Below, in pieces: positions 1-64,000 of a stretch of DNA of 64,000 nt (the first letter of the stretch is position 1; each line of letters opens with the position of its first letter). The notes below the pieces were generated by a model. It made no database searches. It saw nothing but the letters and a program-made list of their open reading frames with translations, and had not been told where the DNA came from. The stretch is from Candidatus Edwardsbacteria bacterium RifOxyA12_full_54_48 (GTDB lineage: Bacteria > Edwardsbacteria > AC1 > EtOH8), in contig MFFN01000002.1 in the NCBI GenBank assembly GCA_001777915.1, forward strand, positions 253,674 to 317,673, read 5' to 3'. Both the position numbers and the translations under genes were made by a program.

Positions 1-1404
1 TCTCTGAAGGCTATCATATCCCACAAAGATGCAGGAGGGGTAATCCAAGCTCTTCTGAACCGAGAAGGACACCTCGCCCCGGGCCGTCCGGGCCCGCTCC
101 TTCTGCTGTTCCAGGGCTATATTGAAACCGTCCAGATCAAGGGTCAGGCCTTGTTCCGTTGCGATCTCCTGGGCCATATCAATGGGAAAGCCGAAGGTGT
201 CGTAGAGCTTGAACAGTACCTCGCCGGGGATGGCTTTTTTATTGGGCGGGGTGATGGCCGCGGCCGATTCCAGCAGTTTGGTAAGCCCCAGCGCCACGGT
301 GGAGACGAAATTTTCCTCCTCGTTTTTGATGACCATGGCAATGTGCTCGGTCCGTGGTTTAAGGTCGGGATAGGCCTGGCCCATGATCTCTATTACCCCC
401 GGCACCAGATGGTGCAGGAAAGGCTCCGTCAGTCCCAGCAGGCGCCCGTGCCGGGCCGCCCGCCGCAGGATCCGCCGGATGACGTAGCCCCGCCCCTCGT
501 TGGACGGCAGCACTCCGTCCCCGATGGTGAAGGTCAGGGCCCGGATGTGGTCTGCGACCACCCGGAATGAAACATCGGTCTTTTCCTGGCCGTAGGTTAT
601 CCCGGATATCTTCTCCACCGCCTTGATGACCGGATAAAAAAGGTCGGTGTCATAGTTGGAATCTTTTTTCTGCAGCACCCGGACGATGCGCTCGAAGCCC
701 ATTCCGGTGTCCACGTGCTTGCTGGGCAGTTCGGTCAGCTTTCCATCCGGCCCCCGGTCGTACTGGATGAACACCAGGTTCCAGATCTCCACGAACCGCC
801 CGCAGCCGTCCACGTTGACCCCGCAGACATGGCCGTCCTTCCCGGCCTTGGTACAGGTGCCTTCCCCCATGTCCATGTGGATCTCGGAGCAGGGGCCGCA
901 GGGGCCGGTCTCGCCCATCTCCCAGAAATTGTCCTTCTCGCCGTGGCGGCTTATATGCGAAGGGTCGATATCGGTCAGATCCTTCCAGAAACCAAAAGCC
1001 TCTTCGTCGTTGACATAGACCGTGGCATAAAGCTTGTCCTGGGGCAGTTTCCAGACAGCGGTCAGCAGTTCCCAGGCCCAGGCGATGGCCTCCTTCTTGT
1101 AATAGTCGCCGAAGGACCAGTTGCCCAGCATCTCGAAGAAGGTGTGATGGGTGTGATCCCGTCCCACCTCCTCCAGGTCGTTGTGCTTGCCGGAGACCCT
1201 TAAAACCTTCTGGCTGTTGGCCGCCCGCTTGTAGCCCCGGTCCTCCAGCCCCAGAAATATCTTCTTGAACTGGTTCATCCCGGCGTTGGTGAACAGCAGG
1301 GTGGGATCGTCCTGGGGCACCACCGAATCCGACGGCACGATGGTGTGGCCTTTGGATCTGAAGAAATCCAGGAACGATTGGCGTATTTGGTTTGATGATT
1401 GCAT
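1..1404 (-). CDS. alaS: alanyl-tRNA synthetase, 5' part only (cut by window edge)
   Basis: Charges tRNA-Ala with alanine in the cytosol. The frame is open for 468 codons from an ATG at 1404 to the left edge, so about half of a usual AlaRS of roughly 870 residues is present. The start MQSSNQIRQSFLDFFRSKGH is typical of the family, followed by the class II catalytic core with TLLFTNAGMNQFKKIFLG near residue 40 and HHTFFEMLGNWSFGDYYKK near residue 80. The C-terminal editing and C-Ala domains lie outside the window. No clear Shine-Dalgarno sequence precedes the ATG, but the N-terminus matches the family without extension. Identity is certain; only the 3' end is unseen. Confidence 0.97.
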   Translation of the reverse strand, partial: MQSSNQIRQSFLDFFRSKGHTIVPSDSVVPQDDPTLLFTNAGMNQFKKIFLGLEDRGYKRAANSQKVLRVSGKHNDLEEVGRDHTHHTFFEMLGNWSFGDYYKKEAIAWAWELLTAVWKLPQDKLYATVYVNDEEAFGFWKDLTDIDPSHISRHGEKDNFWEMGETGPCGPCSEIHMDMGEGTCTKAGKDGHVCGVNVDGCGRFVEIWNLVFIQYDRGPDGKLTELPSKHVDTGMGFERIVRVLQKKDSNYDTDLFYPVIKAVEKISGITYGQEKTDVSFRVVADHIRALTFTIGDGVLPSNEGRGYVIRRILRRAARHGRLLGLTEPFLHHLVPGVIEIMGQAYPDLKPRTEHIAMVIKNEEENFVSTVALGLTKLLESAAAITPPNKKAIPGEVLFKLYDTFGFPIDMAQEIATEQGLTLDLDGFNIALEQQKERARTARGEVSFSVQKSLDYPSCIFVGYDSLQR

Positions 1405-1434
1405 GATGTTAAGGCTTGATATTTATTTGTTAAC

Positions 1435-2067
1435 CTAATGGTTACCGTATAAGATTAAGCCACTAGTATCACCTTTAGAATGTTGAATTAAAAATGTGAT
1501 AGATAGGCTATCACGCCGCAATACAAACTGTTTATTTACTTTAAATTCAACAATAAAAGGTAGCTTTGTGCTATAGGGTTGTCCGTTTTTATACCTTTGA
1601 TTAATTATCTCGTCTTCATAAAATGAATATTTTAAACCAGTATTTATACTATCGTTTTTAAATCTCATTGTCCTTTCATTCACTTCCTTTTCCCCATTAC
1701 GACCAGGCAAATAGATCATGGGTTTTAAAGTATCTGGTAAGTAAAATTTTATATTTACATGGGATGCTTCTGAAAGGCCTGTATTTATTATATTGAAAGA
1801 TAATTTCACATTACCAAATGAATCTGTATTTGTGTTTTGTTCTTCAAGAAACAAAGAAGGTTTCTTTAATACTTCTGCTTCAATATTTTTTATGACTTGG
1901 GTAGTTTTATCTGAGGACATTAAGCTTTTATATGCTAACCAACAAGACCCTAAAGCTGCTACAGCGGTAATAATTATAAAAGTAAACTCCACTTTCGATT
2001 TTAGTGTCGGTTTTGTTTTTAAAATATTATCTGGTTTCTTTTTGGTTATTTTAAAAGTTTTTCTCAT
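1435..2067 (-). CDS. AT-rich hypothetical membrane-anchored protein
   Basis: Function not recognised. 210 residues: a lysine-rich N-terminus (about 1-30), one hydrophobic segment near residues 30-52 (FTFIIITAVAALGSCWLAY), a short helical stretch, then a probable beta-rich extracytoplasmic domain from about residue 75. I start at ATG 2067; the longer frame upstream is an antisense shadow of the hemolysin III gene. The gene is clearly more AT-rich than its neighbours and lies between alaS and the hemolysin III gene on the same strand, which suggests recent acquisition. It is probably real because the frame is long in AT-rich DNA and has a coherent anchor-plus-domain layout. Confidence 0.7.
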   Translation of the reverse strand: MRKTFKITKKKPDNILKTKPTLKSKVEFTFIIITAVAALGSCWLAYKSLMSSDKTTQVIKNIEAEVLKKPSLFLEEQNTNTDSFGNVKLSFNIINTGLSEASHVNIKFYLPDTLKPMIYLPGRNGEKEVNERTMRFKNDSINTGLKYSFYEDEIINQRYKNGQPYSTKLPFIVEFKVNKQFVLRRDSLSITFLIQHSKGDTSGLILYGNH

Positions 2068-2084
2068 ACTTTTTCTATTTGCTA

Positions 2085-2789
2085 TTATATTTTCGGCAGC
2101 AAAAACAATATGGTAAAAAAGTGACAGATGCTCCCGGCCAGCACGAACAGGTGCCAGATGGCATGATGATATTTCAATTTGTGCCACAGGTAGAAAACCG
2201 TCCCCAGCGTGTAAAACAGCCCTCCCACCCCCAGGAACACCAGGCTGGCGGTGTTGAGGTGCGCCAGCAGGGGTTTGGCCACGATCACCACGATCCACCC
2301 CATCGCCAGGTACAGCGCCGTGGACAGCACCGCAAAGCGGTTCGCCCAAAAAGCCTTGCCCACTATGCCCGCTGCGGCGATGCCCCACACCACGCCGAAC
2401 ACCAACCAGCCCAGCCGGCCGTGCAGGGTGATCAGCGCGATCGGGGTGTAGGTCCCGGCTATCAGCAGGAAGATGGACGAGTGGTCGAAGACCCGGAACA
2501 GCCGCTTGGCCCTGCCGGCGTAAAAGCTGTGATACAGAGTGGAAGACAAATACAGCAGCACCAGGGTGGCGCCGTAAATACTGAAACTGACTATGTGCCA
2601 GGCGTTCCCGGACAGGCTGGCCATCACCACCAGCACCGCCAGGGCCGCCAGGGCCAGGCCCAGCCCCACCCCGTGCAGGATGGCGTTGGTGATCTCCTCG
2701 CCCGGAGTGTAGCGTTCGACAGAATCAGCGTCGGCGTCCCGCGCTGTAGTCATTAGCTTTAGCCAGCGCCGGAAGGTAGTTTGGATCAT
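2085..2789 (-). CDS. hemolysin III / PAQR-family integral membrane protein
   Basis: 234 residues with about seven transmembrane helices. The motif run STLYHSFYAGRAKRLFRVFD followed by HSSIFLLIAGTYTPI, and the C-terminal HAIWHLFVLAGSICHF with paired histidines, are typical of bacterial hemolysin III (TrhA/YqfA) proteins. The family belongs to the wider PAQR/CREST hydrolase-like superfamily, with conserved Ser, Asp and His residues proposed to bind metal. The biological role in bacteria is uncertain and the name does not prove haemolysis. The ATG overlaps the recX stop by four bases, so the gene is translationally coupled to recX. Confidence 0.9.
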   Translation of the reverse strand: MIQTTFRRWLKLMTTARDADADSVERYTPGEEITNAILHGVGLGLALAALAVLVVMASLSGNAWHIVSFSIYGATLVLLYLSSTLYHSFYAGRAKRLFRVFDHSSIFLLIAGTYTPIALITLHGRLGWLVFGVVWGIAAAGIVGKAFWANRFAVLSTALYLAMGWIVVIVAKPLLAHLNTASLVFLGVGGLFYTLGTVFYLWHKLKYHHAIWHLFVLAGSICHFFTILFLLPKI

Positions 2790-3259
2790 TCTGAAATATT
2801 TTCCTTCAGCAGTTCCTTCAGCACTTTCGAGACTATCGAGGTTTCGTACCCCCTCCGGGCCAGAAACCCCACCAAGCGGCGCTTGGCGGCAGCGACGTCA
2901 AGCTTCCGGTAAAGTTTCAGTTTTCTCCGGGCCAGATCCAGCGCTGCTGGGAACTCATCAGAATTACTTTTATACTCCCTGATGGCCTGGTCCACTATCT
3001 CCCGGTCTATCCCCTTGGCAAAAAGCTCCTGCCGCAAACGGACCACGCCGGTGGGCCGAAAGTGCTGTCGGTTCTCGATCCAGTCCCGGGCGAACTTCTC
3101 ATCGTCCAACAGCCCCAGCGACAGCAAGTCGTCTATCACCAGATCGATATCCCCCGGGGAGACGCCTTTTACCTTAAGCTTGTCCCTGACATCCTTGACC
3201 GAGCGTCCGCGCATCTCCAACAGCCGCAGGGCATAGTTCCTGGCTTTATTTATATCCAT
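2786..3259 (-). CDS. recX: regulatory protein RecX
   Basis: 157 residues made of three-helix repeats, as in RecX, which binds RecA filaments and modulates their recombinase and coprotease activity. Typical stretches are LLEMRGRSVKDVRDKLKVKG near the N-terminus, GLLDDEKFARDWIENR near residue 50, and LARRGYETSIVSKVLKEL near the C-terminus. It lies directly downstream of recA on the same strand, the usual arrangement. An 88-bp gap between the genes carries a perfect 24-bp palindrome. The stop overlaps the next gene's start. Confidence 0.95.
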   Translation of the reverse strand: MDINKARNYALRLLEMRGRSVKDVRDKLKVKGVSPGDIDLVIDDLLSLGLLDDEKFARDWIENRQHFRPTGVVRLRQELFAKGIDREIVDQAIREYKSNSDEFPAALDLARRKLKLYRKLDVAAAKRRLVGFLARRGYETSIVSKVLKELLKENISE

Positions 3260-3290
3260 AGTTTGTTCCCGAAGGCCTTACCTCCCCTGG

Positions 3291-3314
3291 TCCCCTCCTT
3301 GATCAAGGAGGGGA
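3291..3314. repeat. 24-bp perfect palindrome between recA and recX
   Basis: A perfect inverted repeat centred on TTGATCAA with TCCCCTCC arms. It sits in a longer block, about 3281-3328, that ends in GGGGTGGTC. The same 24 bases and a similar flank recur at 41833-41856. It could form a hairpin in the recA-recX transcript, perhaps lowering recX expression, but it is a dispersed repeat rather than a dedicated terminator. Confidence 0.9.
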
Positions 3315-3347
3315 TTTTGGGGTGGTCTATCTCAGATAATGTATAAT

Positions 3348-4415
3348 CTATTTCCGCCCCCGCTTCCTGGGCTCTTCCTTCTCCTCTTTCTCCGGTTCCT
3401 TATCTTCTGTCTTCTGCCCGGCCGGCGGATTGAGCTTGGCCTTTAGTTCGATCTCTATCTTCTCCAGCAGGTCGGGATTCTGTTTGAGCATGGTCTTGAT
3501 GTTGTCCCGGCCCTGGCCCAGCCGCTCGCCCTGGTAGGAGAACCAAGCCCCGGCCTTCTCGATGACGTTGTTCTCCACCGCCAGATCCATCAGGTCGCCG
3601 ACATAGGAGATGCCCTCGCCGAAGATGATCTCGAACTCGGTGGTCCGGAAGGGCGGGGCCATCTTGTTCTTGACCACCTTGACCCGCACCCGGTTGCCGA
3701 TCATCTGCTCGCCCTGCTTGATGGTCTCTATCCGGCGGATGTCCATCCGCACCGAGGCGTGAAATTTTAAAGCCAGGCCGCCCGGGGTGGTCTCGGGGTT
3801 GCCGAACATCACCCCGATCTTCATCCGGATCTGGTTGATGAACACGATGCAGGTCTTGGAGCGGTTGGCCACCGCCGTCAGCTTGCGCAGGGCCTGGGAC
3901 ATCAGCCGGGCCTGCAGGCCCATGTGGGAATCGCCCATGTCGCCCTCGATCTCGGCCTTGGGCACCAGGGCCGCCACCGAGTCGATCACGATCACGTCCA
4001 TGGCGTTGCTGCGGACCAGGGTCTCGGTGATCTCCAAGGCGTCCTCGCCGGTGTCGGGCTGGGAGATCAGCAGGTTGTCCACGTCCACCCCCAGGGCCCG
4101 GGCGTATTTGGAATCCAGGGCATGCTCGGCGTCAATATAAGCGGCGGTGCCGCCCTTCTTCTGGGCCTGGGCCACTATCGACAGGGCCAGGGTGGTCTTG
4201 CCCGAAGCCTCGGGACCATAGATCTCCACCACCCTGCCGCGGGGCACCCCGCCCACCCCCAGTGCATAGTCCAGCGAAAGGGAGCCGGTGGGTATCACCT
4301 CCACGTTGACCCCGGCATCGCGGCTGCCCCATTTCATGATGGCCCCCTTGCCAAATTGTTTTTCGATCTGCGAAACCGCCAGATCCAAGGCTTTTGCTTT
4401 TTCGCCCTCCGCCAT
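3348..4415 (-). CDS. recA: recombinase RecA
   Basis: ATP-dependent DNA strand-exchange protein and SOS coprotease. Walker [10 protein letters not shown] lies near residue 70, with the Walker B stretch [20 protein letters not shown] and the L1/L2 loop region [23 protein letters not shown] after it. The acidic/basic C-terminal tail ([20 protein letters not shown]) is typical. Two in-frame ATGs exist. GAGGAG lies only one base before the first (4421) but seven bases before the second (4415), so I prefer 4415, giving 355 residues. I see no recognisable LexA box upstream. Confidence 0.97.
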
Positions 4416-4586
4416 TTTCATGCTCCTCTCAAAATAATACGTTGAATATAATTACTAAGTTTATTTTAAACCATTGAACACGGGGCCGGTATTAGCCATA
4501 TAAAGCACAAAATAATTTTCTTGTGCTGCATCTTTATCAACACATCCCTATAATACAACAACCCTTCAATATTTCTTTCCCATCAA

Positions 4587-4616
4587 TTTTGTGCCATCGG
4601 TGCCTTTTGTGGTTGA
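4587..4616. repeat. degenerate solo copy of the CAAAGGCACCAAGACAC repeat family
   Basis: The + strand reads TTTGTGCCATCGGTGCCTTTTGTGG here, a degraded version of the arm that brackets the GxxExxY genes at 16.6-17.0 and 32.4-32.9 kb. It lies in the 237-bp AT-rich gap upstream of recA, where I see no gene. Confidence 0.6.
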
Positions 4617-4652
4617 ATGGTTACGCATAGTCTACCGTTCAACTTAAAGGCG

Positions 4653-5543
4653 TCAAACCCCGGGGTCGACGGGCAGGTTGAATGTTTCAGCCGCCCGCAT
4701 AGCCACCCCGCCCAGCTTGTCCAGCAGGGGCGTGGCCAGCCCGGCGATGACGGGAGCGAAAAGGATCCCCTCCAGCATCAGCCCCTTTAAGGAGAACAGG
4801 AATATCAGAATGCCGCAGAGCATTCCGTACCAATACTGTCCCCAGTGCCGGGCCGGGGTTGAGATCTGGTCGGCTCCCAGCACCCCCAGCGAGAACAGGA
4901 ACAGGTTGGCCGTCCAGGACAATTGAACTATATCCAGCCCCCCGTAAGCCCGGTATTGCAGATAGAGGAAAGCCAGGGGCATCAGCAGACCGGCCAGCAA
5001 TATCCTCCATTTGTAAAGCCGGTGGAGGAATAAAAACGAGAACATAATGGTCAGTCCCACCGGCAGCCAGCCGGAGATGAAATACAGCCGGCCGCTGAAA
5101 ACCGCCCCCCGCCCGGAGAGATTGGCCAGGCTTGCCCCCCCGCCGAAATAATCGCCCCCCGCCAGGACCAGCAGCGCCAGCACCAGGGGGAAGTTCAGGG
5201 GATAGGCGTACTCCCGGTCCCTGACGTAGGTTCGCAGCATGCCGCAGACCACCGTCAGCCCGGCCGGAATCATTACATTGATGCCGGCCGGCATCAGCAG
5301 GCTGATCAGGATGGCGTCGTTGACGAACCAAAGGTCCGATCTTTTCCGGCGGCCTTTTTTCAAAGCATAGATGTGCCAGACCACCCCCAGGAACAGGGAC
5401 AACAACAGCTTTGATGCCAGGCCCCAGCCCCAAAGATAGAGGCCGAACCCGGCCAGCGGCAGCAGGGCAATGAAACTGCGAAAGCCCAGCTGCTTCCAGT
5501 CAAAGCGGGTGCGGATATGGGGCCACAACGATACGTTGAACAT
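4653..5543 (-). CDS. RnfD/NqrB-family membrane protein (electron transport)
   Basis: 296 residues with about nine hydrophobic helices. RnfD and NqrB are membrane flavoproteins of the ion-pumping Rnf and Nqr complexes. The C-terminal half (ADQISTPARHWGQYWYGMLC, then EGILFAPVIAGLATPLLDKL) matches the family's DPVTSP...RGQLIYG region. The usual covalent FMN site S/T-GAT reads GGGASLANL near residue 140, so serine replaces the acceptor threonine if I have aligned it correctly. It is encoded downstream of an RnfC-like gene; no RnfA, B, E or G gene is in the window. It may therefore be a minimal or specialised Rnf-derived module. Confidence 0.8.
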   Translation of the reverse strand: MFNVSLWPHIRTRFDWKQLGFRSFIALLPLAGFGLYLWGWGLASKLLLSLFLGVVWHIYALKKGRRKRSDLWFVNDAILISLLMPAGINVMIPAGLTVVCGMLRTYVRDREYAYPLNFPLVLALLVLAGGDYFGGGASLANLSGRGAVFSGRLYFISGWLPVGLTIMFSFLFLHRLYKWRILLAGLLMPLAFLYLQYRAYGGLDIVQLSWTANLFLFSLGVLGADQISTPARHWGQYWYGMLCGILIFLFSLKGLMLEGILFAPVIAGLATPLLDKLGGVAMRAAETFNLPVDPGV

Positions 5544-5683
5544 TTACGCAGCGAACCTTAAAGTTAAAATATTAACCACTTTCGATGAGCTTCTTAACCC
5601 AGAGCTTAGACCGTTCACGCCTGCGTGCTGAAGCTAACTTTGGCGCGCAAGCACGGGCTTTGCCTCTCTGTCAAGAAAAAGGC

Positions 5684-6916
5684 TCAAAGTTTGCCCTTCC
5701 CCATCGTCTTGCCAACCTTGATCTGATGCAGCAGATGAAGGCGCGACGGGCAGACGAAGCTGCACAGTCCGCACTCCAGGCATTTTTCCAGGCCCAGGGC
5801 GGAATATTTGTCCGCCCGGCCCTCGCCCACCGCGGCGTACAGGCAGTGGGGGCTCAGGCCCCGGGGGCAGATGTTGGAGCATTCCCCGCAGTTGATGCAC
5901 AGGCTGTCCTCCCAGGAAATGTCGTCCTTCATCATGATCACCCCGTCGGTGTCCGGGGTCACCGGCATCTTCGGGCTGTAGTAGCTCTGGCCGGTCATCA
6001 GCCCGCCCAGGATCAGCTTGATCTTGCGGTAGCGCGACAGGTCGCGCTTGAATACCTGCTCCAGGGTCATTCCCAGCGGCAGCCGGACATTGGCCGACTG
6101 CCCGGAGGTCTGGTCCCAGACGGTGCACAGCTTGGTGATCATCGGCCATCCCTCGATCACCGCCTGCCGGATGTTCCACACCTCCTCCAGACCGTAGACC
6201 ATGGAGCTCTGGGATCCCGGGAAATTATCCTGCAGCAGGCCGGCATGGCCCTGGGGATATTTGGGCTCCACTATTTCCACCGAAAGGTTCACCGCGCTGG
6301 TCAACAGCACCTTCATCCGTTCTATCAGGTCCGGCATGTCGGATGAAATGACCACCCGCCCCCGCACCGAGCGGTGGACCTGCATCATGATCCGCATCCC
6401 CTCTATCAGCTTCTCCGGGGCCTCTTTCAGCAGGCGGATGTTGCCGGATACCGGCGGCTCCAGACTCAGGCCGTTGAATATCAGCAGGCCTATATCCGGC
6501 GGCTCCTGCAGGTCCCTGATCCCGGCTTCCCATATCCGATGGCCCAGGTCGCCCCTGGTCCTCTCCCAGAATCGGGGAAAGGCCTCCAGCACAACTTTCG
6601 GCTGGTGCTGGGCCTGGGACACCTGAAGATAGACGGTCAGCCGGGGGAAATCAAAATTCCTGGGCCGGGCCACCAGGTCGGGAAAGTCCTCGATCCTCTC
6701 CACCTGCCCGGCCAGCGGCGCATATACCGGAAGGCCCTTCGAATCATAGCCGATGGCGTCGTAGGCATGGACCCAGTCCCCGGGAAAGACCGAGGCCTTG
6801 CCCCCGTGCCACAGGGGGATGGTCAGAAAATCCGGCCGGTCGGGATTTTCTATGGGCTTTTTATAACAGAACATCTTGGCCGGCCAATGCCAGCCGCCGC
6901 TGATGGATCTGGCCAT
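5684..6916 (-). CDS. RnfC-like iron-sulfur protein
   Basis: 410 residues. The N-terminus GGWHWPAKM corresponds to the GG(I/V)HPxxxK start of RnfC, and LSLEPPVSGNIRLL and EPKYPQGHAGLL match its core. Two 4Fe-4S motifs, CINCGECSNICP and CLECGLCSFVCPS, sit near residues 335-390. The glycine-rich GGAGFPT loop that binds NADH/FMN in standard RnfC appears replaced by RDLQEPPD near residue 145, so NADH oxidation is doubtful. The N-terminal match supports the ATG at 6916 although no Shine-Dalgarno sequence is seen. It is paired with the RnfD-like gene 140 bp downstream. Confidence 0.82.
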   Translation of the reverse strand: MARSISGGWHWPAKMFCYKKPIENPDRPDFLTIPLWHGGKASVFPGDWVHAYDAIGYDSKGLPVYAPLAGQVERIEDFPDLVARPRNFDFPRLTVYLQVSQAQHQPKVVLEAFPRFWERTRGDLGHRIWEAGIRDLQEPPDIGLLIFNGLSLEPPVSGNIRLLKEAPEKLIEGMRIMMQVHRSVRGRVVISSDMPDLIERMKVLLTSAVNLSVEIVEPKYPQGHAGLLQDNFPGSQSSMVYGLEEVWNIRQAVIEGWPMITKLCTVWDQTSGQSANVRLPLGMTLEQVFKRDLSRYRKIKLILGGLMTGQSYYSPKMPVTPDTDGVIMMKDDISWEDSLCINCGECSNICPRGLSPHCLYAAVGEGRADKYSALGLEKCLECGLCSFVCPSRLHLLHQIKVGKTMGKGKL

Positions 6917-6999
6917 TTAATTTGTTGAAATTTATTTTTGTAAGTTGCAATAAAACTAACTCGTTAAGTATAAGACAGTATCCATAAAAAGTCAAATAA

Positions 7000-7037
7000 A
7001 AAAGGCGACTTCCATATGAATGGAAATCACCTTTTTT
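7000..7037 (-). terminator. rho-independent terminator of the pilin operon
   Basis: A hairpin with arms GGTGATTTCCAT and ATGGAAGTCGCC (minus strand, one mismatch region) is followed by a T-run on the minus strand. It lies just downstream of the last pilin gene. Confidence 0.85.
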
Positions 7038-7048
7038 AGGAAAGCGGT

Positions 7049-8422
7049 TTAGTACTTCTGGTCCACCTCCCGCTGGGATATCACCTTCATCCCTACGCCG
7101 GTGGCGTTCTGTACCACCCGGGCCAGCGTCTGGCTGGAATAGAGCACGTCGATGCTGCCAGTGATAGAGGTTTCCGTCTCGCCCAGCACCACTATGCCCC
7201 CCAACACCCAGGTGGTGCCGGTGGACTGGTAATTGCCATCGACGTATATCAATCCCTTGATAGCCAGGTTGGAGGAGGAGTGCAGGTCTCCGCCCCTGAT
7301 CCACAGTATCCCATCGTGTTCCAGGCCGGAGCCATGCCCGGCGTACATGGTATTGCCATCCAGCCGCACCAGGCCTCTTACTGGGTACATGTCATTGCCC
7401 CAGTCCAGATTGGTGCAGGTAGCCGAATCCATGCCCATGATATCCCATATCTTGTAGATCGGCCGGGTGGATTTCTCAACCACATCGGGATTGCCCCAGG
7501 CCTTTTGGTTGGCGCCGGTGTTGAAAAACAAGCTGTCGGTCTCGATCCCCGGCACGCATCCCGCCATGGTGCAGCTGTTTCTGGCTACCACAGGATTAAG
7601 ATACCCATTGGCCGCTAAACCATGCGGTTCGTCGGCCTCCACATGCCAGCCGAATGGCTGTCCGGATACCGGAATAAAGCAGTTGGGCGGGCTCAAATTA
7701 TACGGAGTATTGGCGGGATGGTCATGGCCGCAGACATCGGCGTTGCCGTTGCCGGTCACCGGGGCCTTGGAGCTTAAACCCGCCCTGGTCCGGGCGGTAA
7801 AGCGCGGCACCACCACCTCGGTGACCAGGGTCCGCCGGGCCGACCCCACCTGGCCGGTGGAGATGATCTCCCAAACCGGGTATGCGTCCTGAGGCGTGGG
7901 CGAGACCCGGCCCAGGGTTATCATGTCCCGTTTGTAATCATAAAAATAGATCTCACCGGACGCCAGAATGCCATCCCCGTTGGTATCATGGCTCTTGTAC
8001 CTTATCTGCAGCACGGACGAGCTGTCGCCGAAGTCACCGTAGTTCTCGGAATAGTTCAGGGTGTTAGTGCTGGTCTGGACGGTCTTCCTATAATAATTAT
8101 TGCCCGATACAGCGGTACCGGGTTGGTTAAGGGTGATATATACCCGACGGTTGGGGTTCAAACTGCCACCGTTGATGTCCTCGACGATCACCGTATCGTT
8201 GCCCGAAGCATATGGCAGGGACAGCCGGGCGATGGCCTCGGCCTCCCCGGCCTTGGCCAGGGCCAGGGCCTGGGAGCTGCGCATCCGGTTGGCGGTGATG
8301 GTCTTCTCGTTGACGATGTTGTACATCAACCCGCTGGCCATAACCGAGAGCACCAATATCACCATCAGGGCCAGCACCAAGGCGATGCCTTTTTGATTAT
8401 TAAGATTTTTCATGATATTCAC
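7049..8422 (-). CDS. PilX-like type IV pilus assembly protein (minor pilin)
   Basis: 457 residues. The N-terminus NNQKG|IALVLALMVILVLS has a prepilin-peptidase site followed by a hydrophobic helix without Glu5, as in PilX/GspK-type minor pilins. The mature part is long and polar with scattered Cys pairs (NADVCGHDH, NCFIPV, NSCTMAGC, SATCTN), suggesting disulfides outside the cell. It is the last gene of a four-pilin operon, six bases after the PilW-like gene and before a clear terminator. Likely part of the pilus-tip initiation complex. Confidence 0.85.
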   Translation of the reverse strand: MNIMKNLNNQKGIALVLALMVILVLSVMASGLMYNIVNEKTITANRMRSSQALALAKAGEAEAIARLSLPYASGNDTVIVEDINGGSLNPNRRVYITLNQPGTAVSGNNYYRKTVQTSTNTLNYSENYGDFGDSSSVLQIRYKSHDTNGDGILASGEIYFYDYKRDMITLGRVSPTPQDAYPVWEIISTGQVGSARRTLVTEVVVPRFTARTRAGLSSKAPVTGNGNADVCGHDHPANTPYNLSPPNCFIPVSGQPFGWHVEADEPHGLAANGYLNPVVARNSCTMAGCVPGIETDSLFFNTGANQKAWGNPDVVEKSTRPIYKIWDIMGMDSATCTNLDWGNDMYPVRGLVRLDGNTMYAGHGSGLEHDGILWIRGGDLHSSSNLAIKGLIYVDGNYQSTGTTWVLGGIVVLGETETSITGSIDVLYSSQTLARVVQNATGVGMKVISQREVDQKY

Positions 8423-8427
8423 CCCTG

Positions 8428-11400
8428 TTAATTAGTGTTGAAATATATGATCACCCGTCCATAGCCCACACCGCCATCTTCGAACCTCTCGCCCACTATG
8501 ATATCGGGTTTGGTGTGAGTCGGCCGCAAGGGAGCGGCATTGACCGTGACCACCTCTCCGGTGTACTGCCCCCCGAACAGGTCGCTGTAGCTACTGGGCA
8601 GCTGGCCGGCCGAGCATTGCGCCAGGCGGGTGCCGCCCATAAATTCCTCGATCTTGACCCCGAAGGCGATATCGTTGATGTTGTCGCCGTTGAACTGGCC
8701 GGTGGCCAGGGCCAGCACCTCGCCGTAAACGTCCAGGGTCTGGTTCGGAGCGTTTGATGCCCCGAACGTGCCGTTGCCGTTGTTGAACCACAGGTCTATC
8801 CGGCCGCGATAATCGTCCTCGGCGCTTCCCAGGACCCTCAACCCGCAGACGATATCCAGCAGTCCTGAATGGCCCGACAGGTAGGCCGCCACGGAATTTA
8901 TGTAGCCGTCGGTGATGTTGTAGCACCGTTGTAGTTCGAACCTTCGGTTGAATCCCTTGCGCCGAAATATGATCAACTGCCCGCTGTAGCTGGGATAGCT
9001 CCCGGTCTTGGTGCCTATTATCAGGTCCTGGTAAAATTTCGGCACGTCGTTTCCTACGCTCCCGGTGCTGTCCACCACGTCGGCCAGATAGATCGAATGG
9101 ACCTCACCGATATTGACCCCGGTGCCGGCGTGGTACATCACCGTATCCCGGTCGAATATCCCGGTGGTGTCCCCGGTCCGGTTCCTCCAGATCTCAATAT
9201 GCCCCAGGTTCTCATCATCCTTGGTGCCCACCACGAAATCCACCTCGTTGGAGTTGGTCAGACCGCCGGTGGCCAGCGCCAATACGGTTTCGTTAGCGCT
9301 CCCTCCAAAAGTAGAATAGTTTCTTACCGAATACCTGAGAAGGCCCTTCAAAGTATCCTTGTTAACTCCGGATCCGCCGCCATCGTGGGTCAATCCCACC
9401 GAGATATTATAACCGCTGGTATTCTTGACCAGCCCGCAGATGACATCATCCGTTATGCTGGGATTGTCCAGATCGCCGGTGGCCAGGGCGGTGATGTCAT
9501 AGCTGAGGTTATATGATCTGTCATAATTGGCCGGGAACAACGCGTTGGGCGTAGTATCCGGGCTGCCGAAACGGTTATACCACACCAGCAGGTTGGAGAT
9601 CAGTCCGGCGCTGTTGACCGTGCCCAGCACGATGTCATTGTCGGCGTAGGCCGATTGGGGATTGGCCTTGGCCCCCGGCGGGTTCTTGTATTCCTCGCAG
9701 TTGGGGGTGGCCAGCGACAGCACTTTTTCGGTCTGCCCCAGGGCTATGGCCACGAAGCCCGGCACGTCTCCGAACATGACATACCTGGTGCTGTCCTTGG
9801 GGACGGACAGGTTGGATATTTTGTTGAAATCAGCGGAGCGCACCCAGCTGGTGGAATCGCCCATGGTCCTGGACAGGGCGCAGGTGGAGACCATGGAATC
9901 GGGGTCGATCTCCATGACAGTATAGATCGAGTCTCCCGGCACATAGGCGAAGAACTTTCCGGTGCCGTCGGTCCGGCCGCTGGCCACAATATTGCCGCTG
10001 TTGGAATTGAAAACCGCACAGAACACGTTGGGCAATAACGCTTCGGTGGAATCCCGGAGGGTATCCTTGTCGGCATCCTTCCATACGATGATATTGATGG
10101 CCCCGGCGGCCGCCTTGGAGTCCCCGAAATTGACGCTCAGGTCGTTCTCGCCGTCCGCCGAGATGGTATCCACCACCGTGTTGGGGGTGGTGGAAAAATA
10201 GCCCACCGAATCGGTCTCGGTAATGGTAAATATGCCGCGGGGCAGGGCGAAGCTATAATCACCCAGGGCGTCGGTGGTGGTGCTCAAAGCAATGGTGGTG
10301 GAATCAGCCACCGCCGCCTTGCCGCTGGCCGAAACGATCACCCCGGTTATGCCGCGCTCCCCGACGGTGAGTCCGCCAATGGTGTCCAGGGTATCGTTAT
10401 AGACCTTGCCGCCAATGGCCCCCATGGCCCCGCTGGCTATGGACACATAGCGGAAATCGACATCGGTGATGTCGCTGGTGGTGACGGTCACCCCTGAATC
10501 CTGGGGATTCTTCAGCACATAGTAGGTTCCGGAATACTGAAAAAGTTTTTCCGGCATCACCGTATAGGAGCCGGCCTCCACCGCAAAATTATAAGTCCCG
10601 TCAGAAACGGAGGTCTGCAGTGCGCCGGTGTTCAAATATACCTTGCCTCCTTGTATGAAGGTGCCGCTGCCGTCCACCACTAGTTTGCCGGTTATGCTAT
10701 ATTTAGCCGTGGTGTTGGGCACGTTGGCCAGGTTGGTGGTGGTGGAGACCGTCACCCGGCGGTACCGGTTGCCATCCACCGGCGACCGGGTCTCGGTGGT
10801 GACGGTGATGGTGATCAGTTCAATGCTGGAAATGATGGCGGTGCTGGGATTGGCGAACAGCCGCTCGTTACCGGTCAGCACCGTATCCCCGTTGCTGTCC
10901 CCTACCAGCTGCAGGACGCCGGAGGTATTGCGGTACCAGTACTGGAACATGGGGATCACAGAGGTGTCGGTGGCGCTGGCCGGGCCCCGCACCAGGGCGA
11001 TGTTGAAGTTGCGGGTGGGATAGACATTATTGGTGTTGTCATCCATCTTGCCGTAAGCTTGTCGCAGAAGGACCACATCGTTGGGGTTTATCGTCTTGCG
11101 TTCAAAGACGTCGTCCGCCCGGTCGGCCGCGGCAAAGGTTCCGCTGTTGTCGGAATCGAAGGTATAGCGGTAGGTCTCCACCCCGGCGCCGTACTGAATG
11201 CCCACGCTGTAATTGGGGCAGGTGGGATTGACATTGGGGTCGTAGGCCCGGGGCTGTTTCTGGCCCAGGCTGTCGGGCCAGGGGTTGAGGTTGCTGTTGA
11301 ATATGATCTCGAAGGGCGTGGCATAGGCTATCACCGGCTGGTCGCTCTCCATGGGGATGCCGTAGCCGGAGGTCCTGATGTCCCGCACCAGCATCTCCAG

Positions 11401-11556
11401 GGCCGCCCCGCCCTGCTGCTGGGCCTCGATGATCATGTCGTTCTTGCGCTTGGCCCGGTCGCTGTTGATCATCACCATCACCACTCCGGCCATGATGATG
11501 CCCAGGATGGTGATGGCCACCATCAGCTCGGCCAGGGAGAACCCTTTTTTATTCAT
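8428..11556 (-). CDS. giant PilW-like minor pilin with Ig-like and propeller-like domains
   Basis: 1042 residues, while ordinary PilW proteins have about 250-350. The start MNKKG|FSLAELMVAITILGII has a prepilin cleavage site with Glu5. Residues to about 285 are PilW-like. Residues of roughly 285-590 resemble repeated carboxypeptidase-regulatory or SdrD B-like beta domains (YSITGKLVVDGSG, GGKVYNDTLDTIGG, INIIVWKDADKDTLRDS). The rest has repeated units such as ALATGDLDNPSITDDVICGL, ALATGGLTNSNEVDFVVG and ALATGQFNGDNINDIAFG, like FG-GAP/VCBS blades. I infer a tip adhesin carried directly on a minor pilin. Confidence 0.85.
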   Translation of the reverse strand: MNKKGFSLAELMVAITILGIIMAGVVMVMINSDRAKRKNDMIIEAQQQGGAALEMLVRDIRTSGYGIPMESDQPVIAYATPFEIIFNSNLNPWPDSLGQKQPRAYDPNVNPTCPNYSVGIQYGAGVETYRYTFDSDNSGTFAAADRADDVFERKTINPNDVVLLRQAYGKMDDNTNNVYPTRNFNIALVRGPASATDTSVIPMFQYWYRNTSGVLQLVGDSNGDTVLTGNERLFANPSTAIISSIELITITVTTETRSPVDGNRYRRVTVSTTTNLANVPNTTAKYSITGKLVVDGSGTFIQGGKVYLNTGALQTSVSDGTYNFAVEAGSYTVMPEKLFQYSGTYYVLKNPQDSGVTVTTSDITDVDFRYVSIASGAMGAIGGKVYNDTLDTIGGLTVGERGITGVIVSASGKAAVADSTTIALSTTTDALGDYSFALPRGIFTITETDSVGYFSTTPNTVVDTISADGENDLSVNFGDSKAAAGAINIIVWKDADKDTLRDSTEALLPNVFCAVFNSNSGNIVASGRTDGTGKFFAYVPGDSIYTVMEIDPDSMVSTCALSRTMGDSTSWVRSADFNKISNLSVPKDSTRYVMFGDVPGFVAIALGQTEKVLSLATPNCEEYKNPPGAKANPQSAYADNDIVLGTVNSAGLISNLLVWYNRFGSPDTTPNALFPANYDRSYNLSYDITALATGDLDNPSITDDVICGLVKNTSGYNISVGLTHDGGGSGVNKDTLKGLLRYSVRNYSTFGGSANETVLALATGGLTNSNEVDFVVGTKDDENLGHIEIWRNRTGDTTGIFDRDTVMYHAGTGVNIGEVHSIYLADVVDSTGSVGNDVPKFYQDLIIGTKTGSYPSYSGQLIIFRRKGFNRRFELQRCYNITDGYINSVAAYLSGHSGLLDIVCGLRVLGSAEDDYRGRIDLWFNNGNGTFGASNAPNQTLDVYGEVLALATGQFNGDNINDIAFGVKIEEFMGGTRLAQCSAGQLPSSYSDLFGGQYTGEVVTVNAAPLRPTHTKPDIIVGERFEDGGVGYGRVIIYFNTN

Positions 11557-11583
11557 TATTGCACCTCTATTATAAATGTATTT

Positions 11584-11949
11584 TCAGGGTTTGTATAAGT
11601 AGACCGTGACCCCTACGCTGTCCAGGACCCCGGGAGCGGTGTTCCAGGTGACCCCTATCCGGGCCCTTTTTACCCTCCGCATGGGAAGACTGTCGGTTAT
11701 TACCCAGGTGCGGGTGAAGACCTCTATGTTCTCGCTGTGGGTGCCGGCTGTCAGGTCGGGATCGGTTTTGGGCAGCCGCTCCATCTCCTCGGCCTTGGCC
11801 TGGGCCAAACTGGTGGCCTTGGACATCAGTCTGGCCTGGGTGGTATATCCCAGCCCCCGGGGAAACAGCTGGGCTATCCCCAGCAGGATTATGGCCAATA
11901 TGGTGATGGACACCATCAGCTCGGTGATGCTCAGTCCTTTTTGGTTCAT
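11584..11949 (-). CDS. PilV-like type IV prepilin
   Basis: 121 residues. MNQKG|LSITELMVSITILAIILLG is a class III signal peptide with Glu5 after the cleavage site. The short mature domain (VFTRTWVITDSLPMRRVKRARIGVTW) resembles PilV/GspI-type minor pilins. It is second in the pilin operon, 27 bp from the PilW-like gene. Likely a minor pilin of the priming complex at the pilus tip. Confidence 0.85.
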   Translation of the reverse strand: MNQKGLSITELMVSITILAIILLGIAQLFPRGLGYTTQARLMSKATSLAQAKAEEMERLPKTDPDLTAGTHSENIEVFTRTWVITDSLPMRRVKRARIGVTWNTAPGVLDSVGVTVYLYKP

Positions 11950-11976
11950 GATCGTCGTTCCTTTATATATAGAAAA

Positions 11977-12426
11977 TTAAAAGATGCTGCCCGATTGCAT
12001 GATCAGGATGGTGTCCACCGTCCCGTTGGCGATGCTCACTATCAGCGGGTTGATGGAGCTGTTGTTCACCATCCCCGAGGGGTTGAAGCCGATGGTGAAA
12101 GAGGTGCTGTTGAAGCTGACGGAAGTTGGCAGGGTGTTGGTCTTGATGATGGCCTCCCCGGAATCGTAGGCGCCGTTCCTGGGGGTGCTGGTATCGATGA
12201 AGATCCGGTACTGCCGGCTGTTGATCACCCCCAACCCGTAATGGATGTCACGGCTCATGGCCATCTGCCGGATAAGGTTGAGATCCCCCACCAGCTGGGC
12301 CCTGGCGTCCTTGATCCTTCTGAAGGGCAGGTTGCGCACCAGGCCCGGCACAGTCAGGCCGGCCAGAATGCCGATGACCACGATAACCACCATCAGCTCG
12401 ATCAGGGTAAAACCATTCCTTTTCAT
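11977..12426 (-). CDS. FimT/GspH-type prepilin
   Basis: 149 residues. MKRNG|FTLIELMVVIVVIGILAG is a textbook prepilin leader and N-terminal helix with Glu5. The mature region (GDLNLIRQMAMSRDIHYGLG) fits FimT/GspH pseudopilins. It is the first gene of the four-pilin operon: GGAGG lies seven bases before the ATG, and a sigma-54 promoter lies just upstream. Confidence 0.9.
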   Translation of the reverse strand: MKRNGFTLIELMVVIVVIGILAGLTVPGLVRNLPFRRIKDARAQLVGDLNLIRQMAMSRDIHYGLGVINSRQYRIFIDTSTPRNGAYDSGEAIIKTNTLPTSVSFNSTSFTIGFNPSGMVNNSSINPLIVSIANGTVDTILIMQSGSIF

Positions 12427-12453
12427 TTTTCTACCTCCACCATATATTTATAA

Positions 12454-12467
12454 GCAATATTAATGCC
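12454..12467 (-). promoter_or_regulatory. sigma-54 (-24/-12) promoter of the pilin operon
   Basis: On the minus strand the sequence TGGCATTAATATTGCT contains GG and GC separated by exactly ten bases, matching the TGGCAC-N5-TTGC consensus. The predicted start falls about 12 bases downstream, in front of the FimT-like ATG at 12426. The adjacent gene encodes a sigma-54 activator, which supports the call. Confidence 0.85.
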
Positions 12468-12554
12468 ATTCCCGCTGTCAGCCATTTAACCTGTTGCATG
12501 ACAAGATAATGCAGATCAGGTAGTTTTTTAGACAACCTGCCATCCCCCGGAAAT

Positions 12555-12596
12555 ATTGTTACCCTGAGGTAACAGTCTTGCCCGGCCGGTAACAAT
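12555..12596 (-). promoter_or_regulatory. enhancer-like inverted repeats for the sigma-54 activator
   Basis: ATTGTTACC at 12555-12563 and GGTAACAAT at 12588-12596 form a perfect 9-bp inverted pair, with an extra half-site GGTAACA at 12568-12574. They lie about 115 bp upstream of the -24/-12 promoter and just after the activator gene's stop, a normal position for an enhancer. Confidence 0.7.
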
Positions 12597-12597
12597 C

Positions 12598-14850
12598 CTA
12601 GGCCTTGTCCAGGCCGTAATCCTTAATCTTTTTCAGCATCACCCGGTAGCTTATCTGCAGCCGGCGGGCGGCCTGGCTTTTATTGCCGCCGGTCTGGGCC
12701 AGCACCTTTTCGATCAGTTCGGCCTCGGCCCTGGCCGCCGCCCTGGCCGAAACCGACATTAAACCGGCGCTTCCATCGTTTGTTTCGATTTCGTCATCGG
12801 CCGGCAGCACGATGTTCAGGTCCTCCAGGCTTATTCTCCGGCCCCGGGCCACCAGCAGGGCCCTCTCGATGGCGTTCTCCAGTTCCCTGACGTTGCCCGG
12901 CCAGCGGTATTTCTTTAAGGCGGCCAGAGCCCCGCTATCGATGTCTTCGATCTTCTTTTTGTTTTTAAGGTTGTATTTTTTCAGAAAATGGTAGGCCAAT
13001 GGCTCGATATCATCAGGACGCCGGGCCAGCGGCGCCAGGTTGATGGGAAAAACATTCAGCCGGTAGAACAGGTCCTGCCTGAATTTCCCATCGGCCACCA
13101 TCCTGGCCAGGTCCTGGTTGCTGGCGGCTATCAGCCGGAGGTCGATCTTCATGCTTTTGGCGCCGCCCACCGGCGTGATCTCCTTCTCCTGGATGGCCCG
13201 CAGGATCTTGGGCTGCAGGCCCAGGGGGAGTTCCCCGATCTCGTCCAGAAAGAAACTGCCGCCCTCGGCCACTCTCAGCAGGCCGGGCTTATCGCGTCCG
13301 GCCCCGGTAAAGGCGCCCTTGACATAGCCGAACAGCTCAGATTCTAAAAGATTTTCCGGCAGGGCCGCGCAGTTGATGGTGATAAAAGGTTTCCCCGATC
13401 GGGGGCTCAGGCGGTGAACCTCCCTGGCGATCAGCTCCTTTCCGGTGCCGCTGTCCCCGGTTATCATCACCGTGCTGTCGGCCGGCGCCACTTTGGCCGC
13501 CAGGTTCAATGCTTCCTGCATGGCCGCCGAGGCAAAGACGATATCCGGCGATTTCGGCCGATCGCTTATTTGGTCCCGATAACTGAAATACTGGCCGTAA
13601 TCGGAGATCAACCTCTCCAGTTTTTCCAATTGCAGACCGACGGTTTTGTTGGAGGAATTCTCCAACGATTGTTTTATCTCCTGCAGGCCCGGTTGTATCT
13701 TGGCCAGAAGGTTCTGGGAGGCGCTTTCCAACAGGGCCGACTTCTCGGAAATATCCTCCAATTCCTCCATCCTCTGGACATCGGTAATGTCCGTCACCAC
13801 CAGGTTCTTCCCCATCTTTTGTCCGCTGGAATTTTTCAGCTCGCTGATCTCCACCTGAATGGTTCTGGCCCGGCCGGCGGGGCTTTCCAGTTCCTTGATC
13901 ATCAGCCGGGCGCCCCGGCCGATGGATTCCAGTTCCTGGCAGCTGAATATTTCGGAGCAGGATTCAATAGCCGCGATACCGAAGATGTCCCGGGCCGCAG
14001 GATTGCAGGCCAGCATTTTCCCGGCATTGTCAATGCTGATGATGCCCTTGTCCACGCTGGCCAATATCTGCCGGCTGAACTGTTCCAGGTCGTCGGCCCG
14101 TTCCCGCTCCTGGACATACAGCTCGTTCAGGTCCCGCCCCTTCCGCCTCAGTTCAGAGATCATCCCCTGATAGCTATCCATCACCAGCTCCACATCGGAG
14201 CCGGAAGGGATCTGCCCCCCGGAGTTATCCCGGGCCAGCCGGGCCATGCTCCGGAAGGGATTGAATATCAGCCGCAGATACAGAAACAGTCCTATCAATA
14301 CGGCCGGAAAGATCACGGCCGACCAGATATTTTGCATCCGGGCGCCGGATTCCAGCGAAGGCAGCAAACCGGCCGGGGCCAGCATGATCAGGATGTTTCC
14401 CGCCAGGCCCTCCCTGAGGGAATAGTTGACAAATCCGTAGTCCTGGCTGGGGTGGTAGGCCATTCTGCCGGGGGTCAATTTCCCCCAACTGGCCGCCGGT
14501 TCGGTGTCGGTCACGGCCGGGAAAAGGTAGGCTTCCAATAAATACCGGTTGCTGGCCGCCACCCACCGGCCGTTGCTGTCGGCCAGGCCGATGGCGCTGA
14601 CGCCGGAGATGCTGGCCAGGGCCGACCACTTGGCCTCGATGCTGTCCCCTGAAATATCCGGGTTTCCCCGATAGCTTTCCGCTGCCAGCCGGGCGGTGGC
14701 CGCCAAATGCCCCTCCATCTGCCGGCGGTATTGTCTGACCGAGTGGTTGAGCATTAAAATCGAAGCCAGGTTCACCACCGCCAAGATCATTACCAGCAGA
14801 AAACCGGCCAGGCGGGTCTCCCTCTCGTATTTTAACCATTTGCGCTTCAT
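12598..14850 (-). CDS. membrane-bound sigma-54-dependent transcriptional activator
   Basis: About 750 residues. A first transmembrane segment lies near residues 13-32, an extracytoplasmic sensor region follows to about 170, and a second membrane segment lies near 175-200. Then come a HAMP-like stretch, a PAS-type region (around 255-370), and the AAA+ domain with Walker A GDSGTGKE near 465 and the GAFTGA loop near 510. A Fis-type helix-turn-helix ends the protein (GGNKSQAARRLQISYRVMLKKI). There is no receiver domain, so it appears to sense directly and is not a two-component output. An in-frame GTG at 14868 is an alternative start; neither has a clear ribosome site. It probably drives the pilin operon downstream. 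Confidence 0.93.
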   Translation of the reverse strand: MKRKWLKYERETRLAGFLLVMILAVVNLASILMLNHSVRQYRRQMEGHLAATARLAAESYRGNPDISGDSIEAKWSALASISGVSAIGLADSNGRWVAASNRYLLEAYLFPAVTDTEPAASWGKLTPGRMAYHPSQDYGFVNYSLREGLAGNILIMLAPAGLLPSLESGARMQNIWSAVIFPAVLIGLFLYLRLIFNPFRSMARLARDNSGGQIPSGSDVELVMDSYQGMISELRRKGRDLNELYVQERERADDLEQFSRQILASVDKGIISIDNAGKMLACNPAARDIFGIAAIESCSEIFSCQELESIGRGARLMIKELESPAGRARTIQVEISELKNSSGQKMGKNLVVTDITDVQRMEELEDISEKSALLESASQNLLAKIQPGLQEIKQSLENSSNKTVGLQLEKLERLISDYGQYFSYRDQISDRPKSPDIVFASAAMQEALNLAAKVAPADSTVMITGDSGTGKELIAREVHRLSPRSGKPFITINCAALPENLLESELFGYVKGAFTGAGRDKPGLLRVAEGGSFFLDEIGELPLGLQPKILRAIQEKEITPVGGAKSMKIDLRLIAASNQDLARMVADGKFRQDLFYRLNVFPINLAPLARRPDDIEPLAYHFLKKYNLKNKKKIEDIDSGALAALKKYRWPGNVRELENAIERALLVARGRRISLEDLNIVLPADDEIETNDGSAGLMSVSARAAARAEAELIEKVLAQTGGNKSQAARRLQISYRVMLKKIKDYGLDKA

Positions 14851-14892
14851 AGCATAACAGAATATCACAACCCATAGCGGCTGTCAATAAAA

Positions 14893-14921
14893 AAATGGGA
14901 TGCCCTGAAGGCATCCCATTT
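14893..14921 (-). terminator. rho-independent terminator of the Spy-like gene
   Basis: An 11-bp perfect stem (AATGGGATGCC with its complement) and a five-base loop, followed on the minus strand by a run of T. It ends the ECF-sigma operon. Confidence 0.92.
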
Positions 14922-14936
14922 ATAAACCGGTTATTT

Positions 14937-15458
14937 TTATTTCTTGTCGCAGCCGTCGCAATCATCTTTGACCATGGCCCTCTTCATCATCCCCGGTTTG
15001 ATGGATTTCATCTTCTTCTGCTGTTCGGCGGTCAGCACTTTGTTCATGGCCAGGCGATGCTCGATGCGGGCGTTATAGATCTTCTCCTGCAGTTTGGAGA
15101 CCTCGGCCGCCTTTTTTCTGATGGCCCCCTCGTTTCCCACTTCGTCAAACAGATCCTGCAGCTCTATTTTGGCGATCTTCAGGTCGGCGTTCATTTTGAT
15201 GGTCTCTTTGCGTTGAGCGGTGGCCATGTCGTCGATCTTTTTTGCCTGGGCTTCGGTCAAACCGATCTCCTTGGCGATCACGGGATTCTCCCACCATTGC
15301 CCCCGGCCCATCCCCCGGCCTTCATTCATCATACCATGCCCATCCCTTTCGATGCGCTTCTCGATCCGGATGTTCTTCTCCCCGCCGCCGGGGCACTGGG
15401 CCATGGCGCTGGCCGCCAGCATCAGGGCCGGCACCATCAACAGGATTACTTTTTTCAT
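14937..15458 (-). CDS. Spy/CpxP-like periplasmic protein
   Basis: 173 residues starting at ATG 15458, which has AGGAGA seven bases upstream; a longer frame upstream lacks this. A signal peptide (MKKVILLMVPALMLAASAMA) is followed by a Gly/Met-rich linker and helices with the LTEAQAKKID and LTAEQQKKMKS motifs of LTXXQ proteins (Spy, CpxP, CnrR-like). The C-terminus has a DCDGCDKK tail that could bind metal. Spy-like proteins are periplasmic chaperones or stress sensors. It is the last gene of the sigma-factor operon and precedes a strong terminator. Confidence 0.85.
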   Translation of the reverse strand: MKKVILLMVPALMLAASAMAQCPGGGEKNIRIEKRIERDGHGMMNEGRGMGRGQWWENPVIAKEIGLTEAQAKKIDDMATAQRKETIKMNADLKIAKIELQDLFDEVGNEGAIRKKAAEVSKLQEKIYNARIEHRLAMNKVLTAEQQKKMKSIKPGMMKRAMVKDDCDGCDKK

Positions 15459-15569
15459 TGGTTCTCCTTTGGTTTTATGGTTATTGTTTTCTGCTGTTGT
15501 TTGCTGATTGGACCGCACCGGCGGTCCAAAGGTTTAATCTTTCTCCGGGAGTTGGCGCTTGGGTGGGGT

Positions 15570-16100
15570 TTATTGCTGCCTCACCCGGCGGTATCTTTTC
15601 TCCTTGACCTGGATCACCATCTGGCGGATCTCCTCGTCAAAGTTCTGGTCGAAGATCCTCCACATGGCCCGCTGCTGAACGGTAAGCATGGCATCCAGCT
15701 CCTGGTGGACCTTCTCCATGTTCTTTATGGTCTCCTTCTGGAGCTTGTCAAGGGAATCCAGCTTGACTTTCAGCTCTTGATCCTTGGCTTTCCTGATCAT
15801 CAGGTCTTCAAGCTGGGCCACCAGCGCCCGGTGTTTCCGGCGCACCTCCCGCTGATCCTCCTCCATCTGTTTGAGTTTGGGGAAGAACTTGGATATCTGC
15901 TGGTTGGAAAGCTTCAGCATTTCGGTCATCCGGGTCACCCTCACCGCCTCCAGCATCCTGCGTTCCCGATGCTCGGGCGGCGGCGGGCATTCCGGGGGGC
16001 ACAGGCTGTCGTACTCCTGGAGCATGACCGTCATCCTGGTCTGGCCCATGGCCGGCAGGGATGTAAACAGCAGGAACAGCATCAACATTGTTTTTATCAT
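15570..16100 (-). CDS. periplasmic Spy-like helical protein
   Basis: 176 residues. A signal peptide (MIKTMLMLFLLFTSLPAMGQ) precedes a Pro/Cys patch (CPPECPPPPEHRERR) and a long helical region with LKLSNQQISKFFPKLKQMEE and MLTVQQRAMWRIFD, an LTxxQ-like pattern. It is probably a paralog or partner of the following Spy-like protein, acting in the periplasm. It starts two bases after the anti-sigma-like gene, in the same operon as the ECF sigma factor, which suggests an envelope-stress or metal-stress role. Confidence 0.8.
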   Translation of the reverse strand: MIKTMLMLFLLFTSLPAMGQTRMTVMLQEYDSLCPPECPPPPEHRERRMLEAVRVTRMTEMLKLSNQQISKFFPKLKQMEEDQREVRRKHRALVAQLEDLMIRKAKDQELKVKLDSLDKLQKETIKNMEKVHQELDAMLTVQQRAMWRIFDQNFDEEIRQMVIQVKEKRYRRVRQQ

Positions 16101-16102
16101 TT

Positions 16103-16594
16103 TCAGCTCCTTGTATTCTGCAGTTCCGAAAGGATATACTCCATTTCGGTTTCGGACAGTTCATCCAGCAGCTGGGCGGCATTATCCGTCCCGTAGAGAT
16201 AGGTCCCCTTCTGCAGGGTGGAAAGATATTTCTCGTGGGAGTTGTTCTGAGAGACCGGGATATCCTCGGCCACCGCTTCCAAGGCTTCATCTATATTTGA
16301 CCAGCCGTAATTCTCCGAAGCCCAGTGGGCCGCCGTCAAAGAGATCCTGTTGTCGGACGATATCCGGGAACTGATCATTGCTATTCCGAACGCCAGGGCG
16401 GCAGCCATAACAAAGGATGTTACCGGCATGGGGGCAAGGACGGCACTCCACCAAGGCTTGGCCGGTTTCAGGGCGGTCTGCTGGATCACGGCCGGCAGGT
16501 TGATAAAGAACTGCGGATCGGGCATCTCCACCTGCCACTTGTCCAGAACTGCGGACAATTCCAGATCGGTTGGTATTTTATTTATTTGTTCCAT
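16103..16594 (-). CDS. putative anti-sigma factor, single-pass membrane protein
   Basis: 163 residues. A cytosolic N-terminus of about 50 residues precedes a transmembrane segment near 52-72 (VTSFVMAAALAFGIAMIS) and an extracytoplasmic domain. No zinc-binding HxxxCxxC motif is present. The call rests on size, topology and position after an ECF sigma factor gene. The sigma gene and this one are separated by an inserted GxxExxY gene. It could instead be a structural periplasmic protein. Confidence 0.6.
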   Translation of the reverse strand: MEQINKIPTDLELSAVLDKWQVEMPDPQFFINLPAVIQQTALKPAKPWWSAVLAPMPVTSFVMAAALAFGIAMISSRISSDNRISLTAAHWASENYGWSNIDEALEAVAEDIPVSQNNSHEKYLSTLQKGTYLYGTDNAAQLLDELSETEMEYILSELQNTRS

Positions 16595-16602
16595 AATTTC
16601 CT

Positions 16603-16628
16603 CTCACTAAGCCACCAAGGCGCAAAGG
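16603..16628 (+). repeat. left inverted-repeat arm of GxxExxY cassette 1
   Basis: CTCACTAAGCCACCAAGGCG continues to 16628. Read as an inverted repeat against 17016-17041 it matches at 19 of 26 positions. It abuts the 3' end of the GxxExxY gene. Confidence 0.8.
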
Positions 16629-17063
16629 TTATTTCAGGTTTCCGTTTATCACCCGGACTATTCCGTTTTTCATCAATGCCTCGCCGAAATTTAAAAGGTA
16701 TCCCAACTTTTTCCCGGTTAACCGCAAATAGGTCAACACTTGCTTCTTATGGGCGTTGTTTAACATTTCAACATATTTTAATTCTATGATGACTTTGTCG
16801 TTTATTACCATGTCGGCACAAAACCCTTCATCAAACTTAAGGCCGTTGTATTCTATCGGTACTATAACCTGTCGTTTGACCGTTAAGTTTTGTTGCTCAA
16901 GTTCGTAGGCCAATATGACTTCATATACCGTTTCCAACAATCCCGGCCCCAGCTTTTTATGCAACTTTACTGCCGTATCAACAATGATTTGCCCAATCTC
17001 ATTTTCAGAAAAGTCCCTTGGTGTCTCTGTGCCTTTGTGAGATGATCTCAATTGGTCATTCAT
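16629..17063 (-). CDS. GxxExxY protein (PD-(D/E)XK-like), cassette 1
   Basis: 144 residues from ATG 17063. The signature GPGLLETVYEVILAYEL gives the GxxExxY motif, followed by VKRQVIVPIEYNGLKFDEGFCADMVINDKVIIELKYVE. That D...E-x-K pattern suggests a PD-(D/E)XK nuclease-like fold. Function is unknown in the family. GGAG lies seven bases before this ATG, which overlaps the sigma gene's stop by eight bases. The first 17 or so residues (RSSHKGTETPRDF) are translated from the repeat arm. The gene sits between a sigma factor and its putative anti-sigma factor and is bracketed by inverted repeats, so it looks inserted. Confidence 0.88.
   Translation of the reverse strand: MNDQLRSSHKGTETPRDFSENEIGQIIVDTAVKLHKKLGPGLLETVYEVILAYELEQQNLTVKRQVIVPIEYNGLKFDEGFCADMVINDKVIIELKYVEMLNNAHKKQVLTYLRLTGKKLGYLLNFGEALMKNGIVRVINGNLK
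17016..17041 (-). repeat. right inverted-repeat arm of GxxExxY cassette 1
   Basis: On the minus strand this reads CTCACAAAGGCACAGAGACA and continues to CCAAGG. It pairs with 16603-16628 in inverted orientation. It lies inside the first codons of the GxxExxY frame. Confidence 0.8.
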
Positions 17064-17592
17064 TTCCGTACTCCACAAAATCTTTCAGCTTACCCTTCAG
17101 CTTCTGGACCGCCTGAAAATAATTGGCCTTGACGCTTCCCAGGGACCGGTCGGTGATCCTGGCGATCTCATCGTGCTTGTATCCCTGGTAGTGATGCATC
17201 ACGAAAACCGATCTTTGCTTGTAAGGCAGTGCATCCACCGCCTCGGAAATCTTTCTTTGTAAAAGAACGTCACGGGACCTGCTGTCGGCTATCTCTCCGG
17301 TCACTTCAAAAGAAAGGGGCTGATTGAGGTTCTTCTTGCGCCAGGTGGAGCCGGTGTTGATGGCTATCCGGTAGAGCCAGGTTCTGATGTCGCTCTCCCC
17401 CCTGAACGATCCAATGCCCTTTAAGGCCTTGATGAACACCTCCTGGGTGAGGTCCTTGGCATCCTCGATGTTGCCGGTAAGACGGTAGCATAGCCGATAG
17501 ATGCCCTGCTGATGAGCCCGAATGATCTCATTGAAAGAGCTGGTATTTCCGGCTTTAACTTCTTGTATGGCATTCATTAAGGATTCAGGCAT
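17056..17592 (-). CDS. ECF-type RNA polymerase sigma factor
   Basis: 178 residues with sigma region 2 (YRLCYRLTGNIEDAKDLTQE then VFIKALKGIGSFRGESDIRT, WLYRIAINT) and region 4 (LPYKQRSVFVMHHYQGYKHD, EIARITDRSLGSVKANYFQA). These mark a RpoE-like extracytoplasmic-function sigma factor. It heads an operon with a putative anti-sigma factor and two Spy-like periplasmic proteins, so it probably answers an envelope signal. The next gene's start overlaps its stop. Confidence 0.95.
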   Translation of the reverse strand: MPESLMNAIQEVKAGNTSSFNEIIRAHQQGIYRLCYRLTGNIEDAKDLTQEVFIKALKGIGSFRGESDIRTWLYRIAINTGSTWRKKNLNQPLSFEVTGEIADSRSRDVLLQRKISEAVDALPYKQRSVFVMHHYQGYKHDEIARITDRSLGSVKANYFQAVQKLKGKLKDFVEYGNE

Positions 17593-17646
17593 GGTTGATA
17601 TTCAATAGATTAGACTTGTGCTTATACGGTATGGTTTAAAACAAAA

Positions 17647-17668
17647 AAGCCCCGCCTTGGCGGGGCTT
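17647..17668 (-). terminator. rho-independent terminator of the beta-barrel gene
   Basis: A GC-rich perfect stem (GCCCCGCC with GGCGGGGC) and tiny loop, flanked by A and T runs. On the minus strand it follows the outer-membrane protein stop and ends in a T-run. Confidence 0.93.
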
Positions 17669-17680
17669 AAACCTTTTGTT

Positions 17681-18256
17681 CTACTTGAGATCGTATTTGA
17701 TCCCGGCCTTGATGACGATGTTGCCGAATGACTCTTCATCCATTATCGACTCGTACTGGGCCAGGACGTTCAGGGCCATCTTCTCGTTCATCGGCATTTC
17801 GAAACCGGCGCCGAAGGAGATGCCTATCTCTGTGGAACTGACGGACTCGTCAACTTCGTAAGTCCCCAGCCATCCCATATCAATTGTGCCTTTAACGTTG
17901 GCTTTCAACATGTGGAAACCAAACTCACCCAACCCGTAGGGCTTCATCTTACCCTCGCCGAAATAATATTTGGCCCCGGCCTTGATCGGCATGTCGGTAA
18001 AGCTGGTCTCCAGGCCCAATATCTCCTCCTTGGCGCCCCACATCACATAACCGACTGTTCCGGTGATGGCCAGTTTTTCGTTCATCCCATATTGGAAGGT
18101 CGGGCAGATGCCGAAGCCCATGGATAGAAGATCACCCATATCGCCGGTGGGCATGAACAGACCCACATCGCCCCCGATGGACATTGCGCCCTTCTGGGCG
18201 AATGACAGGGAACCCAAGGCAACCAGGGCCACCAGAACCAGAGCCATTTTCTTCAT
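17681..18256 (-). CDS. outer-membrane beta-barrel protein
   Basis: 191 residues. A signal peptide (MKKMALVLVALVALGSLSFA) precedes alternating hydrophobic strands such as MSIGGDVGLFMPTGDMGDLL, AITGTVGYVMWG, MPIKAGAKYYFGEGKMKPYG and the C-terminal GNIVIKAGIKYDLK. This is the pattern of an OmpA/OmpW-like or OprF-like eight-stranded barrel. It has its own promoter (TTGACT, 17 bp, TATAAT-like TAATAT) and a strong terminator, so it is monocistronic. The ligand or role is not visible. Confidence 0.85.
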   Translation of the reverse strand: MKKMALVLVALVALGSLSFAQKGAMSIGGDVGLFMPTGDMGDLLSMGFGICPTFQYGMNEKLAITGTVGYVMWGAKEEILGLETSFTDMPIKAGAKYYFGEGKMKPYGLGEFGFHMLKANVKGTIDMGWLGTYEVDESVSSTEIGISFGAGFEMPMNEKMALNVLAQYESIMDEESFGNIVIKAGIKYDLK

Positions 18257-18315
18257 GACGGAACTCCTTAATGTTGTTTGGTTGTTATTGTTCGGTTGTT
18301 GATTTCAATGGCAAT

Positions 18316-18344
18316 ATATTATCGCAACCGGACTAAAAAGTCAA
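18316..18344 (-). promoter_or_regulatory. sigma-70 promoter of the beta-barrel gene
   Basis: On the minus strand TTGACT (-35) and TAATAT (-10) are 17 bp apart, about 60 bp upstream of the ATG at 18256. Confidence 0.8.
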
Positions 18345-18593
18345 GTATTATATATAGATTGAAATCAATCAATTTTTCCTCTCACCAGGTCACCAAGACA
18401 CTATGCGATTTCGTTTATTGGGTCGCTTCGCCTCGCCGGCCATATGTTTTGTCTTCCTATCTATGACGCACCCGCCACCTCATTGCGAAATGCCGGTTAA
18501 GCCCCAGGTCTGCTGCACCAGCCGGCCCGGGGTATCCGCCAGCGGTATTGATCTGTTCGTTTAATTTTCATGACGGCAACGGTAAAAATAAAA
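18345..18593. other. non-coding stretch upstream of the beta-barrel promoter
   Basis: I see no convincing gene in this part of the 370-bp gap between the beta-barrel gene and the small ribosomal-protein gene. It holds a solo repeat arm at 18381-18402 and a low-information stretch up to the terminator at 18594. Confidence 0.6.
18381..18402 (+). repeat. solo arm of the GxxExxY-bracketing repeat family
   Basis: CTCACCAGGTCACCAAGACA then CT resembles the left arm of cassette 1 (16603-16628). No GxxExxY gene or opposite arm is next to it. Confidence 0.65.
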
Positions 18594-18620
18594 ATGGCTA
18601 TTCCCAAAGGGAATAGCCAT
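18594..18620 (-). terminator. rho-independent terminator of the small ribosomal-protein gene
   Basis: A 12-bp perfect stem (ATGGCTATTCCC with its complement) and three-base loop. The minus strand continues into a T-rich run. Confidence 0.93.
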
Positions 18621-18626
18621 AAAGCT

Positions 18627-18722
18627 CTAACGCAATTTCTTCTTGTGCCGGTTGGCTCTCAGTCGTTTTTTGCGCTTATGGGTCGCTATCTTGTGTTTCT
18701 TCTTTTTCTTACCGCAAGGCAT
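18627..18722 (-). CDS. 31-residue AURKAIP1/COX24-domain ribosomal-type protein
   Basis: A tiny ORF, MPCGKKKKKHKIATHKRKKR followed by LRANRHKKKLR. It matches the short basic COX24/AURKAIP1 C-terminal motif (HKxxxHKRKKRLRxxRHKKK) known from mitochondrial mS38 and from small bacterial ribosome-associated proteins such as mycobacterial bS22. AGGAGG lies 12 bases upstream, a rather long spacing. A strong terminator follows the stop. It lies just downstream of the HU gene. The motif is recognised from memory; ribosome binding is inferred. Confidence 0.85.
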   Translation of the reverse strand: MPCGKKKKKHKIATHKRKKRLRANRHKKKLR

Positions 18723-18766
18723 TTAAATTGCAAACCTCCTTCTGATTTATCATATTTAATTATTTT

Positions 18767-19048
18767 TTACTTCTTGGAAACCTGGGCCTTCAGCTCGTTG
18801 GAAGGCTGGAATATGGGGACCAACCTGGCAGGTATCTGGACCGTCTCGGTGGGGCGCCTGGGATTGCGGGCCAGCCGGGGTTTGCGCTCCTTGACCTTGA
18901 AACGTCCGAATCCCCTGATCTCGATGTTCTTGCCCTCGCTCAATGTCAGGGTGATGACGTCCAGAAAGGAATCGACCACGATCTTGGCATCCCGCTGGGT
19001 AACCCCGGTTTTATCGCAAACCAACTTCACCAGATCAGCCTTAGTCAT
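18767..19048 (-). CDS. HU/IHF-family DNA-binding protein
   Basis: 93 residues. MTKADLVKLVCDKTGVTQRD is the dimerisation helix region and GFGRFKVKERKPRLARNPRR with VQIPARLVPIFQPSNELK is the DNA-binding arm of the HU/IHF family. It is a nucleoid-associated DNA-bending protein. The arm's RNPRRPTE differs slightly from the usual RNPQTGE. A Shine-Dalgarno AGGAGG lies before the ATG. It is followed by the small COX24-like gene. Confidence 0.94.
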   Translation of the reverse strand: MTKADLVKLVCDKTGVTQRDAKIVVDSFLDVITLTLSEGKNIEIRGFGRFKVKERKPRLARNPRRPTETVQIPARLVPIFQPSNELKAQVSKK

Positions 19049-19061
19049 TTGTGAACCCTCC

Positions 19062-19280
19062 TTAGTTACAACTGGAACAATTATGAGATGAACATCCGCC
19101 GCATCCTCCGGATTTTCCGGCCGAAACGAAACCCCTCTCGGTTTTGCAGCCGAAGGTGGAAAACATCTTTTCTGTCTGGGCGCTGCCGCAATCCGGGCAG
19201 GCGGGTCTGCTTTCCGAGAGGCGCATCAGCTGTTCAAATTTATGATTACACCTGCTGCATTCAAACTCAAAGATTGGCAT
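19062..19280 (-). CDS. FmdB-family zinc-ribbon protein
   Basis: 72 residues from ATG 19280 (MPIFEFECSRCNHKFEQLMR), the conserved start of FmdB putative regulatory proteins. Two CxxC knuckles (CSRC and CPDC) form a zinc ribbon. The tail CGGCSSHNCSSCN is Cys-rich and could hold further metal. A 12-residue upstream extension is possible but is not family-like. Role unknown. It is 13 bp upstream of the HU gene. Confidence 0.88.
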   Translation of the reverse strand: MPIFEFECSRCNHKFEQLMRLSESRPACPDCGSAQTEKMFSTFGCKTERGFVSAGKSGGCGGCSSHNCSSCN

Positions 19281-19324
19281 AGCATTATGATACAATTTCG
19301 GAGCGGTGTTTGTCAATAGGAATT

Positions 19325-20341
19325 TTAAAATATTTTTTGCAGGAAAATAGCCAGCTCCTGGTCGCTGATCTCGAAGGGCATCTTATCGTGCCGGATCTGC
19401 AGCAATTCCCCCGCCAGGGGAAGTCCGCGGCTGCGGGGCCGGGCGGTGATCAGGCTGGGCACCTTGAGCATATAGGCTATGGAAAAGACGTCGTTCTTGG
19501 AGCCGATAAAGCCCCGGGCCTGCGACAGGGCCTCGGCCGTTTCGGCCGATGATGGCGAGTTCATCACCGTCTGCCCTTTCAGGACCTGCTGGGGCATTTT
19601 ACCATCGGGGTTTATCACGATCAGTTTGAGCAGGGGATCTTTAGCCAGGGTCCTTAAAATCTTTTCAAAGTTGCTCCTCCTCCAATGGCTTCCGTCCAGG
19701 GCCAGCACCGCCTGGCCTTTTTTCAGGCCCTCCTCCTTGAGCCTTTCCCGGAACTCCCTTTTACCCTCCAGCCCCACCAGCTTGGGCCAGGCTGGATGAT
19801 GCCCCGACACCTGGGCCCCCAAGGGTTTTATTATGTCCAGACTGCGGACCACCTCGTCAGCCGAAAGGGTCCCGGCTTTGATGATGAAATTTTTAAGGGG
19901 ATAATCCCGTCCGGTCTCCTGGCCGCACCGCACCGTTATCCCGGAGCGGAAGAAAAGGTATGACAACTGCTCACTGGGGCGGTAGTTCAGGTCCAGCAGC
20001 AGGTCGAACCGGCGCTGGCGGAATATCTTCTTCAGCCGGCGGAATTCCCTGGAGGCCAGGCCGTCGATCAGCCGGGGGCGGAAATCTATCACCTCGTCCA
20101 CCTCGTTGTCAAAATGCCACAGCCCGCGCTTGTCCTCGTCGATCAGCAGAGCGATCAGACTGTCCCGGTAATGCTTGCGCAGGGCCCGGATGGCCGGAAC
20201 GGCGCACAGCAGTTCGCCGTCGTCCTGGGCCGGAAAGCACAGGATCCTGCCGGGCTTTTTAAGAACCCCGGTGAAATCCACCGGCTTTTGGCGGCCGTAG
20301 CGCCGGGACAGGCTTATGGCCAGGGCGGTGAACAGAGTCAA
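19325..20341 (-). CDS. glycosyltransferase family 9 (heptosyltransferase-like)
   Basis: 338 residues. ILCFPAQDDGELLCAVPAIR near residue 33 is the N-terminal motif of GT9 ADP-heptose:LPS heptosyltransferases. The C-terminal half has LALDGSHWRRSNFEKILRTL and ARGFIGSKNDVFSIAYMLKV in the nucleotide-sugar binding positions, in place of the canonical G-x-x-GxxK and N-D-S-G motifs. It probably transfers a sugar to a cell-surface glycan at the inner membrane. Donor specificity cannot be told. It starts two bases after the lon stop. Confidence 0.8.
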   Translation of the reverse strand: MTLFTALAISLSRRYGRQKPVDFTGVLKKPGRILCFPAQDDGELLCAVPAIRALRKHYRDSLIALLIDEDKRGLWHFDNEVDEVIDFRPRLIDGLASREFRRLKKIFRQRRFDLLLDLNYRPSEQLSYLFFRSGITVRCGQETGRDYPLKNFIIKAGTLSADEVVRSLDIIKPLGAQVSGHHPAWPKLVGLEGKREFRERLKEEGLKKGQAVLALDGSHWRRSNFEKILRTLAKDPLLKLIVINPDGKMPQQVLKGQTVMNSPSSAETAEALSQARGFIGSKNDVFSIAYMLKVPSLITARPRSRGLPLAGELLQIRHDKMPFEISDQELAIFLQKIF

Positions 20342-20342
20342 T

Positions 20343-22691
20343 TCATCTGCCTTTCCGGATCTTCGGCCCGAAGGCTATTTGGGCCACGCTTTCGATGTTA
20401 CTGACAAAATGGAATTTCAGATTCTTCCGCACATGATCCGGCACCTCCTCCAGGTCCTTCCGGTTCTGCTCCGGCATGATGATCTCCCTGATGCCGGCTC
20501 TTTTGGCGGCGATCACCTTCTCCTTGATGCCGCCCACCGGCATCACCTTTCCTCTCAGGGTGATCTCGCCGGTCATGGCCAGGTTGGCCTTCACCGGCCG
20601 GTCGGTCAGCAGGGAGATCAGGGCGGTGGCCATGGTCACCCCGGCCGAGGGCCCGTCCTTGGGGATGGCTCCGGACGGCACGTGGATGTGGATATCGAAT
20701 TTTTCAAAAAAACGGGGATCTATCTTATAGATCTTGGATTTGGACCGAATGTAGGACAGGGCGGCTTGGGCGGATTCCTTCATCACCTCACCCAGGGAGC
20801 CGGTCAGGCTGAGGCCCTTCTTGCCAAGCATCTTGGTGGCTTCGATAAAAAGTATCTCCCCTCCCACCGGGGTCCAGGCCAGCCCGGTGGCCATGCCCAC
20901 CTCCCCGGTCCGCTCGGCCACCTCGGGGAACACCTTCTGGGGTCCCAGATATTTGTGCAGGCTCTGGGGGGTGACGGTCTTTTTGGTTTTATCTCCGGAG
21001 GCCACGTCTTTGGCCACTTTGCGGCAGATGGTGGCGATCTCCCGCTCCAGGTTTCTGACCCCGGCCTCGCGGGTGTACTGGGAGATTATCTGGCTGATGG
21101 ATTGATCGCTGAATTTGATGTGACCCTCGGTCAGGCCGTTCTCCTTGATCTGCCTGGGAACCAGATATTTCAGGGCGATGTGCAGTTTCTCCTCCTCGAT
21201 GTAGCCCGGCAATTCCAGCACCTCCATCCGGTCCTTGAGAGCCGAGGGTATGGGATCCATCACATTGGCGGTGGTGATGAACATCACCTTGGAAAGATCG
21301 AACGGCACATCCAGGTAATGGTCGGCAAAGGAGAAATTCTGTTCGGGGTCCAGCACCTCCAACAGGGCGGCTGACGGGTCGCCCCGGAAATCCAACCCTA
21401 TCTTGTCCACCTCGTCCAGCATGAACACCGGATTGTTGGTCTCGGTGTGCTTCAGCCCCTGGATTATGCGGCCCGGCATCGAGCCGATATAGGTGCGGCG
21501 GAAGCCCCGGATCTCGGCCTCGTCCCGGATCCCCCCCAGCGAGATGCGGTAGAATTTGCGGCCCAGGGCCCGGGCGATGGATCGGCCCAAGGAGGTCTTG
21601 CCCACCCCCGGAGGGCCCACGAAGCACAGGATGGGGCCCTTGGCGTCCCCCTTTAGCTTGCGGACCGCCAGATATTCGATGATCCGGTCCTTGACCTTCT
21701 CCAGGTCGTAATGATCCTCGTCCAGTATCTTACGGGCGGCCGCCACGTCCAGGCTGTCGGTGGTGGAGACGCTCCAGGGAAGCTTCACCAGCCAGTCGAT
21801 ATAGGTGCGGGACACGGTGTACTCGGCGGCGTGTGGTGGCATCCGGGCCAGCCGGTCCAGCTCCTCCTGGGCCGCCTTCAGGGCCTCGGGGCTTAAGTTC
21901 GCCTTCTCCACTTTCTTGCGCAGATTTCCCACCTCCAGCGAATGCTCGTCGCCCTCGCCCAGTTCCCGCTGAATGGCCTTCATCTGCTCCCGCAAAAAAT
22001 AATCGCGCTGGTCCTTGTCCATCTCGGTCTTGACCTGGTTCCGGATCTTGTCCCCCAGTTCCAGGATGGAGAGCTCCTTGGACAGCAGCGGGATCAGCTT
22101 CTGCAGCCGATCCTTGGGATCGATGGTCTCCAGTATCTGCTGGCGCTCGGCGATGGTCAGGTTGAGGTTGGAGGCGATCAGGTCGGCCATCTTGCCGCTG
22201 TCCTCGATGTTCAGGGAGACCGCCTGCAGTTCGTCCGGCAGGTAGGGCGCCAGGGAGATGATCTTCTGGAACAGGGACACCACGTTCCGCATCAGGGCCT
22301 CGGCCTCGATGCTCTTGCGGCCCTTCTCCTTGAGCACCTCCACCTTGGCCATGAGGTAGGGCTCACTCTGGACGAATTTGGTTATCTTGATCCGGTTAAG
22401 CCCCTGCACCAGTATCCGGATGCTGCCATCCGGGAACCGGAGCATCTTGATTATCAGGGCCGCGGTGCCGACCGGGTAGATCTCGTCCTCCTTGGGCTCG
22501 TCGGTATCCTGCCTCAGCTGGGTGCACAGGCCGATGATCTTGTTTCCCAGCAGGGCCTCGTCGGTGAGCTTGATCATCTTCTCGTTGGAGATGACCAGTG
22601 GGACTATCAGATAGGGAAAGATCACCTGCCCCTTGAGCGGCAGGATGGGAAGCTCTCCCGGTATTTTTATTTCTTTGGATTCTTCGGGCAT
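20343..22691 (-). CDS. lon: ATP-dependent protease Lon
   Basis: 782 residues, a normal length. The N-terminal substrate-binding domain begins ELPILPLKGQVIFPYLIVPL, the AAA+ Walker A is GPPGVGKTS near residue 360, and the C-terminal protease domain has the Ser in PKDGPSAGVT near 680 and the Lys in GGIKEKVIAAKRAG near 722. It degrades misfolded and regulatory proteins in the cytosol. Its neighbours hsp20, a ferritin-like protein and an XRE regulator suggest a stress-related gene group. No CIRCE element is seen. Confidence 0.97.
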   Translation of the reverse strand: MPEESKEIKIPGELPILPLKGQVIFPYLIVPLVISNEKMIKLTDEALLGNKIIGLCTQLRQDTDEPKEDEIYPVGTAALIIKMLRFPDGSIRILVQGLNRIKITKFVQSEPYLMAKVEVLKEKGRKSIEAEALMRNVVSLFQKIISLAPYLPDELQAVSLNIEDSGKMADLIASNLNLTIAERQQILETIDPKDRLQKLIPLLSKELSILELGDKIRNQVKTEMDKDQRDYFLREQMKAIQRELGEGDEHSLEVGNLRKKVEKANLSPEALKAAQEELDRLARMPPHAAEYTVSRTYIDWLVKLPWSVSTTDSLDVAAARKILDEDHYDLEKVKDRIIEYLAVRKLKGDAKGPILCFVGPPGVGKTSLGRSIARALGRKFYRISLGGIRDEAEIRGFRRTYIGSMPGRIIQGLKHTETNNPVFMLDEVDKIGLDFRGDPSAALLEVLDPEQNFSFADHYLDVPFDLSKVMFITTANVMDPIPSALKDRMEVLELPGYIEEEKLHIALKYLVPRQIKENGLTEGHIKFSDQSISQIISQYTREAGVRNLEREIATICRKVAKDVASGDKTKKTVTPQSLHKYLGPQKVFPEVAERTGEVGMATGLAWTPVGGEILFIEATKMLGKKGLSLTGSLGEVMKESAQAALSYIRSKSKIYKIDPRFFEKFDIHIHVPSGAIPKDGPSAGVTMATALISLLTDRPVKANLAMTGEITLRGKVMPVGGIKEKVIAAKRAGIREIIMPEQNRKDLEEVPDHVRKNLKFHFVSNIESVAQIAFGPKIRKGR

Positions 22692-22767
22692 TCAATACCT
22701 ATTCAATGGTTGGGTTGTGGTTTGGGATCCTTCCCCTGACGAATGGCGGACGATCGTCCCCCGGGGC

Positions 22768-23202
22768 TCATTCAATCGTTATCTCCACGGTCCTGGCTTT
22801 TTCCTTGGAGATCCTGATATCCAGCATCCCGTCCTTGTAGACCGAGCTCTTGACCTTGTCGCTGACCGTCTCCGGCAGGTGAATTATCTTCTCGAACCAG
22901 CCTTGGGTTATCTCTATCTTGTGGTAGAAGCGTTTCTGGTCCTGCCCGGCATTGTCCATCCGGGAGCCCCTGATGGCTATCGCCCCGGGGACGAAGGTGA
23001 TATTGATGTCATCCTTGGAGATGCCGGCCAGATCCAGCTTGATGACCAGTTCCTGGTCGGTCTCGTATACATCGCAGTTGGGATGCCACAGGGTCTCCTC
23101 CTCCACCAGATAAAAGGGCTGGGTCTGGTCGGTCATGTCGTTCAGCAGCCCGCTCAGGTCCCGGCGGTACACCCGCATTACTTTTACCGGTTGATTTGGC
23201 AT
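22768..23202 (-). CDS. Hsp20/alpha-crystallin small heat-shock protein
   Basis: 144 residues. The alpha-crystallin domain spans about residues 40-140 with the C-terminal signature YKDGMLDIRISKEKA, and the final VEITIE gives an IxI motif. It is an ATP-independent chaperone that holds unfolding proteins, likely upstream of Lon in a quality-control pair. AGGAGAG lies just before the ATG. It is 76 bp upstream of lon on the same strand. Confidence 0.93.
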   Translation of the reverse strand: MPNQPVKVMRVYRRDLSGLLNDMTDQTQPFYLVEEETLWHPNCDVYETDQELVIKLDLAGISKDDINITFVPGAIAIRGSRMDNAGQDQKRFYHKIEITQGWFEKIIHLPETVSDKVKSSVYKDGMLDIRISKEKARTVEITIE

Positions 23203-23224
23203 AATTCTCTCCTTCCTCGATTCC

Positions 23225-23746
23225 TTAGGGAATGAAAAGCTTGAAATAATCCCGGTCGGTTGCGGAGATCTGGCCTATCTTGTTGCGGACATCCTCCGCC
23301 AGGCCCAGCTTTTCCGCCTGCCGGGCCAGCATCAGGATGTGGCGCCTGGTATTGGTGTTCAGATGGTCCATCTGCTGGATCCTGGCATCGTTGACGCCCT
23401 GCAGTATGCTGTCGAAGGCCTGGTTGATCTCGCTGCTCTCCAGCTCCGCCAACAGCAGAAATATCCCATCCAGCCCTTTTTCGCGTTTCAGCCGGGCGAA
23501 GGTCTGGGCCATCTTTTGTCCGATCCTTTCCGGAAGGAGATCCGGGATGTCGAAATTGACATCCTTGATCGCCGGGATCCGGCTGATGTTTTCCAGGGCC
23601 CTGGCATGCGACAGCTCCTCATCGGACATGTCGGCAAAGAATTGCCGGAGTTCCAGGTCCTCAAAGCTTATGGAACACCACAGGTATACCTCGGACATCT
23701 TCAGTTCCAAGGTTTTAAATTTTTCCAGGGCCTCGGCCAGTATCAT
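23225..23746 (-). CDS. ferritin-like / rubrerythrin-related four-helix protein
   Basis: 173 residues of helix. An Glu in TLELKMSEVYLW and an ExxH motif in SDEELSHARAL resemble one half of a ferritin-like diiron site. The second helix pair (AELESSEINQAFD) lacks the expected ExxH histidine, so the metal site may be incomplete or altered. It could be an iron- or oxygen-stress protein. It is 22 bp upstream of hsp20. Subfamily not certain. Confidence 0.7.
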   Translation of the reverse strand: MILAEALEKFKTLELKMSEVYLWCSISFEDLELRQFFADMSDEELSHARALENISRIPAIKDVNFDIPDLLPERIGQKMAQTFARLKREKGLDGIFLLLAELESSEINQAFDSILQGVNDARIQQMDHLNTNTRRHILMLARQAEKLGLAEDVRNKIGQISATDRDYFKLFIP

Positions 23747-23789
23747 TTTTCACCACTTAAAAATTTACCGTCTGCCGCCCGGGGGCCGC

Positions 23790-24155
23790 CTAAACTTTGG
23801 GGCCGACCGTGATCTTGATGATGCGGCGCAGCTGCTTCAATTTTATATTGTCCGCCTTGTTCAGATCCCGCATTATTATGGAGATGATCCTTTCGCGGTC
23901 GCTGATCTTGGCCGGCACCCCTTTTTTATTGGCTTCAACTTCCGAATTTGCCGGAAAGAGGTCGCGAACCGTGACATTCAGGGCGGAGGCCACCTTCTCC
24001 AGGGTCTTGATGGTGGGATTCACCCGGGCCTGTTCGATAAAGCCGATATAGCGGTAATCGAACCCAGCCTTCTCCCCCAGCTTCTGCTGGGAGATGCCCT
24101 TGGCCTTGCGGATCCGGCGGGCATTGGCCCCTATCAATTTAATGAGAGCGTCCAT
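23790..24155 (-). CDS. XRE-family transcriptional regulator
   Basis: 121 residues. An N-terminal helix-turn-helix (IRKAKGISQQKLGEKAGFDY, RYIGFIEQARVNPTIKTLEK) covers about residues 10-65. A short C-terminal basic region follows (SDRERIISIIMRDLNKADNI), which may form an oligomerisation helix. The binding site is not seen. It lies 44 bp from the ferritin-like gene and just downstream of the oxidoreductase genes, so it could control either set. Confidence 0.88.
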   Translation of the reverse strand: MDALIKLIGANARRIRKAKGISQQKLGEKAGFDYRYIGFIEQARVNPTIKTLEKVASALNVTVRDLFPANSEVEANKKGVPAKISDRERIISIIMRDLNKADNIKLKQLRRIIKITVGPKV

Positions 24156-24188
24156 TTTTTTCTCCTTTAAAATTCAAACCGGTTAAAA

Positions 24189-25325
24189 TTACTTCATTGC
24201 CTCCTGGCGGGAAAACTCGCGTTCCAGGGCGAATTCGGCGATGGGCGGCTCTTTTGCCCCGCTCTTTATGAAGTCGGCCGCCTTTCGCCCGATGGCCGGA
24301 CCCAGCATGAAGCCATGCCCGCACATTCCGGCGATGACATAGAAGCCATCCAGGGGCGAGCGGTCCAGGATGGGGTTGCCGTCAGGGGTGTTCTCATAGC
24401 TTCCCGACCATTGGCGGATGACCTTGACCGGGCCCAGGGCGGGAATCAGCTTGAGCATCCTTTTGGGCATCTCCGACAAAAATTCATAGCTGGAATCGGT
24501 GGAATGTCCCGGAACGTTGGGAACCGGCGAGTAGCAGCCGATGAACTGCCCGTTGTGCCGGAACTGCTGGAAATAGCCGCCATCGGCCCGGTAATCCACC
24601 AGCATGGGGATGTTCAGATATTCCACCCCTTCGGTTATCAGGGCCTCATGCCGCTCCGGCTCCACCGGCACATCTATTCCGGCCATTTGACCGATCTCCC
24701 TGGACCAGGGCCCGGCGGCGTTGATGACGATATCGGCATGGTATTCGGTCCCCTGGGCGGTTTTGACCCCCTTGACCCGGCCTCCGCCCTGCATTATGGC
24801 GGTCACCTCGGTGAAAGTGTTTACCAGCCCGCCGCATGATCTGATCTTTTCAGCGTAGCCATTGACCACCGCAAAGGGGTAGGCCTGTCCGTCGGACGGG
24901 CAGTAGGAGCCGCCCAGCAGGCCGTCGATGTTCAGTCCCGGGGCAACCTGCCCGGCCTGGTAGGCATCCACCCAGCGGACATCCTTCAGGCCGAAACTCT
25001 GTTGAACGGCGATATTAGCCAGAAAAGCTTCTTTCTTCTCCGGGCTGTGGGCCAGGAACAGATACCCGCCGGGATGCCAATGGACATCCATCCCCAGTTC
25101 CTCTTTCATGCTGCTGAAATGTCTTACGCTCTCCTGCATCAGCTTGATGGACCCCTGGGAGGTGAACTGCTGGCGGATGCCGCCTATGCAGCGTCCGGTG
25201 GATCCGGCGCACAGGAAGCCCTTCTCGATCAGCCGGACCCCATATCCTGCCCGGGCCAGGTAGTACCCGGTGGCCGCTCCGACGATACCGCCACCGATGA
25301 TTATGATGTCGGCGCTCTTGGGCAT
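24189..25325 (-). CDS. FAD-dependent oxidoreductase, DAAO/sarcosine-oxidase-beta type
   Basis: 378 residues from ATG 25325. The N-terminal Rossmann motif ADIIIIGGGIVGAATGYYLA and the start of an Arg-rich substrate loop (STGRCIGGIRQQFT) are typical of DadA/SoxB/HcnC/OoxB-type subunits. It would oxidise an amino acid or imino acid and pass electrons to the iron-sulfur partners. The BFD-like small subunit ends two bases upstream. The matching FAD alpha-type subunit and ferredoxins lie 8-10 kb away at 32.9-35.7 kb, suggesting one split operon. Substrate unknown. Confidence 0.87.
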   Translation of the reverse strand: MPKSADIIIIGGGIVGAATGYYLARAGYGVRLIEKGFLCAGSTGRCIGGIRQQFTSQGSIKLMQESVRHFSSMKEELGMDVHWHPGGYLFLAHSPEKKEAFLANIAVQQSFGLKDVRWVDAYQAGQVAPGLNIDGLLGGSYCPSDGQAYPFAVVNGYAEKIRSCGGLVNTFTEVTAIMQGGGRVKGVKTAQGTEYHADIVINAAGPWSREIGQMAGIDVPVEPERHEALITEGVEYLNIPMLVDYRADGGYFQQFRHNGQFIGCYSPVPNVPGHSTDSSYEFLSEMPKRMLKLIPALGPVKVIRQWSGSYENTPDGNPILDRSPLDGFYVIAGMCGHGFMLGPAIGRKAADFIKSGAKEPPIAEFALEREFSRQEAMK

Positions 25326-25327
25326 TT

Positions 25328-25597
25328 TTATGAATCCGCCAGAATTTTCAGCGAGATGGGCTGCAGCGGCGAGCGCTGGGTAACGGCCTTTTGATCCTCC
25401 GGGGTCTGCCCCAGCTGGCGGGCCAGGATCTGATTTACCAGCCGGCGGCAGGTCCGCCCCTGGCAATGGCCCATGCCGGCCCTGGTCAGCCGTTTGACCT
25501 CGTCGGCTGTGGTCGCGCCTTTTTCAATCGCTTCCATGACCTGGGACTCGGTGATATCCTCGCAGCGGCAGATTATTTTGTCGTTGTTGTCCACCAT
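25328..25597 (-). CDS. BFD-like [2Fe-2S] protein, oxidoreductase small subunit
   Basis: 89 residues. CRCEDITESQVMEAIEKGAT and GMGHCQGRTCRR carry the four cysteines of a BFD-type [2Fe-2S] domain (CxC, then CxxxxC). Such domains are the small subunit of multi-subunit octopine/nopaline, D-hydroxyproline or L-proline dehydrogenases. The gene ends two bases before the DAAO-type subunit. It follows the last gene of membrane cassette copy B by 54 bp. Confidence 0.9.
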   Translation of the reverse strand: MVDNNDKIICRCEDITESQVMEAIEKGATTADEVKRLTRAGMGHCQGRTCRRLVNQILARQLGQTPEDQKAVTQRSPLQPISLKILADS

Positions 25598-25651
25598 AAC
25601 AGCGATCTCAACCTCTTTAACTTAGGAATCTTAAACCCGCTCAGGCAAGTT

Positions 25652-26284
25652 TTATTTTATCAAATTTATCCAATCGGTCAGCAGGAACTGCACCCTACCG
25701 ATCAGCAATGATACCCGGGCCATGACGGTGTTGCCAAAACTGGCCCCGAAGCCGATCATGATGAACCAGATGCCGATGTTGGCCGATACTTTGAGGGCCC
25801 CCTTCTGCTCCCGGGAGAAGAAAAAATAACTCAAGGTGGTCAATACCCCAATAAAAGTGATCAGTCCCCAAACCAGACTCCAGCCCCCCAGTTTAAGGTT
25901 GGTGGCATCGGCGATAGCGCTCTGCATCTGCTTGAGGACATCGGCCTGGATGGTGGGGGCCAATGCCATTCCACTCCCGGTCCCCAGCAGCACCGCCAGG
26001 GGGATCAGGATCAGCCAGCCGGTTTTGGCGCTGAACCGGAAGAAGAACATCATTCCCAGAAGGCCGGGGATGATGAACCAGAAATTGTGCTGATGGAAAA
26101 TCGGCACGTAGAGGTTGGGAACGATGGCGTTGTTCCAGTAAATGGCCACGCCGTATCCGGCCGAGATCCCCACGAAAAGGTGCTCGGCAAAACGGTAGAA
26201 GGGATTCTCCTTGTATAAAAAGGAGAAGATACACAGGGTCAGTATGGCCGCGATCCATACCCAGAGATTGTTTGAAAATGTCAT
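25652..26284 (-). CDS. membrane cassette copy B, subunit 4 (about 6 TM)
   Basis: 210 residues, not recognised. About six transmembrane helices. It is clearly paralogous to the 29061-29693 gene: both start with LWVWIAA/IWIWIAA, contain FYRFAEHLF/FRFAEHLF and YWNN, VLKQMQ/VLKQIQ, and end with GIWFIMIGFGASFGNTVMAR and LLTDWINLIK (copy A: GFGATFGYTVMAR, LFTDWIHLIK). The loop residues after the TM1 are conserved. It is the last gene of the second tandem four-gene cassette. Function unknown; presumably an integral subunit of one complex. Confidence 0.85.
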   Translation of the reverse strand: MTFSNNLWVWIAAILTLCIFSFLYKENPFYRFAEHLFVGISAGYGVAIYWNNAIVPNLYVPIFHQHNFWFIIPGLLGMMFFFRFSAKTGWLILIPLAVLLGTGSGMALAPTIQADVLKQMQSAIADATNLKLGGWSLVWGLITFIGVLTTLSYFFFSREQKGALKVSANIGIWFIMIGFGASFGNTVMARVSLLIGRVQFLLTDWINLIK

Positions 26285-26294
26285 TTGGCTCTCC

Positions 26295-27143
26295 TTACTT
26301 CTTGCTCTGGTTGTGCCGGGTCACCAGGTAGCCGATATTGCCCAGGATGATGAACAGCATCAACAGCAGGTGGACGATGGAAACGGCGTTCATCCCCTTG
26401 GTGGCCACCGGAGCGGCGCTGGAATAGCCGTTCTTCTGGTTCAGGTATTCATACTCGCTGGCCCCCTTCATGCCGTTAAGCAGTCCCACCAGCTGGCCGG
26501 CCTGCAGGAAGGGATAGTAGTCGGCGGTGCTGACCGCGGTGCAGCCGGCGCCCACGTTGGCATGATAGCGGGTATGGGCATAGAGAATCCAGCTCTGGGT
26601 GACGGCACTGCCGGCAATGGAGACCACCAGGGGCACATCGGCATAGTTGCGGACGCCGGCCATCATCGGCAGGCTGTCCAGCGGGGTGCCGTAGAAATCG
26701 GTGGGAAAGGCCTGGCGGAAGTTTTCTCCGATGGACATCATCACGATGGAATAGCCCGGCTTGAAGCCCAGGAAAACGTAATCCCGGCCGTTCTGGGCCC
26801 CGTACTCCGGGGCGATCTTCTGCAGGGCCGTTTCCGAAAGAGCAGCGCCGTTGGGGTCCAGGGTCAGGATGGCTATCCGGATCTTCTTGGCAAAACAGTG
26901 ACGGATGACCGCCTCCAGCATGGGCTGCAGCTCGGGCATCATGGAGGGGCTGTAATCGGCCGCTATCAATATCGGCTGGTTCTGGGGAGGTATCTTATCT
27001 ATGAAGTCGTACAGTTTGATGGTATATTTCCCCGGCAGAGTGGGCAGTTTCATGGGTATCACCAGGGGAAAGATCACCGCCAGGGCCACCAGCAGGAAGA
27101 TGTACCGGCGGTTTATCTTGGTCAGGTTCTCTAATATCTTCAT
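26295..27143 (-). CDS. membrane cassette copy B, subunit 3 (TM-Rossmann-like-TM)
   Basis: 282 residues, not recognised. A transmembrane segment near 15-32 (FLLVALAVIFPLVIPM) is followed by an alternating beta/alpha domain: ILIAADYSPSMMPELQPMLE, then AVIRHCFAKKIRIAILTLDP, then GRDYVFLGFKPGYSIVMMSI. A second transmembrane segment ends the protein (VHLLLMLFIILGNIGYLVTR). The paralog at 29734-30585 shares RHCFA, the motif PTDFYGTPLDSLPMM (copy A: PLDYYQTPYDSLPMM) and the C-terminal ILGNIGY. Its ATG overlaps the preceding stop by four bases. The domain is probably extracytoplasmic. Confidence 0.82.
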   Translation of the reverse strand: MKILENLTKINRRYIFLLVALAVIFPLVIPMKLPTLPGKYTIKLYDFIDKIPPQNQPILIAADYSPSMMPELQPMLEAVIRHCFAKKIRIAILTLDPNGAALSETALQKIAPEYGAQNGRDYVFLGFKPGYSIVMMSIGENFRQAFPTDFYGTPLDSLPMMAGVRNYADVPLVVSIAGSAVTQSWILYAHTRYHANVGAGCTAVSTADYYPFLQAGQLVGLLNGMKGASEYEYLNQKNGYSSAAPVATKGMNAVSIVHLLLMLFIILGNIGYLVTRHNQSKK

Positions 27144-27778
27144 TTGCCGCCTCCTCCCAGCCAGCTGCGCTCAATGCCCAGGATTATCTTCAGCGAGGTA
27201 GCCGTCATCCCCAGGCCGATCCCGAAAAGGATCCCCCGCTTGGCTGCCATGTTGGGGACCATCATGATCCATTCGGCGATGTCCGGTATCTTGGACCAGA
27301 TCATGGAGCCGAAGGGGATCACTCCCAGCATCACTATAAAGCCTGAGATCAGCAGCAGGGCCGCCTCCTGGGAACGGGCCCGGAAGGCCCGGTAGGCGGC
27401 CGAGGCCATATAGAAAGCCAGAATGGCGAACATGGCCGAATCCATGGGGGCCTGGACATAGAGGAACAGGGTGTGGTACAGCTCGCCCAGCGACTCCAGT
27501 CCCTTTACCCTCCCGAAGATGCCCAGCAGGGCCATCACCACCAGGGCCATCAGGGTCACGATGCTGTTCCACCAATGCGGCTTGCGCCTTCTGACCTTAA
27601 GCAGGTGATGGTTGAACAGGCTGCCGACGGCCAGCACAATGGCAAAGGCGCTGATGACCAGGGTCCACTGCAGGGTGGTCTGGTAGATGTTGGTTGATAT
27701 CTGGCTGGGGATGAAGAATTGGAAGAAGAAGAATATCCCCAGGGTCAGTACGATTATCAAAGGTATCTGTCTTTTCAT
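27140..27778 (-). CDS. membrane cassette copy B, subunit 2 (about 6 TM)
   Basis: 212 residues, not recognised, with about six hydrophobic helices. It is paralogous to 30587-31213: both have FFIPSQIS/FFIPSRPS near residue 20, AILAFYMASAAYRAFRARSQ (copy A: SASYRAFRAKST), IPNMAAKRGI or VPNMAAKRGI, and a C-terminal TSLKIILGIER. Only the long cytosolic loop and helix 3 differ much. The ATG has GGAG upstream. It overlaps the following gene by four bases, indicating coupling. Confidence 0.85.
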   Translation of the reverse strand: MKRQIPLIIVLTLGIFFFFQFFIPSQISTNIYQTTLQWTLVISAFAIVLAVGSLFNHHLLKVRRRKPHWWNSIVTLMALVVMALLGIFGRVKGLESLGELYHTLFLYVQAPMDSAMFAILAFYMASAAYRAFRARSQEAALLLISGFIVMLGVIPFGSMIWSKIPDIAEWIMMVPNMAAKRGILFGIGLGMTATSLKIILGIERSWLGGGGK

Positions 27779-27787
27779 TTTTTCTCC

Positions 27788-28972
27788 TTAACCTACCTTA
27801 AGCATTTGCAGGATGATTTCCCTGATCCCGGGGGCGACCAGCGATACGGCCAGGCCGATTATCAGCAGCAGCACAATGACGGCCTTGCTCCAATCCTGGC
27901 CCTTGAGGGTGCCCAGCAGCATCGGCTCCTTGGACAGGTAGGCCGAGGCGGCATACAACTCCTCTCCGATCAGGGTGTAATCGCAGGCGGTGATGAAGAA
28001 CGGCAGCTGGTGAATGGCGTCTGTGCCGGCTATCTGGATGGCCCCGGTCTCGGCCCCGGTCTCGGCCAGGATCAGGGATTCCGCCCAGAACATGCCCATG
28101 AAAAAATTGGTGGCCGGTTTTTCCCGGGCCATGATGCCGTCCACCCCCGAGGCGAAGCCCATCTGGCTGTCGGTCAGGTAGAACACCGAATCGTGGTTAT
28201 AGGCGTCGGGGCGGCCGATCTCGTTGTAGGCCTCCTTGACGATCTCCTGGGCCACGGTGAACACCACCGGATCGCGGTTGGGCACCAGCAGCGGGGTGTC
28301 GTATTCGGCGGTCTTCTTGGCCACCTGTCCCAGGATGTTCAGGGCGGCGATGGTGGCCACATCCGAGATGCTAGAAAGACCCGGAACGTAAAGAATGGGG
28401 CGGCCCATCTCGGTGGCCCGTCCCACCGCCTCCTCCACCGCCGCCAGCCCGGCGATGCGGCGGATGAACAGGCTCTGGCCGCTCTTGGCCCGGCCGATGA
28501 ATATCACCACGATAAGGGTGAATAGGATGCAGCCGATCAGAGCGTTGATGCGCATGGTGTTGAACCACTGCTCCGCAGACCTGGCCGAGACAGACACCAG
28601 GCTGTAGGCCTGGCTCTCCCGGCCCACCGCCTTGACCTGGTAGAAATAATCCTTCCCGTTGTCCGGGACATCCTGGTCGTCAAAACTGGTGAAACCGTAG
28701 GGCACATAACCCACTTTGATAAATTCCCCCTCCGGTGTTTCCGACCGCAGGACCTCATAGCCCTCGATCATTTTTTTGACCTCGTCCGGCGACGCCTGCC
28801 AGCTAACAGTGATGGCATGTCCGGCATCATTGGGGGTATCGGCAGCCTTGATGTCGGACGGCGGGGCAATGGCCGGCACGGTAACTGTCGGTTCGGCCGG
28901 TGCCGCTGGAGCTGCGCAAACCACAGCTGCCCAGAACATCACCAACAGCAGGCCGGTGATTTTAAGCCTCAT
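27788..28972 (-). CDS. membrane cassette copy B, subunit 1: FnIII + DUF6754-like protein
   Basis: 394 residues from ATG 28972, which has GGAGAAG five bases upstream; the longer frame to 29038 lacks support. A signal peptide precedes a Pro/Ala-rich linker and a fibronectin-III-like domain (about 45-140, KVGYVPYGFTSFDDQD, YFYQVKAVGRESQAYS). A TM segment near 170 leads to a cytosolic domain of about 190 residues starting RRIAGLAAVEEAVGRATEMG and holding ACDYTLIGEELYAASAYLSK, then a C-terminal TM. The cytosolic part resembles what I recall as DUF6754; not checked by search. The copy A partner is 31220-32356. Confidence 0.85.
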   Translation of the reverse strand: MRLKITGLLLVMFWAAVVCAAPAAPAEPTVTVPAIAPPSDIKAADTPNDAGHAITVSWQASPDEVKKMIEGYEVLRSETPEGEFIKVGYVPYGFTSFDDQDVPDNGKDYFYQVKAVGRESQAYSLVSVSARSAEQWFNTMRINALIGCILFTLIVVIFIGRAKSGQSLFIRRIAGLAAVEEAVGRATEMGRPILYVPGLSSISDVATIAALNILGQVAKKTAEYDTPLLVPNRDPVVFTVAQEIVKEAYNEIGRPDAYNHDSVFYLTDSQMGFASGVDGIMAREKPATNFFMGMFWAESLILAETGAETGAIQIAGTDAIHQLPFFITACDYTLIGEELYAASAYLSKEPMLLGTLKGQDWSKAVIVLLLIIGLAVSLVAPGIREIILQMLKVG

Positions 28973-29060
28973 CAATCTTCTCCGTTTAATAGTTTTAGCT
29001 GATTTTAAACAATTATATCCTTTATATCCTTCGAACATTTAAAACTGCTCTTGGCCCGGC

Positions 29061-29693
29061 TTATTTTATCAGATGTATCCAATCGGTGAACAGGAACTGC
29101 ATCCGGGCGATCAGCAGGGATACCCGGGCCATCACGGTATAGCCGAAGGTGGCCCCGAAGCCGATCATCACGAACCAGATGCCGACGTTGGCGGTCACCT
29201 TGATCGGTCCCTTATGCTCCCGGGAGAAGTAGAAATAGGTGATGGTGCTGATCACCCCCGCCATCACCAGCAGGCCCACCATCAGGCCCTTCTGGGGGTC
29301 CCAGATGTTGCTTAGCATGGAGGTGTTGATCATGGTGCCCTGGATCTGTTTTAAAACGTCGGCCTCAAAGGTGACCGGGATGGACATCCCGTTCCAGAAG
29401 CCCAGGCTGACCGCGATGGGTATCAGGATCAGGTGGTTAAGTTTGGGAATGAACCTGAAAAAGTACATCATCCCGATGGCCATGGGGATCAGGGTTATCC
29501 AACGATGGTTGGCCAAGGGGGTGACGATGTAGGGCAGGGTGTAATTGTTCCAGTACAGAACGATGAAATAGCCCACCGAAAGGCCGGTGAAAAGGTGTTC
29601 GGCGAATCTGAAGGCCGGGTTATCCTTGTAAAGATAGGAGAAAATGGCCAGGCTTAAAAGGGCCGCTATCCATATCCAGATATTTGTGCTCAT
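29061..29693 (-). CDS. membrane cassette copy A, subunit 4 (about 6 TM)
   Basis: 210 residues, not recognised; same length as its copy B paralog (25652-26284). It has about six transmembrane helices. Conserved blocks: NIWIWIAALLSLAIF start, PAFRFAEHLFTGLSVGY, VLKQIQGTMINTS, FYFSREHKGPIKVTAN and the final GYTVMARVSLLIARMQFLFT. It is the last gene of cassette copy A; 88 bp separate it from copy B's first start codon. Confidence 0.85.
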   Translation of the reverse strand: MSTNIWIWIAALLSLAIFSYLYKDNPAFRFAEHLFTGLSVGYFIVLYWNNYTLPYIVTPLANHRWITLIPMAIGMMYFFRFIPKLNHLILIPIAVSLGFWNGMSIPVTFEADVLKQIQGTMINTSMLSNIWDPQKGLMVGLLVMAGVISTITYFYFSREHKGPIKVTANVGIWFVMIGFGATFGYTVMARVSLLIARMQFLFTDWIHLIK

Positions 29694-29733
29694 CTTTATA
29701 TCCTTAGTTTTGAAAGTTCTGAAAATGACGGGG

Positions 29734-30585
29734 TTATTTTTTCTGCTCGATCTTTTTGGAGATGAAATATCCGATATTCCCCAGGATGATCAGCAGGATG
29801 ATCAGCAGGTGCGAATAGGCAATGGCCCCCATGGCCTTGCTGGCTACATCCGGTTTGTGGTAATACCCCGCATCAACGATCATTTGTTCGTATTCCGCCC
29901 CGCCCTTCATGCCGCCCAGCTGTCCGATAAACTGCTTGGTCTGCAGGAAGGGATAATTATCCGGAGCCATCACCGCGGTCTGCCCGGCCCCGATCTTAAC
30001 GCCGAATTTAGTACCGGCAAAAATCATCCAGCTTACCGGATAGGTGGAGCCGGCCAGGGACAGCACCATGGCGATGTCATCGTAGTTGTGAATGTTTTTC
30101 ATCATGGGAAGGCTGTCGTAGGGTGTCTGGTAATAATCCAGCGGCAGGGCCTTTTTGACATTGACCCCCATCTGCAGCATGATGATGGTGCCCCCGGGCC
30201 TGAAACCAAAATAGCAGTAATCCTGGCCCAATTTTTTATCGTACTCCCTGGCCACCTGGGTAATGATCCCTTCGCCTATGGCGTCGCCCTGAGGAGCCAG
30301 GGACATCCCCACAACCTTTACCCCCCGGGCAAAACAATGCCGCAGCACCGCCCGGGCCATGGGATCCAGCTCGGCGGCCACCTGGGGATCGTAATCGAAG
30401 GATACCAGCAAGGAACGCCCATTGGGTTCGATTTGATCTACATAATCATAAATACCCTTGGTGGCGGAATCAACATAGAACCGGGGTTTTATGTTGAACA
30501 GCAGCGGCACCAAAATAGACAACAGCAGCAGGGCGAATACGATCCGGCGATCAAGCTTTCCGAACTTGGCTAAAAACTTAAGCAT
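29734..30585 (-). CDS. membrane cassette copy A, subunit 3 (TM-Rossmann-like-TM)
   Basis: 283 residues from ATG 30585; an upstream in-frame start would overlap the preceding gene. Two terminal transmembrane segments (IVFALLLLSILVPLLF, LLIILLIILGNIGYFI) enclose a beta/alpha domain with SLLVSFDYDPQVAAELDPMA, RHCFARGVKVVGMSLAP and YCYFGFRPGGTIIMLQMG. Closely paralogous to 26295-27143 in order and length. The domain resembles an alpha/beta sandwich without visible catalytic motif. Not recognised. Confidence 0.82.
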   Translation of the reverse strand: MLKFLAKFGKLDRRIVFALLLLSILVPLLFNIKPRFYVDSATKGIYDYVDQIEPNGRSLLVSFDYDPQVAAELDPMARAVLRHCFARGVKVVGMSLAPQGDAIGEGIITQVAREYDKKLGQDYCYFGFRPGGTIIMLQMGVNVKKALPLDYYQTPYDSLPMMKNIHNYDDIAMVLSLAGSTYPVSWMIFAGTKFGVKIGAGQTAVMAPDNYPFLQTKQFIGQLGGMKGGAEYEQMIVDAGYYHKPDVASKAMGAIAYSHLLIILLIILGNIGYFISKKIEQKK

Positions 30586-30586
30586 A

Positions 30587-31213
30587 TCAGTGCCCCCCCA
30601 TCCAGTTGCGTTCAATTCCCAGAATGATCTTCAGGGAGGTGGCGGTGATGCCCAGCCCGATGCCGAAGGTGATGCCCCGTTTGGCGGCCATATTGGGGAT
30701 CAGCATCAGCCATTCCGAAAACTTGGGCAGGCCGCTCCAGATGGCGGCCCCCTGCGGGATCAGGCCCAGCATCACGATGAAAGCCGAGATCAGCAGCATG
30801 GTGGCCTCGGTGGATTTGGCCCGGAAGGCCCGGTAGCTGGCCGAGGCCATGTAAAAGGCCAGGATGGCGAACATGGTGGCCTGCATGGGGGCCAGGGCGT
30901 AATTGAACACCTTCATGTAAAAACTGCCCTCCCGGGTGCCGCTGAACACCGCCGCCAGGATCATGAACAACGCCGCTCCCAGATAGACCAGGCTGTAGCC
31001 CCAGCCCTTGGTCTTGCGGGAGATCTTCAGGATATGGTGGCGCACCAAGCTGTCCACCGCGATCACCGAGGCGAAGACAAAAAGGATCAGATCCCATTCG
31101 ATCATGGTATTGAAGGCTATCTGCGACGGCCGGCTGGGGATGAAGAACTGGATGATGAAGGCCACTCCCAACACGAAGACTATGCCCAGGGGAATATTTT
31201 TTTTCATATTCAT
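30587..31213 (-). CDS. membrane cassette copy A, subunit 2 (about 6 TM)
   Basis: 208 residues, not recognised. About six transmembrane helices. It shares FFIPSRPS, MFAILAFYMASASYRAFRAK, IPNMAAKRGITFGIGLGITA and the TSLKIILGIERNWMGG end with the copy B protein at 27140-27778. It lies six bases after subunit 1 and one base before the subunit 3 start. Confidence 0.85.
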   Translation of the reverse strand: MNMKKNIPLGIVFVLGVAFIIQFFIPSRPSQIAFNTMIEWDLILFVFASVIAVDSLVRHHILKISRKTKGWGYSLVYLGAALFMILAAVFSGTREGSFYMKVFNYALAPMQATMFAILAFYMASASYRAFRAKSTEATMLLISAFIVMLGLIPQGAAIWSGLPKFSEWLMLIPNMAAKRGITFGIGLGITATSLKIILGIERNWMGGH

Positions 31214-31219
31214 TTACCT

Positions 31220-32356
31220 TTAGTGAATTCTGAATAGGTTGTAGATAAGATCGGAACGAAAGATCAGGGCCGTCAGGGTGCCCAGCAGGACGAACAGGAT
31301 GATCACCAGTTTGCAGGCATCCTGCCCCTTCAGGCTTCCCACCAGCAGCGGTTCCTTGGATAGGTAGGCCGAGGCGGCGTACAGCTCCTCGCCGATCAGG
31401 GTGTAATCGCAGGCGGTGATGAAGAACGGCAGCTGGGAGATCTGGTCGGTCCCGGCTATCTGGATGGCCCCGGTGGCGGCGCCCGATTCGGCCAGCACCA
31501 GGGATTCGGCCGCATAGTAACCCATGAAGAAGTTGGTGGCCGGCTTCTCGCGGACCATTATCCCGGCCAGGGCCGCGGCGTATCCCATCTGGTCCTGGGT
31601 GATGAAGTATACCGAGTCCTCCTTGAACAGATCCGGGCGGCCCGCGCTCTTGTAGCCCTCCTTGACCATCTCCCGGGCCACCGCATGAACCACCGGGTCG
31701 GCGGTGGGAACGGTCAGCGGGGTATCATACTCGGCGGTCTTCTTGGCCACCTGCCCCAGGATGTTCAGGGAAGCCACGGTGGATATGGAATCTATCCATC
31801 CGATGCCGTTGCAGTAAAGTATCGGCCGCCCCATCTCGGTGGCCCGGCCTATGGCCTCCTCCACCGCATCCAGGCCGGCAATACGCCGGATGAACAGCTT
31901 GCCCTTGCGGGCCCAGTAGATATACAAAAGGGTGATGGCGATGAAAAGAAAGGTGCCGAACAGGGTGTTCAGCTTGCCGGTGTTGAACCAGCTCTGGGTG
32001 GTGGCTATCGGCCCGGCTGTAGCGCTTACCGCACTGTCCCCGTTTTCGTTGATGGCCACCACCTTATAATAATAATCCCGACCGATGAGCTCGACGGAAT
32101 TGTCCTCGTGCTCAACGGCCCCCTTGGGGACCCAGGCGATCATCCGGAAGGAATCGTTTGGCAGCATGGACCGCTCGATATTGTAGCCCATGAACCCCGG
32201 CTCATTTTCCGAGGGGGATGATTGCCATTCCATGATGACGATGGAACCGTCATCATTGGGAGCGTCAGTCAGCTTGACATCGATCGGCGGCTCCAGCCCC
32301 AAAGCCAGAACGGGCAGCAGCAGGCAGGCCATCAGTACCATTTTCAGTTTGCCCAT
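31220..32356 (-). CDS. membrane cassette copy A, subunit 1: FnIII + DUF6754-like protein
   Basis: 378 residues. Signal peptide (MGKLKMVLMACLLLPVLALG), FnIII-like domain about 22-115 (VKLTDAPNDDGSIVIMEWQS), a TM segment near 130-150, a cytosolic domain starting RRIAGLDAVEEAIGRATEMG and ending about 345, then a C-terminal TM. It shares long identical runs with copy B (KPATNFFMG, LPFFITACDYTLIGEELYAA). This is the first gene of cassette copy A, so the FnIII region outside and a conserved cytosolic domain inside would link signals or substrates across the membrane. Confidence 0.86.
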   Translation of the reverse strand: MGKLKMVLMACLLLPVLALGLEPPIDVKLTDAPNDDGSIVIMEWQSSPSENEPGFMGYNIERSMLPNDSFRMIAWVPKGAVEHEDNSVELIGRDYYYKVVAINENGDSAVSATAGPIATTQSWFNTGKLNTLFGTFLFIAITLLYIYWARKGKLFIRRIAGLDAVEEAIGRATEMGRPILYCNGIGWIDSISTVASLNILGQVAKKTAEYDTPLTVPTADPVVHAVAREMVKEGYKSAGRPDLFKEDSVYFITQDQMGYAAALAGIMVREKPATNFFMGYYAAESLVLAESGAATGAIQIAGTDQISQLPFFITACDYTLIGEELYAASAYLSKEPLLVGSLKGQDACKLVIILFVLLGTLTALIFRSDLIYNLFRIH

Positions 32357-32406
32357 AATGTCCCTTTTATATTTGTGGGTTTATATTAATATTTTTTACT
32401 AAATCT

Positions 32407-32430
32407 GCCACAAAGGCACTAAGACACTAA
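32407..32430 (+). repeat. left inverted-repeat arm of GxxExxY cassette 2
   Basis: GCCACAAAGGCACTAAGACA then CTAA. Against the right arm at 32834-32860 in inverted orientation it matches at about 20 of 24 positions. Confidence 0.82.
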
Positions 32431-32435
32431 GTATA

Positions 32436-32828
32436 TTACAAAATTAGCCGTTTAATCCCATTTTTGATAATGGGTACGTTGACATTAATAAGGAATTCAA
32501 GGCGTTTTCCGGTCATCTTTAGATGACTGAGCAACTGTGCTTCCCAGACGGGATTTACTTGATCAACAGCCTTCAGCTCGCAGACAACTAGATCATCCAC
32601 TAGTACATCAAGCCGCAATCCTTCTTCAAATATTATTCCGTCATATTTTACCGGGATATCTATTTGCCGTTTTGATTGAAAACCCATTTTAGACAATTCA
32701 TGGCAAAAGCATACTTCATAAACCTTTTCCAGCAATCCTGATCCTAATTTCCTGTGGACCTGATATGCAGCATCCACGATACCCTTCGCTATTTTCTCTT
32801 CAGATACTGAAAGAGGTTTAAACCCCAT
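32436..32828 (-). CDS. GxxExxY protein (PD-(D/E)XK-like), cassette 2
   Basis: 130 residues. GSGLLEKVYEVCFCHELSKM carries the GxxExxY signature, followed by SKRQIDIPVKYDGIIFEEGL and RLDVLVDDLVVCELKAVDQV, with the D...E-x-K pattern also seen in cassette 1. The C-terminus GKRLEFLINVNVPIIKNGI is shared with cassette 1 (GKKLGYLLNFGEALMKNGI). Flanked on both sides by inverted arms of the same repeat; it separates the ferredoxin gene from the duplicated membrane cassettes. Function unknown; probably the same element type as cassette 1 but clearly diverged. Confidence 0.88.
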   Translation of the reverse strand: MGFKPLSVSEEKIAKGIVDAAYQVHRKLGSGLLEKVYEVCFCHELSKMGFQSKRQIDIPVKYDGIIFEEGLRLDVLVDDLVVCELKAVDQVNPVWEAQLLSHLKMTGKRLEFLINVNVPIIKNGIKRLIL

Positions 32829-32833
32829 GATTC

Positions 32834-32860
32834 TCTTTGTGCCTTGGTGTCTTTGTGGTT
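32834..32860 (-). repeat. right inverted-repeat arm of GxxExxY cassette 2
   Basis: On the minus strand AACCACAAAGACACCAAGGC then ACAAAGA. This is the best copy of the repeat consensus in the window and lies directly upstream of the GxxExxY start codon. Confidence 0.82.
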
Positions 32861-32867
32861 AAAGAAA

Positions 32868-33383
32868 TCAAGATAGCAGTTTAAAGAACCTTACATCCTT
32901 TTCCTTGCCCTTGGGGATGGTCAGGGTCACCAGCGGGGTCTTCCCCTGGGCCTTGGTATTCAACACTTTGATAACTTTGGCCTGGCAGCATTCCTTTCCT
33001 GCCCGGTCCAGGGCAGCGACCAGATCCCCCTTCTCCGGCAGGGGCAGGAACTCGTAGGGCATGGTGACGGCGCTTTCGGCATCCGAATATGCCGCGTCGA
33101 TCACGAAGATGGCCAGGCCCGGGCAGCGGGAGACGCAGACGGTACAGCCGTTGCATTTGTTATGATCTGCCTGTGGCAGGGCGTTGATATTATCGCCCAC
33201 CGATATGGCGTTGCGGGGGCAGCTGGTCTCGCAGGGGTTGCAGGGGATCTCCTGGAAGCATTCCAGCACCGCCACCGGGCCTTTCTTCAGCCGTTCCTCG
33301 GAAGGCCAAGCGGTCTGGATGTCCGAGGCGTCGGCCAGGCCGGTCGTTTTCAGTTTATCGGATATCATTAAAGTTTCCAGCAT
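32868..33383 (-). CDS. 4Fe-4S ferredoxin-type subunit of the split oxidoreductase
   Basis: 171 residues. Two cysteine clusters lie about residues 42-56 (ECFQEIPCNPCETSCP) and 77-88 (CNGCTVCVSRCPG), the second a perfect CxxCxxCxxxCP. The C-terminal half (AKVIKVLNTKAQGKTPLVTL) is not Fe-S. This protein type is found next to D-hydroxyproline/proline dehydrogenase-like gene sets and would pass electrons to or from the flavin subunits. The FAD alpha-type and 2Fe-2S genes are 0.8-2.3 kb upstream; the BFD and beta subunits are 7 kb downstream. Confidence 0.85.
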   Translation of the reverse strand: MLETLMISDKLKTTGLADASDIQTAWPSEERLKKGPVAVLECFQEIPCNPCETSCPRNAISVGDNINALPQADHNKCNGCTVCVSRCPGLAIFVIDAAYSDAESAVTMPYEFLPLPEKGDLVAALDRAGKECCQAKVIKVLNTKAQGKTPLVTLTIPKGKEKDVRFFKLLS

Positions 33384-33433
33384 TCAAACAGTTTAAGCCG
33401 TTTTGGTTCTGGGCCCACTTAAGTTTACTGTTT

Positions 33434-33892
33434 TCATTTATCTTTTATAAGCGGCATCAGATTTTCAAGATCAACTTTATCTTGTAACCGGTTGGCAGCG
33501 CGTTTGGCACTGATCAAGTCCTTAAGACCAATAAAATAGGTATTGGTTTTGCCGAATTTACTTTTCTTTCTGTTGGGCCATGCCTTTTTAAAAGTCAATC
33601 CTGCAATGTCGGTAAGAATATCAATCCGGACCGGTTCAACCCCTATCTGGAAAATTGTGCCTTTTATCGCCAGATCGTTTATACTGATTTTATTTAGCGG
33701 GGCGCCGAAATCGGACAAACATTTATATACCTTACCTGCATTTTCAGCCGTCGGTTCTATCCATATATCCATGTCTTTGGTATACCGGGGTTGAGCATAA
33801 TAGGAAACAGCAAAGGCTCCAATCAAAAGATATTTGACCTTACCGGTGTTGAAAATGCGTAATAGATCTTCGTAATCTTGGTATATCTCCAT
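33434..33892 (-). CDS. nucleotidyltransferase (DUF6036/AbiEii-like)
   Basis: 152 residues. LLIGAFAVSYYAQPRYTKDM followed by DIWIEPTAEN matches the G-x-x-A...R-x-T-x-D-x-DI pattern of minimal nucleotidyltransferase-fold proteins. The C-terminal FIGLKDLISAKRAANRLQDK is common in this group. Such proteins pair with small upstream genes and are considered toxin-antitoxin-like, but no activity is shown here. It overlaps the upstream gene by 53 bp. AT-rich relative to neighbours, so possibly acquired. Confidence 0.8.
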   Translation of the reverse strand: MEIYQDYEDLLRIFNTGKVKYLLIGAFAVSYYAQPRYTKDMDIWIEPTAENAGKVYKCLSDFGAPLNKISINDLAIKGTIFQIGVEPVRIDILTDIAGLTFKKAWPNRKKSKFGKTNTYFIGLKDLISAKRAANRLQDKVDLENLMPLIKDK

Positions 33893-34070
33893 TCCGCCCT
33901 TTCAATAAATAATATATTTTCAACATATCCCACATAGCTTTCAGGCGTCCGGTTGAACCAACCCTTTGCCAAAAAGAACGATCAAATTCCCGGTTTGACG
34001 GACCCAAACGCTCTAGTTTGGTCATAACCACTGGCTTCCTGCCCCTGGTTTTTATTGTTTCTCTTCCCAT
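33840..34070 (-). CDS. small protein paired with nucleotidyltransferase
   Basis: 76 residues. The stretch LGPSNREFDRSFWQRVGSTG then RLKAMWDMLKIYYLLKGRNG is similar to a recurring family whose genes sit just upstream of minimal nucleotidyltransferases. It has a basic N-terminus (MGRETIKTRGRKPVVM) and no recognisable domain. It overlaps the nucleotidyltransferase by 53 bp in a different frame. It may be the antitoxin or partner. The start is uncertain: an ATG at residue 16 is also possible. Confidence 0.65.
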   Translation of the reverse strand: MGRETIKTRGRKPVVMTKLERLGPSNREFDRSFWQRVGSTGRLKAMWDMLKIYYLLKGRNGDIPRLRRSITHFQHR

Positions 34071-34224
34071 TATGAACCCATCGTTATTCCGTAGTTAAAC
34101 ATATTGCCGGCTAAATCATCCCCCGAAAGGCCTATCCGGTTGGTTTTTGTTCATCGGATATCATAAACGTTTCAAACCTTTTGTCGCTGTTGGCGGCACC
34201 CCGCCAGCGGTGGTGGCAAACATT

Positions 34225-35316
34225 TCAAACAGTTTTGATCCTGCACTCTTTCAGTTTGCACTTCCCTTCCCGGGCCTTCTGTCCGAACGGCCCGGCCCTC
34301 AATCCGGCCAGCCGGCAGGCGGTGTCGTCAATCCGGCATTGCAGTTCCTTTGAGTCGCCCTTCAGGTATTTTACCGCCCCCAGCCCCGCCAGTTCGCCCT
34401 CCAGCATGGCGGTGGATGCCTCTTCGATCCCGCTGACATCGCCGGCGGTGAATATCCCCGGGACGGTGGTCATCATCAGATCGTCGTGCCAGGCCACCTG
34501 GCCCCCCAGTTCCGGAATGTAGTTCAGCTGACAGCCGGCCTGCCATAAAAGTTCGGTCAAGGGGGAAAGCCCCACCGCCAGGCAGATGGTGTCCACCTCC
34601 AGGGTCTGCTGGGTGTCCCCTAGGGTCTGCCATTTATCGTCAATTCTGGATATGACCGCCCCGCTGACCATATCCCCTCCCAAAGCATTTAGGATGGTGT
34701 GGCGGGTTAAAATGGGCACCCCCGCCCGGGCGATCTTGGAGGCGTGCACCAGATAGCCTCCGATCTTGGGCAGGCCCTCGATGATGGCCTTGACCTGCAC
34801 CCCGGCCTGCATCAACTGGTAGGAAACGATAAGCCCGATGTTGCCGGAGCCCACCATCAGCACGCTGTTACCCGGCTTGATGCCGTAGACGTTCATCAGG
34901 GTCTGCACCGCCCCGGCTCCGTAGACACCGGGCAGGTCGCTGCCGGGAAAGGATACGAAATTCTCCGAAGCTCCGGTGGCCACCAGAACGGCCCTGGGCT
35001 TGAGCGGTGTGACCTTCTCGTTCTGCAGCACCGCCACCGTCCCGTCGGAATAATATCCCACCGCCGAGGCCTGGCGCTCTATTTGGATGCCACGCTTCCC
35101 CATCTCCTGCTCCAGCTCCAGGCCTATCTCAAAACCCCGGGTTCCGGCCCGCTCGGCCTTGGAACCGAAGAACATGTGGGTCTGCTTGATCAGCTGGCCC
35201 CCAATGGCCTGGTTCTCGTCAACTATCAGCGGCTCCAGGCCGAACTCCGAGGCCGACAGCGCCGCCATCAGCCCGGCCGGGCCGCCCCCGATGATAAGGA
35301 AGTCTGTATTTGTCAT
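34225..35316 (-). CDS. NAD(P)/FAD-dependent oxidoreductase, alpha-type subunit
   Basis: 363 residues. MTNTDFLIIGGGPAGLMAAL is the FAD-binding Rossmann motif and SVLMVGSGNIGLIVSYQLMQ the second dinucleotide motif. TVPGIFTAGDVSGIEEA is the C-terminal FAD motif. It matches the SoxA/HcnB/OoxA-type subunit that partners a 2Fe-2S subunit and a DAAO-type subunit. The Cys-rich end (CRIDDTACRL, CKLKECR) may hold an extra cluster. The 2Fe-2S gene is 31 bp upstream. Confidence 0.86.
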   Translation of the reverse strand: MTNTDFLIIGGGPAGLMAALSASEFGLEPLIVDENQAIGGQLIKQTHMFFGSKAERAGTRGFEIGLELEQEMGKRGIQIERQASAVGYYSDGTVAVLQNEKVTPLKPRAVLVATGASENFVSFPGSDLPGVYGAGAVQTLMNVYGIKPGNSVLMVGSGNIGLIVSYQLMQAGVQVKAIIEGLPKIGGYLVHASKIARAGVPILTRHTILNALGGDMVSGAVISRIDDKWQTLGDTQQTLEVDTICLAVGLSPLTELLWQAGCQLNYIPELGGQVAWHDDLMMTTVPGIFTAGDVSGIEEASTAMLEGELAGLGAVKYLKGDSKELQCRIDDTACRLAGLRAGPFGQKAREGKCKLKECRIKTV

Positions 35317-35347
35317 GGGTCCTTAAAAGCCGTAGAGTAGTATTGAT

Positions 35348-35659
35348 TCAGTTTATTGCGATCCGGCCCCGCCCCTTTTGCCGCCTTACCTGCATTCCCT
35401 CGCGGATGGGGGTGACGCAGGAGAAGACATTGGGCACCCCGTCCACCTCCATCAGGCAGGATGAGCACTTGCCCACCGCACAAAAAAAGCCCCGGGGTCT
35501 GTCCAGTTTTACGCTGTGGCGCAGCACCTTGATCCCGGCGGCATGCAGAGCAGCGGCAATGGGTTCTCCCTGGTACCCTTCCACCGGCTGCCCTTCGAAA
35601 TAAAATTTTATCTTGGCCCCTTTTTTGAATTCCAGGATGGGATGCTTGTCTATTCTCAT
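35348..35659 (-). CDS. (2Fe-2S)-binding subunit (SoxX/HcnA-like)
   Basis: 103 residues. FFCAVGKCSSC and the later FSCVTP give the four cysteine ligands of a 2Fe-2S domain with C-x4-C-x2-C spacing. EGQPVEGYQGEPIAAALHAA is the beta-grasp core. It is the first gene of the upstream block of the split oxidoreductase operon. Likely an electron-transfer subunit of an amino-acid dehydrogenase. Confidence 0.86.
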   Translation of the reverse strand: MRIDKHPILEFKKGAKIKFYFEGQPVEGYQGEPIAAALHAAGIKVLRHSVKLDRPRGFFCAVGKCSSCLMEVDGVPNVFSCVTPIREGMQVRRQKGRGRIAIN

Positions 35660-35754
35660 CTGACCGAAATTGGTTGTTATTTATGGATTATTGACGATAA
35701 AAAGTAATGATACTGTAAAATATTACTGTTGTCAAGACATTTTATCCCTTGGGG

Positions 35755-36597
35755 TTAATGCATTTTCAACAGCACCACCCTATCTATCCCGGCCAGATCC
35801 TTTTTGATGAATATTTCGGAGGCTGGAAGCGCCCGTCTCATCATCTTGGACACCATCTCCGCCTGCCCCATCCCGACCTCCAGAGCGACAAACCCCGGGT
35901 GATTGAGACGGTCGGCCACATCTCCGGCTATCCTGCGGTAGAATTCCAGCCCGTCGGCCCCGCCGTCCAGCGCCATGACCGGTTCACAAAGACTGACCTC
36001 GGGCTGGAGTCCGGCTACCTGGCCGGATGGGATATATGGCGGGTTGGACACTATGCAGTCAAACTTTTCGTTTCCCTCGGGGAAAAGATCGGCCTGCACC
36101 AAAGACACCCTGCTTTCCAGACCGTGAAGCTTGATATTCTCTTGGGCCAGGTCCAGAGCCTCCGGGCTATAATCGGTGGCTGTTACCATGGCCGAAGCCA
36201 GATGCTTTGCCAAAGCAATGGCGATGATGCCACTGCCTGTTCCGATATCCAGAATGGAAAGAAACCCCGGCTGCCAATTCTCCAAAACCTCCTCCACCAG
36301 GATCTCGGTCTCGGGCCGGGGGATAAGGGCCCGTTTATCGGACTGGAATTTCAGGCCGTAGAATTCCGTCTGCCCGACGATATGCTGCAACGGCCGGTGC
36401 CGGGAGCGATCGGCAAGGTATGATTGATATTTTTCCCGAACGGCCTCGGATACAGTCAGATTGCGGTTCAAATGAAGATAAACCCGCTCCCTGCCCATGA
36501 CGTATTCCAACAGCAACTCGGCCTCCAGCACCGCATCGGGAATGCCGGCCCGGGTAAGGTGGTCGAAGCCGTAGTTTAAAAGCTCGCCGATGGTCAT
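35755..36597 (-). CDS. prmC: release factor glutamine methyltransferase PrmC
   Basis: 280 residues. The SAM-binding loop is SILDIGTGSGIIAIAL near residue 115 and the NPPYIPSG motif near 185 holds the target glutamine site. The N-terminal helical domain (LNYGFDHLTRAGIPDAVLEA) is typical. It methylates the GGQ glutamine of RF1 and RF2. It is normally adjacent to prfA; here an AT-rich outer-membrane-like gene lies between them. Confidence 0.93.
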   Translation of the reverse strand: MTIGELLNYGFDHLTRAGIPDAVLEAELLLEYVMGRERVYLHLNRNLTVSEAVREKYQSYLADRSRHRPLQHIVGQTEFYGLKFQSDKRALIPRPETEILVEEVLENWQPGFLSILDIGTGSGIIAIALAKHLASAMVTATDYSPEALDLAQENIKLHGLESRVSLVQADLFPEGNEKFDCIVSNPPYIPSGQVAGLQPEVSLCEPVMALDGGADGLEFYRRIAGDVADRLNHPGFVALEVGMGQAEMVSKMMRRALPASEIFIKKDLAGIDRVVLLKMH

Positions 36598-36606
36598 GAT
36601 CTTTTT

Positions 36607-37086
36607 TTAATTCAACCCTATGCTAAATTCATGACCAGGAACGGGTATTGGTAGCTTTAATAGTATGCCAGCTTCGTTCAGCATATTTTTTTTATTAAAT
36701 GCTACAGTAATGGAATAATAAGCATAGGGTATTATAATACCGGCGAATGGTGTTACAGATGCACCAAAATGCATACCTTTATCAGTCCAGAACATTGTCG
36801 GACCAGCCTCAATACCCACACCACGGCTTATTTGATATCCCAAATGTATTTTATTAAATTTCAATTTATCTTCGTTGCCGCATATGTCCAAATTAAGCAC
36901 TGCAGCATGAGCTAGATTATTGTACCATACGATATAACTAACTTCTGCACCAACCGTTACGCCCCCGCCTTCACCGAATGTATATCCGAACTTTATGCCC
37001 GGTGAAATGTATCTTCCTTCATCGGCTGCACCCCTGTTGGCAAAAATAATCATTATAAGAAGAATAAAAATCGGTTTGTATTTCAT
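36607..37086 (-). CDS. AT-rich outer-membrane-like hypothetical protein
   Basis: 159 residues. A signal peptide (YKPIFILLIMIIFANRGAAD) is followed by strand-like repeats: GIKFGYTFGEGGGVTVGAEV, IHLGYQISRGVGIEAGPTMF, MHFGASVTPFAGIIIPYAYY and a C-terminal GHEFSIGLN. It resembles a small beta-barrel or beta-rich secreted protein. Not recognised further. The DNA is markedly AT-rich compared with prmC and prfA on either side. It sits inside the prfA-prmC operon, an unusual place. Confidence 0.72.
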   Translation of the reverse strand: MKYKPIFILLIMIIFANRGAADEGRYISPGIKFGYTFGEGGGVTVGAEVSYIVWYNNLAHAAVLNLDICGNEDKLKFNKIHLGYQISRGVGIEAGPTMFWTDKGMHFGASVTPFAGIIIPYAYYSITVAFNKKNMLNEAGILLKLPIPVPGHEFSIGLN

Positions 37087-37094
37087 ATTAACCT

Positions 37095-38171
37095 TTATTC
37101 CTCCTCCGCCACTTCCAGGCCCTCGGCCTGTTCGGCATTGGTCAGGCCGTTGATGATCTCGTCTATCTGGCCGTCCATCACCCCGTCCAGGTTGTAGAGG
37201 GTCAGCCCGATGCGGTGGTCGGTCACCCGGTTCTGGGGAAAGTTGTAGGTCCGGATCTTTTCGCTGCGATCGCCGGACTTCACCTGCGATTTTCTCTCTT
37301 TGGCCAGCTTGGCATTCCGCTCTTCTTCCATTTTTTCCAGCAGGCGGGAACGCAGCACGGTCATGGCCTTGGCCCGGTTCTTGATTTGGGAACGCTCATC
37401 CTGGCAGGAGACCACCAGTCCGCTGGGGAGGTGGGTGATCCGCACCGCCGAGTAGGTGGTGTTGACGCACTGCCCGCCGGCCCCGGAGGAGCAGAAGGTG
37501 TCCACCCTCAGGTCGCTGGCATTTATCTGCAGATCAACCTCCTCGGCCTCGGGCAGGACCGCCACGGTGGCCGCCGAGGTGTGCAGCCGGCCCGAGGCTT
37601 CGGTGCGCGGCACCCTTTGGACCCGGTGCACCCCGCTTTCGTATTTATAATGCCCGTAGGTTCCCTCGCCCTGCACGGTGAAGATCACTTCCTTGAAGCC
37701 GCCCAGCTGGGTGGGATTGGAATTCATGATTTCTATCTTGAATCCCTTGCGCTCGGCATACCGGACGTACATCCGGTAAAGGTCACCGGCGAATATGGCC
37801 GCCTCCTCGCCGCCGGTCCCGGCCCGGATCTCCACAATGGCGTTCTTAAAATCGCTGGGATCCTTGGGCACCAGCAGTTTTTTAAGCTCCTCGGTAAGGG
37901 TCTGATATCTGGCCTCCAGTTCCGGGATCTCGGCCTGGGCCATCTCCGTCAGTTCCTTGTCACCCCTCTCGGCCGCCAATGCCTTATTGTCCTCCAGTTG
38001 TTTGGCGGTATCCCAATACTCGGCATATTTGGCAATTATGGGGGAGGTCTGGCGGTACTCCCGGGACAGATCACGGTATTTCTGCTGATCGGATATGATC
38101 GCCGGATCGCTGATCAGCTTCTCCAGTTCCCGGTAGCGTTCTTCGATCTTTATAAGTTTCTTTTCTATCAT
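37095..38171 (-). CDS. prfA: peptide chain release factor 1
   Basis: 358 residues from ATG 38171. GGQ lies in SSGAGGQCVNTTYSAVRITH near residue 235, and the stop-codon-reading PxT motif reads PRT in QRVPRTEASGRLHTS near residue 190. It terminates translation at UAA and UAG. An in-frame extension upstream to 38288 is an antisense shadow of the JAMM gene. The ATG overlaps the JAMM gene stop by four bases, so the two are coupled. Confidence 0.96.
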   Translation of the reverse strand: MIEKKLIKIEERYRELEKLISDPAIISDQQKYRDLSREYRQTSPIIAKYAEYWDTAKQLEDNKALAAERGDKELTEMAQAEIPELEARYQTLTEELKKLLVPKDPSDFKNAIVEIRAGTGGEEAAIFAGDLYRMYVRYAERKGFKIEIMNSNPTQLGGFKEVIFTVQGEGTYGHYKYESGVHRVQRVPRTEASGRLHTSAATVAVLPEAEEVDLQINASDLRVDTFCSSGAGGQCVNTTYSAVRITHLPSGLVVSCQDERSQIKNRAKAMTVLRSRLLEKMEEERNAKLAKERKSQVKSGDRSEKIRTYNFPQNRVTDHRIGLTLYNLDGVMDGQIDEIINGLTNAEQAEGLEVAEEE

Positions 38172-38689
38172 CTCGATAATGTCCTGGGTTTGATGTTGAA
38201 CCCGATGGCGAAGGGGCACAATACGTCGGCCATCCGGTGTTTGTAGGAATCGGGGTCGATGTAATAGGCGGCTATCTTGATGAACCAATTGTCGGTGGTG
38301 CCGGACAGGGTGCCGTCCTCGTTGTAGCTCCAGTATTTATCCTTGGCCTTGTCCTTGATCTCCATCACGATGTAGACGTGTCCCGGGCTCATGCCGTAAA
38401 GGTCGTCCTCGCTCAGCGCGGTGTTGTGCCGGGGATGGGAATGGAAATCGCCCACGATGTACAGATTTGGCAGATTCTCGAAAAAATTCACTATCCGGGC
38501 GTACGATTTGTCCCTGGCCTTGACCCAGGTGGCGTGCCGCTCGGCCTTCTGGCAGGCGATGGCGTTGACCACCATGAACATGTCGCCGTCCCGATGGCCC
38601 AGCAGCAGCCCGTAGGATTCCTTCTTGTAGACCTCGATGGCCGAGACCAGCAGGCCCCAAAATGCCGCTTCATTGATGAACACCTGCAT
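38168..38689 (-). CDS. JAMM/MPN-domain metalloprotease-like protein
   Basis: 173 residues from ATG 38689. GDFHSHPRHNTALSEDD carries the JAMM zinc motif (HxH-x7-S-x2-D), with an upstream glutamate in ESYGLLLG. Mov34/MPN proteases cleave ubiquitin-like or ThiS-like tails in other systems, but no ubiquitin-like partner is nearby. Here the gene is coupled to truA upstream (overlap) and prfA downstream (ATGA overlap). Substrate unknown. Confidence 0.88.
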   Translation of the reverse strand: MQVFINEAAFWGLLVSAIEVYKKESYGLLLGHRDGDMFMVVNAIACQKAERHATWVKARDKSYARIVNFFENLPNLYIVGDFHSHPRHNTALSEDDLYGMSPGHVYIVMEIKDKAKDKYWSYNEDGTLSGTTDNWFIKIAAYYIDPDSYKHRMADVLCPFAIGFNIKPRTLSR

Positions 38690-39417
38690 CAGTAATATAC
38701 CTCCATCAGGCACAGGCCGCAAGCCGGGGCGGTCTTGCCGGCCAGGGTCCGGTCCTTGGCAGCCAGGATATTGGGGAGATCTTTGTGATCCATCTGCCCG
38801 CGGGCCATGTCTATCATCGTTCCGACCAGGATGCGGACCATGTTGTGCAGAAAACGATTGGCCCTGATCTCGAAGGTCCACCTGTCGTCGGCAAAGCTCC
38901 ACTCGGCCTTCTCCACCCGGCAGATGAAGTTGTTGACCTCGGCCTGGGCCGAGGCAAAGGCGGTGAAATCGTGCTGCCCCAGTATCTGCCCCGCCAGATC
39001 TTGCAGAACAGCCGGATCGGCCCTATATGTCATCCGCCAGGCGCAGCGCTCCCGCAGCGGTGAGCGCCGGAAGATCATCTGGTACCGGTAGCGCCGGCTC
39101 TGGGCGTCGAACCGGGAGTGAAAATCCTCCGCCGCCTCCTCGGCCTGGAGGATGGCCACATCGCGGGGAAGCCGGGAGTTCAGACCTTCGTCAAAGGCCT
39201 TTAAGGGAATGTCACGGGAGGTCTTGAAATTGGCCACCTGCCCGGCGGCATGGACCCCGGCATCGGTCCGTCCGGAGCCCAGGACGGAGATCTTCTCCTC
39301 CAGCATGGAGGAAAGCTTTTCCTCCAACAGGCCCTGGACCGTCCTCTGGCCGGGCTGGACCTGCCACCCGGCAAAATCAGTCCCGTCGTACTCTATGTTT
39401 AGCTTGATATTGCGCAA
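38689..39417 (-). CDS. truA: tRNA pseudouridine synthase A
   Basis: 242 residues. NIKLNIEYDGTDFAGWQVQP and the catalytic Asp in VLGSGRTDAGVHA near residue 50 are diagnostic. It converts U38-40 of the anticodon stem-loop to pseudouridine. Its stop overlaps the JAMM gene start. Confidence 0.95.
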   Translation of the reverse strand: MRNIKLNIEYDGTDFAGWQVQPGQRTVQGLLEEKLSSMLEEKISVLGSGRTDAGVHAAGQVANFKTSRDIPLKAFDEGLNSRLPRDVAILQAEEAAEDFHSRFDAQSRRYRYQMIFRRSPLRERCAWRMTYRADPAVLQDLAGQILGQHDFTAFASAQAEVNNFICRVEKAEWSFADDRWTFEIRANRFLHNMVRILVGTMIDMARGQMDHKDLPNILAAKDRTLAGKTAPACGLCLMEVYY

Positions 39418-39478
39418 TGATGACTTGTAATTTTAACATTAAACTTGGGGTTTAGCAAGAGAGGTAAAATTGAGGACT

Positions 39479-39826
39479 TCAATCAATCCAAAACTTATCA
39501 TATATATTATTGTAATACATACGCCCACTATCCGTGACACGTAGCCATATATTTGCCTTATCGGCAAATATATTATTTATATCAATGCCTTTTTCCGGTT
39601 TCCCTGAATTCGCATTTACTGCCATAATATATTCATTATGCAATAAATAAATTAAAGAATTTATAATGTCAACATTTGTCAATTTACATTCTCTATATTC
39701 TTTCACCAACCGGTCCTTATATGATTCTTCAATCGGGGTTTCCTTTATAATCGTATCCACAGTTTCATCATCAATCTCAAGCATATCCAAAATAAGGGCA
39801 TTTATGAAATCTTGATTATTATCCAT
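39479..39826 (-). CDS. AT-rich hypothetical protein
   Basis: 115 residues from ATG 39826. A longer frame starting at 39877 would begin with MNHKDTKTQR, which is only the translated repeat. The protein is mainly helical in the first half (LTNVDIINSLIYLLHNEYIM) with an aromatic C-terminus. No domain is recognised. AT-rich against neighbours. Between truA and thpR, probably a mobile or recently acquired gene. Confidence 0.6.
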   Translation of the reverse strand: MDNNQDFINALILDMLEIDDETVDTIIKETPIEESYKDRLVKEYRECKLTNVDIINSLIYLLHNEYIMAVNANSGKPEKGIDINNIFADKANIWLRVTDSGRMYYNNIYDKFWID

Positions 39827-39847
39827 CTTGTTCTCTCTTAGATTTTT

Positions 39848-39876
39848 TCTTTGTGTCTTAGTGTCTTTGTGGTTCA
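39848..39876 (-). repeat. solo arm of the GxxExxY-bracketing repeat at the thpR stop
   Basis: On the minus strand it reads TGAACCACAAAGACACTAAG followed by ACACAAAGA. The first three bases are the thpR stop codon. No opposite arm is seen within the next 500 bp. Confidence 0.7.
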
Positions 39877-40446
39877 AACCAACTCCACCCCGTTCAACTC
39901 AGAATATATCGCCCCTTCGCTGGTCAGGGTGCTTTTCAGTAATACCAGGCGATTGAATTCAAAACCCTTTTGGAGAATAACGGCCTGGTTTATCGCATCC
40001 CTCAATTGCATGAGGTTCTTGTTCGACCGCACCCGCCCCAGGGTCAGATGCGGGCTGAACTCCCGGGCCTTATCCTCCTGGGAGATATCGGCCGTCAGTT
40101 TTTCCACTTGGCGATAAATTTCTTTTATCTCTTCCGCGCCCTGCGACAGCCCGGCCCAGATCACCTTCGGCCTGTCCACCGAGGGGAAGGCCCCCAGCCC
40201 GCCCAGGCCCGAATCAATCGCCTTAAATTTCCCCTTCAGCGTACTGAGCGCCAGCCCGGCCCGCAGGGCATCGGCCTCCGGGGTCTCGCCCAGGAATTTA
40301 AGGGTCAAATGGATATTGGCCGGGTCCACCCATTTGACATCAGCCCCGGTCTTTTTTAATTGCCCGATGATGTCCCCCAGTTTTATCTTAATCTCAAGCG
40401 GCAGTTCCAGGGCAATAAAACAGCGGATAATTTTCTGGGTGTTCAT
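39874..40446 (-). CDS. thpR: RNA 2',3'-cyclic phosphodiesterase
   Basis: 190 residues. Two HxTx motifs, HLTLKFLG near residue 46 and HLTLGRVR near 140, mark a 2H phosphoesterase of the ThpR/LigT group. It hydrolyses 2',3'-cyclic phosphates. The C-terminus ends at a stop supplied by the repeat at 39848-39876, so it may be slightly shortened. Start MNTQKIIRCFIALELP is family-like. Confidence 0.88.
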   Translation of the reverse strand: MNTQKIIRCFIALELPLEIKIKLGDIIGQLKKTGADVKWVDPANIHLTLKFLGETPEADALRAGLALSTLKGKFKAIDSGLGGLGAFPSVDRPKVIWAGLSQGAEEIKEIYRQVEKLTADISQEDKAREFSPHLTLGRVRSNKNLMQLRDAINQAVILQKGFEFNRLVLLKSTLTSEGAIYSELNGVELV

Positions 40447-40510
40447 TTTATATTAAGTGACAGATTTGTCACACTGAGGATTGCCTTTATTACACAAATC
40501 GAATGTGTGG

Positions 40511-40556
40511 CAGTAGATTCTTCGGTTGCACGGCATGAAGTCAGACTCAGAATGAC
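40511..40556. repeat. dispersed short repeat between thpR and cinA
   Basis: ATTCTTCGGTTGCACGGC through CAGAATGACGC resembles a common short dispersed element. The stretch between 40447 and 40570 has no gene. Confidence 0.5.
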
Positions 40557-40570
40557 GCTGGCAAGGATAT

Positions 40571-41806
40571 TTATTTCAATAAATATAGCCTCAGCATATT
40601 CAGCGCCGCCTGGGTAGCCGATTCCTTTATATGCCGGCGCTGGCCCAGGAACCTTCGTTCCTCAACCATCGTCCCTTTGGGCCCGGCCACTGCCATAAAC
40701 ACCAAGCCCACTGGTTTTTTGTCGGTCCCTCCGGCCGGCCCGGCGATGCCGGTTATGGTCAGCCCTAAATCGCTGCCCAGCCTTCCCCGCACTCCGTTGG
40801 CCATCTCTATCGCCGTCTCCTTGCTGACCGCGCCGTGCAGGCGCAGTGTCTGCGATTTGACCCCCAGCATTTTTTCTTTGAGAACATTGCTGTAGGCGAT
40901 GACCGAACCCAGGAAATTGACGGATGACCCGGGAACATCGGTGATCCGGTCGGCGATCAACCCGCCGGTGCAGGACTCGGCAGTGGTCAGGGTCAGCTTC
41001 TTTTCCTTCAGCAGACGTCCGACCGCCTGCTCCATGGTCTCATCATCCTGCCCGTAGATCACATTCCCCAACAATTGTTTTATTTTCGCTGATAATTCCT
41101 GCAGTTTTGCACTGATCTGGCTGGCATCTTTACCCGACATGGTCAGTCTTAGGTCGACCCCCAGACGGGTCGGCAGATAGGCCAGGGTGCCTTTGGCCAG
41201 GCATTTTTCAAAGGGGGCAAGCTTCTCGGCAATGACGGATTCGGGTATCCCGGTGGTCCTCAGGGTCAGCATATTGATCTTCATCCCACAACTCAATCCC
41301 GCCAGCCTTTCCTTAAGCGAACCGGCAAAGATGGCCCTCATCTCGCGGGGCACGCCGGGCATAAGGATCAATATCTTTTTACCTTTTTTGAACAACAGAC
41401 CCGGGGCGGTGCCTTCGGGATTGAACAGAACTGCGGCCCTGTCCGGCACCATGGCCTGCCACCGGTTGCAGGCCGGCATCTCTATTCCCCGCTTGGCAAA
41501 ACGGGACCGAATATGTTCCAGAGTCCCTTTATCCAGTTTTAATTTTGATTTGAAAAACCTAGCCGCAACTTTCTTGGTGATATCGTCGCTGGTCGGCCCC
41601 AGCCCGCCGGTGCATAGGACGATATCAGAATCCGACAAGGCCTGTTTGAAGGCCATTTGAATATCAATGGCCCTGTCCCCAACGGAGATCTTGAGAACCA
41701 CCGGGATGCCTATCGTTCCCAATTCCTGTGACAGGTATGCGGCATTGGTATCTAACGTCATCCCGGAAAGGATCTCGTTTCCTATGGTGATTATGGCGGC
41801 TTTCAT
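40571..41806 (-). CDS. cinA: CinA family protein (nicotinamide-nucleotide amidase)
   Basis: 411 residues from ATG 41806 (MKAAIITIGNEILSGMTLDT), the standard start; a longer frame to 41890 is translated from a dispersed palindrome. The N-terminal MoCF-like domain has LCTGGLGPTSDDITKKV near residue 65. The C-terminal CinA amidase domain has AESCTGGLIADRITDVPGSS near 285. It deamidates NMN in pyridine-nucleotide recycling. Confidence 0.93.
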   Translation of the reverse strand: MKAAIITIGNEILSGMTLDTNAAYLSQELGTIGIPVVLKISVGDRAIDIQMAFKQALSDSDIVLCTGGLGPTSDDITKKVAARFFKSKLKLDKGTLEHIRSRFAKRGIEMPACNRWQAMVPDRAAVLFNPEGTAPGLLFKKGKKILILMPGVPREMRAIFAGSLKERLAGLSCGMKINMLTLRTTGIPESVIAEKLAPFEKCLAKGTLAYLPTRLGVDLRLTMSGKDASQISAKLQELSAKIKQLLGNVIYGQDDETMEQAVGRLLKEKKLTLTTAESCTGGLIADRITDVPGSSVNFLGSVIAYSNVLKEKMLGVKSQTLRLHGAVSKETAIEMANGVRGRLGSDLGLTITGIAGPAGGTDKKPVGLVFMAVAGPKGTMVEERRFLGQRRHIKESATQAALNMLRLYLLK

Positions 41807-41832
41807 AATATCATAATTTTCATCTCCCCTTA

Positions 41833-41856
41833 TCCCCTCCTTGATCAAGGAGGGGA
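41833..41856. repeat. 24-bp perfect palindrome upstream of cinA
   Basis: The same 24 bases as at 3291-3314 (arms TCCCCTCC around TTGATCAA), with a shared GGGGTGGTC flank at 41861. It lies between cinA and pgpA and would give a spurious in-frame extension of cinA. Confidence 0.9.
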
Positions 41857-41876
41857 CCAAAGGGGTGGTCTGATCT

Positions 41877-42389
41877 TTATTTAAAGGCATTGATTATAGC
41901 CGCAACCAATACTTTCAACGGAACATTATTGGCCGGCCAAAATATCATTATCACAATTTGTCCTAGAACATTGGTATATATTCCGGCCAACACATCGTCG
42001 GCCACCACCCCCCACCCGCCGGGGAGTTTTTGGATCTGCCTTGCGCCCAGCGGTTTTATGATATCCATGGCCCGGAACATAAAGAACGCAATCAAAAAGA
42101 CAACCCACGTTTTGGGCAGGAACAACAGAGATATCCACATCCCGGCCACTTCGTCTATCACGATCTTCCCGTTGTCGTGCCCCCATTTTTTCTCGGCCTG
42201 GGTCGCCGACCAGACCCCAAGGAATAATGACAGAGCCAGCAATAATGCACTTACCCATAAAAAAGGCGGCGCCAGCCACCAGATGACAAGAGCCAGCAGG
42301 CTCCCGGCAGTGCCCGGAGCGATTGGGGAATATCCCGAGCCGAAACCTGAGGCCAATATCAAAGCTATTTTATTTTTTATAATTTTCAT
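41877..42389 (-). CDS. pgpA: phosphatidylglycerophosphatase A
   Basis: 170 residues, about four transmembrane helices. SGYSPIAPGTAGSLLALVIW and IVIDEVAGMWISLLFLP match the PgpA signature. It dephosphorylates phosphatidylglycerol phosphate at the inner membrane, directly after PgsA in the pathway. The pgsA gene ends 3 bp upstream. Confidence 0.93.
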   Translation of the reverse strand: MKIIKNKIALILASGFGSGYSPIAPGTAGSLLALVIWWLAPPFLWVSALLLALSLFLGVWSATQAEKKWGHDNGKIVIDEVAGMWISLLFLPKTWVVFLIAFFMFRAMDIIKPLGARQIQKLPGGWGVVADDVLAGIYTNVLGQIVIMIFWPANNVPLKVLVAAIINAFK

Positions 42390-42392
42390 TTT

Positions 42393-42995
42393 TTACATAT
42401 TATCCTTGAACAGTCCCAGGATCAGCCAGCGGTTCTTGATCACATAATCCACCCCGGACAGCAGGGTTAAAAGCATGGCCAGGAACAGCAGGGCATCGAA
42501 AGAGAATTTCAAGTCGGCCAGAAACTGCCAGGAGATGCTGATAAGTCCCGCATCCACGCAATCGTTGAGGCAGATGTGCAGCAGGATCGCGAATACCGCG
42601 GTCATCTGGCTGAAGGTCTTGATCTTGGCCAGAAAACTGGACTCCATCACCTCCCGGCGGTAGGCCACCAGGGTTCTCAGGCCCATTATCAGGAACTCCC
42701 GCCCTATTATGACCATCACCATCCAGGTGCTGGCCGACTTCAGCGCCACGAACGAGATCAGGGCCAGGGCGATCAGGAACTTGTCGGCCACCGGATCCAT
42801 GAACTTCCCGAAGTCGGTCTGCTGCCCGTTCTTGCGGGCCAGATATCCGTCCAGCAGATCGGTGATCGAGGCCAGGATGAAAAGGGCCAGGGCCCCCAGC
42901 CGGGAATAGACATTGTCCACCAGCAGCAGGGCCATGAAGACCGGGCTGATAATCAGCCGGCTCAGAGTGAGGATATTGGGCAGATTCATCGTCAT
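42393..42995 (-). CDS. pgsA: CDP-diacylglycerol--glycerol-3-phosphate 3-phosphatidyltransferase
   Basis: 200 residues, about four to five transmembrane helices. DLLDGYLARKNGQQTDFGKF followed by MDPVADK is the D-G-x2-A-R...G-x3-D-x3-D signature of CDP-alcohol phosphatidyltransferases. It makes phosphatidylglycerol phosphate. A second ATG two codons later (42989) is also possible. Confidence 0.94.
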   Translation of the reverse strand: MTMNLPNILTLSRLIISPVFMALLLVDNVYSRLGALALFILASITDLLDGYLARKNGQQTDFGKFMDPVADKFLIALALISFVALKSASTWMVMVIIGREFLIMGLRTLVAYRREVMESSFLAKIKTFSQMTAVFAILLHICLNDCVDAGLISISWQFLADLKFSFDALLFLAMLLTLLSGVDYVIKNRWLILGLFKDNM

Positions 42996-43112
42996 GTCGT
43001 AAATTTAACAGATTTTGCAAGCTATGTCAAACAATAAAGTTAGCCCAATTATTAAGGATAGCCCAGGAACCTGATTCCCGGCCAGGCACTCTAATATTTA
43101 TTAAACAAAAGC

Positions 43113-43141
43113 TTGACAAACGCATATTCGCTGGTTATCAT
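43113..43141 (+). promoter_or_regulatory. sigma-70 promoter of the plus-strand secreted gene
   Basis: TTGACA and TATCAT are separated by 17 bp, about 24 bp before the ATG at 43165. An intact GGAG ribosome site lies between. Confidence 0.87.
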
Positions 43142-43164
43142 TGTAAAATGAAAGGAGAACGGAA

Positions 43165-43686
43165 ATGAAAACAAAATTGGCCCTTATTGCCTTATTGTTG
43201 CTTGGCTCTCTTGGGACACCGGGCTTGCTGGCCGATACCGACGTCAAGATCAACATTAACCTGCCTTTGGTTCAGATCAAGGACGAACCGGTGATGGCGG
43301 TGATACCCGGGACCTACATCTATTTCATCTACGGCTACGAGCATGACTTCTTCTACTACGGCGGATACTGGTGGCGGTTTCACCACAACCGCTGGTACCG
43401 GGCCCACCATTACAACGGTCCGTGGAAATACCGAAAGGACAAGTATGTCCCGGCCCCGTTCTTTAAACTCTCCCCCCAGTGGCGCAAGATGACCATAGAC
43501 CATTCCGGCTTCAAATACCAGGAGGTGAAGAAGAACTGGAAACAATGGGAAAAGGGGAAACGCTGGGAGAAGAAGCAGGACAAAAAAGAGATGAAGAAGG
43601 ATAACAAGGAGGAAAAGCAGAACCAGCAGGACGACAAGGACAAGAAAGACAAAGATAACAAGAAATCCGGCAAGGGCCGGAAGTAA
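43165..43686 (+). CDS. small secreted, Lys-rich hypothetical protein
   Basis: 173 residues, not recognised. A signal peptide (KLALIALLLLGSLGTPGLLA) is followed by a Tyr/Trp/His-rich core (YYGGYWWRFHHNRWYRAHHY) and, from about residue 115, a very charged Lys/Glu/Asp-rich tail. The core recalls surface or metal/heme-adjacent YXWW-type proteins but no catalytic motif is visible. It has its own promoter and terminator, and is the only complete protein gene on the plus strand. Confidence 0.82.
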   Translation: MKTKLALIALLLLGSLGTPGLLADTDVKININLPLVQIKDEPVMAVIPGTYIYFIYGYEHDFFYYGGYWWRFHHNRWYRAHHYNGPWKYRKDKYVPAPFFKLSPQWRKMTIDHSGFKYQEVKKNWKQWEKGKRWEKKQDKKEMKKDNKEEKQNQQDDKDKKDKDNKKSGKGRK

Positions 43687-43705
43687 CTTCCGGAGAGAAC
43701 ACAAA

Positions 43706-43733
43706 AAGGGCGCTGAGTTCAGCGCCCTTTTTA
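43706..43733 (+). terminator. rho-independent terminator, usable in both directions
   Basis: AAAGGGCGCTGAGTTCAGCG then CCCTTT: a stem of about 12 bp with a T-run at the 3' side of the plus-strand gene. It also faces the 3' end of the minus-strand gene at 43741. Confidence 0.92.
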
Positions 43734-43740
43734 TTATCAT

Positions 43741-45831
43741 TTATTTTATGACCACCATCTTTTTGACGGCGGTGCTGCCGGCGGCGTTCAGCTGATAGAA
43801 ATAGACGCCGTTGGAGACAGCCCGGCTGTTCCAGTTGATGGTGTTGTTGCCCGCGTTGCCGCGGCCGTTGATGGTGCTGACAACCTGTCCGGCCACGTTG
43901 TAGACCTTGAGGCTGTAGTCCCCGGCCTTGGGTAGGCTGAAGGAGATGACGGTATTGCCGTTCACCGGGTTGGGCCGGTTCTGGTTCAGCACGAAGGGCT
44001 GGACCACATTGACCGGCTTGCCGCTGATGCCGGACCAATCGTTGTGATTTATGATGGTACCGTTATAAAAGAAATCATAGATTTCACTCCAAGGAGATGC
44101 TTCCCCGCCGAAGTGGGAGCGAACCTTGTAGTACCACACCCCGGTCTCGGGCATGCCGGCCACGCCCAAGTAGTTGATGTCCAATAAATCACGGTAGTAC
44201 CAATTGCCGAACCACCAGTCATTTGCCTTGGATATAGTCACCTCATACTGGCCGTTGACGCCGATGGCCGGTGACCAGATGAAGTTCAGTGTGTCGTTGT
44301 TGACGGTGTCCATCACCCCATCGATAGGGCCGCCCACTCCACTTTCATATGAACCGCATAATAGAGGTGCTATGTATATTTCACTGGGTCTGGTAGGTAC
44401 AGACAGCAATGCGCTAGTAGGAACACTCAGGTAATACAAGCTGTCCATTGTGGCCGGTGGGGCTAATATATGTAACTTTTCCCCTCCGGCGTATTCGGCC
44501 GCTTCGACAAAGCTATAGTCAAAGTTGGCTCCGTCGTTTGTCAGGTAAACGGGCTGCAGCCAGGTGTTGCCGCCATCGGTTGAAGCCACCCCGATAATAT
44601 CGGTGGTGGTATTGGAGTCCTCCGAATAGCCCACATAAGTGGCAAAGATATTGCCATACTGATCATAACTGATGGATGGGTAATCGGCATAGGAACCCAC
44701 CAGGTCGCCCGGCGTCACCCCGGCCAGGTTGCCCGGTATCTCGGATATGCGGGAGCAGGTCCATTGGGAAAGATCACCTGCCGTAGTGGGATGATATTCA
44801 AACAATGCCACGCCGTTCCATACGCTGTCGGAATGAGCATAAAGCAGGTGTGGCCTGTCACCCACCCAGCAGCCATCGAAGCGGTACCACCAGCCGCCAG
44901 AGGTATATTGATAAGGGTGCCCGTTGGCATCGGTGCCGGAAGCTGTTAAAATATTTACCGTCCCCCAATTTATGCCACCATCAGTTGATATCCTGTACAT
45001 GGGGCGGCAATTCCAGGTAATAGTATCCTCCGTTTCCTCCCAGAAGGCGAAAACAGTATCCCCACTGGGAGAGAAAATCCAATCTGCGTTATCCTGGTCG
45101 TTATTTGGTGTATCGTACCAGATGCTCCAGCCCCAGGGATTATCAATATCCCAGGGATATTCCCAATCGCTTAAAGTTTTGTCGGTAGTAAGGGCCACGA
45201 AAAGTGAGGCATCACCACCAAAGGCACCGTGTGGGAATGCACTGCAAATCAATCGAAAATCTACTCCATCATCTGCAATAGACATGTTTGGAAGATACAT
45301 ATTGCCAGAATCTGTGAGAGCGACTGGAGGAATAAGCCAAAGCCCTGACCCAAAGCCACCTAAATCATAAGCTATATTTATTGGCCAAGTTCCAATGTTT
45401 GTTCTATCCTGCCATATATAATAAGGCGTGAAAAAATGATCCGCTGCCAAGGCGGAATAAGTGCGCGAATTCCTGTTGGCAACAATCGTTTGATTATACC
45501 AGTGTTGGCCTACGTCCTCCGAATATGCAAGGGTGAGGTTAGATGGTGCTCCGCCAGAGCCACTATACTGAGAATACAACACCATCAGAGAATCTCCGCT
45601 TTTGCTGGAAACAATGCTTTTAGCACAGCCCGGTGTTATGGTCCGCCAGGCATCTACATAGCCCATGGGGCCGATAACCATCATTCCCGCCGGCCTCTTG
45701 GCGGCCGGTGATTTCACGGGCAAGTTTTGATCGGCAGGCCCTTCGCGGGGTATACCCTTTTTGACCGGAGCGGCTAAAAGGCATGTCCAGCCGATAAGCA
45801 AAGCAAAAGAAACCAACCATGATCTTTTCAT
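43741..45831 (-). CDS. secreted protein with C-terminal type IX-like sorting domain
   Basis: 696 residues. A signal peptide (RSWLVSFALLIGWTCLLA) precedes a BNR/sialidase-like central part with recurring W and SxD-type loops (YSEDVGQHWYNQTIVANRNS, STDGGINWGTVN, STDGGNTWLQPVYL), then a FnIII-like region. The C-terminus NQNRPNPVNGNTVISFSLPK to GVYFYQLNAAG resembles T9SS type A sorting domains (FlgD-Ig-like). Function is probably surface-attached or secreted; substrate unknown. It has its own promoter with an operator-like palindrome. Confidence 0.85.
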   Translation of the reverse strand: MKRSWLVSFALLIGWTCLLAAPVKKGIPREGPADQNLPVKSPAAKRPAGMMVIGPMGYVDAWRTITPGCAKSIVSSKSGDSLMVLYSQYSGSGGAPSNLTLAYSEDVGQHWYNQTIVANRNSRTYSALAADHFFTPYYIWQDRTNIGTWPINIAYDLGGFGSGLWLIPPVALTDSGNMYLPNMSIADDGVDFRLICSAFPHGAFGGDASLFVALTTDKTLSDWEYPWDIDNPWGWSIWYDTPNNDQDNADWIFSPSGDTVFAFWEETEDTITWNCRPMYRISTDGGINWGTVNILTASGTDANGHPYQYTSGGWWYRFDGCWVGDRPHLLYAHSDSVWNGVALFEYHPTTAGDLSQWTCSRISEIPGNLAGVTPGDLVGSYADYPSISYDQYGNIFATYVGYSEDSNTTTDIIGVASTDGGNTWLQPVYLTNDGANFDYSFVEAAEYAGGEKLHILAPPATMDSLYYLSVPTSALLSVPTRPSEIYIAPLLCGSYESGVGGPIDGVMDTVNNDTLNFIWSPAIGVNGQYEVTISKANDWWFGNWYYRDLLDINYLGVAGMPETGVWYYKVRSHFGGEASPWSEIYDFFYNGTIINHNDWSGISGKPVNVVQPFVLNQNRPNPVNGNTVISFSLPKAGDYSLKVYNVAGQVVSTINGRGNAGNNTINWNSRAVSNGVYFYQLNAAGSTAVKKMVVIK

Positions 45832-45864
45832 ATCCGCCTCCGCAAATAATTAAAGGATGGGACC

Positions 45865-45894
45865 CTTCAGGTGTCCGATACCGGACGTCTGAAG
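45865..45894 (-). promoter_or_regulatory. operator-like palindrome overlapping -10/+1
   Basis: Arms CTTCAG...GTCCG and CGGAC...CTGAAG, about 11 of 13 bases per arm matched. It overlaps the predicted -10 and start of the 45831 gene, so it may be a repressor site or a 5' hairpin. Confidence 0.6.
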
Positions 45895-45921
45895 TATAAT
45901 CCCACCCTATCTGAATGTCAA
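45893..45921 (-). promoter_or_regulatory. sigma-70 promoter of the secreted sorting-domain gene
   Basis: On the minus strand TTGACA and TATACT are exactly 17 bp apart; start predicted near 45886. Confidence 0.85.
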
Positions 45922-45935
45922 TAAATAAATTTATT

Positions 45936-46703
45936 TTATTCTACTTCGAGCACTGCCTTAGCGAACCATTCCTTCACCTGCCGGTATTTGGCCTTCAGGT
46001 CCTCCGGGCCTTTCACAAAATAAAGCTCCTCCAGCCTTTTCACCACCTCCGGCGGCAGGTCGTAATTGGCATATTTTGACCGGAAGGTGTAATGATACGG
46101 AGAGTGCTTCATCCGCAGGACCGCCAGCAGTCCGCTCAGGGCGAAGTTGAAATAGAAATCGAAGGCATCCAGATAATTGCCCCGATTGTATTCCTTGTCG
46201 AAGAACAGCTGAAAGATGTCCAACCGAACCTTGGCCCGCTCCAACGCCATTAACATGTTTTGTTTGAATTTCTCCCTGTCCAGCGGCTGGGAGGCGATGA
46301 TATTCTTGCGGTCGAAATGAACTATCGGATTGCCGTGGATCTCCGGCTCCAGGAACTTATCCGGCTTTTCCAGATCGCCCACCGCCAGATCTATCAGCAG
46401 GAACGGGCTGGCCTGCCTCAACCGGTAGAATTTCTGGAAGAAACCATGGGAGGTAGGCTGGGGAACATCGAAGATCAGGTCGAACCCGACCAGCTTTTCA
46501 ATGGCCGTTTCAACGGTTTCGAAGACCCGGGGGATGGACTCCCAGTCGGCGATGACCATGAAGTCTATGTCGCTCCACTGGTCCACCCGGCCAAAGGCCG
46601 CCGCCCCGCCCTGCCACAGGGCGTGGACATAACTGAATGGTTCCAAGGCGTTTACCACGGCCTTGATGATCTGTTCCCTCTGCAACTTGTTTTCGGCCAT
46701 CAT
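45936..46703 (-). CDS. nucleotidyltransferase-domain protein
   Basis: 255 residues. GGAAAFGRVDQWSDIDFMVI near residue 30 is the G-S-x-A-x-G-R-x-D-x-x-SDID-type motif of a nucleotidyltransferase fold, as in aminoglycoside adenylyltransferases. A helical C-terminal half of about 110 residues follows (HYTFRSKYANYDLPPEVVKR). The activity and substrate cannot be told. It starts 16 bp after the TPR gene stop, possibly in the same operon. Confidence 0.78.
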   Translation of the reverse strand: MMAENKLQREQIIKAVVNALEPFSYVHALWQGGAAAFGRVDQWSDIDFMVIADWESIPRVFETVETAIEKLVGFDLIFDVPQPTSHGFFQKFYRLRQASPFLLIDLAVGDLEKPDKFLEPEIHGNPIVHFDRKNIIASQPLDREKFKQNMLMALERAKVRLDIFQLFFDKEYNRGNYLDAFDFYFNFALSGLLAVLRMKHSPYHYTFRSKYANYDLPPEVVKRLEELYFVKGPEDLKAKYRQVKEWFAKAVLEVE

Positions 46704-46719
46704 TTGATCCTTTCCGACA

Positions 46720-48147
46720 TTATTCCAATGAAATGCTTTCCAGTTCCTTCACCCACTCCCGGTAATCCTTCCGAAATTGCCAGCCGGGTCGGGAAAGAAT
46801 GGTGTCCTTGGCTTCCTTTCCATACCTGTTTTTTCCTGTCACCCGGTACAGCCGGTAAAGCATCTCGGCCTGTACCTTGATGGAAGCTGCCTTGACCAGC
46901 GGCTCTATTGCCGACTCATAACCTTCCCGGGACATTTCTCCCGTAGCCAAGCGTATCTCGGCTTCGGTTTTGGACAGTCCGGCCAGGTATTCCTGACGGT
47001 TCATAGATTCGGCCAGCTGGCGGGCCTGGCTGACATATTCCAGGGCTAGTGCTGTCTCGGCCAGGGCCAGGGTAGACTTGGCCATATCCCCCAGACATTC
47101 GCACAGATATTCCTTGACCAAAAGTTCCTCGAACAGCTTCCTGGCTGCGGTGTAATCATCCATTGCAAGCCGGTACTCCCCTTTATCTGCCAGAATATTT
47201 CCCCTGGTAAAACAGACTATCGCCTCTCCCCTGCGGTCGCCCATCTGGCGGGCTATATCCAGGCTCTTGCCGACCAGGGACAGGGCCTGGCCAAAATCCG
47301 CCCGGTACGAAAGGACCTTTCCGATGTTGTTGTTCACCACCCTCTCGCCGCCCAAGTTCCCCATCTCCTTGGCGATATCCAGGCTTTGGTAATAGCAGGC
47401 TAGGGCTTTTTCGTAATCCTCCCTGTGGTCGTATATGGCGGCCAGGTTGTTGAGGCCCACCCTAAGCGAGTATTTATCGCCGATCTGTTTGGCAATGGTT
47501 ATCTGTTTTTGGTAGCATTCCTCCGCCAGATCATAATCGCCCCTGGAGAAATGGATGCCGCCCAGGTTAGCATAATCGGTGCCGATCAACTGCAGATTGT
47601 TATCCTCCAGATCGATCTTCATCTTCTGCTCGTTGCACTCCATGGCCCTGTCATGCTCTCCCATATACCAGTACATAAGGCCCATGTTTCCCTGGATGAT
47701 GCTCATCGACTGCCGGTCACCAAGCTGCCTGGCTTGCTGCAGGGCTTGGTCGAAAAACCGGCCGGCCTTTTCGTAATCTCCGGTGTTGCGGTAGAGGTTT
47801 CCCAGGTTTCCCATGGTAGTACAGACCTGGTGCCGGTATCCTCCTTTCTCGCTTATATCCAGGGACTCCTGATATAAAGGCAAAGCCTCCTGGAATCGGC
47901 CCCTCTGCATCAGCAGGAATCCCAGGTGGTTTGTTATCTCGGCTATCATATCTCCGGTGCCGGCTCTCCGCACCACCTCAAGTATCTTTGAATACTGGGA
48001 CTCTGCCTCATTCCAATCTCCGATCTTGGCCAGCACCTCGGTCCGCCGGTTATGAATGGAAAAAGGATAAAAACTGAAGCCCTGCCGGACGGCTGTAGCA
48101 TCGGCAATGGTAAGAATGATATTGTCTTTGAATCTTGATAATTTCAT
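46720..48147 (-). CDS. tetratricopeptide-repeat protein
   Basis: 475 residues. At least eight TPR units, such as ALPLYQESLDISEKGGYRHQ, RFFDQALQQARQLGDRQSMS, CYQKQITIAKQIGDKYSLRV and CYYQSLDIAKEMGNLGGERV, with the spacing of 40 residues typical of Rap/LGN-like repeats. No N-terminal signal peptide or fused kinase or cyclase is seen, so probably cytosolic scaffold or regulator. It follows the korC gene after a hairpin. Confidence 0.88.
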   Translation of the reverse strand: MKLSRFKDNIILTIADATAVRQGFSFYPFSIHNRRTEVLAKIGDWNEAESQYSKILEVVRRAGTGDMIAEITNHLGFLLMQRGRFQEALPLYQESLDISEKGGYRHQVCTTMGNLGNLYRNTGDYEKAGRFFDQALQQARQLGDRQSMSIIQGNMGLMYWYMGEHDRAMECNEQKMKIDLEDNNLQLIGTDYANLGGIHFSRGDYDLAEECYQKQITIAKQIGDKYSLRVGLNNLAAIYDHREDYEKALACYYQSLDIAKEMGNLGGERVVNNNIGKVLSYRADFGQALSLVGKSLDIARQMGDRRGEAIVCFTRGNILADKGEYRLAMDDYTAARKLFEELLVKEYLCECLGDMAKSTLALAETALALEYVSQARQLAESMNRQEYLAGLSKTEAEIRLATGEMSREGYESAIEPLVKAASIKVQAEMLYRLYRVTGKNRYGKEAKDTILSRPGWQFRKDYREWVKELESISLE

Positions 48148-48162
48148 TTTGAGGGGTAATGC

Positions 48163-48195
48163 AGAACAAGCGGGTTAATAAAACCCGCTTGTTCT
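48163..48195 (-). terminator. hairpin after the VorC-type gene
   Basis: A 14-bp perfect stem (AGAACAAGCGGGTT and its complement) with a five-base loop. No T-run follows on the minus strand, so a rho-independent function is less sure. Confidence 0.6.
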
Positions 48196-48205
48196 TGAAA
48201 TTTCC

Positions 48206-48742
48206 TTATATCTTTGTTTCCGCGCCCTTTTTAAGGGCCTTGACATTAAGCTCCAGCATCTCCGGTTTGGCCCGCTTGAAGACCTTGCCCAGGGCCTTGG
48301 CGATGGATTCGACCGATAATGCCCCGGTCAGCCCGGCATAGGCCCCCAGGGCCACCATGTTGGCGATCTTGGTGGTGCCGATCTCCTCGGCGATCTTGTT
48401 GCAGGGCACGTAGGCCACCTTGATGTCGGATCGCTTGGGCCTGGAATTGACCAGCGAACTGTTGATGATCAGCAATCCGCCGGGTTTTATCAACGGCTCG
48501 AACTTGGCCAGGGACGGTTCGTTCATCACTATCACGGTGTCGGGGCGGGAGACCACCGGGCTGGAAACCTCTTCGGAGGCGATGACCACCGAGCAATTGG
48601 CGGTGCCGCCGCGCATCTCGGCGCCGTAGGCCGGAAACCAGGAGACGTTCTTGTTCTCCAGCAGTCCGGCCTGGGCCAGCAGGATGCCGGCCGAGATCAC
48701 CCCCTGTCCGCCGAAACCGGAGATTCTAATTCCTTGATACAT
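48206..48742 (-). CDS. 2-oxoacid:ferredoxin oxidoreductase, gamma subunit
   Basis: 178 residues from ATG 48742. RISGFGGQGVISAGILLAQA and AEMRGGTANCSVVIASEEV are the conserved gamma-domain motifs of PorG/KorC/VorC proteins. A longer frame to 49345 is antisense shadow of the beta gene. Its start overlaps the beta gene stop. Part of a four-subunit enzyme that decarboxylates a 2-oxoacid to acyl-CoA with ferredoxin reduction. Confidence 0.92.
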   Translation of the reverse strand: MYQGIRISGFGGQGVISAGILLAQAGLLENKNVSWFPAYGAEMRGGTANCSVVIASEEVSSPVVSRPDTVIVMNEPSLAKFEPLIKPGGLLIINSSLVNSRPKRSDIKVAYVPCNKIAEEIGTTKIANMVALGAYAGLTGALSVESIAKALGKVFKRAKPEMLELNVKALKKGAETKI

Positions 48743-49497
48743 TATTTCTGCCCTCCTTCCTGTTCCGTGGAGCGGAACACGCCCAGCGGATACAACGGCA
48801 TCATCTTCTCGTCCACAAATTTTGCGCCCTGCAGGGAGGTCATCCCCCAGTTGGTGGGGCACATGGAAAGTATCTCCACCAGCGAGAAGCCTTTTCCCTC
48901 GACCTGATTCTGAAAGGCCTTTTTGATGGCCCGCTTGGTCTTGATCACTCCCTGGGCGCTGCTGACCGCGGTCCGCTCCAGATATCTGGCCCCCTCCAGC
49001 TGGGACAGCAGTTCGCAGACCTTGATAGGATAGCCGTTGACCTTGGGATCGCGCCCCTTGGGACAGGTGGTGGCCGTCTGGCCCACCAGAGTGGTGGGGG
49101 CCATCTGTCCTCCGGTCATGCCATAGATGGCATTGTTGATGAAGATGATGGTGATGTTTTCGGAACGGGCCGCCGAATGGACCGTCTCGGCCATTCCGAT
49201 AGAGGCCAGATCGCCGTCCCCCTGGTAGGAGAACACGATGCAGTCGGGCTGGGAGCGTTTGATGCCGGTGGCGATGGCCGGGCCGCGGCCATGCGGCCCC
49301 TGGATCATGTCGCAGTTGAAATAATCGTCGGAGAACACCGCGCACCCCACCGGGGCCACCCCCACGGTCCTTTGCCTGATATCCAGTTCATCCATCACTT
49401 CGGCGATCAGCCTATGCACTATCCCGTGGCCGCAGCCCGGACAGTAATGCATTTTAATGTCGACCAGGCTGGATGGCTTTTTATTGACAAGCTCCAT
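48742..49497 (-). CDS. 2-oxoacid:ferredoxin oxidoreductase, beta subunit (TPP-binding)
   Basis: 251 residues. MHYCPGCGHGIVHRLIAEVM and the TPP-binding core IVFSYQGDGDLASIGMAETV (GDGD...N pattern with FINNAIYGMTGGQM) identify the TPP beta subunit. It lies between the alpha and gamma genes with one-base overlaps. It decarboxylates the 2-oxoacid at thiamine diphosphate. Confidence 0.94.
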   Translation of the reverse strand: MELVNKKPSSLVDIKMHYCPGCGHGIVHRLIAEVMDELDIRQRTVGVAPVGCAVFSDDYFNCDMIQGPHGRGPAIATGIKRSQPDCIVFSYQGDGDLASIGMAETVHSAARSENITIIFINNAIYGMTGGQMAPTTLVGQTATTCPKGRDPKVNGYPIKVCELLSQLEGARYLERTAVSSAQGVIKTKRAIKKAFQNQVEGKGFSLVEILSMCPTNWGMTSLQGAKFVDEKMMPLYPLGVFRSTEQEGGQK

Positions 49498-50735
49498 TAT
49501 CTACGCCCTCCTTTCTTGGTCGATTTTTTGGCAGTCTTTATTTTTACCGTTTTCTTTTTGATCGGCGGGGATTTTTTAACCGGCTGGGACTTCTTGGTCG
49601 GCTGGGCTTTCTTGGGGGTTTTGGCCTTTTTAGCCGGTTTGATCTTTTCAACTTTTTTAGCCGCCAGCGCCGGCTTGATGCTCTGGTAAAGCTTTTCCAC
49701 CACGGCGAACACTTCCTCGCCCGAGGGGATCCCGGCCGGCCGGGCGTAGAGATCGACCTGGGCAGTGCCATTGACGGCCAGACGAACGTCGTCCACGAAC
49801 TGTCCCTGGCTCATCTCCACCACCAGGAAATTCTCCACCCGTTGGGCCAATTTGGCCAGCTGTTTCTTGGGGAACGGCCACAGGGTGATGGGCCGGAACA
49901 GCCCGACCTTGAGCCCCTTGTCGCGGGCCATCTTCATGGCGGCTGCGGCGATGCGGGAGGAGGTGCCGTAGGCCACCAGCACCAGCTGGGCATCCTGGAT
50001 GTTCTTTTCCTCGAACTGGACCTCGCGGTCCTCGATCTCCTGGAATTTTTTGGCCCGGGCCCAGTTCATCTTCTCCAATTCCCCCTCCCGGAGATCGTAG
50101 GAACGGACGATCCTCTTCTTTCTTCCGGCGGCGTTGCCCAGAGACCAATCGGGTTTCTTTAAGGTGGCCGGATCCACCGGCGTAAATTTGAATTCCACCG
50201 GCTCCATCATCTGCCCCAGGATGCCGTCGGCCAGGATCATGGCCGGCATCCGGTATTTTTCGGCCAGTTCGTAGCATTTCTTGGGGAAATTGCCCATCTC
50301 GTCCACCGAGTTGGGGGCCAGCACGATGGTGTGGTAATCCCCGTGTCCACCGCCCTTGACCGACTGATAGTAGTCGCCCTGGGAGGCGGCGATGTTGCCC
50401 AGCCCCGGGCCGCCCCGGACCACATTGGCAAAGAATATCGGCAGGTCGGCCCCGGCGCAATAGGAGATCCCCTCCTGTTTGAGACTGATGCCCGGACTGG
50501 AGGAGGAGGTCATGGTGCGGATCCCGGTAGCCGCAGCTCCGTAGATCATATTGATGGCCGACACCTCTGATTCGGCCTGGACAAAGGTCCCGCCCGCTTC
50601 GGGAAGGCGCCAGGACATGTACTCCGGCACCTCGTTCTGCGGAGTGATGGGATACCCGGAAAAGAAGCGGCATCCGGCCAGGACCGCGCCCTCGGCCAGA
50701 GCTTCATTGCCCTTCATTAAGATCTTTTCACCCAT
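49497..50735 (-). CDS. vorB: 2-oxoacid:ferredoxin oxidoreductase alpha subunit, VorB-type with Lys-rich tail
   Basis: 412 residues. FFSGYPITPQNEVPEYMSWR and TSSSSPGISLKQEGISYCAG are typical of VorB/KorA alpha subunits; the closest family is 3-methyl-2-oxobutanoate dehydrogenase subunit VorB. Substrate (branched-chain 2-oxoacid or 2-oxoglutarate) is not certain. From about residue 360 the protein has a Lys/Pro-rich tail of about 50 residues (KKAKTPKKAQPTKKSQPVKK), not usual in the family. It ends at the beta gene start. Confidence 0.92.
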   Translation of the reverse strand: MGEKILMKGNEALAEGAVLAGCRFFSGYPITPQNEVPEYMSWRLPEAGGTFVQAESEVSAINMIYGAAATGIRTMTSSSSPGISLKQEGISYCAGADLPIFFANVVRGGPGLGNIAASQGDYYQSVKGGGHGDYHTIVLAPNSVDEMGNFPKKCYELAEKYRMPAMILADGILGQMMEPVEFKFTPVDPATLKKPDWSLGNAAGRKKRIVRSYDLREGELEKMNWARAKKFQEIEDREVQFEEKNIQDAQLVLVAYGTSSRIAAAAMKMARDKGLKVGLFRPITLWPFPKKQLAKLAQRVENFLVVEMSQGQFVDDVRLAVNGTAQVDLYARPAGIPSGEEVFAVVEKLYQSIKPALAAKKVEKIKPAKKAKTPKKAQPTKKSQPVKKSPPIKKKTVKIKTAKKSTKKGGRR

Positions 50736-50794
50736 TTATTTTCTCCTAAAAGTTTAGCTTAAACAGAAAAGGCGTGGACAAGGGTCGATACACT

Positions 50795-50998
50795 TTACTT
50801 CCACACCGCGATGGCCAGATCGGGGCATATCTGGGCGCACAGGCCGCAGCCTATGCAGCAATCCTCTTTGGCCAGCTTGGCCGGGTAATAGCCGGTAACG
50901 CTGAAGGTGTCGGACATCTCTATGCAGCTTTTAGGACAGGCCTTGGTGCATAGTTCACATCCTTTGCAGCGGGTCTCATCGACCCTGATTTCTGGCAT
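50795..50998 (-). CDS. 4Fe-4S ferredoxin-type delta subunit
   Basis: 67 residues. CKGCELCTKACPKSCIEM and CCIGCGLCAQICPDLAIAVW are two CxxCxxCxxxCP clusters. It is first in the VorB-type operon, 59 bp upstream of the alpha gene. It transfers electrons from the TPP site to ferredoxin. Confidence 0.95.
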   Translation of the reverse strand: MPEIRVDETRCKGCELCTKACPKSCIEMSDTFSVTGYYPAKLAKEDCCIGCGLCAQICPDLAIAVWK

Positions 50999-51096
50999 AG
51001 TGGACCTCCTGAAATTATATATTAATGATTTTGATTGACGGCAAATAAAGCCCTTTTATTGTATCAGAATCGGGAATTATTTTCAAGAGAAATAAA

Positions 51097-51122
51097 AAAG
51101 AGGTTGCCTTAACAACCTCTTT
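51097..51122 (-). terminator. rho-independent terminator of amt
   Basis: A 10-bp stem AAAGAGGTTG with its complement and six-base loop; the minus strand runs into a T-tract. Confidence 0.9.
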
Positions 51123-51144
51123 AACAGAATCAGCCTATTCCTTG

Positions 51145-52374
51145 TTAATCGTGAATATACGCTTCCTCTCCATGCAAACTGGCATCAAGGCCGTTCATCT
51201 CTTCGGCCTCGGTGGTTCTTACCGGAGAGATCTTGTTGATGACGATCAATGCCAGATAGGAGAACAGAAAGGCGTATATCGAAGCGCCCGCCACGGCCAC
51301 GGTCTGCTTGACAAAAAACCCGGGATTGCCGTAAAACCATCCATTGGCCCCGTTGGCATTGACCGTAGTGGTGGCGAACAAGCCCAGCAGGAGGACACCG
51401 ATGGTCCCGCCGACCCCGTGAACCCCCCACACATCCAGGGAATCGTCCCAGCCCAGCTTGTTTTTAAGGCTTATGGCGCCGTAGCATACCATCCCGGCAA
51501 TAATGCCTATCATGGCTGCGGTCTGGACTGTGACATAGCCGGCGGCCGGGGTTATGGTGGCCAGCCCGGCGATCGATCCGGTCAGCAGACCCAAGAGCTT
51601 CGGTTTCTTTTCAAAGATCCAGGCCATTATCAGCCAGGTGATGGCGGCGAATGACGCGGCGGTATCGGTGTTCAAAAAAGCCAGGGAAGTGATCTGATCC
51701 ACCCGCAATTCGCTTCCGGCGTTGAAGCCGTACCATCCGAACCACAGCAGGCCGGTTCCCAGGGCCACCAGCGGAATGCTGTGCGGTCCCCGCTCGGCCA
51801 CCCTGCGGCGTCCCACGTAGAACACCGAGGCCAGGGCCGCCATCCCGGCTATGGCATGCACCACTATTCCGCCGGCGAAATCCAGTACTCCCCAGCTTTG
51901 CAGAAGGCCGCCGCCCCAGATCATATGGACCATCGGGAAATAAACGAAAATCAGCCAGACCGTCAGAAACATCAGGTACGGAACGAAACGGATGCGATTG
52001 GTAAAAGCCCCGGTTATCAGCGCCGGGGTGATGATGGCAAACATCATCTGGTAGGCAATGAACACGAACAATGGGATATTGTTTCCGGCCAGAGGGGTCA
52101 TGACGTCGATCCCCTTGAAAAAGACCATGTCGAAATTGCCGATTATCCCCGCGATATCGGTTCCTCCGGCCATGGTGCCGGAAAAACACATGGAATAGCC
52201 GAAGGCGAACCACAGGACCGAGGTCCACCCCATGGACACAAAACTCTGAAGCATGATCGCCAGCACGTTCTTGCGGCCCACCAGACCGCCGTAAAAGAAC
52301 GCCAGTCCGGGGGTCATCAACATGACCAGACTGGTGGCCACCAGCATGAACCCGGTATTGCCAGTATCGAACAT
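51145..52374 (-). CDS. amt: ammonium transporter Amt
   Basis: 409 residues, about 11 transmembrane helices. GVLDFAGGIVVHAIAGMAAL holds the first pore histidine and DVWGVHGVGGTIGVLLLGLF the second. The start MFDTGNTGFMLVATSLVMLM is family-like. It conducts ammonium across the inner membrane. No glnK gene is beside it; a NarL-type two-component pair is upstream on the same strand. Confidence 0.95.
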   Translation of the reverse strand: MFDTGNTGFMLVATSLVMLMTPGLAFFYGGLVGRKNVLAIMLQSFVSMGWTSVLWFAFGYSMCFSGTMAGGTDIAGIIGNFDMVFFKGIDVMTPLAGNNIPLFVFIAYQMMFAIITPALITGAFTNRIRFVPYLMFLTVWLIFVYFPMVHMIWGGGLLQSWGVLDFAGGIVVHAIAGMAALASVFYVGRRRVAERGPHSIPLVALGTGLLWFGWYGFNAGSELRVDQITSLAFLNTDTAASFAAITWLIMAWIFEKKPKLLGLLTGSIAGLATITPAAGYVTVQTAAMIGIIAGMVCYGAISLKNKLGWDDSLDVWGVHGVGGTIGVLLLGLFATTTVNANGANGWFYGNPGFFVKQTVAVAGASIYAFLFSYLALIVINKISPVRTTEAEEMNGLDASLHGEEAYIHD

Positions 52375-52503
52375 ATTTTGCTCCTTATTGTTTTGATGAT
52401 TTGTTGATCACTGGCTACAGTTTAAAATATGCCGGGGCTTTCTGCCATAGGGATATCCCTGAAAAAGGCCTTCGCGTAACCTGATAATGACCGGCATAAA
52501 AAA

Positions 52504-52530
52504 TCCCGGCCCCTGTCAGCAGGGCCGGGA
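52504..52530 (-). terminator. rho-independent terminator of the response-regulator gene
   Basis: TCCCGGCCCTG and its complement (one bulge) with a T-run on the minus strand, just after the regulator stop. Confidence 0.9.
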
Positions 52531-52550
52531 GATCCTGCGGTCATCCGCAA

Positions 52551-53198
52551 TCACAATGTCGTCAAGCCTTCCCTTACGGCATATTTGGTAAGTTCGGCGA
52601 TGCCGCGAAGATTGAGCTTCTGCATCAGTTGCTGGCGGTGGGTCTCCACCGTCTTGACGCTGATTGACAGCTTATCGGCCGTCTGCCTGGTGCTCTTTCC
52701 CTCGGCCAGCAACTGCAGCACCTCTCTTTCCCTGGCCGATAATAGCGAATAAACGCTGGGGTCGGCATCGCGCTCATTGATGAGATAGTCCCGGACCAGG
52801 ACATCAGTGATGTCGGAACTTAAATATATCTTTCCTTTAACGATGGATTTTATCGCCTGAATGAGTTCCTCAAAGGCCGAGTCCTTTAGCAGATAGCCCA
52901 TGGCCCCGGCCTTGAGGGCTTCCATCACATAGCGGCGGTCAGCATGCATGGATAAGATCATTATCTTTGCTGCCGGGCAGATTTCCTTAACCCTCCGGGT
53001 CGCCCCTATCCCGTTCAGCCCCGGCATGGTTATGTCCATGATCACCAGGTCGGGCAGGTGCTCCTGGGCCAGTTTGACCACCGCCAGCCCGTCGCTGGTC
53101 TCCGCCACCACCTTTATCCCGGATTGTTTTTCCAGCAGGGTTTTCAAGCCCTCCCGCACGATCTTGTGGTCGTCGGCAATGATGATCTTCAGCGTCAT
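52551..53198 (-). CDS. NarL/FixJ-family response regulator
   Basis: 215 residues from ATG 53198. The receiver domain has DDH near residue 9 and the phospho-acceptor Asp in PDLVIMDITMPGLNGIGATR near 54. A LuxR-type HTH follows near residues 150-210 (LSAREREVLQLLAEGKSTRQ, LSISVKTVETHRQQLMQKLN). Its ATG overlaps the histidine kinase stop. It probably controls nearby amt or other genes; no site is identified. Confidence 0.94.
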   Translation of the reverse strand: MTLKIIIADDHKIVREGLKTLLEKQSGIKVVAETSDGLAVVKLAQEHLPDLVIMDITMPGLNGIGATRRVKEICPAAKIMILSMHADRRYVMEALKAGAMGYLLKDSAFEELIQAIKSIVKGKIYLSSDITDVLVRDYLINERDADPSVYSLLSAREREVLQLLAEGKSTRQTADKLSISVKTVETHRQQLMQKLNLRGIAELTKYAVREGLTTL

Positions 53199-54415
53199 CC
53201 CGCCTCCTTTCCGTCCGTCCGGCAGATGATGACCGCCTGGGTGCCGCCACCCGGAAGCGGCGCCAAGCTCAGCCGGCCTCCGAAACAACCCAATTGTTCC
53301 CGGATGCTGAACAGACCGAAGCCTCCGGGTTCCACCGCTCCACCGGCGCCTTTTTCAACCAGCCCTATCCCGTCGTCGGAGACTTCGATGGTCAGCCTCC
53401 CGCCGGAGTTTGTCAAGACGATGAACATGTTGTCTGCTCCGGCATGTTTGATGATGTTGACCATCAGCTCCCGCACCGACCGGAATAAGGTGACCCGCAG
53501 ATCTTCGGATAGCTGCAGCTTTGGGCCACGGCATAACAGCTTGACCGCCTTCCCGTATTTTCGGCGGGTCTGCTCGGCCAGCCACTCCAGCCCGGCCTCA
53601 AACCCCAGATCGTACAGCACCGGTGGACTTAGTTCAAAGGTCAGGTTCCTGGTGTAGCTAATGGTCTGCTCCAGCAGCATCCGGATCTCTTCCAGATCCC
53701 TTTCCGCCCCGCTGAAGACCGCATTGCCTTCCAGATTTTTAAGCTTGACCCGGATCATAGCCAAGGCCTGGCCGATATGGTCGTGCAGGTCGGAGGCAAT
53801 GGCCCGCCTTTCCCTCTCTTCGGTCAGCGTCAACTCCGAAGCAAGTTTTTTCAACTTTTGCTGGTATCTTATGATCGTCTGCTCCGACCGCTTTCGCTCG
53901 GCAATTTCAGCTTTAAGTTTGAGGTTGGCATCGTTCAGCAAAGAGGTCCGTTTGGCGACCTTCTCTTCCAGATGATCCAGGGCATCGTGGATAGCCTTCT
54001 GGGCCGATCTCTTCTGGTAAAAAGCATGCAGCATTTTGGCCAGAGAATCAATCAACTGCCGTTCCTCTTTGAGGAATGGGCCCTCAAATGCGGCCTTTTG
54101 CTTGATCAGATAGGAAACCTCTATCCGGCCCCTTTTCCCGCCACCAATGCCGAAGAAGCTGGATTGTTTCCATCTGGTGGCCGCATAATTCGGAGTGGCG
54201 AGGCTTAGATCACCGGCCACTATCCGGGCGGCGGCATCCCGGGGGTATTGCCAGGCCGCCGGCAGTATTTTGATGAATTCCCCGAGGATCTTCTCAACAC
54301 CCTTCCGGTCGTTTTGCAGGATGGCCGAAGCTTTATGCAAAGCGGTCAACTCCTTGACCCGTTCCTGAAACTGCCACAACAGGCGGTCTTTGCTATTTTG
54401 GCTGGTTTTATTCAT
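53195..54415 (-). CDS. HisKA_3-type sensor histidine kinase, cytosolic
   Basis: 406 residues, no membrane segment. A GAF-like N-terminal domain of about 150 residues (LHKASAILQNDRKGVEKILG, AAARIVAGDLSLATPNYAAT) precedes a coiled coil near 150-215. HisKA_3 has the His in ERRAIASDLHDHIGQALAMI near residue 214. The ATPase domain has ELMVNIIKHAGADNMFIVLT, EVSDDGIGL and GGFGLFSIREQLG. It pairs with the regulator downstream. Confidence 0.93.
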   Translation of the reverse strand: MNKTSQNSKDRLLWQFQERVKELTALHKASAILQNDRKGVEKILGEFIKILPAAWQYPRDAAARIVAGDLSLATPNYAATRWKQSSFFGIGGGKRGRIEVSYLIKQKAAFEGPFLKEERQLIDSLAKMLHAFYQKRSAQKAIHDALDHLEEKVAKRTSLLNDANLKLKAEIAERKRSEQTIIRYQQKLKKLASELTLTEERERRAIASDLHDHIGQALAMIRVKLKNLEGNAVFSGAERDLEEIRMLLEQTISYTRNLTFELSPPVLYDLGFEAGLEWLAEQTRRKYGKAVKLLCRGPKLQLSEDLRVTLFRSVRELMVNIIKHAGADNMFIVLTNSGGRLTIEVSDDGIGLVEKGAGGAVEPGGFGLFSIREQLGCFGGRLSLAPLPGGGTQAVIICRTDGKEAG

Positions 54416-54517
54416 ATATGATATCAGTCGCTATAATTGCCGTAAGTTTAACCTTAATATCGCCAAAAGGCAAGTTAAAATTTATTTTCTGCTCATTTGC
54501 GGCATATAACAAAACCC

Positions 54518-54546
54518 TTGACACCCGCCGGATATTTATATATAAT
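54518..54546 (+). promoter_or_regulatory. sigma-70 promoter of tRNA-Gly
   Basis: TTGACA, a 17-bp spacer, then TATAAT; the tRNA starts 12 bp after the -10 box. Confidence 0.95.
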
Positions 54547-54557
54547 TACCATTGATT

Positions 54558-54633
54558 GCGGGCGTAACTCAGTGGCTAGAGTGCTACCTTGCCAAGGTAG
54601 ACGTCGTGGGTTCGAATCCCATCGCCCGCTCCA
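54558..54633 (+). tRNA. tRNA-Gly (anticodon GCC)
   Basis: A full cloverleaf: acceptor GCGGGCG with CGCCCGC, anticodon stem CTACC/GGTAG with loop TTGCCAA (anticodon at 54591-54593), T-loop TTCGAAT and an encoded CCA end. Preceded by a perfect promoter and followed by a terminator. Confidence 0.97.
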
Positions 54634-54642
54634 GTAAATATC

Positions 54643-54670
54643 AGGACAGGCTTTAAAAGCCTGTCCTTTT
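54643..54670 (+). terminator. rho-independent terminator of tRNA-Gly
   Basis: AGGACAGGCTTT with AAAGCCTGTCCT, followed by TTTTTATT. Confidence 0.93.
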
Positions 54671-54773
54671 TATTGCCTATCGACAGTTTTCCCGAATTAT
54701 CTAATGGGGCAATTTTGATGGACTATTTTGTCCCTCTGCCCTTTCTGTCCGGGCAGAAAGGGCGAAAGACCCG

Positions 54774-54904
54774 CCGGGGGCACAGGGCTTAACGATTCAT
54801 GAGACACTTATATAAACAACCATTATTTGGTGAAAAGAGCACACGTTGCGAGGCAGTGATCGTTTTTGTATTGTTTTCCGCAGTTATTCGCACTGTGCCC
54901 CCGG
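54774..54904. repeat. 12-bp perfect inverted repeat flanking about 107 bp
   Basis: CCGGGGGCACAG at 54774-54785 and its exact reverse complement at 54893-54904. The spacer is more AT-rich. Either a miniature inverted-repeat element or the closing stem of a structured RNA. Confidence 0.6.
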
Positions 54905-54932
54905 ACCCCATTGGGACGCTTGGTCCGCTTAA

Positions 54933-54960
54933 CTTAACCTGTAAGTATTTACAGGTTAAG
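54933..54960. repeat. 12-bp perfect palindrome with four-base loop
   Basis: CTTAACCTGTAA and TTACAGGTTAAG separated by GTAT. Possible operator or hairpin; no adjacent gene to connect it with. Confidence 0.7.
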
Positions 54961-55131
54961 CCGGGTCTTAGGGCCTGCACTGAGAAGAGCAACTTGCTTT
55001 ACTTATGAAGTGGGACGGCTACGGTCGGCGTTACTGGCATAATAGTCTTGGTGATAATAAAACAGCGGGTGAAGACATATTATTATTGATCACGTTAGTT
55101 TGCCGCCCCTAAAACTTCAGACCCCACCCTA

Positions 55132-55152
55132 CCCTCCCCGAACCGGGGAGGG
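55132..55152. repeat. palindromic repeat related to the CCCCTCC family
   Basis: CCCTCCCCG with CGGGGAGGG around AAC, with a surrounding ACCCCACCC and AGGGAGAGGTG flank like the dispersed family at 3291 and 41833. Confidence 0.65.
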
Positions 55153-55215
55153 ATAAAGGGAGAGGTGTTATAAGAGAAAGCGGGAAAGTAATTTTAGCAG
55201 TAAAATTAAATCAAA

Positions 55216-55246
55216 AAGGCAGGATGCTTTTCAGCAGTCCTGCCTT
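55216..55246 (-). terminator. rho-independent terminator of tRNA-Leu
   Basis: On the minus strand AAGGCAGGA and TCCTGCCTT form a stem followed by T-run. Confidence 0.88.
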
Positions 55247-55250
55247 ATAC

Positions 55251-55338
55251 TGGTACCGAGGGTCGGAATCGAACCGACACGTTCTTGAGGAACGAGGGAT
55301 TTTAAGTCCCTTGCGTCTACCAGTTCCGCCACCCCGGC
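55251..55338 (-). tRNA. tRNA-Leu (anticodon TAA)
   Basis: A class II tRNA with a long variable arm (TTCCTCAAGAACG). Acceptor GCCGGGG with CCTCGGT (G-U at the first pair), loop CTTAAAA gives anticodon UAA (55302-55304), T-loop TTCGATT, encoded CCA. Confidence 0.95.
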
Positions 55339-55369
55339 ATTTTGTTTCGTACTCGTCTACTTGCTTTTT

Positions 55370-55430
55370 GTCATACCTGCGAAAGCAGGCATCCAGTCGG
55401 AACATGGATTCCCGCCTTCGCGGGAATGAC
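55370..55430. repeat. 61-bp dispersed repeat between tRNA-Leu and tRNA-Cys
   Basis: Starts GTCATACCTGCGAAAGCAGG and ends CGCCTTCGCGGGAATGAC, so the ends form an inverted repeat (GTCAT/ATGAC). A common short element of many bacterial genomes. Confidence 0.75.
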
Positions 55431-55454
55431 CCACTTTATTTATATCCATTTAAC

Positions 55455-55529
55455 TGGAGGCGGCTAGCGGGTTCGAACCGCTGAATAACGGTTTTGCAGA
55501 CCGTCGCCTTACCACTTGGCTAAGCCGCC
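55455..55529 (-). tRNA. tRNA-Cys (anticodon GCA)
   Basis: Acceptor GGCGGCT with AGCCGCC, anticodon stem ACGGT/ACCGT with loop CTGCAAA (anticodon at 55495-55497), T-loop TTCGAAC, encoded CCA. Confidence 0.96.
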
Positions 55530-55594
55530 TCAAATATCAATAAGCCAATTTTACCAGTTTTCGGCCCCGCCTGTCAAGAAAATCCCTTTTCAGC

Positions 55595-56476
55595 CTAGTT
55601 CCCCAGCCGGTACTCCAGCTTGGTCCGGGAGGATCTGCTCAGATCGGACAGGGTCTCGGCGCTTTCGGTCAGCAGGTCCAATATCGACGGCCGGCGTTTC
55701 CTCTCCCTGATCACCTTGGGGGTATCCTTGAGCCCGGCCATGGTGCCGGCCATTATCACCGCATCGTCCTGGGTTCCCAGCCGGTCAACCAGTTTAAGAT
55801 TATAGGCCTGCCGGCCGGAGAAGACCCGGCCGTCGGCAAATAGCTTTACCGAGTCCAGCGGAATGCCGCGCCCTTCCGATACCGCCTCCATGAACTGCAG
55901 GTGCACATCGTCGATCATCGACTGCAACAGGGCCCGCTCCTGGGGCGTCATCTGGCGGAATGGCGAGGCCAGATCCTTGACCGCCCCGGCTTTGATCACC
56001 TCGTAGCCGATGCCGATCTTGCGGAACAGCTCCTCCAACACGGCGTAGCTTAAAATTACCCCGATGGAGCCGGTGAGGGTGCCGGGGTTGGCCACGATAG
56101 AGTCGCAGCCGCAGGCGATATAATACCCGCCGGAGGCCGCCACCTCGCCCATGGAGCAGATCACCGGTTTTTTGGTCCGGGCGTTTCGGAGGGCCTCATA
56201 TATCTCCTGGGAAGCGGCCACCCCGCCGCCCGGCGTCTCCAGCCTGACCACTATGGCCTTGACGGAGCTGTTGTCGCGGTATTTCTTTATCTGCCGGACG
56301 GTGTTATCCGATGAGACTATCGGCCCGACGATCTCCACCAGTCCCACCGATTTTCCGTAGGAGAGTTCCATTGATCCCTCATTGGAGACCGCCATCACGA
56401 TGGCGCCTACGAAGATGACGGCGAACATCAGCACCGCAACCGCGATCAGGGTTATGAACAGCCCTTTTTTCTTCAT
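55595..56476 (-). CDS. sppA: signal peptide peptidase SppA (short form)
   Basis: 293 residues. An N-terminal membrane anchor (FITLIAVAVLMFAVIFVGAI) precedes the ClpP-like fold. The catalytic Ser is in MGEVAASGGYYIACG near residue 115 and the Lys in VIKAGAVKDLASPFR near 170. It degrades cleaved signal peptides at the inner membrane. The short, single-domain form is common outside proteobacteria. It is followed by the tRNA-Cys gene. Confidence 0.93.
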   Translation of the reverse strand: MKKKGLFITLIAVAVLMFAVIFVGAIVMAVSNEGSMELSYGKSVGLVEIVGPIVSSDNTVRQIKKYRDNSSVKAIVVRLETPGGGVAASQEIYEALRNARTKKPVICSMGEVAASGGYYIACGCDSIVANPGTLTGSIGVILSYAVLEELFRKIGIGYEVIKAGAVKDLASPFRQMTPQERALLQSMIDDVHLQFMEAVSEGRGIPLDSVKLFADGRVFSGRQAYNLKLVDRLGTQDDAVIMAGTMAGLKDTPKVIRERKRRPSILDLLTESAETLSDLSRSSRTKLEYRLGN

Positions 56477-56519
56477 CGAACACTCCTGATTAACAATCCG
56501 AATATACCGGAGTTCATAG

Positions 56520-56595
56520 GACGCAGATTTTCGCAGATTACCGCTGTTTTATTTATTGTAATAAGATCCCGGAAATCAGCGTTTATCAGCGTCCA
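56520..56595. repeat. 76-bp inverted-repeat element between ispG and sppA
   Basis: Left arm GGACGCAGATTTTCGCAGATT at 56520-56540 and right arm at 56575-56595 match at 16 of 21 positions in inverted orientation. It fills most of the gap between the two genes. Confidence 0.7.
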
Positions 56596-56602
56596 AAATA
56601 AT

Positions 56603-57682
56603 TCATTTCATTTTTTTGGCTAACGTCACCAACTGGCTCACCATGTCCTTCTCTTTGACCTTGGAGATGATCCTTCCCTTTTGGAACAGCAGGCCCAGAC
56701 CGTCTCCGCCGGCGATCCCTAGGTCGGCCTCCCGGGCCTCGCCCGGCCCGTTGACTGCACAGCCCATCACCGCTATCTTCAGCGGTTTCTTTATCCCGGC
56801 TATTCTCTGCTCCACCTGAGCGGCGATCCCGGCCACGTCTATTTTGCAGCGACCGCAGGTGGGACAGGCGTGGACCACCGGGCCGAAGGTCCCCAGCCCC
56901 AATGACTGAACGATCTCCCGGGCCACCGGGATCTCCTTGACCGGATCGCCGGAAAGGGACACCCGCACTGTATCCCCGATGCCCTCGGCCAAAAGGGTTC
57001 CGATGCCCACCGCCGAACGAATGGCCCCGGCGGCCGGGGTCCCGGCCTCGGTGATACCAAGATGCAGAGGATAGGGAACCATGGGGGATATTTTCCTATA
57101 AGCCTCGATGGTCATGGGCACATCCGAGCCTTTGAGGGAGATCACGATATCGTCGAATCCCAGGTCCTCCAGTATCTGAATATGGCGCAGGGCGCTGTCC
57201 ACCATGCCCCGGGCGGTGGGATGGCCGTCCCGAGCCAGAATATCCTTCTCCAGCGAGCCGGCGTTGACCCCGATGCGGATGGGAACCTTTTTGCCGGCCG
57301 CAGCCTTGACCACCTGTCTGATCTTATCTTTGGAGCCGATATTTCCTGGGTTGATCCGCAGTTTGTCCACCCCGGCATCCAGGGCCATCAGGGCCAAGCG
57401 GTGGTCGAAATGAATATCGGCCACCAATGGCATCTTTGTCCCCTGCCGGGTACGGGCCAGGGCGGTGGCAGACTTTTTGTCCGGCACCGCCAGGCGGACG
57501 ATCTGGCACCCGGCCTTCTCCAGTTTTTTGATCTGGATCAGGGTGGCCCTGATGTCGCAGGGGTCGGTGTTGGTCATGGACTGGATGGACACCGGGGCGC
57601 TGCCGCCGATGACCAGATTCCCCACCTTGACCGGCTGGGATCTCCGGCGGGGATAGGTATTTATAAGGCCTGTAGATTTCAT
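56603..57682 (-). CDS. ispG: 4-hydroxy-3-methylbut-2-enyl-diphosphate synthase (IspG)
   Basis: 359 residues. PVSIQSMTNTDPCDIRATLI near the start and the iron-sulfur ligands in HACPTCGRCKID near residue 265 and CAVNGPGEAREADLGIAGG near 300 are diagnostic. It converts MEcPP to HMBPP in the MEP isoprenoid pathway, taking electrons from ferredoxin or flavodoxin. ispH, the next enzyme, is 3 kb away in another cluster. Confidence 0.96.
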   Translation of the reverse strand: MKSTGLINTYPRRRSQPVKVGNLVIGGSAPVSIQSMTNTDPCDIRATLIQIKKLEKAGCQIVRLAVPDKKSATALARTRQGTKMPLVADIHFDHRLALMALDAGVDKLRINPGNIGSKDKIRQVVKAAAGKKVPIRIGVNAGSLEKDILARDGHPTARGMVDSALRHIQILEDLGFDDIVISLKGSDVPMTIEAYRKISPMVPYPLHLGITEAGTPAAGAIRSAVGIGTLLAEGIGDTVRVSLSGDPVKEIPVAREIVQSLGLGTFGPVVHACPTCGRCKIDVAGIAAQVEQRIAGIKKPLKIAVMGCAVNGPGEAREADLGIAGGDGLGLLFQKGRIISKVKEKDMVSQLVTLAKKMK

Positions 57683-57729
57683 TACGATGGATTATAACTC
57701 TTTTAAAGGAGATAATCAACCATTAAAAT

Positions 57730-57755
57730 GTCCCTGCATTCATACTTGCAGGGAC
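57730..57755 (-). terminator. hairpin terminator after the lipoprotein gene
   Basis: GTCCCTGCA with TGCAGGGAC; the minus strand continues with ATTTTAAT. Moderate support. Confidence 0.6.
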
Positions 57756-57771
57756 TGAGAATAACTGGGTT

Positions 57772-58329
57772 TTATCTACTGCTGACAACAATTTCATTAT
57801 ATTTCTTAATCAGATCATTTAATAAGGTGATTTCTTTCTTTGACATTCTTCTGCCGCCATTAAATTTATTTATCGCAAATATGCTGCTTCCTATTGCCAG
57901 ACCGGCAACTGTAGTTATGGCAATTACCTCCCCGGCTGCAAGAATCGATAAACCCGCCATGCTTTCAGGTCCAGAGGAGGAAGAGAAAGCCCAAACCATA
58001 AAGGCAGATCCTATGACAGCACCAGTGATAAAACCGTATTTAGCCCCTTTCTTTATCGGTCTAGCTTCTGATCCCGCAGCATTATATAAGCTATCTGCTT
58101 TAAGATAGATTTCTCTCAGGTCATTATAAACGGAATAATTATAGGAACTTTTGTGGCGCACCTCAAGGGCCTTAAATTGGTATTCCGACAAATGAACATT
58201 TTCAAAAGCAATTGAATCAATCATTGTAGGTTCATTTGAAAAGTTACCCATTCCCCGTTCCGGCATGACGGTAGCGCATCCGTACATAAGCAGCATTGGG
58301 AATAGAATTACAATTAGCCTTTTATTCAT
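57772..58329 (-). CDS. hypothetical lipoprotein
   Basis: 185 residues, AT-rich. MNKRLIVILFPMLLMYGC is a lipoprotein signal with the lipobox LMYGC at Cys18. A soluble region of about 80 residues is followed by two hydrophobic glycine-rich helices near 95-145 (GFITGAVIGSAFMVWAF, GEVIAITTVAGLAIGSSIFA) and a basic end. Not recognised; similar short AT-rich lipoproteins with glycine-zipper-like helices occur in Bacteroidetes-like genomes. Confidence 0.75.
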   Translation of the reverse strand: MNKRLIVILFPMLLMYGCATVMPERGMGNFSNEPTMIDSIAFENVHLSEYQFKALEVRHKSSYNYSVYNDLREIYLKADSLYNAAGSEARPIKKGAKYGFITGAVIGSAFMVWAFSSSSGPESMAGLSILAAGEVIAITTVAGLAIGSSIFAINKFNGGRRMSKKEITLLNDLIKKYNEIVVSSR

Positions 58330-58401
58330 ATTGATGCCCTTATTTACTTTTTAATGCATTATCGCAAATAGTTAGGGAAAATGCAAGAGGGGAATAAAAT
58401 T

Positions 58402-58422
58402 CCCCCTCCGCATCGGAGGGGG
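58402..58422. repeat. CCCCCTCCG palindrome
   Basis: CCCCCTCCG and CGGAGGGGG around CAT, with a TTGGGGACGGTC flank, another member of the short dispersed palindrome class. Confidence 0.65.
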
Positions 58423-58454
58423 TTGGGGACGGTCAAACCTGCCGGGCATACAGG

Positions 58455-58480
58455 TAGGGACACGATGCATCGTGTCCCTA
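58455..58480. repeat. 26-bp perfect palindrome
   Basis: TAGGGACACGATG followed by its exact reverse complement, with no loop. It lies in the 227-bp non-coding gap downstream of rpsA. Confidence 0.9.
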
Positions 58481-58513
58481 CGGTATGCGGGCAATGACAC
58501 AGGGCAAAAATAA

Positions 58514-58542
58514 AACCCCCTTCCCTCATGGGGAAGGGGGTT
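58514..58542 (-). terminator. rho-independent terminator of rpsA
   Basis: AACCCCCTTCCC with GGGAAGGGGGTT around a five-base loop; the minus strand continues with TTTATTTTT. Confidence 0.9.
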
Positions 58543-58556
58543 GGGATTAGGTCTGT

Positions 58557-60374
58557 TTACGCGGTGGCCTCGGGTTTTTCCTCCCCGCTCTTTTCGCTGA
58601 CAGCTTCTTCCGGTGCGGAAGTCACTAATTTCTCCGTTTCCTTCTTGCCTTTGATGGCCTGGTTCAAGGCATCGCCGAAGGCCGTGCCCGTCGACGGCTG
58701 TTCGGCCTTAAGGTAAGGCTTTATCTCTCCGGACTCCTGCTCGGCCTTGAGGATCTTCTGGGACAGGGCTATCCGGCGGTTGGAGGAATCGATCTCGATG
58801 ATCTTGAGATCCAGCTCCTCGCCGCCCTTGAAGGTCTCGGCCAGCTTGTCCTCGGTGATCCCCTCCAGCTCGGAGACCGGCACGAATCCCTCGAAGCCGT
58901 GATCCATGTCAACCAGCAGGCCCCGCTCCAGCGGGCGGTTGACCTTGCACTTGAGGTCCTGCCCGATGGAGAACTTGCTGCCGATGTCGGCCCAGGGATC
59001 GTCCTCCAGCTGTTTGATGCCCAGGGAGATCCGGCGGTTGTCCTTGTCTATGTTGGTTACCATGATGTCGATGCTGTCGCCCTTCTTGACCACCTCGCTG
59101 GGATGCTTGATGCGCTTGGTCCAGGAGATGTCGGAGATGTGGATCAGACCGTCGATGCCCTCGTCCAGCTCCACGAACACCCCGAAATTGGTGATGTTGC
59201 GGACCTTGCCGCTGACCTTGCAGCCGATGGGATATCTCTGCTCGATGGTGTCCCAGGGATCCGGCTCCAGCTGGCGCAGGCCCAAAGATATCTTCTGGTC
59301 GTTCTTGTCTATCTTCAGCACCACCGCGTCCACCTCGGCCCCGATGGAGACCAGTTTGGAGGGATGCTTGACCTGCTTGGTCCAGGACATCTCGGAGATG
59401 TGGATCAAACCCTCCACCCCCTTCTCCAGCTCGATGAAGGCCCCGTAATCCACGATGGATACGATCTTGCCCTTGATGGTGGCCCCCACCGGGAACTTGG
59501 TCTCGATATCCTCCCAGGGATGCGGGGTTAGCTGCTTGAGGCCCAGCGAGACCCGGGATTTTTCGCGGTCGTATTCCAGGATCTTGACCTTGAGCCGTTC
59601 GCCCAGCTTGACCAGCTCCGAGGGGTGGTTGATGCGGCCCCAGGACATGTCGGTGATGTGCAGCAGCCCGTCCAGCCCGCCCAGGTCGATGAACACCCCG
59701 AAGTCGGTGATGTTCTTGACGATGCCCTCGCGCAGCTGTCCCTTGTCGATCTCGGCCAGGATGGCGGTGCGCAGCTTGTCGCGCTCGGCGTCCAGCACCG
59801 CCCGGCGGGAGACCACTATGTTGCGGCGTTTCTTGTTGATCTTGACGATCTTCAGGGGGACGAACTGGCCCAGCAGGCTGTCCATGGTCTCCAGCGGCCG
59901 CAGGCCTATCTGGGAGCCGGGCAGGAAGGCATCCACCCCCATCAGGTCCACTATCAGGCCGCCCTTGATCCGCTTGACCACCTTGCCCTCGATCTGCGAT
60001 TCGTTGTCCAGATACTCCTTGGCTTTGTCCCACACCCGGATGAAATCGGCCTTGGATTTGGAGAGCACCATCTGGCCCTCCTCGTTCTCCATTGTCTCCA
60101 GGTAAAGATCCAGCACGTCGCCCGGCTTGATGGACTCCGGATCCGACAGCTCCATCAGGGGAACGATCCCCTCTGATTTAAGACCCACGTCCACCATCAC
60201 CGAGTCCCCGCTGATGCGGAGGACCTTGCCGGTGATGATCTCGCCCTCCTCGAATGTTTTCTGATGGAAGTACTCATCCAGCAGGGCCCTGAATTCACCC
60301 GAATCCTGGGATTCCTCCTCCGTCAGGAACTCGTCTTTCTCGTCCTCCGGACGAAGTTTTTTGGTTTTGGCCAT
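58557..60374 (-). CDS. rpsA: 30S ribosomal protein S1 (six S1 domains)
   Basis: 605 residues from ATG 60374, which has AGGAG upstream. Six S1 domains in a row: GEIITGKVLRISGDSVMVDV, then GKVVKRIKGGLIVDLMG, GIVKNITDFGVFIDLGGLDG, GKIVSIVDYGAFIELEKGVE, GKVRNITNFGVFVELDEGID and CKVNRPLERGLLVDMDHGFE. An acidic N-terminus and a Glu-rich C-terminus flank them. It binds mRNA on the 30S subunit. It is downstream of ispH, as in many FCB-type and Chlamydia-like genomes. Confidence 0.95.
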   Translation of the reverse strand: MAKTKKLRPEDEKDEFLTEEESQDSGEFRALLDEYFHQKTFEEGEIITGKVLRISGDSVMVDVGLKSEGIVPLMELSDPESIKPGDVLDLYLETMENEEGQMVLSKSKADFIRVWDKAKEYLDNESQIEGKVVKRIKGGLIVDLMGVDAFLPGSQIGLRPLETMDSLLGQFVPLKIVKINKKRRNIVVSRRAVLDAERDKLRTAILAEIDKGQLREGIVKNITDFGVFIDLGGLDGLLHITDMSWGRINHPSELVKLGERLKVKILEYDREKSRVSLGLKQLTPHPWEDIETKFPVGATIKGKIVSIVDYGAFIELEKGVEGLIHISEMSWTKQVKHPSKLVSIGAEVDAVVLKIDKNDQKISLGLRQLEPDPWDTIEQRYPIGCKVSGKVRNITNFGVFVELDEGIDGLIHISDISWTKRIKHPSEVVKKGDSIDIMVTNIDKDNRRISLGIKQLEDDPWADIGSKFSIGQDLKCKVNRPLERGLLVDMDHGFEGFVPVSELEGITEDKLAETFKGGEELDLKIIEIDSSNRRIALSQKILKAEQESGEIKPYLKAEQPSTGTAFGDALNQAIKGKKETEKLVTSAPEEAVSEKSGEEKPEATA

Positions 60375-60493
60375 GTTTTGTGTTACTCCTTTTGGTATAG
60401 AATAGGCCGACCAATGCCAGCCTTGAAATCTCATTTCATATCGCCCACTAAACACACGAAAATACACTTAAAGATAAAACGACTTGACCGCAG

Positions 60494-60520
60494 AGCCTGC
60501 ACTGAGCTAGCCGAAGTGAT
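60494..60520. repeat. AGCCTGCACTGAGCTAGCCG-type dispersed repeat
   Basis: Lies in the 181-bp gap between ispH and rpsA, near another short repeat (CACACGAAAATACAC at about 60452). A related partial copy occurs near 54967. Confidence 0.6.
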
Positions 60521-60555
60521 GCGAAGAAGATATTACTTATTTGATTTTGTGTTTT

Positions 60556-61395
60556 TTATTTTTGTTTTTTTGTGATGTCCCTTATCCTCTTGACCACTTT
60601 CCGAACCAGGGCGTCGGGGGTGGAGGCCCCGGCGGTGACGCCCGCCAGCCTGGCTTTGGAGAACCACCGGGCTTTCAGCTCGTCCTCGGTCTCCACATGG
60701 TAGGTGGGCTTTCCCACCTTGCGGCACATTTCGGCCAGCCGGGAGGTGTTGGCCGAGTTCCGGCCGCCCACCACAATCATCAGATCCGAGCGCTTGGCCA
60801 GCTGCATGGTATCCTGCTGGCGCACTTGGGTGGCCCGGCAGATGGTGTTGATCAGGTGGATGTCGTTGGTCTTGGATCCCAGGTACATCAGGGCCTTCAC
60901 GAAATCATCGGTGGACAGGGTGGTCTGGGCCAGCACCCCTATCCGCGGCCCCACCTTGACCGAGTTGTGGTTGAAGACCACCGAATCCCGCCCGGCGTAG
61001 CCCTTGAGGGCTATCACCTCGGGATGCTCCTTCTCGCCGATGATGATCACCTGTCGATTCTCGTCCCGCAGGCAGGCCGCCGCATTCTGAGCCTTGGTGA
61101 CGAAGGGGCAGGTGGCATCGATGATGGTCAGGCCCTTTTTGGCCTTCAGCTGCTGCAGCACCCGGGGATGCACCCCGTGGGAGCGGATGATCAGGACGCC
61201 ATTTTTTACCCGGGACGGCTTTTCTATGGCCTTGACCCCCCAGCCCTCCAGATCCTTCACCACCTGGGGATTATGGATGATGGGCCCCAGGGTGCAGACC
61301 GCCTGCCTGCTCTTGGCCGCGGTCTCGTAGGCCAGCTTGACCGCCCGCTTTACCCCGAAACAGAAACCGGCCCTTTTGGCAACCTCTATCTTCAT
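60556..61395 (-). CDS. ispH: 4-hydroxy-3-methylbut-2-enyl diphosphate reductase (IspH)
   Basis: 279 residues. AKRAGFCFGVKRAVKLAYET holds the first cluster Cys near residue 12, ATCPFVTKAQNAAACLRDEN the second near 95, and LINTICRATQVRQQD the third near 195. GASTPDALVRKVVKRI is the C-terminal signature. It reduces HMBPP to IPP and DMAPP. Overlaps plsC by four bases; part of the cmk-plsC-ispH-rpsA cluster. Confidence 0.96.
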   Translation of the reverse strand: MKIEVAKRAGFCFGVKRAVKLAYETAAKSRQAVCTLGPIIHNPQVVKDLEGWGVKAIEKPSRVKNGVLIIRSHGVHPRVLQQLKAKKGLTIIDATCPFVTKAQNAAACLRDENRQVIIIGEKEHPEVIALKGYAGRDSVVFNHNSVKVGPRIGVLAQTTLSTDDFVKALMYLGSKTNDIHLINTICRATQVRQQDTMQLAKRSDLMIVVGGRNSANTSRLAEMCRKVGKPTYHVETEDELKARWFSKARLAGVTAGASTPDALVRKVVKRIRDITKKQK

Positions 61396-62027
61396 CGGCC
61401 CTCTTTCAGCCGGATTATCCGGTCCATCACCAGCTGGCTGATCTGCTGGTGCCCCTCCCTGCTGTCGGGATACTTTGCTATCTCGGCGGCGGTGATGGGC
61501 GGACCGAACCTGGTCAGCAGTTTATATCTCCCCTTCAGCAGTTCGGACAGTTTGCGGTTGGTGCCTTCTATGTAGGCCGGCACCACCGGAACCAGGCTGC
61601 GCCTGGCTATCAGACCCACCCCGGATTTGGCCGGCAGGAAATTTTCGGTGCGGCTGCGGGTGCCCTCGGGAAACATCACCACCGCCCAGCCCTGCCCCAG
61701 TTTCTTCAGGATCAGCTTGATGGCCGCGGCATCGCCGCCCTGGCGCCGGAGCGGCATGGCGTTCAGGGATGTTATCAGCCAGCGGAGCAGGAAGAATCGG
61801 AACAACTCCTGCTTGGCCACAAAGGTCACCTCCCGGGGGGCGGCGGTGCCCAGGAACGGGGGATCGACCAAAGCTATGTGATTGGAGGCGATTATGCAGC
61901 CCCCTTGAGGCGGAACCTGCTCCCAGCCGGTGACCCGGCGTCCCAAAAAATGCTTCAGCCCGAAATTCAGACTGTGCCAGACCATCCGGTAGAAGCGGGA
62001 ATTAAAAGCCCGGCTGTCCCATATCAT
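61392..62027 (-). CDS. plsC: 1-acyl-sn-glycerol-3-phosphate acyltransferase
   Basis: 211 residues from ATG 62027, which overlaps the cmk stop. SNHIALVDPPFLGTA carries the NHx4D motif near residue 48 and VVMFPEGTRSRTENFLPAK the FPEGTR motif near 120. It acylates lysophosphatidate in phospholipid synthesis. A longer frame to 62204 is the shadow of cmk. Confidence 0.93.
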   Translation of the reverse strand: MIWDSRAFNSRFYRMVWHSLNFGLKHFLGRRVTGWEQVPPQGGCIIASNHIALVDPPFLGTAAPREVTFVAKQELFRFFLLRWLITSLNAMPLRRQGGDAAAIKLILKKLGQGWAVVMFPEGTRSRTENFLPAKSGVGLIARRSLVPVVPAYIEGTNRKLSELLKGRYKLLTRFGPPITAAEIAKYPDSREGHQQISQLVMDRIIRLKEGR

Positions 62028-62692
62028 GCTGTCCCCGCTTTCTGCCTGACGGCCGCCAGCACCTGCTCCACCTGCTGTCCGATGCTCAGGGCCGAGGTGT
62101 CTATCACCAGCGAATCGGGGGTGCAGAGCAGCGGGCTGTCGGCCCTCTGGCTGTCCTGGGCGTCGCGCTCGGCTATCTGCCTCTCTATATCCTCCAGTCG
62201 GCAATGGGCGCCCCTGGCTGTCAGTTCCTCCATCCGGCGCCGGGCCCGCTGGGAGATGCCGGCCTTCATGAACACCTTGACATCGGCATCGGGAAACACC
62301 ACGGTGGTGATGTCCCGGCCCTCCATCACCACACCCCCCTGACGGCCCATCTCCTGCTGCAGTTTGACCAGCCTTTGGCGGACCATCGAGATGGCCGAGA
62401 TATCCGAGGCAGCCAGTGAAATCTCCGGGGTCCTGATATCCTGGCTGACATCCCGTCCGTCCAATATTGTCTGGATCCCGTCCGGGCCGGGCTTTTGCTC
62501 TATGGTGGTGGATTCGACTATTTTGGCCACCGAAGCTCTGTCGTTCAGAGACACATTTTCCCGAAAAGCTTTCAAAGCCATGGCCCGGTACATGGCGCCG
62601 GTATCAATATAGAGATATCCCAACTCCCGAGCCACCAGCTTGGCGGTGGTGCTTTTGCCAGAGGCCGCCGGACCGTCAATGGCTATGACCAT
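62024..62692 (-). CDS. cmk: cytidylate kinase
   Basis: 222 residues. MVIAIDGPAASGKSTTAKLV is the P-loop, with DTGAMYRAMA and VVMEGRDITTVVFPDADVK as CMP-site motifs. It phosphorylates CMP and dCMP. The cluster cmk-plsC-ispH-rpsA is widely conserved. It ends in an ATGA overlap with plsC. Confidence 0.95.
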   Translation of the reverse strand: MVIAIDGPAASGKSTTAKLVARELGYLYIDTGAMYRAMALKAFRENVSLNDRASVAKIVESTTIEQKPGPDGIQTILDGRDVSQDIRTPEISLAASDISAISMVRQRLVKLQQEMGRQGGVVMEGRDITTVVFPDADVKVFMKAGISQRARRRMEELTARGAHCRLEDIERQIAERDAQDSQRADSPLLCTPDSLVIDTSALSIGQQVEQVLAAVRQKAGTA

Positions 62693-62703
62693 TCTCCTGC
62701 CCG

Positions 62704-63813
62704 CTACTGGGATCGGCGGACCTCTTTAAGGACCTTTTTCAAAGCCACCACCAGTTTTTTATTCTGTTTCTCGGAGCCGATGGTGACCCTCAGGGCGGTG
62801 GGCAGCCCGTAGTTCTTGACCGGCCGGATGATGATGCTTAGCTTCTGCAGGCGGGTGAAGATCTCCATCGAGTCCAGCCGGGGGTCGACAAGTATGAAAT
62901 TACCCTCCGACGGGACATAGAACAGCTTCATCTTCTCGAACTGGCGGTATAAAAATTCCTTGCCGGCATCGTTCACCCGGCGGCTGTGCTCCAGGTGCTT
63001 GACGTCGTCCAAGGCGGCCAGGCAGCCTGCCTGGGACAACAAGCTTATATTGAACGGCAGCCGAACCTTTCTTATCGAGGCGATCAATTCCGGATGGCCG
63101 ATGCCATAGCCCACCCGAAGGCCAGCCAGACCGTATATCTTGGAGAAGGTGTGCAGGATGATTATATTCGAGTGATCCTTTAACAGTTCCAGGCTTCTGG
63201 GGAAATCGCTTCGGGTTATATATTCGGAATAAGCCTCGTCCAATATTATGACACAGCCCCCGGGAACGGCTTTGATAAAAGCCTTGAGCTGGTCGTGGCT
63301 GATCATGGTTCCGGTGGGATTGTTGGGATTGGCGATATAGACCACCTTGGTCTGCGGAGTGACCGCCCGGGCCATGGCCTCCAGATCAGGGGTATAATTC
63401 TTCAAAGGGACCTCGGTAAGGTCGGCATCGGTCATTTTGGCCGCTATCTTGCCCATCACAAAAGATTGCTCGGCCATTACCACATGATCTTTAGGCGCCA
63501 CGAAGGATTTGAATATAAATTCGATGATATCCACCGAGCCGTTGCCGAATATCAGCTGGTTTTCGCTTACTCCCAGGTGATCGGACAGCCTCTGGCCCAG
63601 GGCATAACAGCCGTCATCGGGATACAGATTGATCTCCTTTAACGCCTGGCGGATGGCCTTGACCGCCAGCTTTGACGGGCCCAATGGATTCTCGTTGGAG
63701 GCCAGTTTTATTATCCTGCCCTTGAGCCCCAGCTCACGGCGTACTTCTTCGATGGGCTTGCCGGGAATATAAGGGCTGATGGAACCGATATTATCCCTGG
63801 GCTGGGGTATCAT
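62704..63813 (-). CDS. hisC: histidinol-phosphate aminotransferase
   Basis: 369 residues. IKLASNENPLGPSKLAVKAI, YIANPNNPTGTMIS, ILDEAYSEYI and the PLP lysine in LHTFSKIYGLAGLRVGYGIG (near residue 225) are typical of HisC. It transaminates imidazole-acetol phosphate or, in this context, possibly aromatic amino-acid precursors; no other his gene is visible. It ends 11 bp before cmk and has its own promoter. Confidence 0.9.
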   Translation of the reverse strand: MIPQPRDNIGSISPYIPGKPIEEVRRELGLKGRIIKLASNENPLGPSKLAVKAIRQALKEINLYPDDGCYALGQRLSDHLGVSENQLIFGNGSVDIIEFIFKSFVAPKDHVVMAEQSFVMGKIAAKMTDADLTEVPLKNYTPDLEAMARAVTPQTKVVYIANPNNPTGTMISHDQLKAFIKAVPGGCVIILDEAYSEYITRSDFPRSLELLKDHSNIIILHTFSKIYGLAGLRVGYGIGHPELIASIRKVRLPFNISLLSQAGCLAALDDVKHLEHSRRVNDAGKEFLYRQFEKMKLFYVPSEGNFILVDPRLDSMEIFTRLQKLSIIIRPVKNYGLPTALRVTIGSEKQNKKLVVALKKVLKEVRRSQ

Positions 63814-63865
63814 CTTATTGCTCCAACTACAGAGTTATCAATTGGTTATACTAAAATAACTTGAT

Positions 63866-63894
63866 ATTATAGCATAAAATGAATTTAAAATCAA
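63866..63894 (-). promoter_or_regulatory. sigma-70 promoter of the hisC-cmk cluster
   Basis: On the minus strand TTGATT and TATAAT with a 17-bp spacer, about 50 bp upstream of the hisC ATG. Confidence 0.85.
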
Positions 63895-63965
63895 GCAAAG
63901 AAAATTACATTGTGGTAGACTAATGATTATGTCAGGGGTTAACTGATTTGTGATAAAGTCAGGGT

Positions 63966-64000
63966 ATGAGCAAAGAAAGAATCACCCTGACCATGAGCGA
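63966..64000 (+). CDS. partial CDS cut by right edge, possibly a transposase N-terminus
   Basis: Eleven codons of an open frame, MSKERITLTMS, from an ATG at 63966 running off the window. The start resembles some IS-type transposases (ISNCY-like), and two nearby GTCAGGG copies at 63932-63938 and 63958-63964 could be an element end. Too short to be sure. Confidence 0.35.
   Translation, partial: MSKERITLTMS

Follow-up and report, generated by a model that had tools for sequence, protein, structure and literature searches.

A duplicated four-gene membrane module with a DUF6754 subunit in Candidatus Edwardsbacteria and its probable association with a shared MutL-type ATPase core

DUF6754 (PF20539) is entered in Pfam as a domain of unknown function, without partner subunits and without the soluble proteins that are called MutL, c6 and c9 in the following. 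Known relatives of MutL/GlmL are accessory or reactivation factors of mutases, not transport motors. In ECF-type transporters, one soluble ATPase set of the P-loop ABC type serves several membrane units, GldF/GldG-type pairs combine a polytopic subunit with a subunit composed of a TM segment, an outside alpha/beta domain and a further TM segment, and the ntp V-ATPase operon of Enterococcus hirae includes a K+ transporter gene, ntpJ. None of the papers searched mentions DUF6754, PF20539 or PF13941 by name, and searches that also covered GlmL/MutL returned nothing on the system analysed here, which comprises seven protein families, is spread over many bacterial families and is apparently undescribed. 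Moreover, we know of no described precedent for an ASKHA ATPase driving membrane modules as a shared engine.

The window, a stretch of 64,000 nucleotides from contig MFFN01000002.1 of Candidatus Edwardsbacteria bacterium RifOxyA12_full_54_48, carries on its minus strand (25652–32356) two collinear blocks of the genes S1-S2-S3-S4 (Table 1). This two-copy cassette had been described in an earlier note made from the sequence alone, and all eight ORFs were found in place, with the same subunit lengths of 378/394, 208/212, 283/282 and 210/210 aa (S1 to S4, copy A/copy B) and with the runs reported as identical between the copies, namely ACDYTLIGEELYAASAYLSK in S1 and TSLKIILGIER in S2. BLASTP of copy A against copy B revealed identities of 57% over 348 columns for S1, 57% for S2, 42% for S3 and 55% for S4, with E-values of 1e-78 to 1e-141, i.e., far beyond chance. 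Gene spacing is tight within the blocks, S2b and S3b sharing 4 bases. The source genome harbors two further modules elsewhere, which were not visible to the earlier reader.

Table 1. Genes of the two tandem modules and of the surrounding operon, with positions in the window.
Feature	Position	Strand	Description	Evidence
S1a	31220..32356	(-)	signal peptide, FnIII, TM, cytosolic (predicted) DUF6754 domain, TM	PF20539 E=1.4e-113; profile A1
S2a	30587..31213	(-)	six-TM subunit	iterated search, profile A2; hydrophobic segments
S3a	29734..30585	(-)	TM, outside (predicted) alpha/beta domain, TM	profile A3; model of copy-B homologue
S4a	29061..29693	(-)	polytopic membrane subunit	profile A4; hydrophobic segments
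S1b	27788..28972	(-)	signal peptide, FnIII, TM, cytosolic (predicted) DUF6754 domain, TM	PF20539 E=1e-121; AlphaFold pLDDT 90.6
S2b	27140..27778	(-)	six-TM subunit	iterated search, profile A2; hydrophobic segments
S3b	26295..27143	(-)	TM, outside (predicted) alpha/beta domain, TM	AlphaFold model pLDDT 93.8
S4b	25652..26284	(-)	polytopic membrane subunit	iterated search, profile A4; hydrophobic segments
Fer2_4 2Fe-2S protein	35348..35659	(-)	host operon	PF13510 E=3.8e-32
FAD/NAD(P) oxidoreductase	34225..35316	(-)	host operon	PF07992 E=7e-31
4Fe-4S protein	32868..33383	(-)	directly upstream of modules in relatives	Fer4 families; kept at L005, L006, L008, L092, L111
BFD-like 2Fe-2S / sarcosine oxidase A3 protein	25328..25597	(-)	directly downstream of modules	PF04324, PF17806; kept in relatives
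DAO-type FAD oxidoreductase	24189..25325	(-)	last of host operon	PF01266 E=7e-74; kept in relatives

In a sample of 193 genomes centred on that of the window, in which frequencies do not represent a share of all bacteria, S1 was found in 56 (about three in ten), S2 in exactly the same 56, S3 in 57 and S4 in 59 (co-occurrence Fisher p < 1e-44, which is only nominal since the sampled genomes share ancestry). A complete ordered S1-S2-S3-S4 block was headed by 99 of the 112 S1 genes with room downstream, and 114 distinct full modules were obtained from 95 loci. The neighbourhood survey thus did not return single genes in unrelated contexts in most genomes, the pattern named beforehand as speaking against a complex. 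Divergence was correlated between the subunits as well (r 0.77–0.86). Together with the conserved gene order, the co-occurrence and the duplication as a block, this supports the proposal of one membrane complex in several variants, and S1–S4 probably associate physically as one heteromeric membrane complex.

Both S1 copies are full-length members of DUF6754 (379 and 405 bits compared to a curated cut-off of 27), so that the segment previously called DUF6754-like turned out to be a true PF20539 match in both copies and not just a similar sequence. The proposed layouts, FnIII, TM, alpha/beta domain and TM for S1 and TM, alpha/beta domain and TM for S3, are visible in the AlphaFold models of the copy B proteins, and the charges flanking the TM segments place the alpha/beta domain of S1 putatively in the cytosol and that of S3 putatively outside. 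For S4, the polytopic nature was retained, but instead of about six TM segments the profile gave four clear hydrophobic ones. A PDB sequence search with profiles of S1–S4 resulted in FnIII matches only for S1 and in nothing credible for S2–S4, and FnIII also filled the match lists of Foldseek and VIA-align when S1 was queried together with this domain; the DUF6754 domain comprises residues 165–349, approximately, of S1b. The best structural match of the outside domain of S3 was the CODH epsilon subunit (Z 9.6, rmsd 3.1, 145 residues), but many unrelated Rossmann proteins score close, and its structural neighbourhood is generic Rossmann-like without a standout. Profile–profile comparison of S1 with S3 and of S2 with S4 showed no relation, and neither a conserved Cys or His cluster nor a redox-cofactor motif was detected in S1–S4.

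In agreement with the first reading, no known transporter family explains S1–S4: Pfam scans member by member revealed scattered weak matches only for S2–S4, and at E-values up to 0.05 no family was common to more than 10 of 77 S2 or more than 4 of 73 S4 members, which leaves room for a distant fold relation. Nor was a defence or synthase family found that explains them. PADLOC models gave no match for S1–S4, MutL and c6, while for c9 the matches were short and weak (E about 1e-3 at best), and on this outcome anti-phage defence was rejected. The likeness to GldF/GldG is one of layout, S2, S3 and S4 showing no Pfam match to those families. With ECF-type transporters the system shares only the logic of one soluble ATPase set and several membrane units; while ECF and ABC transporters possess a P-loop ABC ATPase, the ATPase here is of the ASKHA type, and no sequence relation was found. 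An ABC or ECF transporter was rejected, as the Walker A pattern is essentially absent (0 of 134 S3, 0 of 129 S4, 1 of 135 S2, 5 of 149 S1, 0 of 21 MutL, and 2 of 23 c6 ORFs).

Probably the most informative feature is the shared core of c9, MutL, and c6, the soluble partner set of the module, which the earlier reader had missed. Neighbourhoods of the type c9-MutL-c6-S1-S2-S3-S4 were identified at loci titled Edwardsbacteria, Zixibacteria, Coatesbacteria and Poribacteria and at others. c6 was found in 54 of the 193 genomes, all within the 56 having S1; according to the coordinates, the module adjoins c6 in 21 of these 54, and at L112–L115 MutL and c6 are fused (952–1,015 residues). Neither c6 nor MutL was detected for the modules in G067 and G086, and MutL was not detected in G016. 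MutL represents a GlmL-like ASKHA ATPase that matches PF13941 over its length (E 9e-126), but with 226.9 bits it stays well below the NCBIfam equivalog cut-off of 475 (TIGR01319). An assignment as the methylaspartate mutase accessory protein GlmL was rejected because almost all of these genomes lack glutamate mutase E (PF06368 was strong in only 3 of 193, namely G087, G116, and G128, with only G128 among the 56). c6 has a barrel-sandwich domain in common with RnfC/NqrA (RnfC_N match in 13 of 16 members), besides a middle region of its own and a KOW-like end; the other domains of RnfC/NqrA were not found, so that identity with these proteins was dismissed, the barrel-sandwich part alone matching. 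Lipoylation of c6 by a neighbouring LplA-like protein was also rejected, because the barrel-sandwich hairpin has no invariant lysine (alignment A5). Altogether, S1–S4, c9, MutL, and c6 very likely constitute one functional system.

At several WOR-3 loci, S1 occurs without S2–S4. In the 6.4-Mb single-contig genome G144, the subunits are encoded at scattered sites, with all of them retained and c6 and S1 still linked.

Genomes harbor 1–7 S1 copies (mean 2.2), while nearly all genomes with c6 possess one free-standing copy of it. This asymmetry, up to seven modules versus normally one c6, suggests exchangeable modules on a shared core, and we consider it likely that each four-gene block is such a membrane module serving a single c9-MutL-c6 core. 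Across modules, median pairwise identity amounted to 70% for DUF6754, 31% for FnIII, 43% for the predicted outside domain of S3, 49% for S2, and 51% for S4. L120 carries extra S3 copies (48–71% identical) beside single S1, S2, and S4 genes, which would fit a recognition role for S3.

The tandem modules of the window interrupt a FAD/Fe-S operon of the sarcosine-oxidase type, with Fer4 on one side and BFD-DAO on the other, and the placement is the same at those related tandem loci for which the flanks were readable. As a general rule, the link to electron transfer suggested in the earlier note found no support: other modules are encoded within a V-ATPase operon, adjacent to MutL-c6, or next to unrelated genes, and S1–S4 display no conserved redox motif. 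At nine loci of Edwardsbacteria-type genomes, a module resides between subunits C and F of the V/A-ATPase operon. Two module lineages occupy this slot (L085–L091 and L107/L109), of which L107/L109 grouped with the MutL-type lineage in each subunit tree (support 0.999–1.0). Co-encoded only in Edwardsbacteria-type genomes, the module is not a general V-ATPase component; outside the window's phylum V-ATPase occurs, yet modules are not near its genes. V-ATPase as a universal partner was rejected: outside that phylum, it is present in 16 of 46 genomes with modules and in 41 of 137 without (odds ratio 1.25, p 0.58). Roadblock/LC7-like and DUF4388 neighbours were identified at L084, L085, L077, and L079, with Robl_LC7 matches below the Pfam cut-off. 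No obvious substrate genes were seen near most WOR-3 modules, and for the majority of modules a multi-subunit client is missing from the neighbourhood. In Edwardsbacteria-type genomes, the specific wiring into V/A-ATPase and FAD/Fe-S operons suggests that each module is dedicated to one particular pathway or complex.

What the sequences show is the four-subunit unit, the association of seven families, the unequal copy numbers, the way conservation is distributed, and the operon contexts; that the proteins form a complex physically, are coupled to ATP, dock at DUF6754, and carry out transport is our inference. As a mechanism, we tentatively prefer an ATP-gated transport-type machine, though with clear reservations. 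MutL, as a GlmL-type ASKHA-fold ATPase, would bind and hydrolyze ATP, and c6, which adjoins or is fused to MutL and adjoins S1, would relay its state to S1 at the near-invariant, putatively cytosolic face of DUF6754. The membrane part would consist of S2 and S4, which would undergo a conformational change, while the outside domain of S3 together with the FnIII domain of S1 may recognize what is handled. A shared engine would thus work with interchangeable membrane units, similar to ECF logic. The precedent of ntpJ, together with a module in the V-ATPase operon, may favor transport, while S2 and S4 show no consistent transport family, relatives of MutL are accessory proteins, and no substrate is indicated. 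S1 genes without S2–S4, the modules of G067 and G086 without detected c6 or MutL, G016 without detected MutL, the lack of obvious substrate genes around most WOR-3 modules, and the confinement of the V-ATPase link to the window's phylum also speak against the model as a whole. The combined explanation, S1–S4 modules with a shared c9-MutL-c6 core acting as a transport-type machine, we regard as somewhat short of an even chance; a novel type of energised membrane system, in which c6, c9, and the GlmL-like ASKHA ATPase together drive several exchangeable four-subunit modules, each with its own partner (e.g., V-ATPase or an amino-acid-type dehydrogenase), is possible but rather doubtful.

An unlikely yet serious alternative is an assembly or maintenance machine, in which each module would act as a platform in the membrane and, jointly with a chaperone-like MutL, help to assemble or repair one particular multi-subunit complex, e.g., V-ATPase or the FAD/Fe-S dehydrogenase. 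Modules inside two multi-subunit enzyme operons of Edwardsbacteria-type genomes, two module lineages in one V-ATPase slot, and an ATPase from the GlmL accessory family are consistent with it, but it accounts poorly for the modules away from V-ATPase genes in other phyla and for the majority without a multi-subunit client. Less probable again is a sensor or signalling complex, with FnIII and S3 sensing the envelope and DUF6754, MutL, c6, and Roadblock/LC7 relaying inside. Variable outside domains and a near-invariant inside domain would suit such a role, as would the Roadblock/LC7-like and DUF4388 neighbours; however, a kinase, cyclase, transcription-factor, or receiver domain was found in none of the seven families, and the LC7 link appears in few lineages, by matches under the cut-off.

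A redox or ion-pumping complex with the link to electron transfer that the earlier note had suggested appears improbable. The FAD/Fe-S operon around related tandem modules, the RnfC/NqrA-type domain of c6, and another module in a V-ATPase operon point towards it, but S1–S4 lack a conserved cluster of Cys or His residues, no module elsewhere was found flanked by the Fe-S and flavin genes, and the other RnfC domains were not detected in c6. That unrelated membrane genes became adjacent and duplicated by chance is scarcely credible: lone S1 genes at some WOR-3 loci would agree with it, while the identical S1/S2 and near-identical S3/S4 phyletic sets and the gene order, which was maintained for 99 of 112 S1 genes, contradict it.

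The four-subunit set thus occurs in 56 of the 193 sampled genomes, nearly all with the MutL/c6 core and with up to seven modules. If true, the shared core would represent a new way to couple an ATPase to membrane complexes, and it would open a first way to the function of several uncharacterized families that many bacterial lineages retain as a set.

The eight ORFs that the earlier note had read as two collinear copies (A and B) of a four-gene membrane module, S1 to S4, were found on the minus strand at exactly the coordinates assigned to them, with identities between the copies of 57% for S1, 57% for S2, 42% for S3, and 55% for S4. The DUF6754-like segment recognized there also held, both S1 proteins being strong members of PF20539, while family searches with S2, S3, and S4 gave no significant Pfam or NCBIfam match. 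In the AlphaFold model of S1b (pLDDT 90.6), an N-terminal hydrophobic stretch is followed by FnIII and then by the alpha/beta DUF6754 domain, with one TM helix before the latter and another after it; that of S3b (pLDDT 93.8) displays an alpha/beta domain between two TM segments. Flanking charges, together with hydropathy, predict a cytosolic DUF6754 domain and an S3 domain on the outside. About six TM segments had been proposed each for S2 and S4: the hydrophobic segments numbered six in S2, whereas in S4 four were clear, which is compatible with six. Since FnIII is missing from several divergent S1 proteins and larger in others, it is an accessory part. No cofactor pattern is conserved across the members of S1–S4, so that electron transfer, to which a link had been suggested as possible, is unlikely to run through the module itself.

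The genome (G000; 2.74 Mb, 9 contigs; window at G000:C2:253674-317673) holds two further modules besides the tandem pair, namely at locus L084 on contig C4, downstream of the soluble genes c9, MutL, and c6, and at L085 on contig C1, within a V/A-ATPase operon. The tandem pair represents a block duplication within the Edwardsbacteria-type group, copy-A and copy-B clades being common to loci L005, L006, and L111. In relatives, the modules lie in the same FAD/Fe-S operon, flanked by its Fer4 gene on one side and its BFD-DAO genes on the other; L008/L092, two handles for one contig region from two collections, has three of them. In the window, this operon is interrupted by two other genes (Table).

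Scanning of 79 loci with iterated profiles (record titles: WOR-3, Stahlbacteria, TA06, Zixiibacteriota, Coatesbacteria, Latescibacterota, Poribacteria, Hydrothermota, and unnamed bacteria) revealed four families clean-cut from one another and a single gene order throughout. After later loci were added (149 S1 genes), S2, S3, and S4 came next in order in 99 of the 112 S1 genes with downstream room, as expected for the proposed cassette. Gene contexts come from MAGs, and some genomes are present in both collections used. Since the sample of loci was anchored on S1, each subunit was searched separately in the same 193 genomes, resulting in 56 positives for S1, 56 for S2, 57 for S3, and 59 for S4. 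The S2 set was identical to the S1 set; that of S3 additionally contained G102, and that of S4 G102, G096, and a marginal G050. Fisher p values for co-occurrence are nominal, because the genomes are related; most positives outside the window's phylum, however, come from different families (tool numbering). Inter-module distances correlated between subunits (0.77 to 0.86), and the module family was present in 10/10 examined genomes of the window's phylum. This gene set may previously have been picked up elsewhere, in a survey of unknown gene families. In the divergent cluster of G102, DUF6754 was not matched, and the places of S1 and MutL are taken by two uncharacterised genes of 243 and 485 aa.

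In several lineages, the modules come with three soluble families, namely c9 of about 125 aa, MutL (PF13941, E 9e-126), and a c6 protein of about 375 aa, whose barrel-sandwich domain matched RnfC_N in 13/16 members. Among the 193 genomes, c6 was found in 54, every one among the 56 with S1, and MutL of this subfamily, a few exceptions aside, tracked this pattern: G016 gave no MutL match, while the incomplete genome G096 revealed MutL and S4, with S1 not detected. In G144 (single contig of 6.4 Mb), c6 adjoins S1, and MutL (~0.79 Mb), S4 (~2.30), S2 (~3.48), and S3 (~3.53) are scattered; the operon is thus broken up with all members retained. In G017 and G128, MutL and c6 are located downstream of S4, not upstream of S1, and the set remains clustered. 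MutL-c6 fusions (about 950–1,015 residues) occurred at four loci. As glutamate mutase E was found in only three of 193 genomes, the core MutL is not a glutamate-mutase accessory protein; it also scored far under the GlmL equivalog cut-off. The middle region of c6 (profile positions 166–236) resembled the regulator of ribonuclease activity A (RraA) weakly (E 0.01). Lipoate-ligase-like genes were observed after or near the module in three lineages.

Coordinates of features in the window and at sampled loci (L; genomes, G)
Feature	Locus	Coordinates	Remark
PDDEXK_3 gene	window	32436-32828	upstream of S1a; no counterpart at L005, L006
Nucleotidyltransferase-like gene	window	33434-33892	upstream of S1a; sequence reading
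MutL-c6 fusion	L112	7132-10089	no module genes on stretch examined
MutL-c6 fusion	L113	7237-10095	no module genes on stretch examined
MutL-c6 fusion	L114	894-3932	no module genes on stretch examined
MutL-c6 fusion	L115	8878-11925	extra N-terminal HTH match; no module genes on stretch examined
Lipoate-ligase-like gene	L032	9329-10054	sequence reading
Lipoate-ligase-like gene	L057	17391-18197	sequence reading
Lipoate-ligase-like gene	L084	14132-14908	sequence reading
DUF4388 and Roadblock/LC7-like proteins	L084	15006-17338	downstream of module
DUF4388 and Roadblock/LC7-like proteins	L077	3663-5810	downstream of module
DUF4388 and Roadblock/LC7-like proteins	L079	10060-12234	downstream of module
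S2 of C4-type module in two frames	L094 (G001)	about 10843-11500	frameshift or sequence error
Module with four S3 genes	L120	6263-13208	S3 48 to 71% identical; S1, S2, S4 single
Divergent cluster	L121 (G102)	7148-12659	c9-, S2-, S3-, S4-like genes

At nine loci of Edwardsbacteria-type genomes (L085–L091, L107, L109), the slot that separates V-ATPase subunits C (PF01992) and F (PF01990) is occupied by a module. At L107 and L109, this module belongs to the lineage elsewhere found beside MutL-c6 (support 0.999 to 1.0 in the trees of all four subunits taken singly and in the concatenated one); this change could have occurred by displacement or recombination, a module being kept in the slot both ways. 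A Roadblock/LC7-like gene comes first in the operon at most of the nine loci, and a second such set follows S4 only with the first V-slot lineage (L085–L091), all with Pfam Robl_LC7 scores under the cut-off. Similar proteins accompany a DUF4388 protein in two lineages (Table). Outside the window's phylum, V-ATPase was present in 16/46 module-bearing vs 41/137 other genomes (p 0.58); the two are thus not associated there, and V-ATPase is not the general client.

The number of S1 genes per genome ranged from one to seven, averaging 2.2, but free-standing c6 was present in one copy in nearly all genomes. Median pairwise identity between modules was 70% for DUF6754, 31% for FnIII, 30 to 36% for the S1 TM helices, 43% for the S3 outside domain, 49% for S2, and 51% for S4; sampling was biased toward similar S1 proteins, which leaves the contrast within S1 unaffected. 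From this we infer that the conserved DUF6754 is the surface at which a shared core docks on all modules.

As the function of this system, we favor a transport-type cycle over two serious rivals, a machine for assembly or maintenance and a sensor complex. Indirect support comes from the ATPase family, the contrast in conservation between inside and outside, the multiplication of S3, one core for many modules, and their placement in dehydrogenase and V-ATPase operons. For the latter, the ntp operon of E. hirae, which includes an ion-transporter gene, offers a precedent. In such a cycle, the ATP state of MutL would be relayed via c6 to DUF6754, which would pass it on to S2/S4, while recognition would be performed by the outside domains, S3 and FnIII. 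The best-supported part, judged from sequence, is a putative four-subunit membrane unit served by a shared soluble ATPase set.
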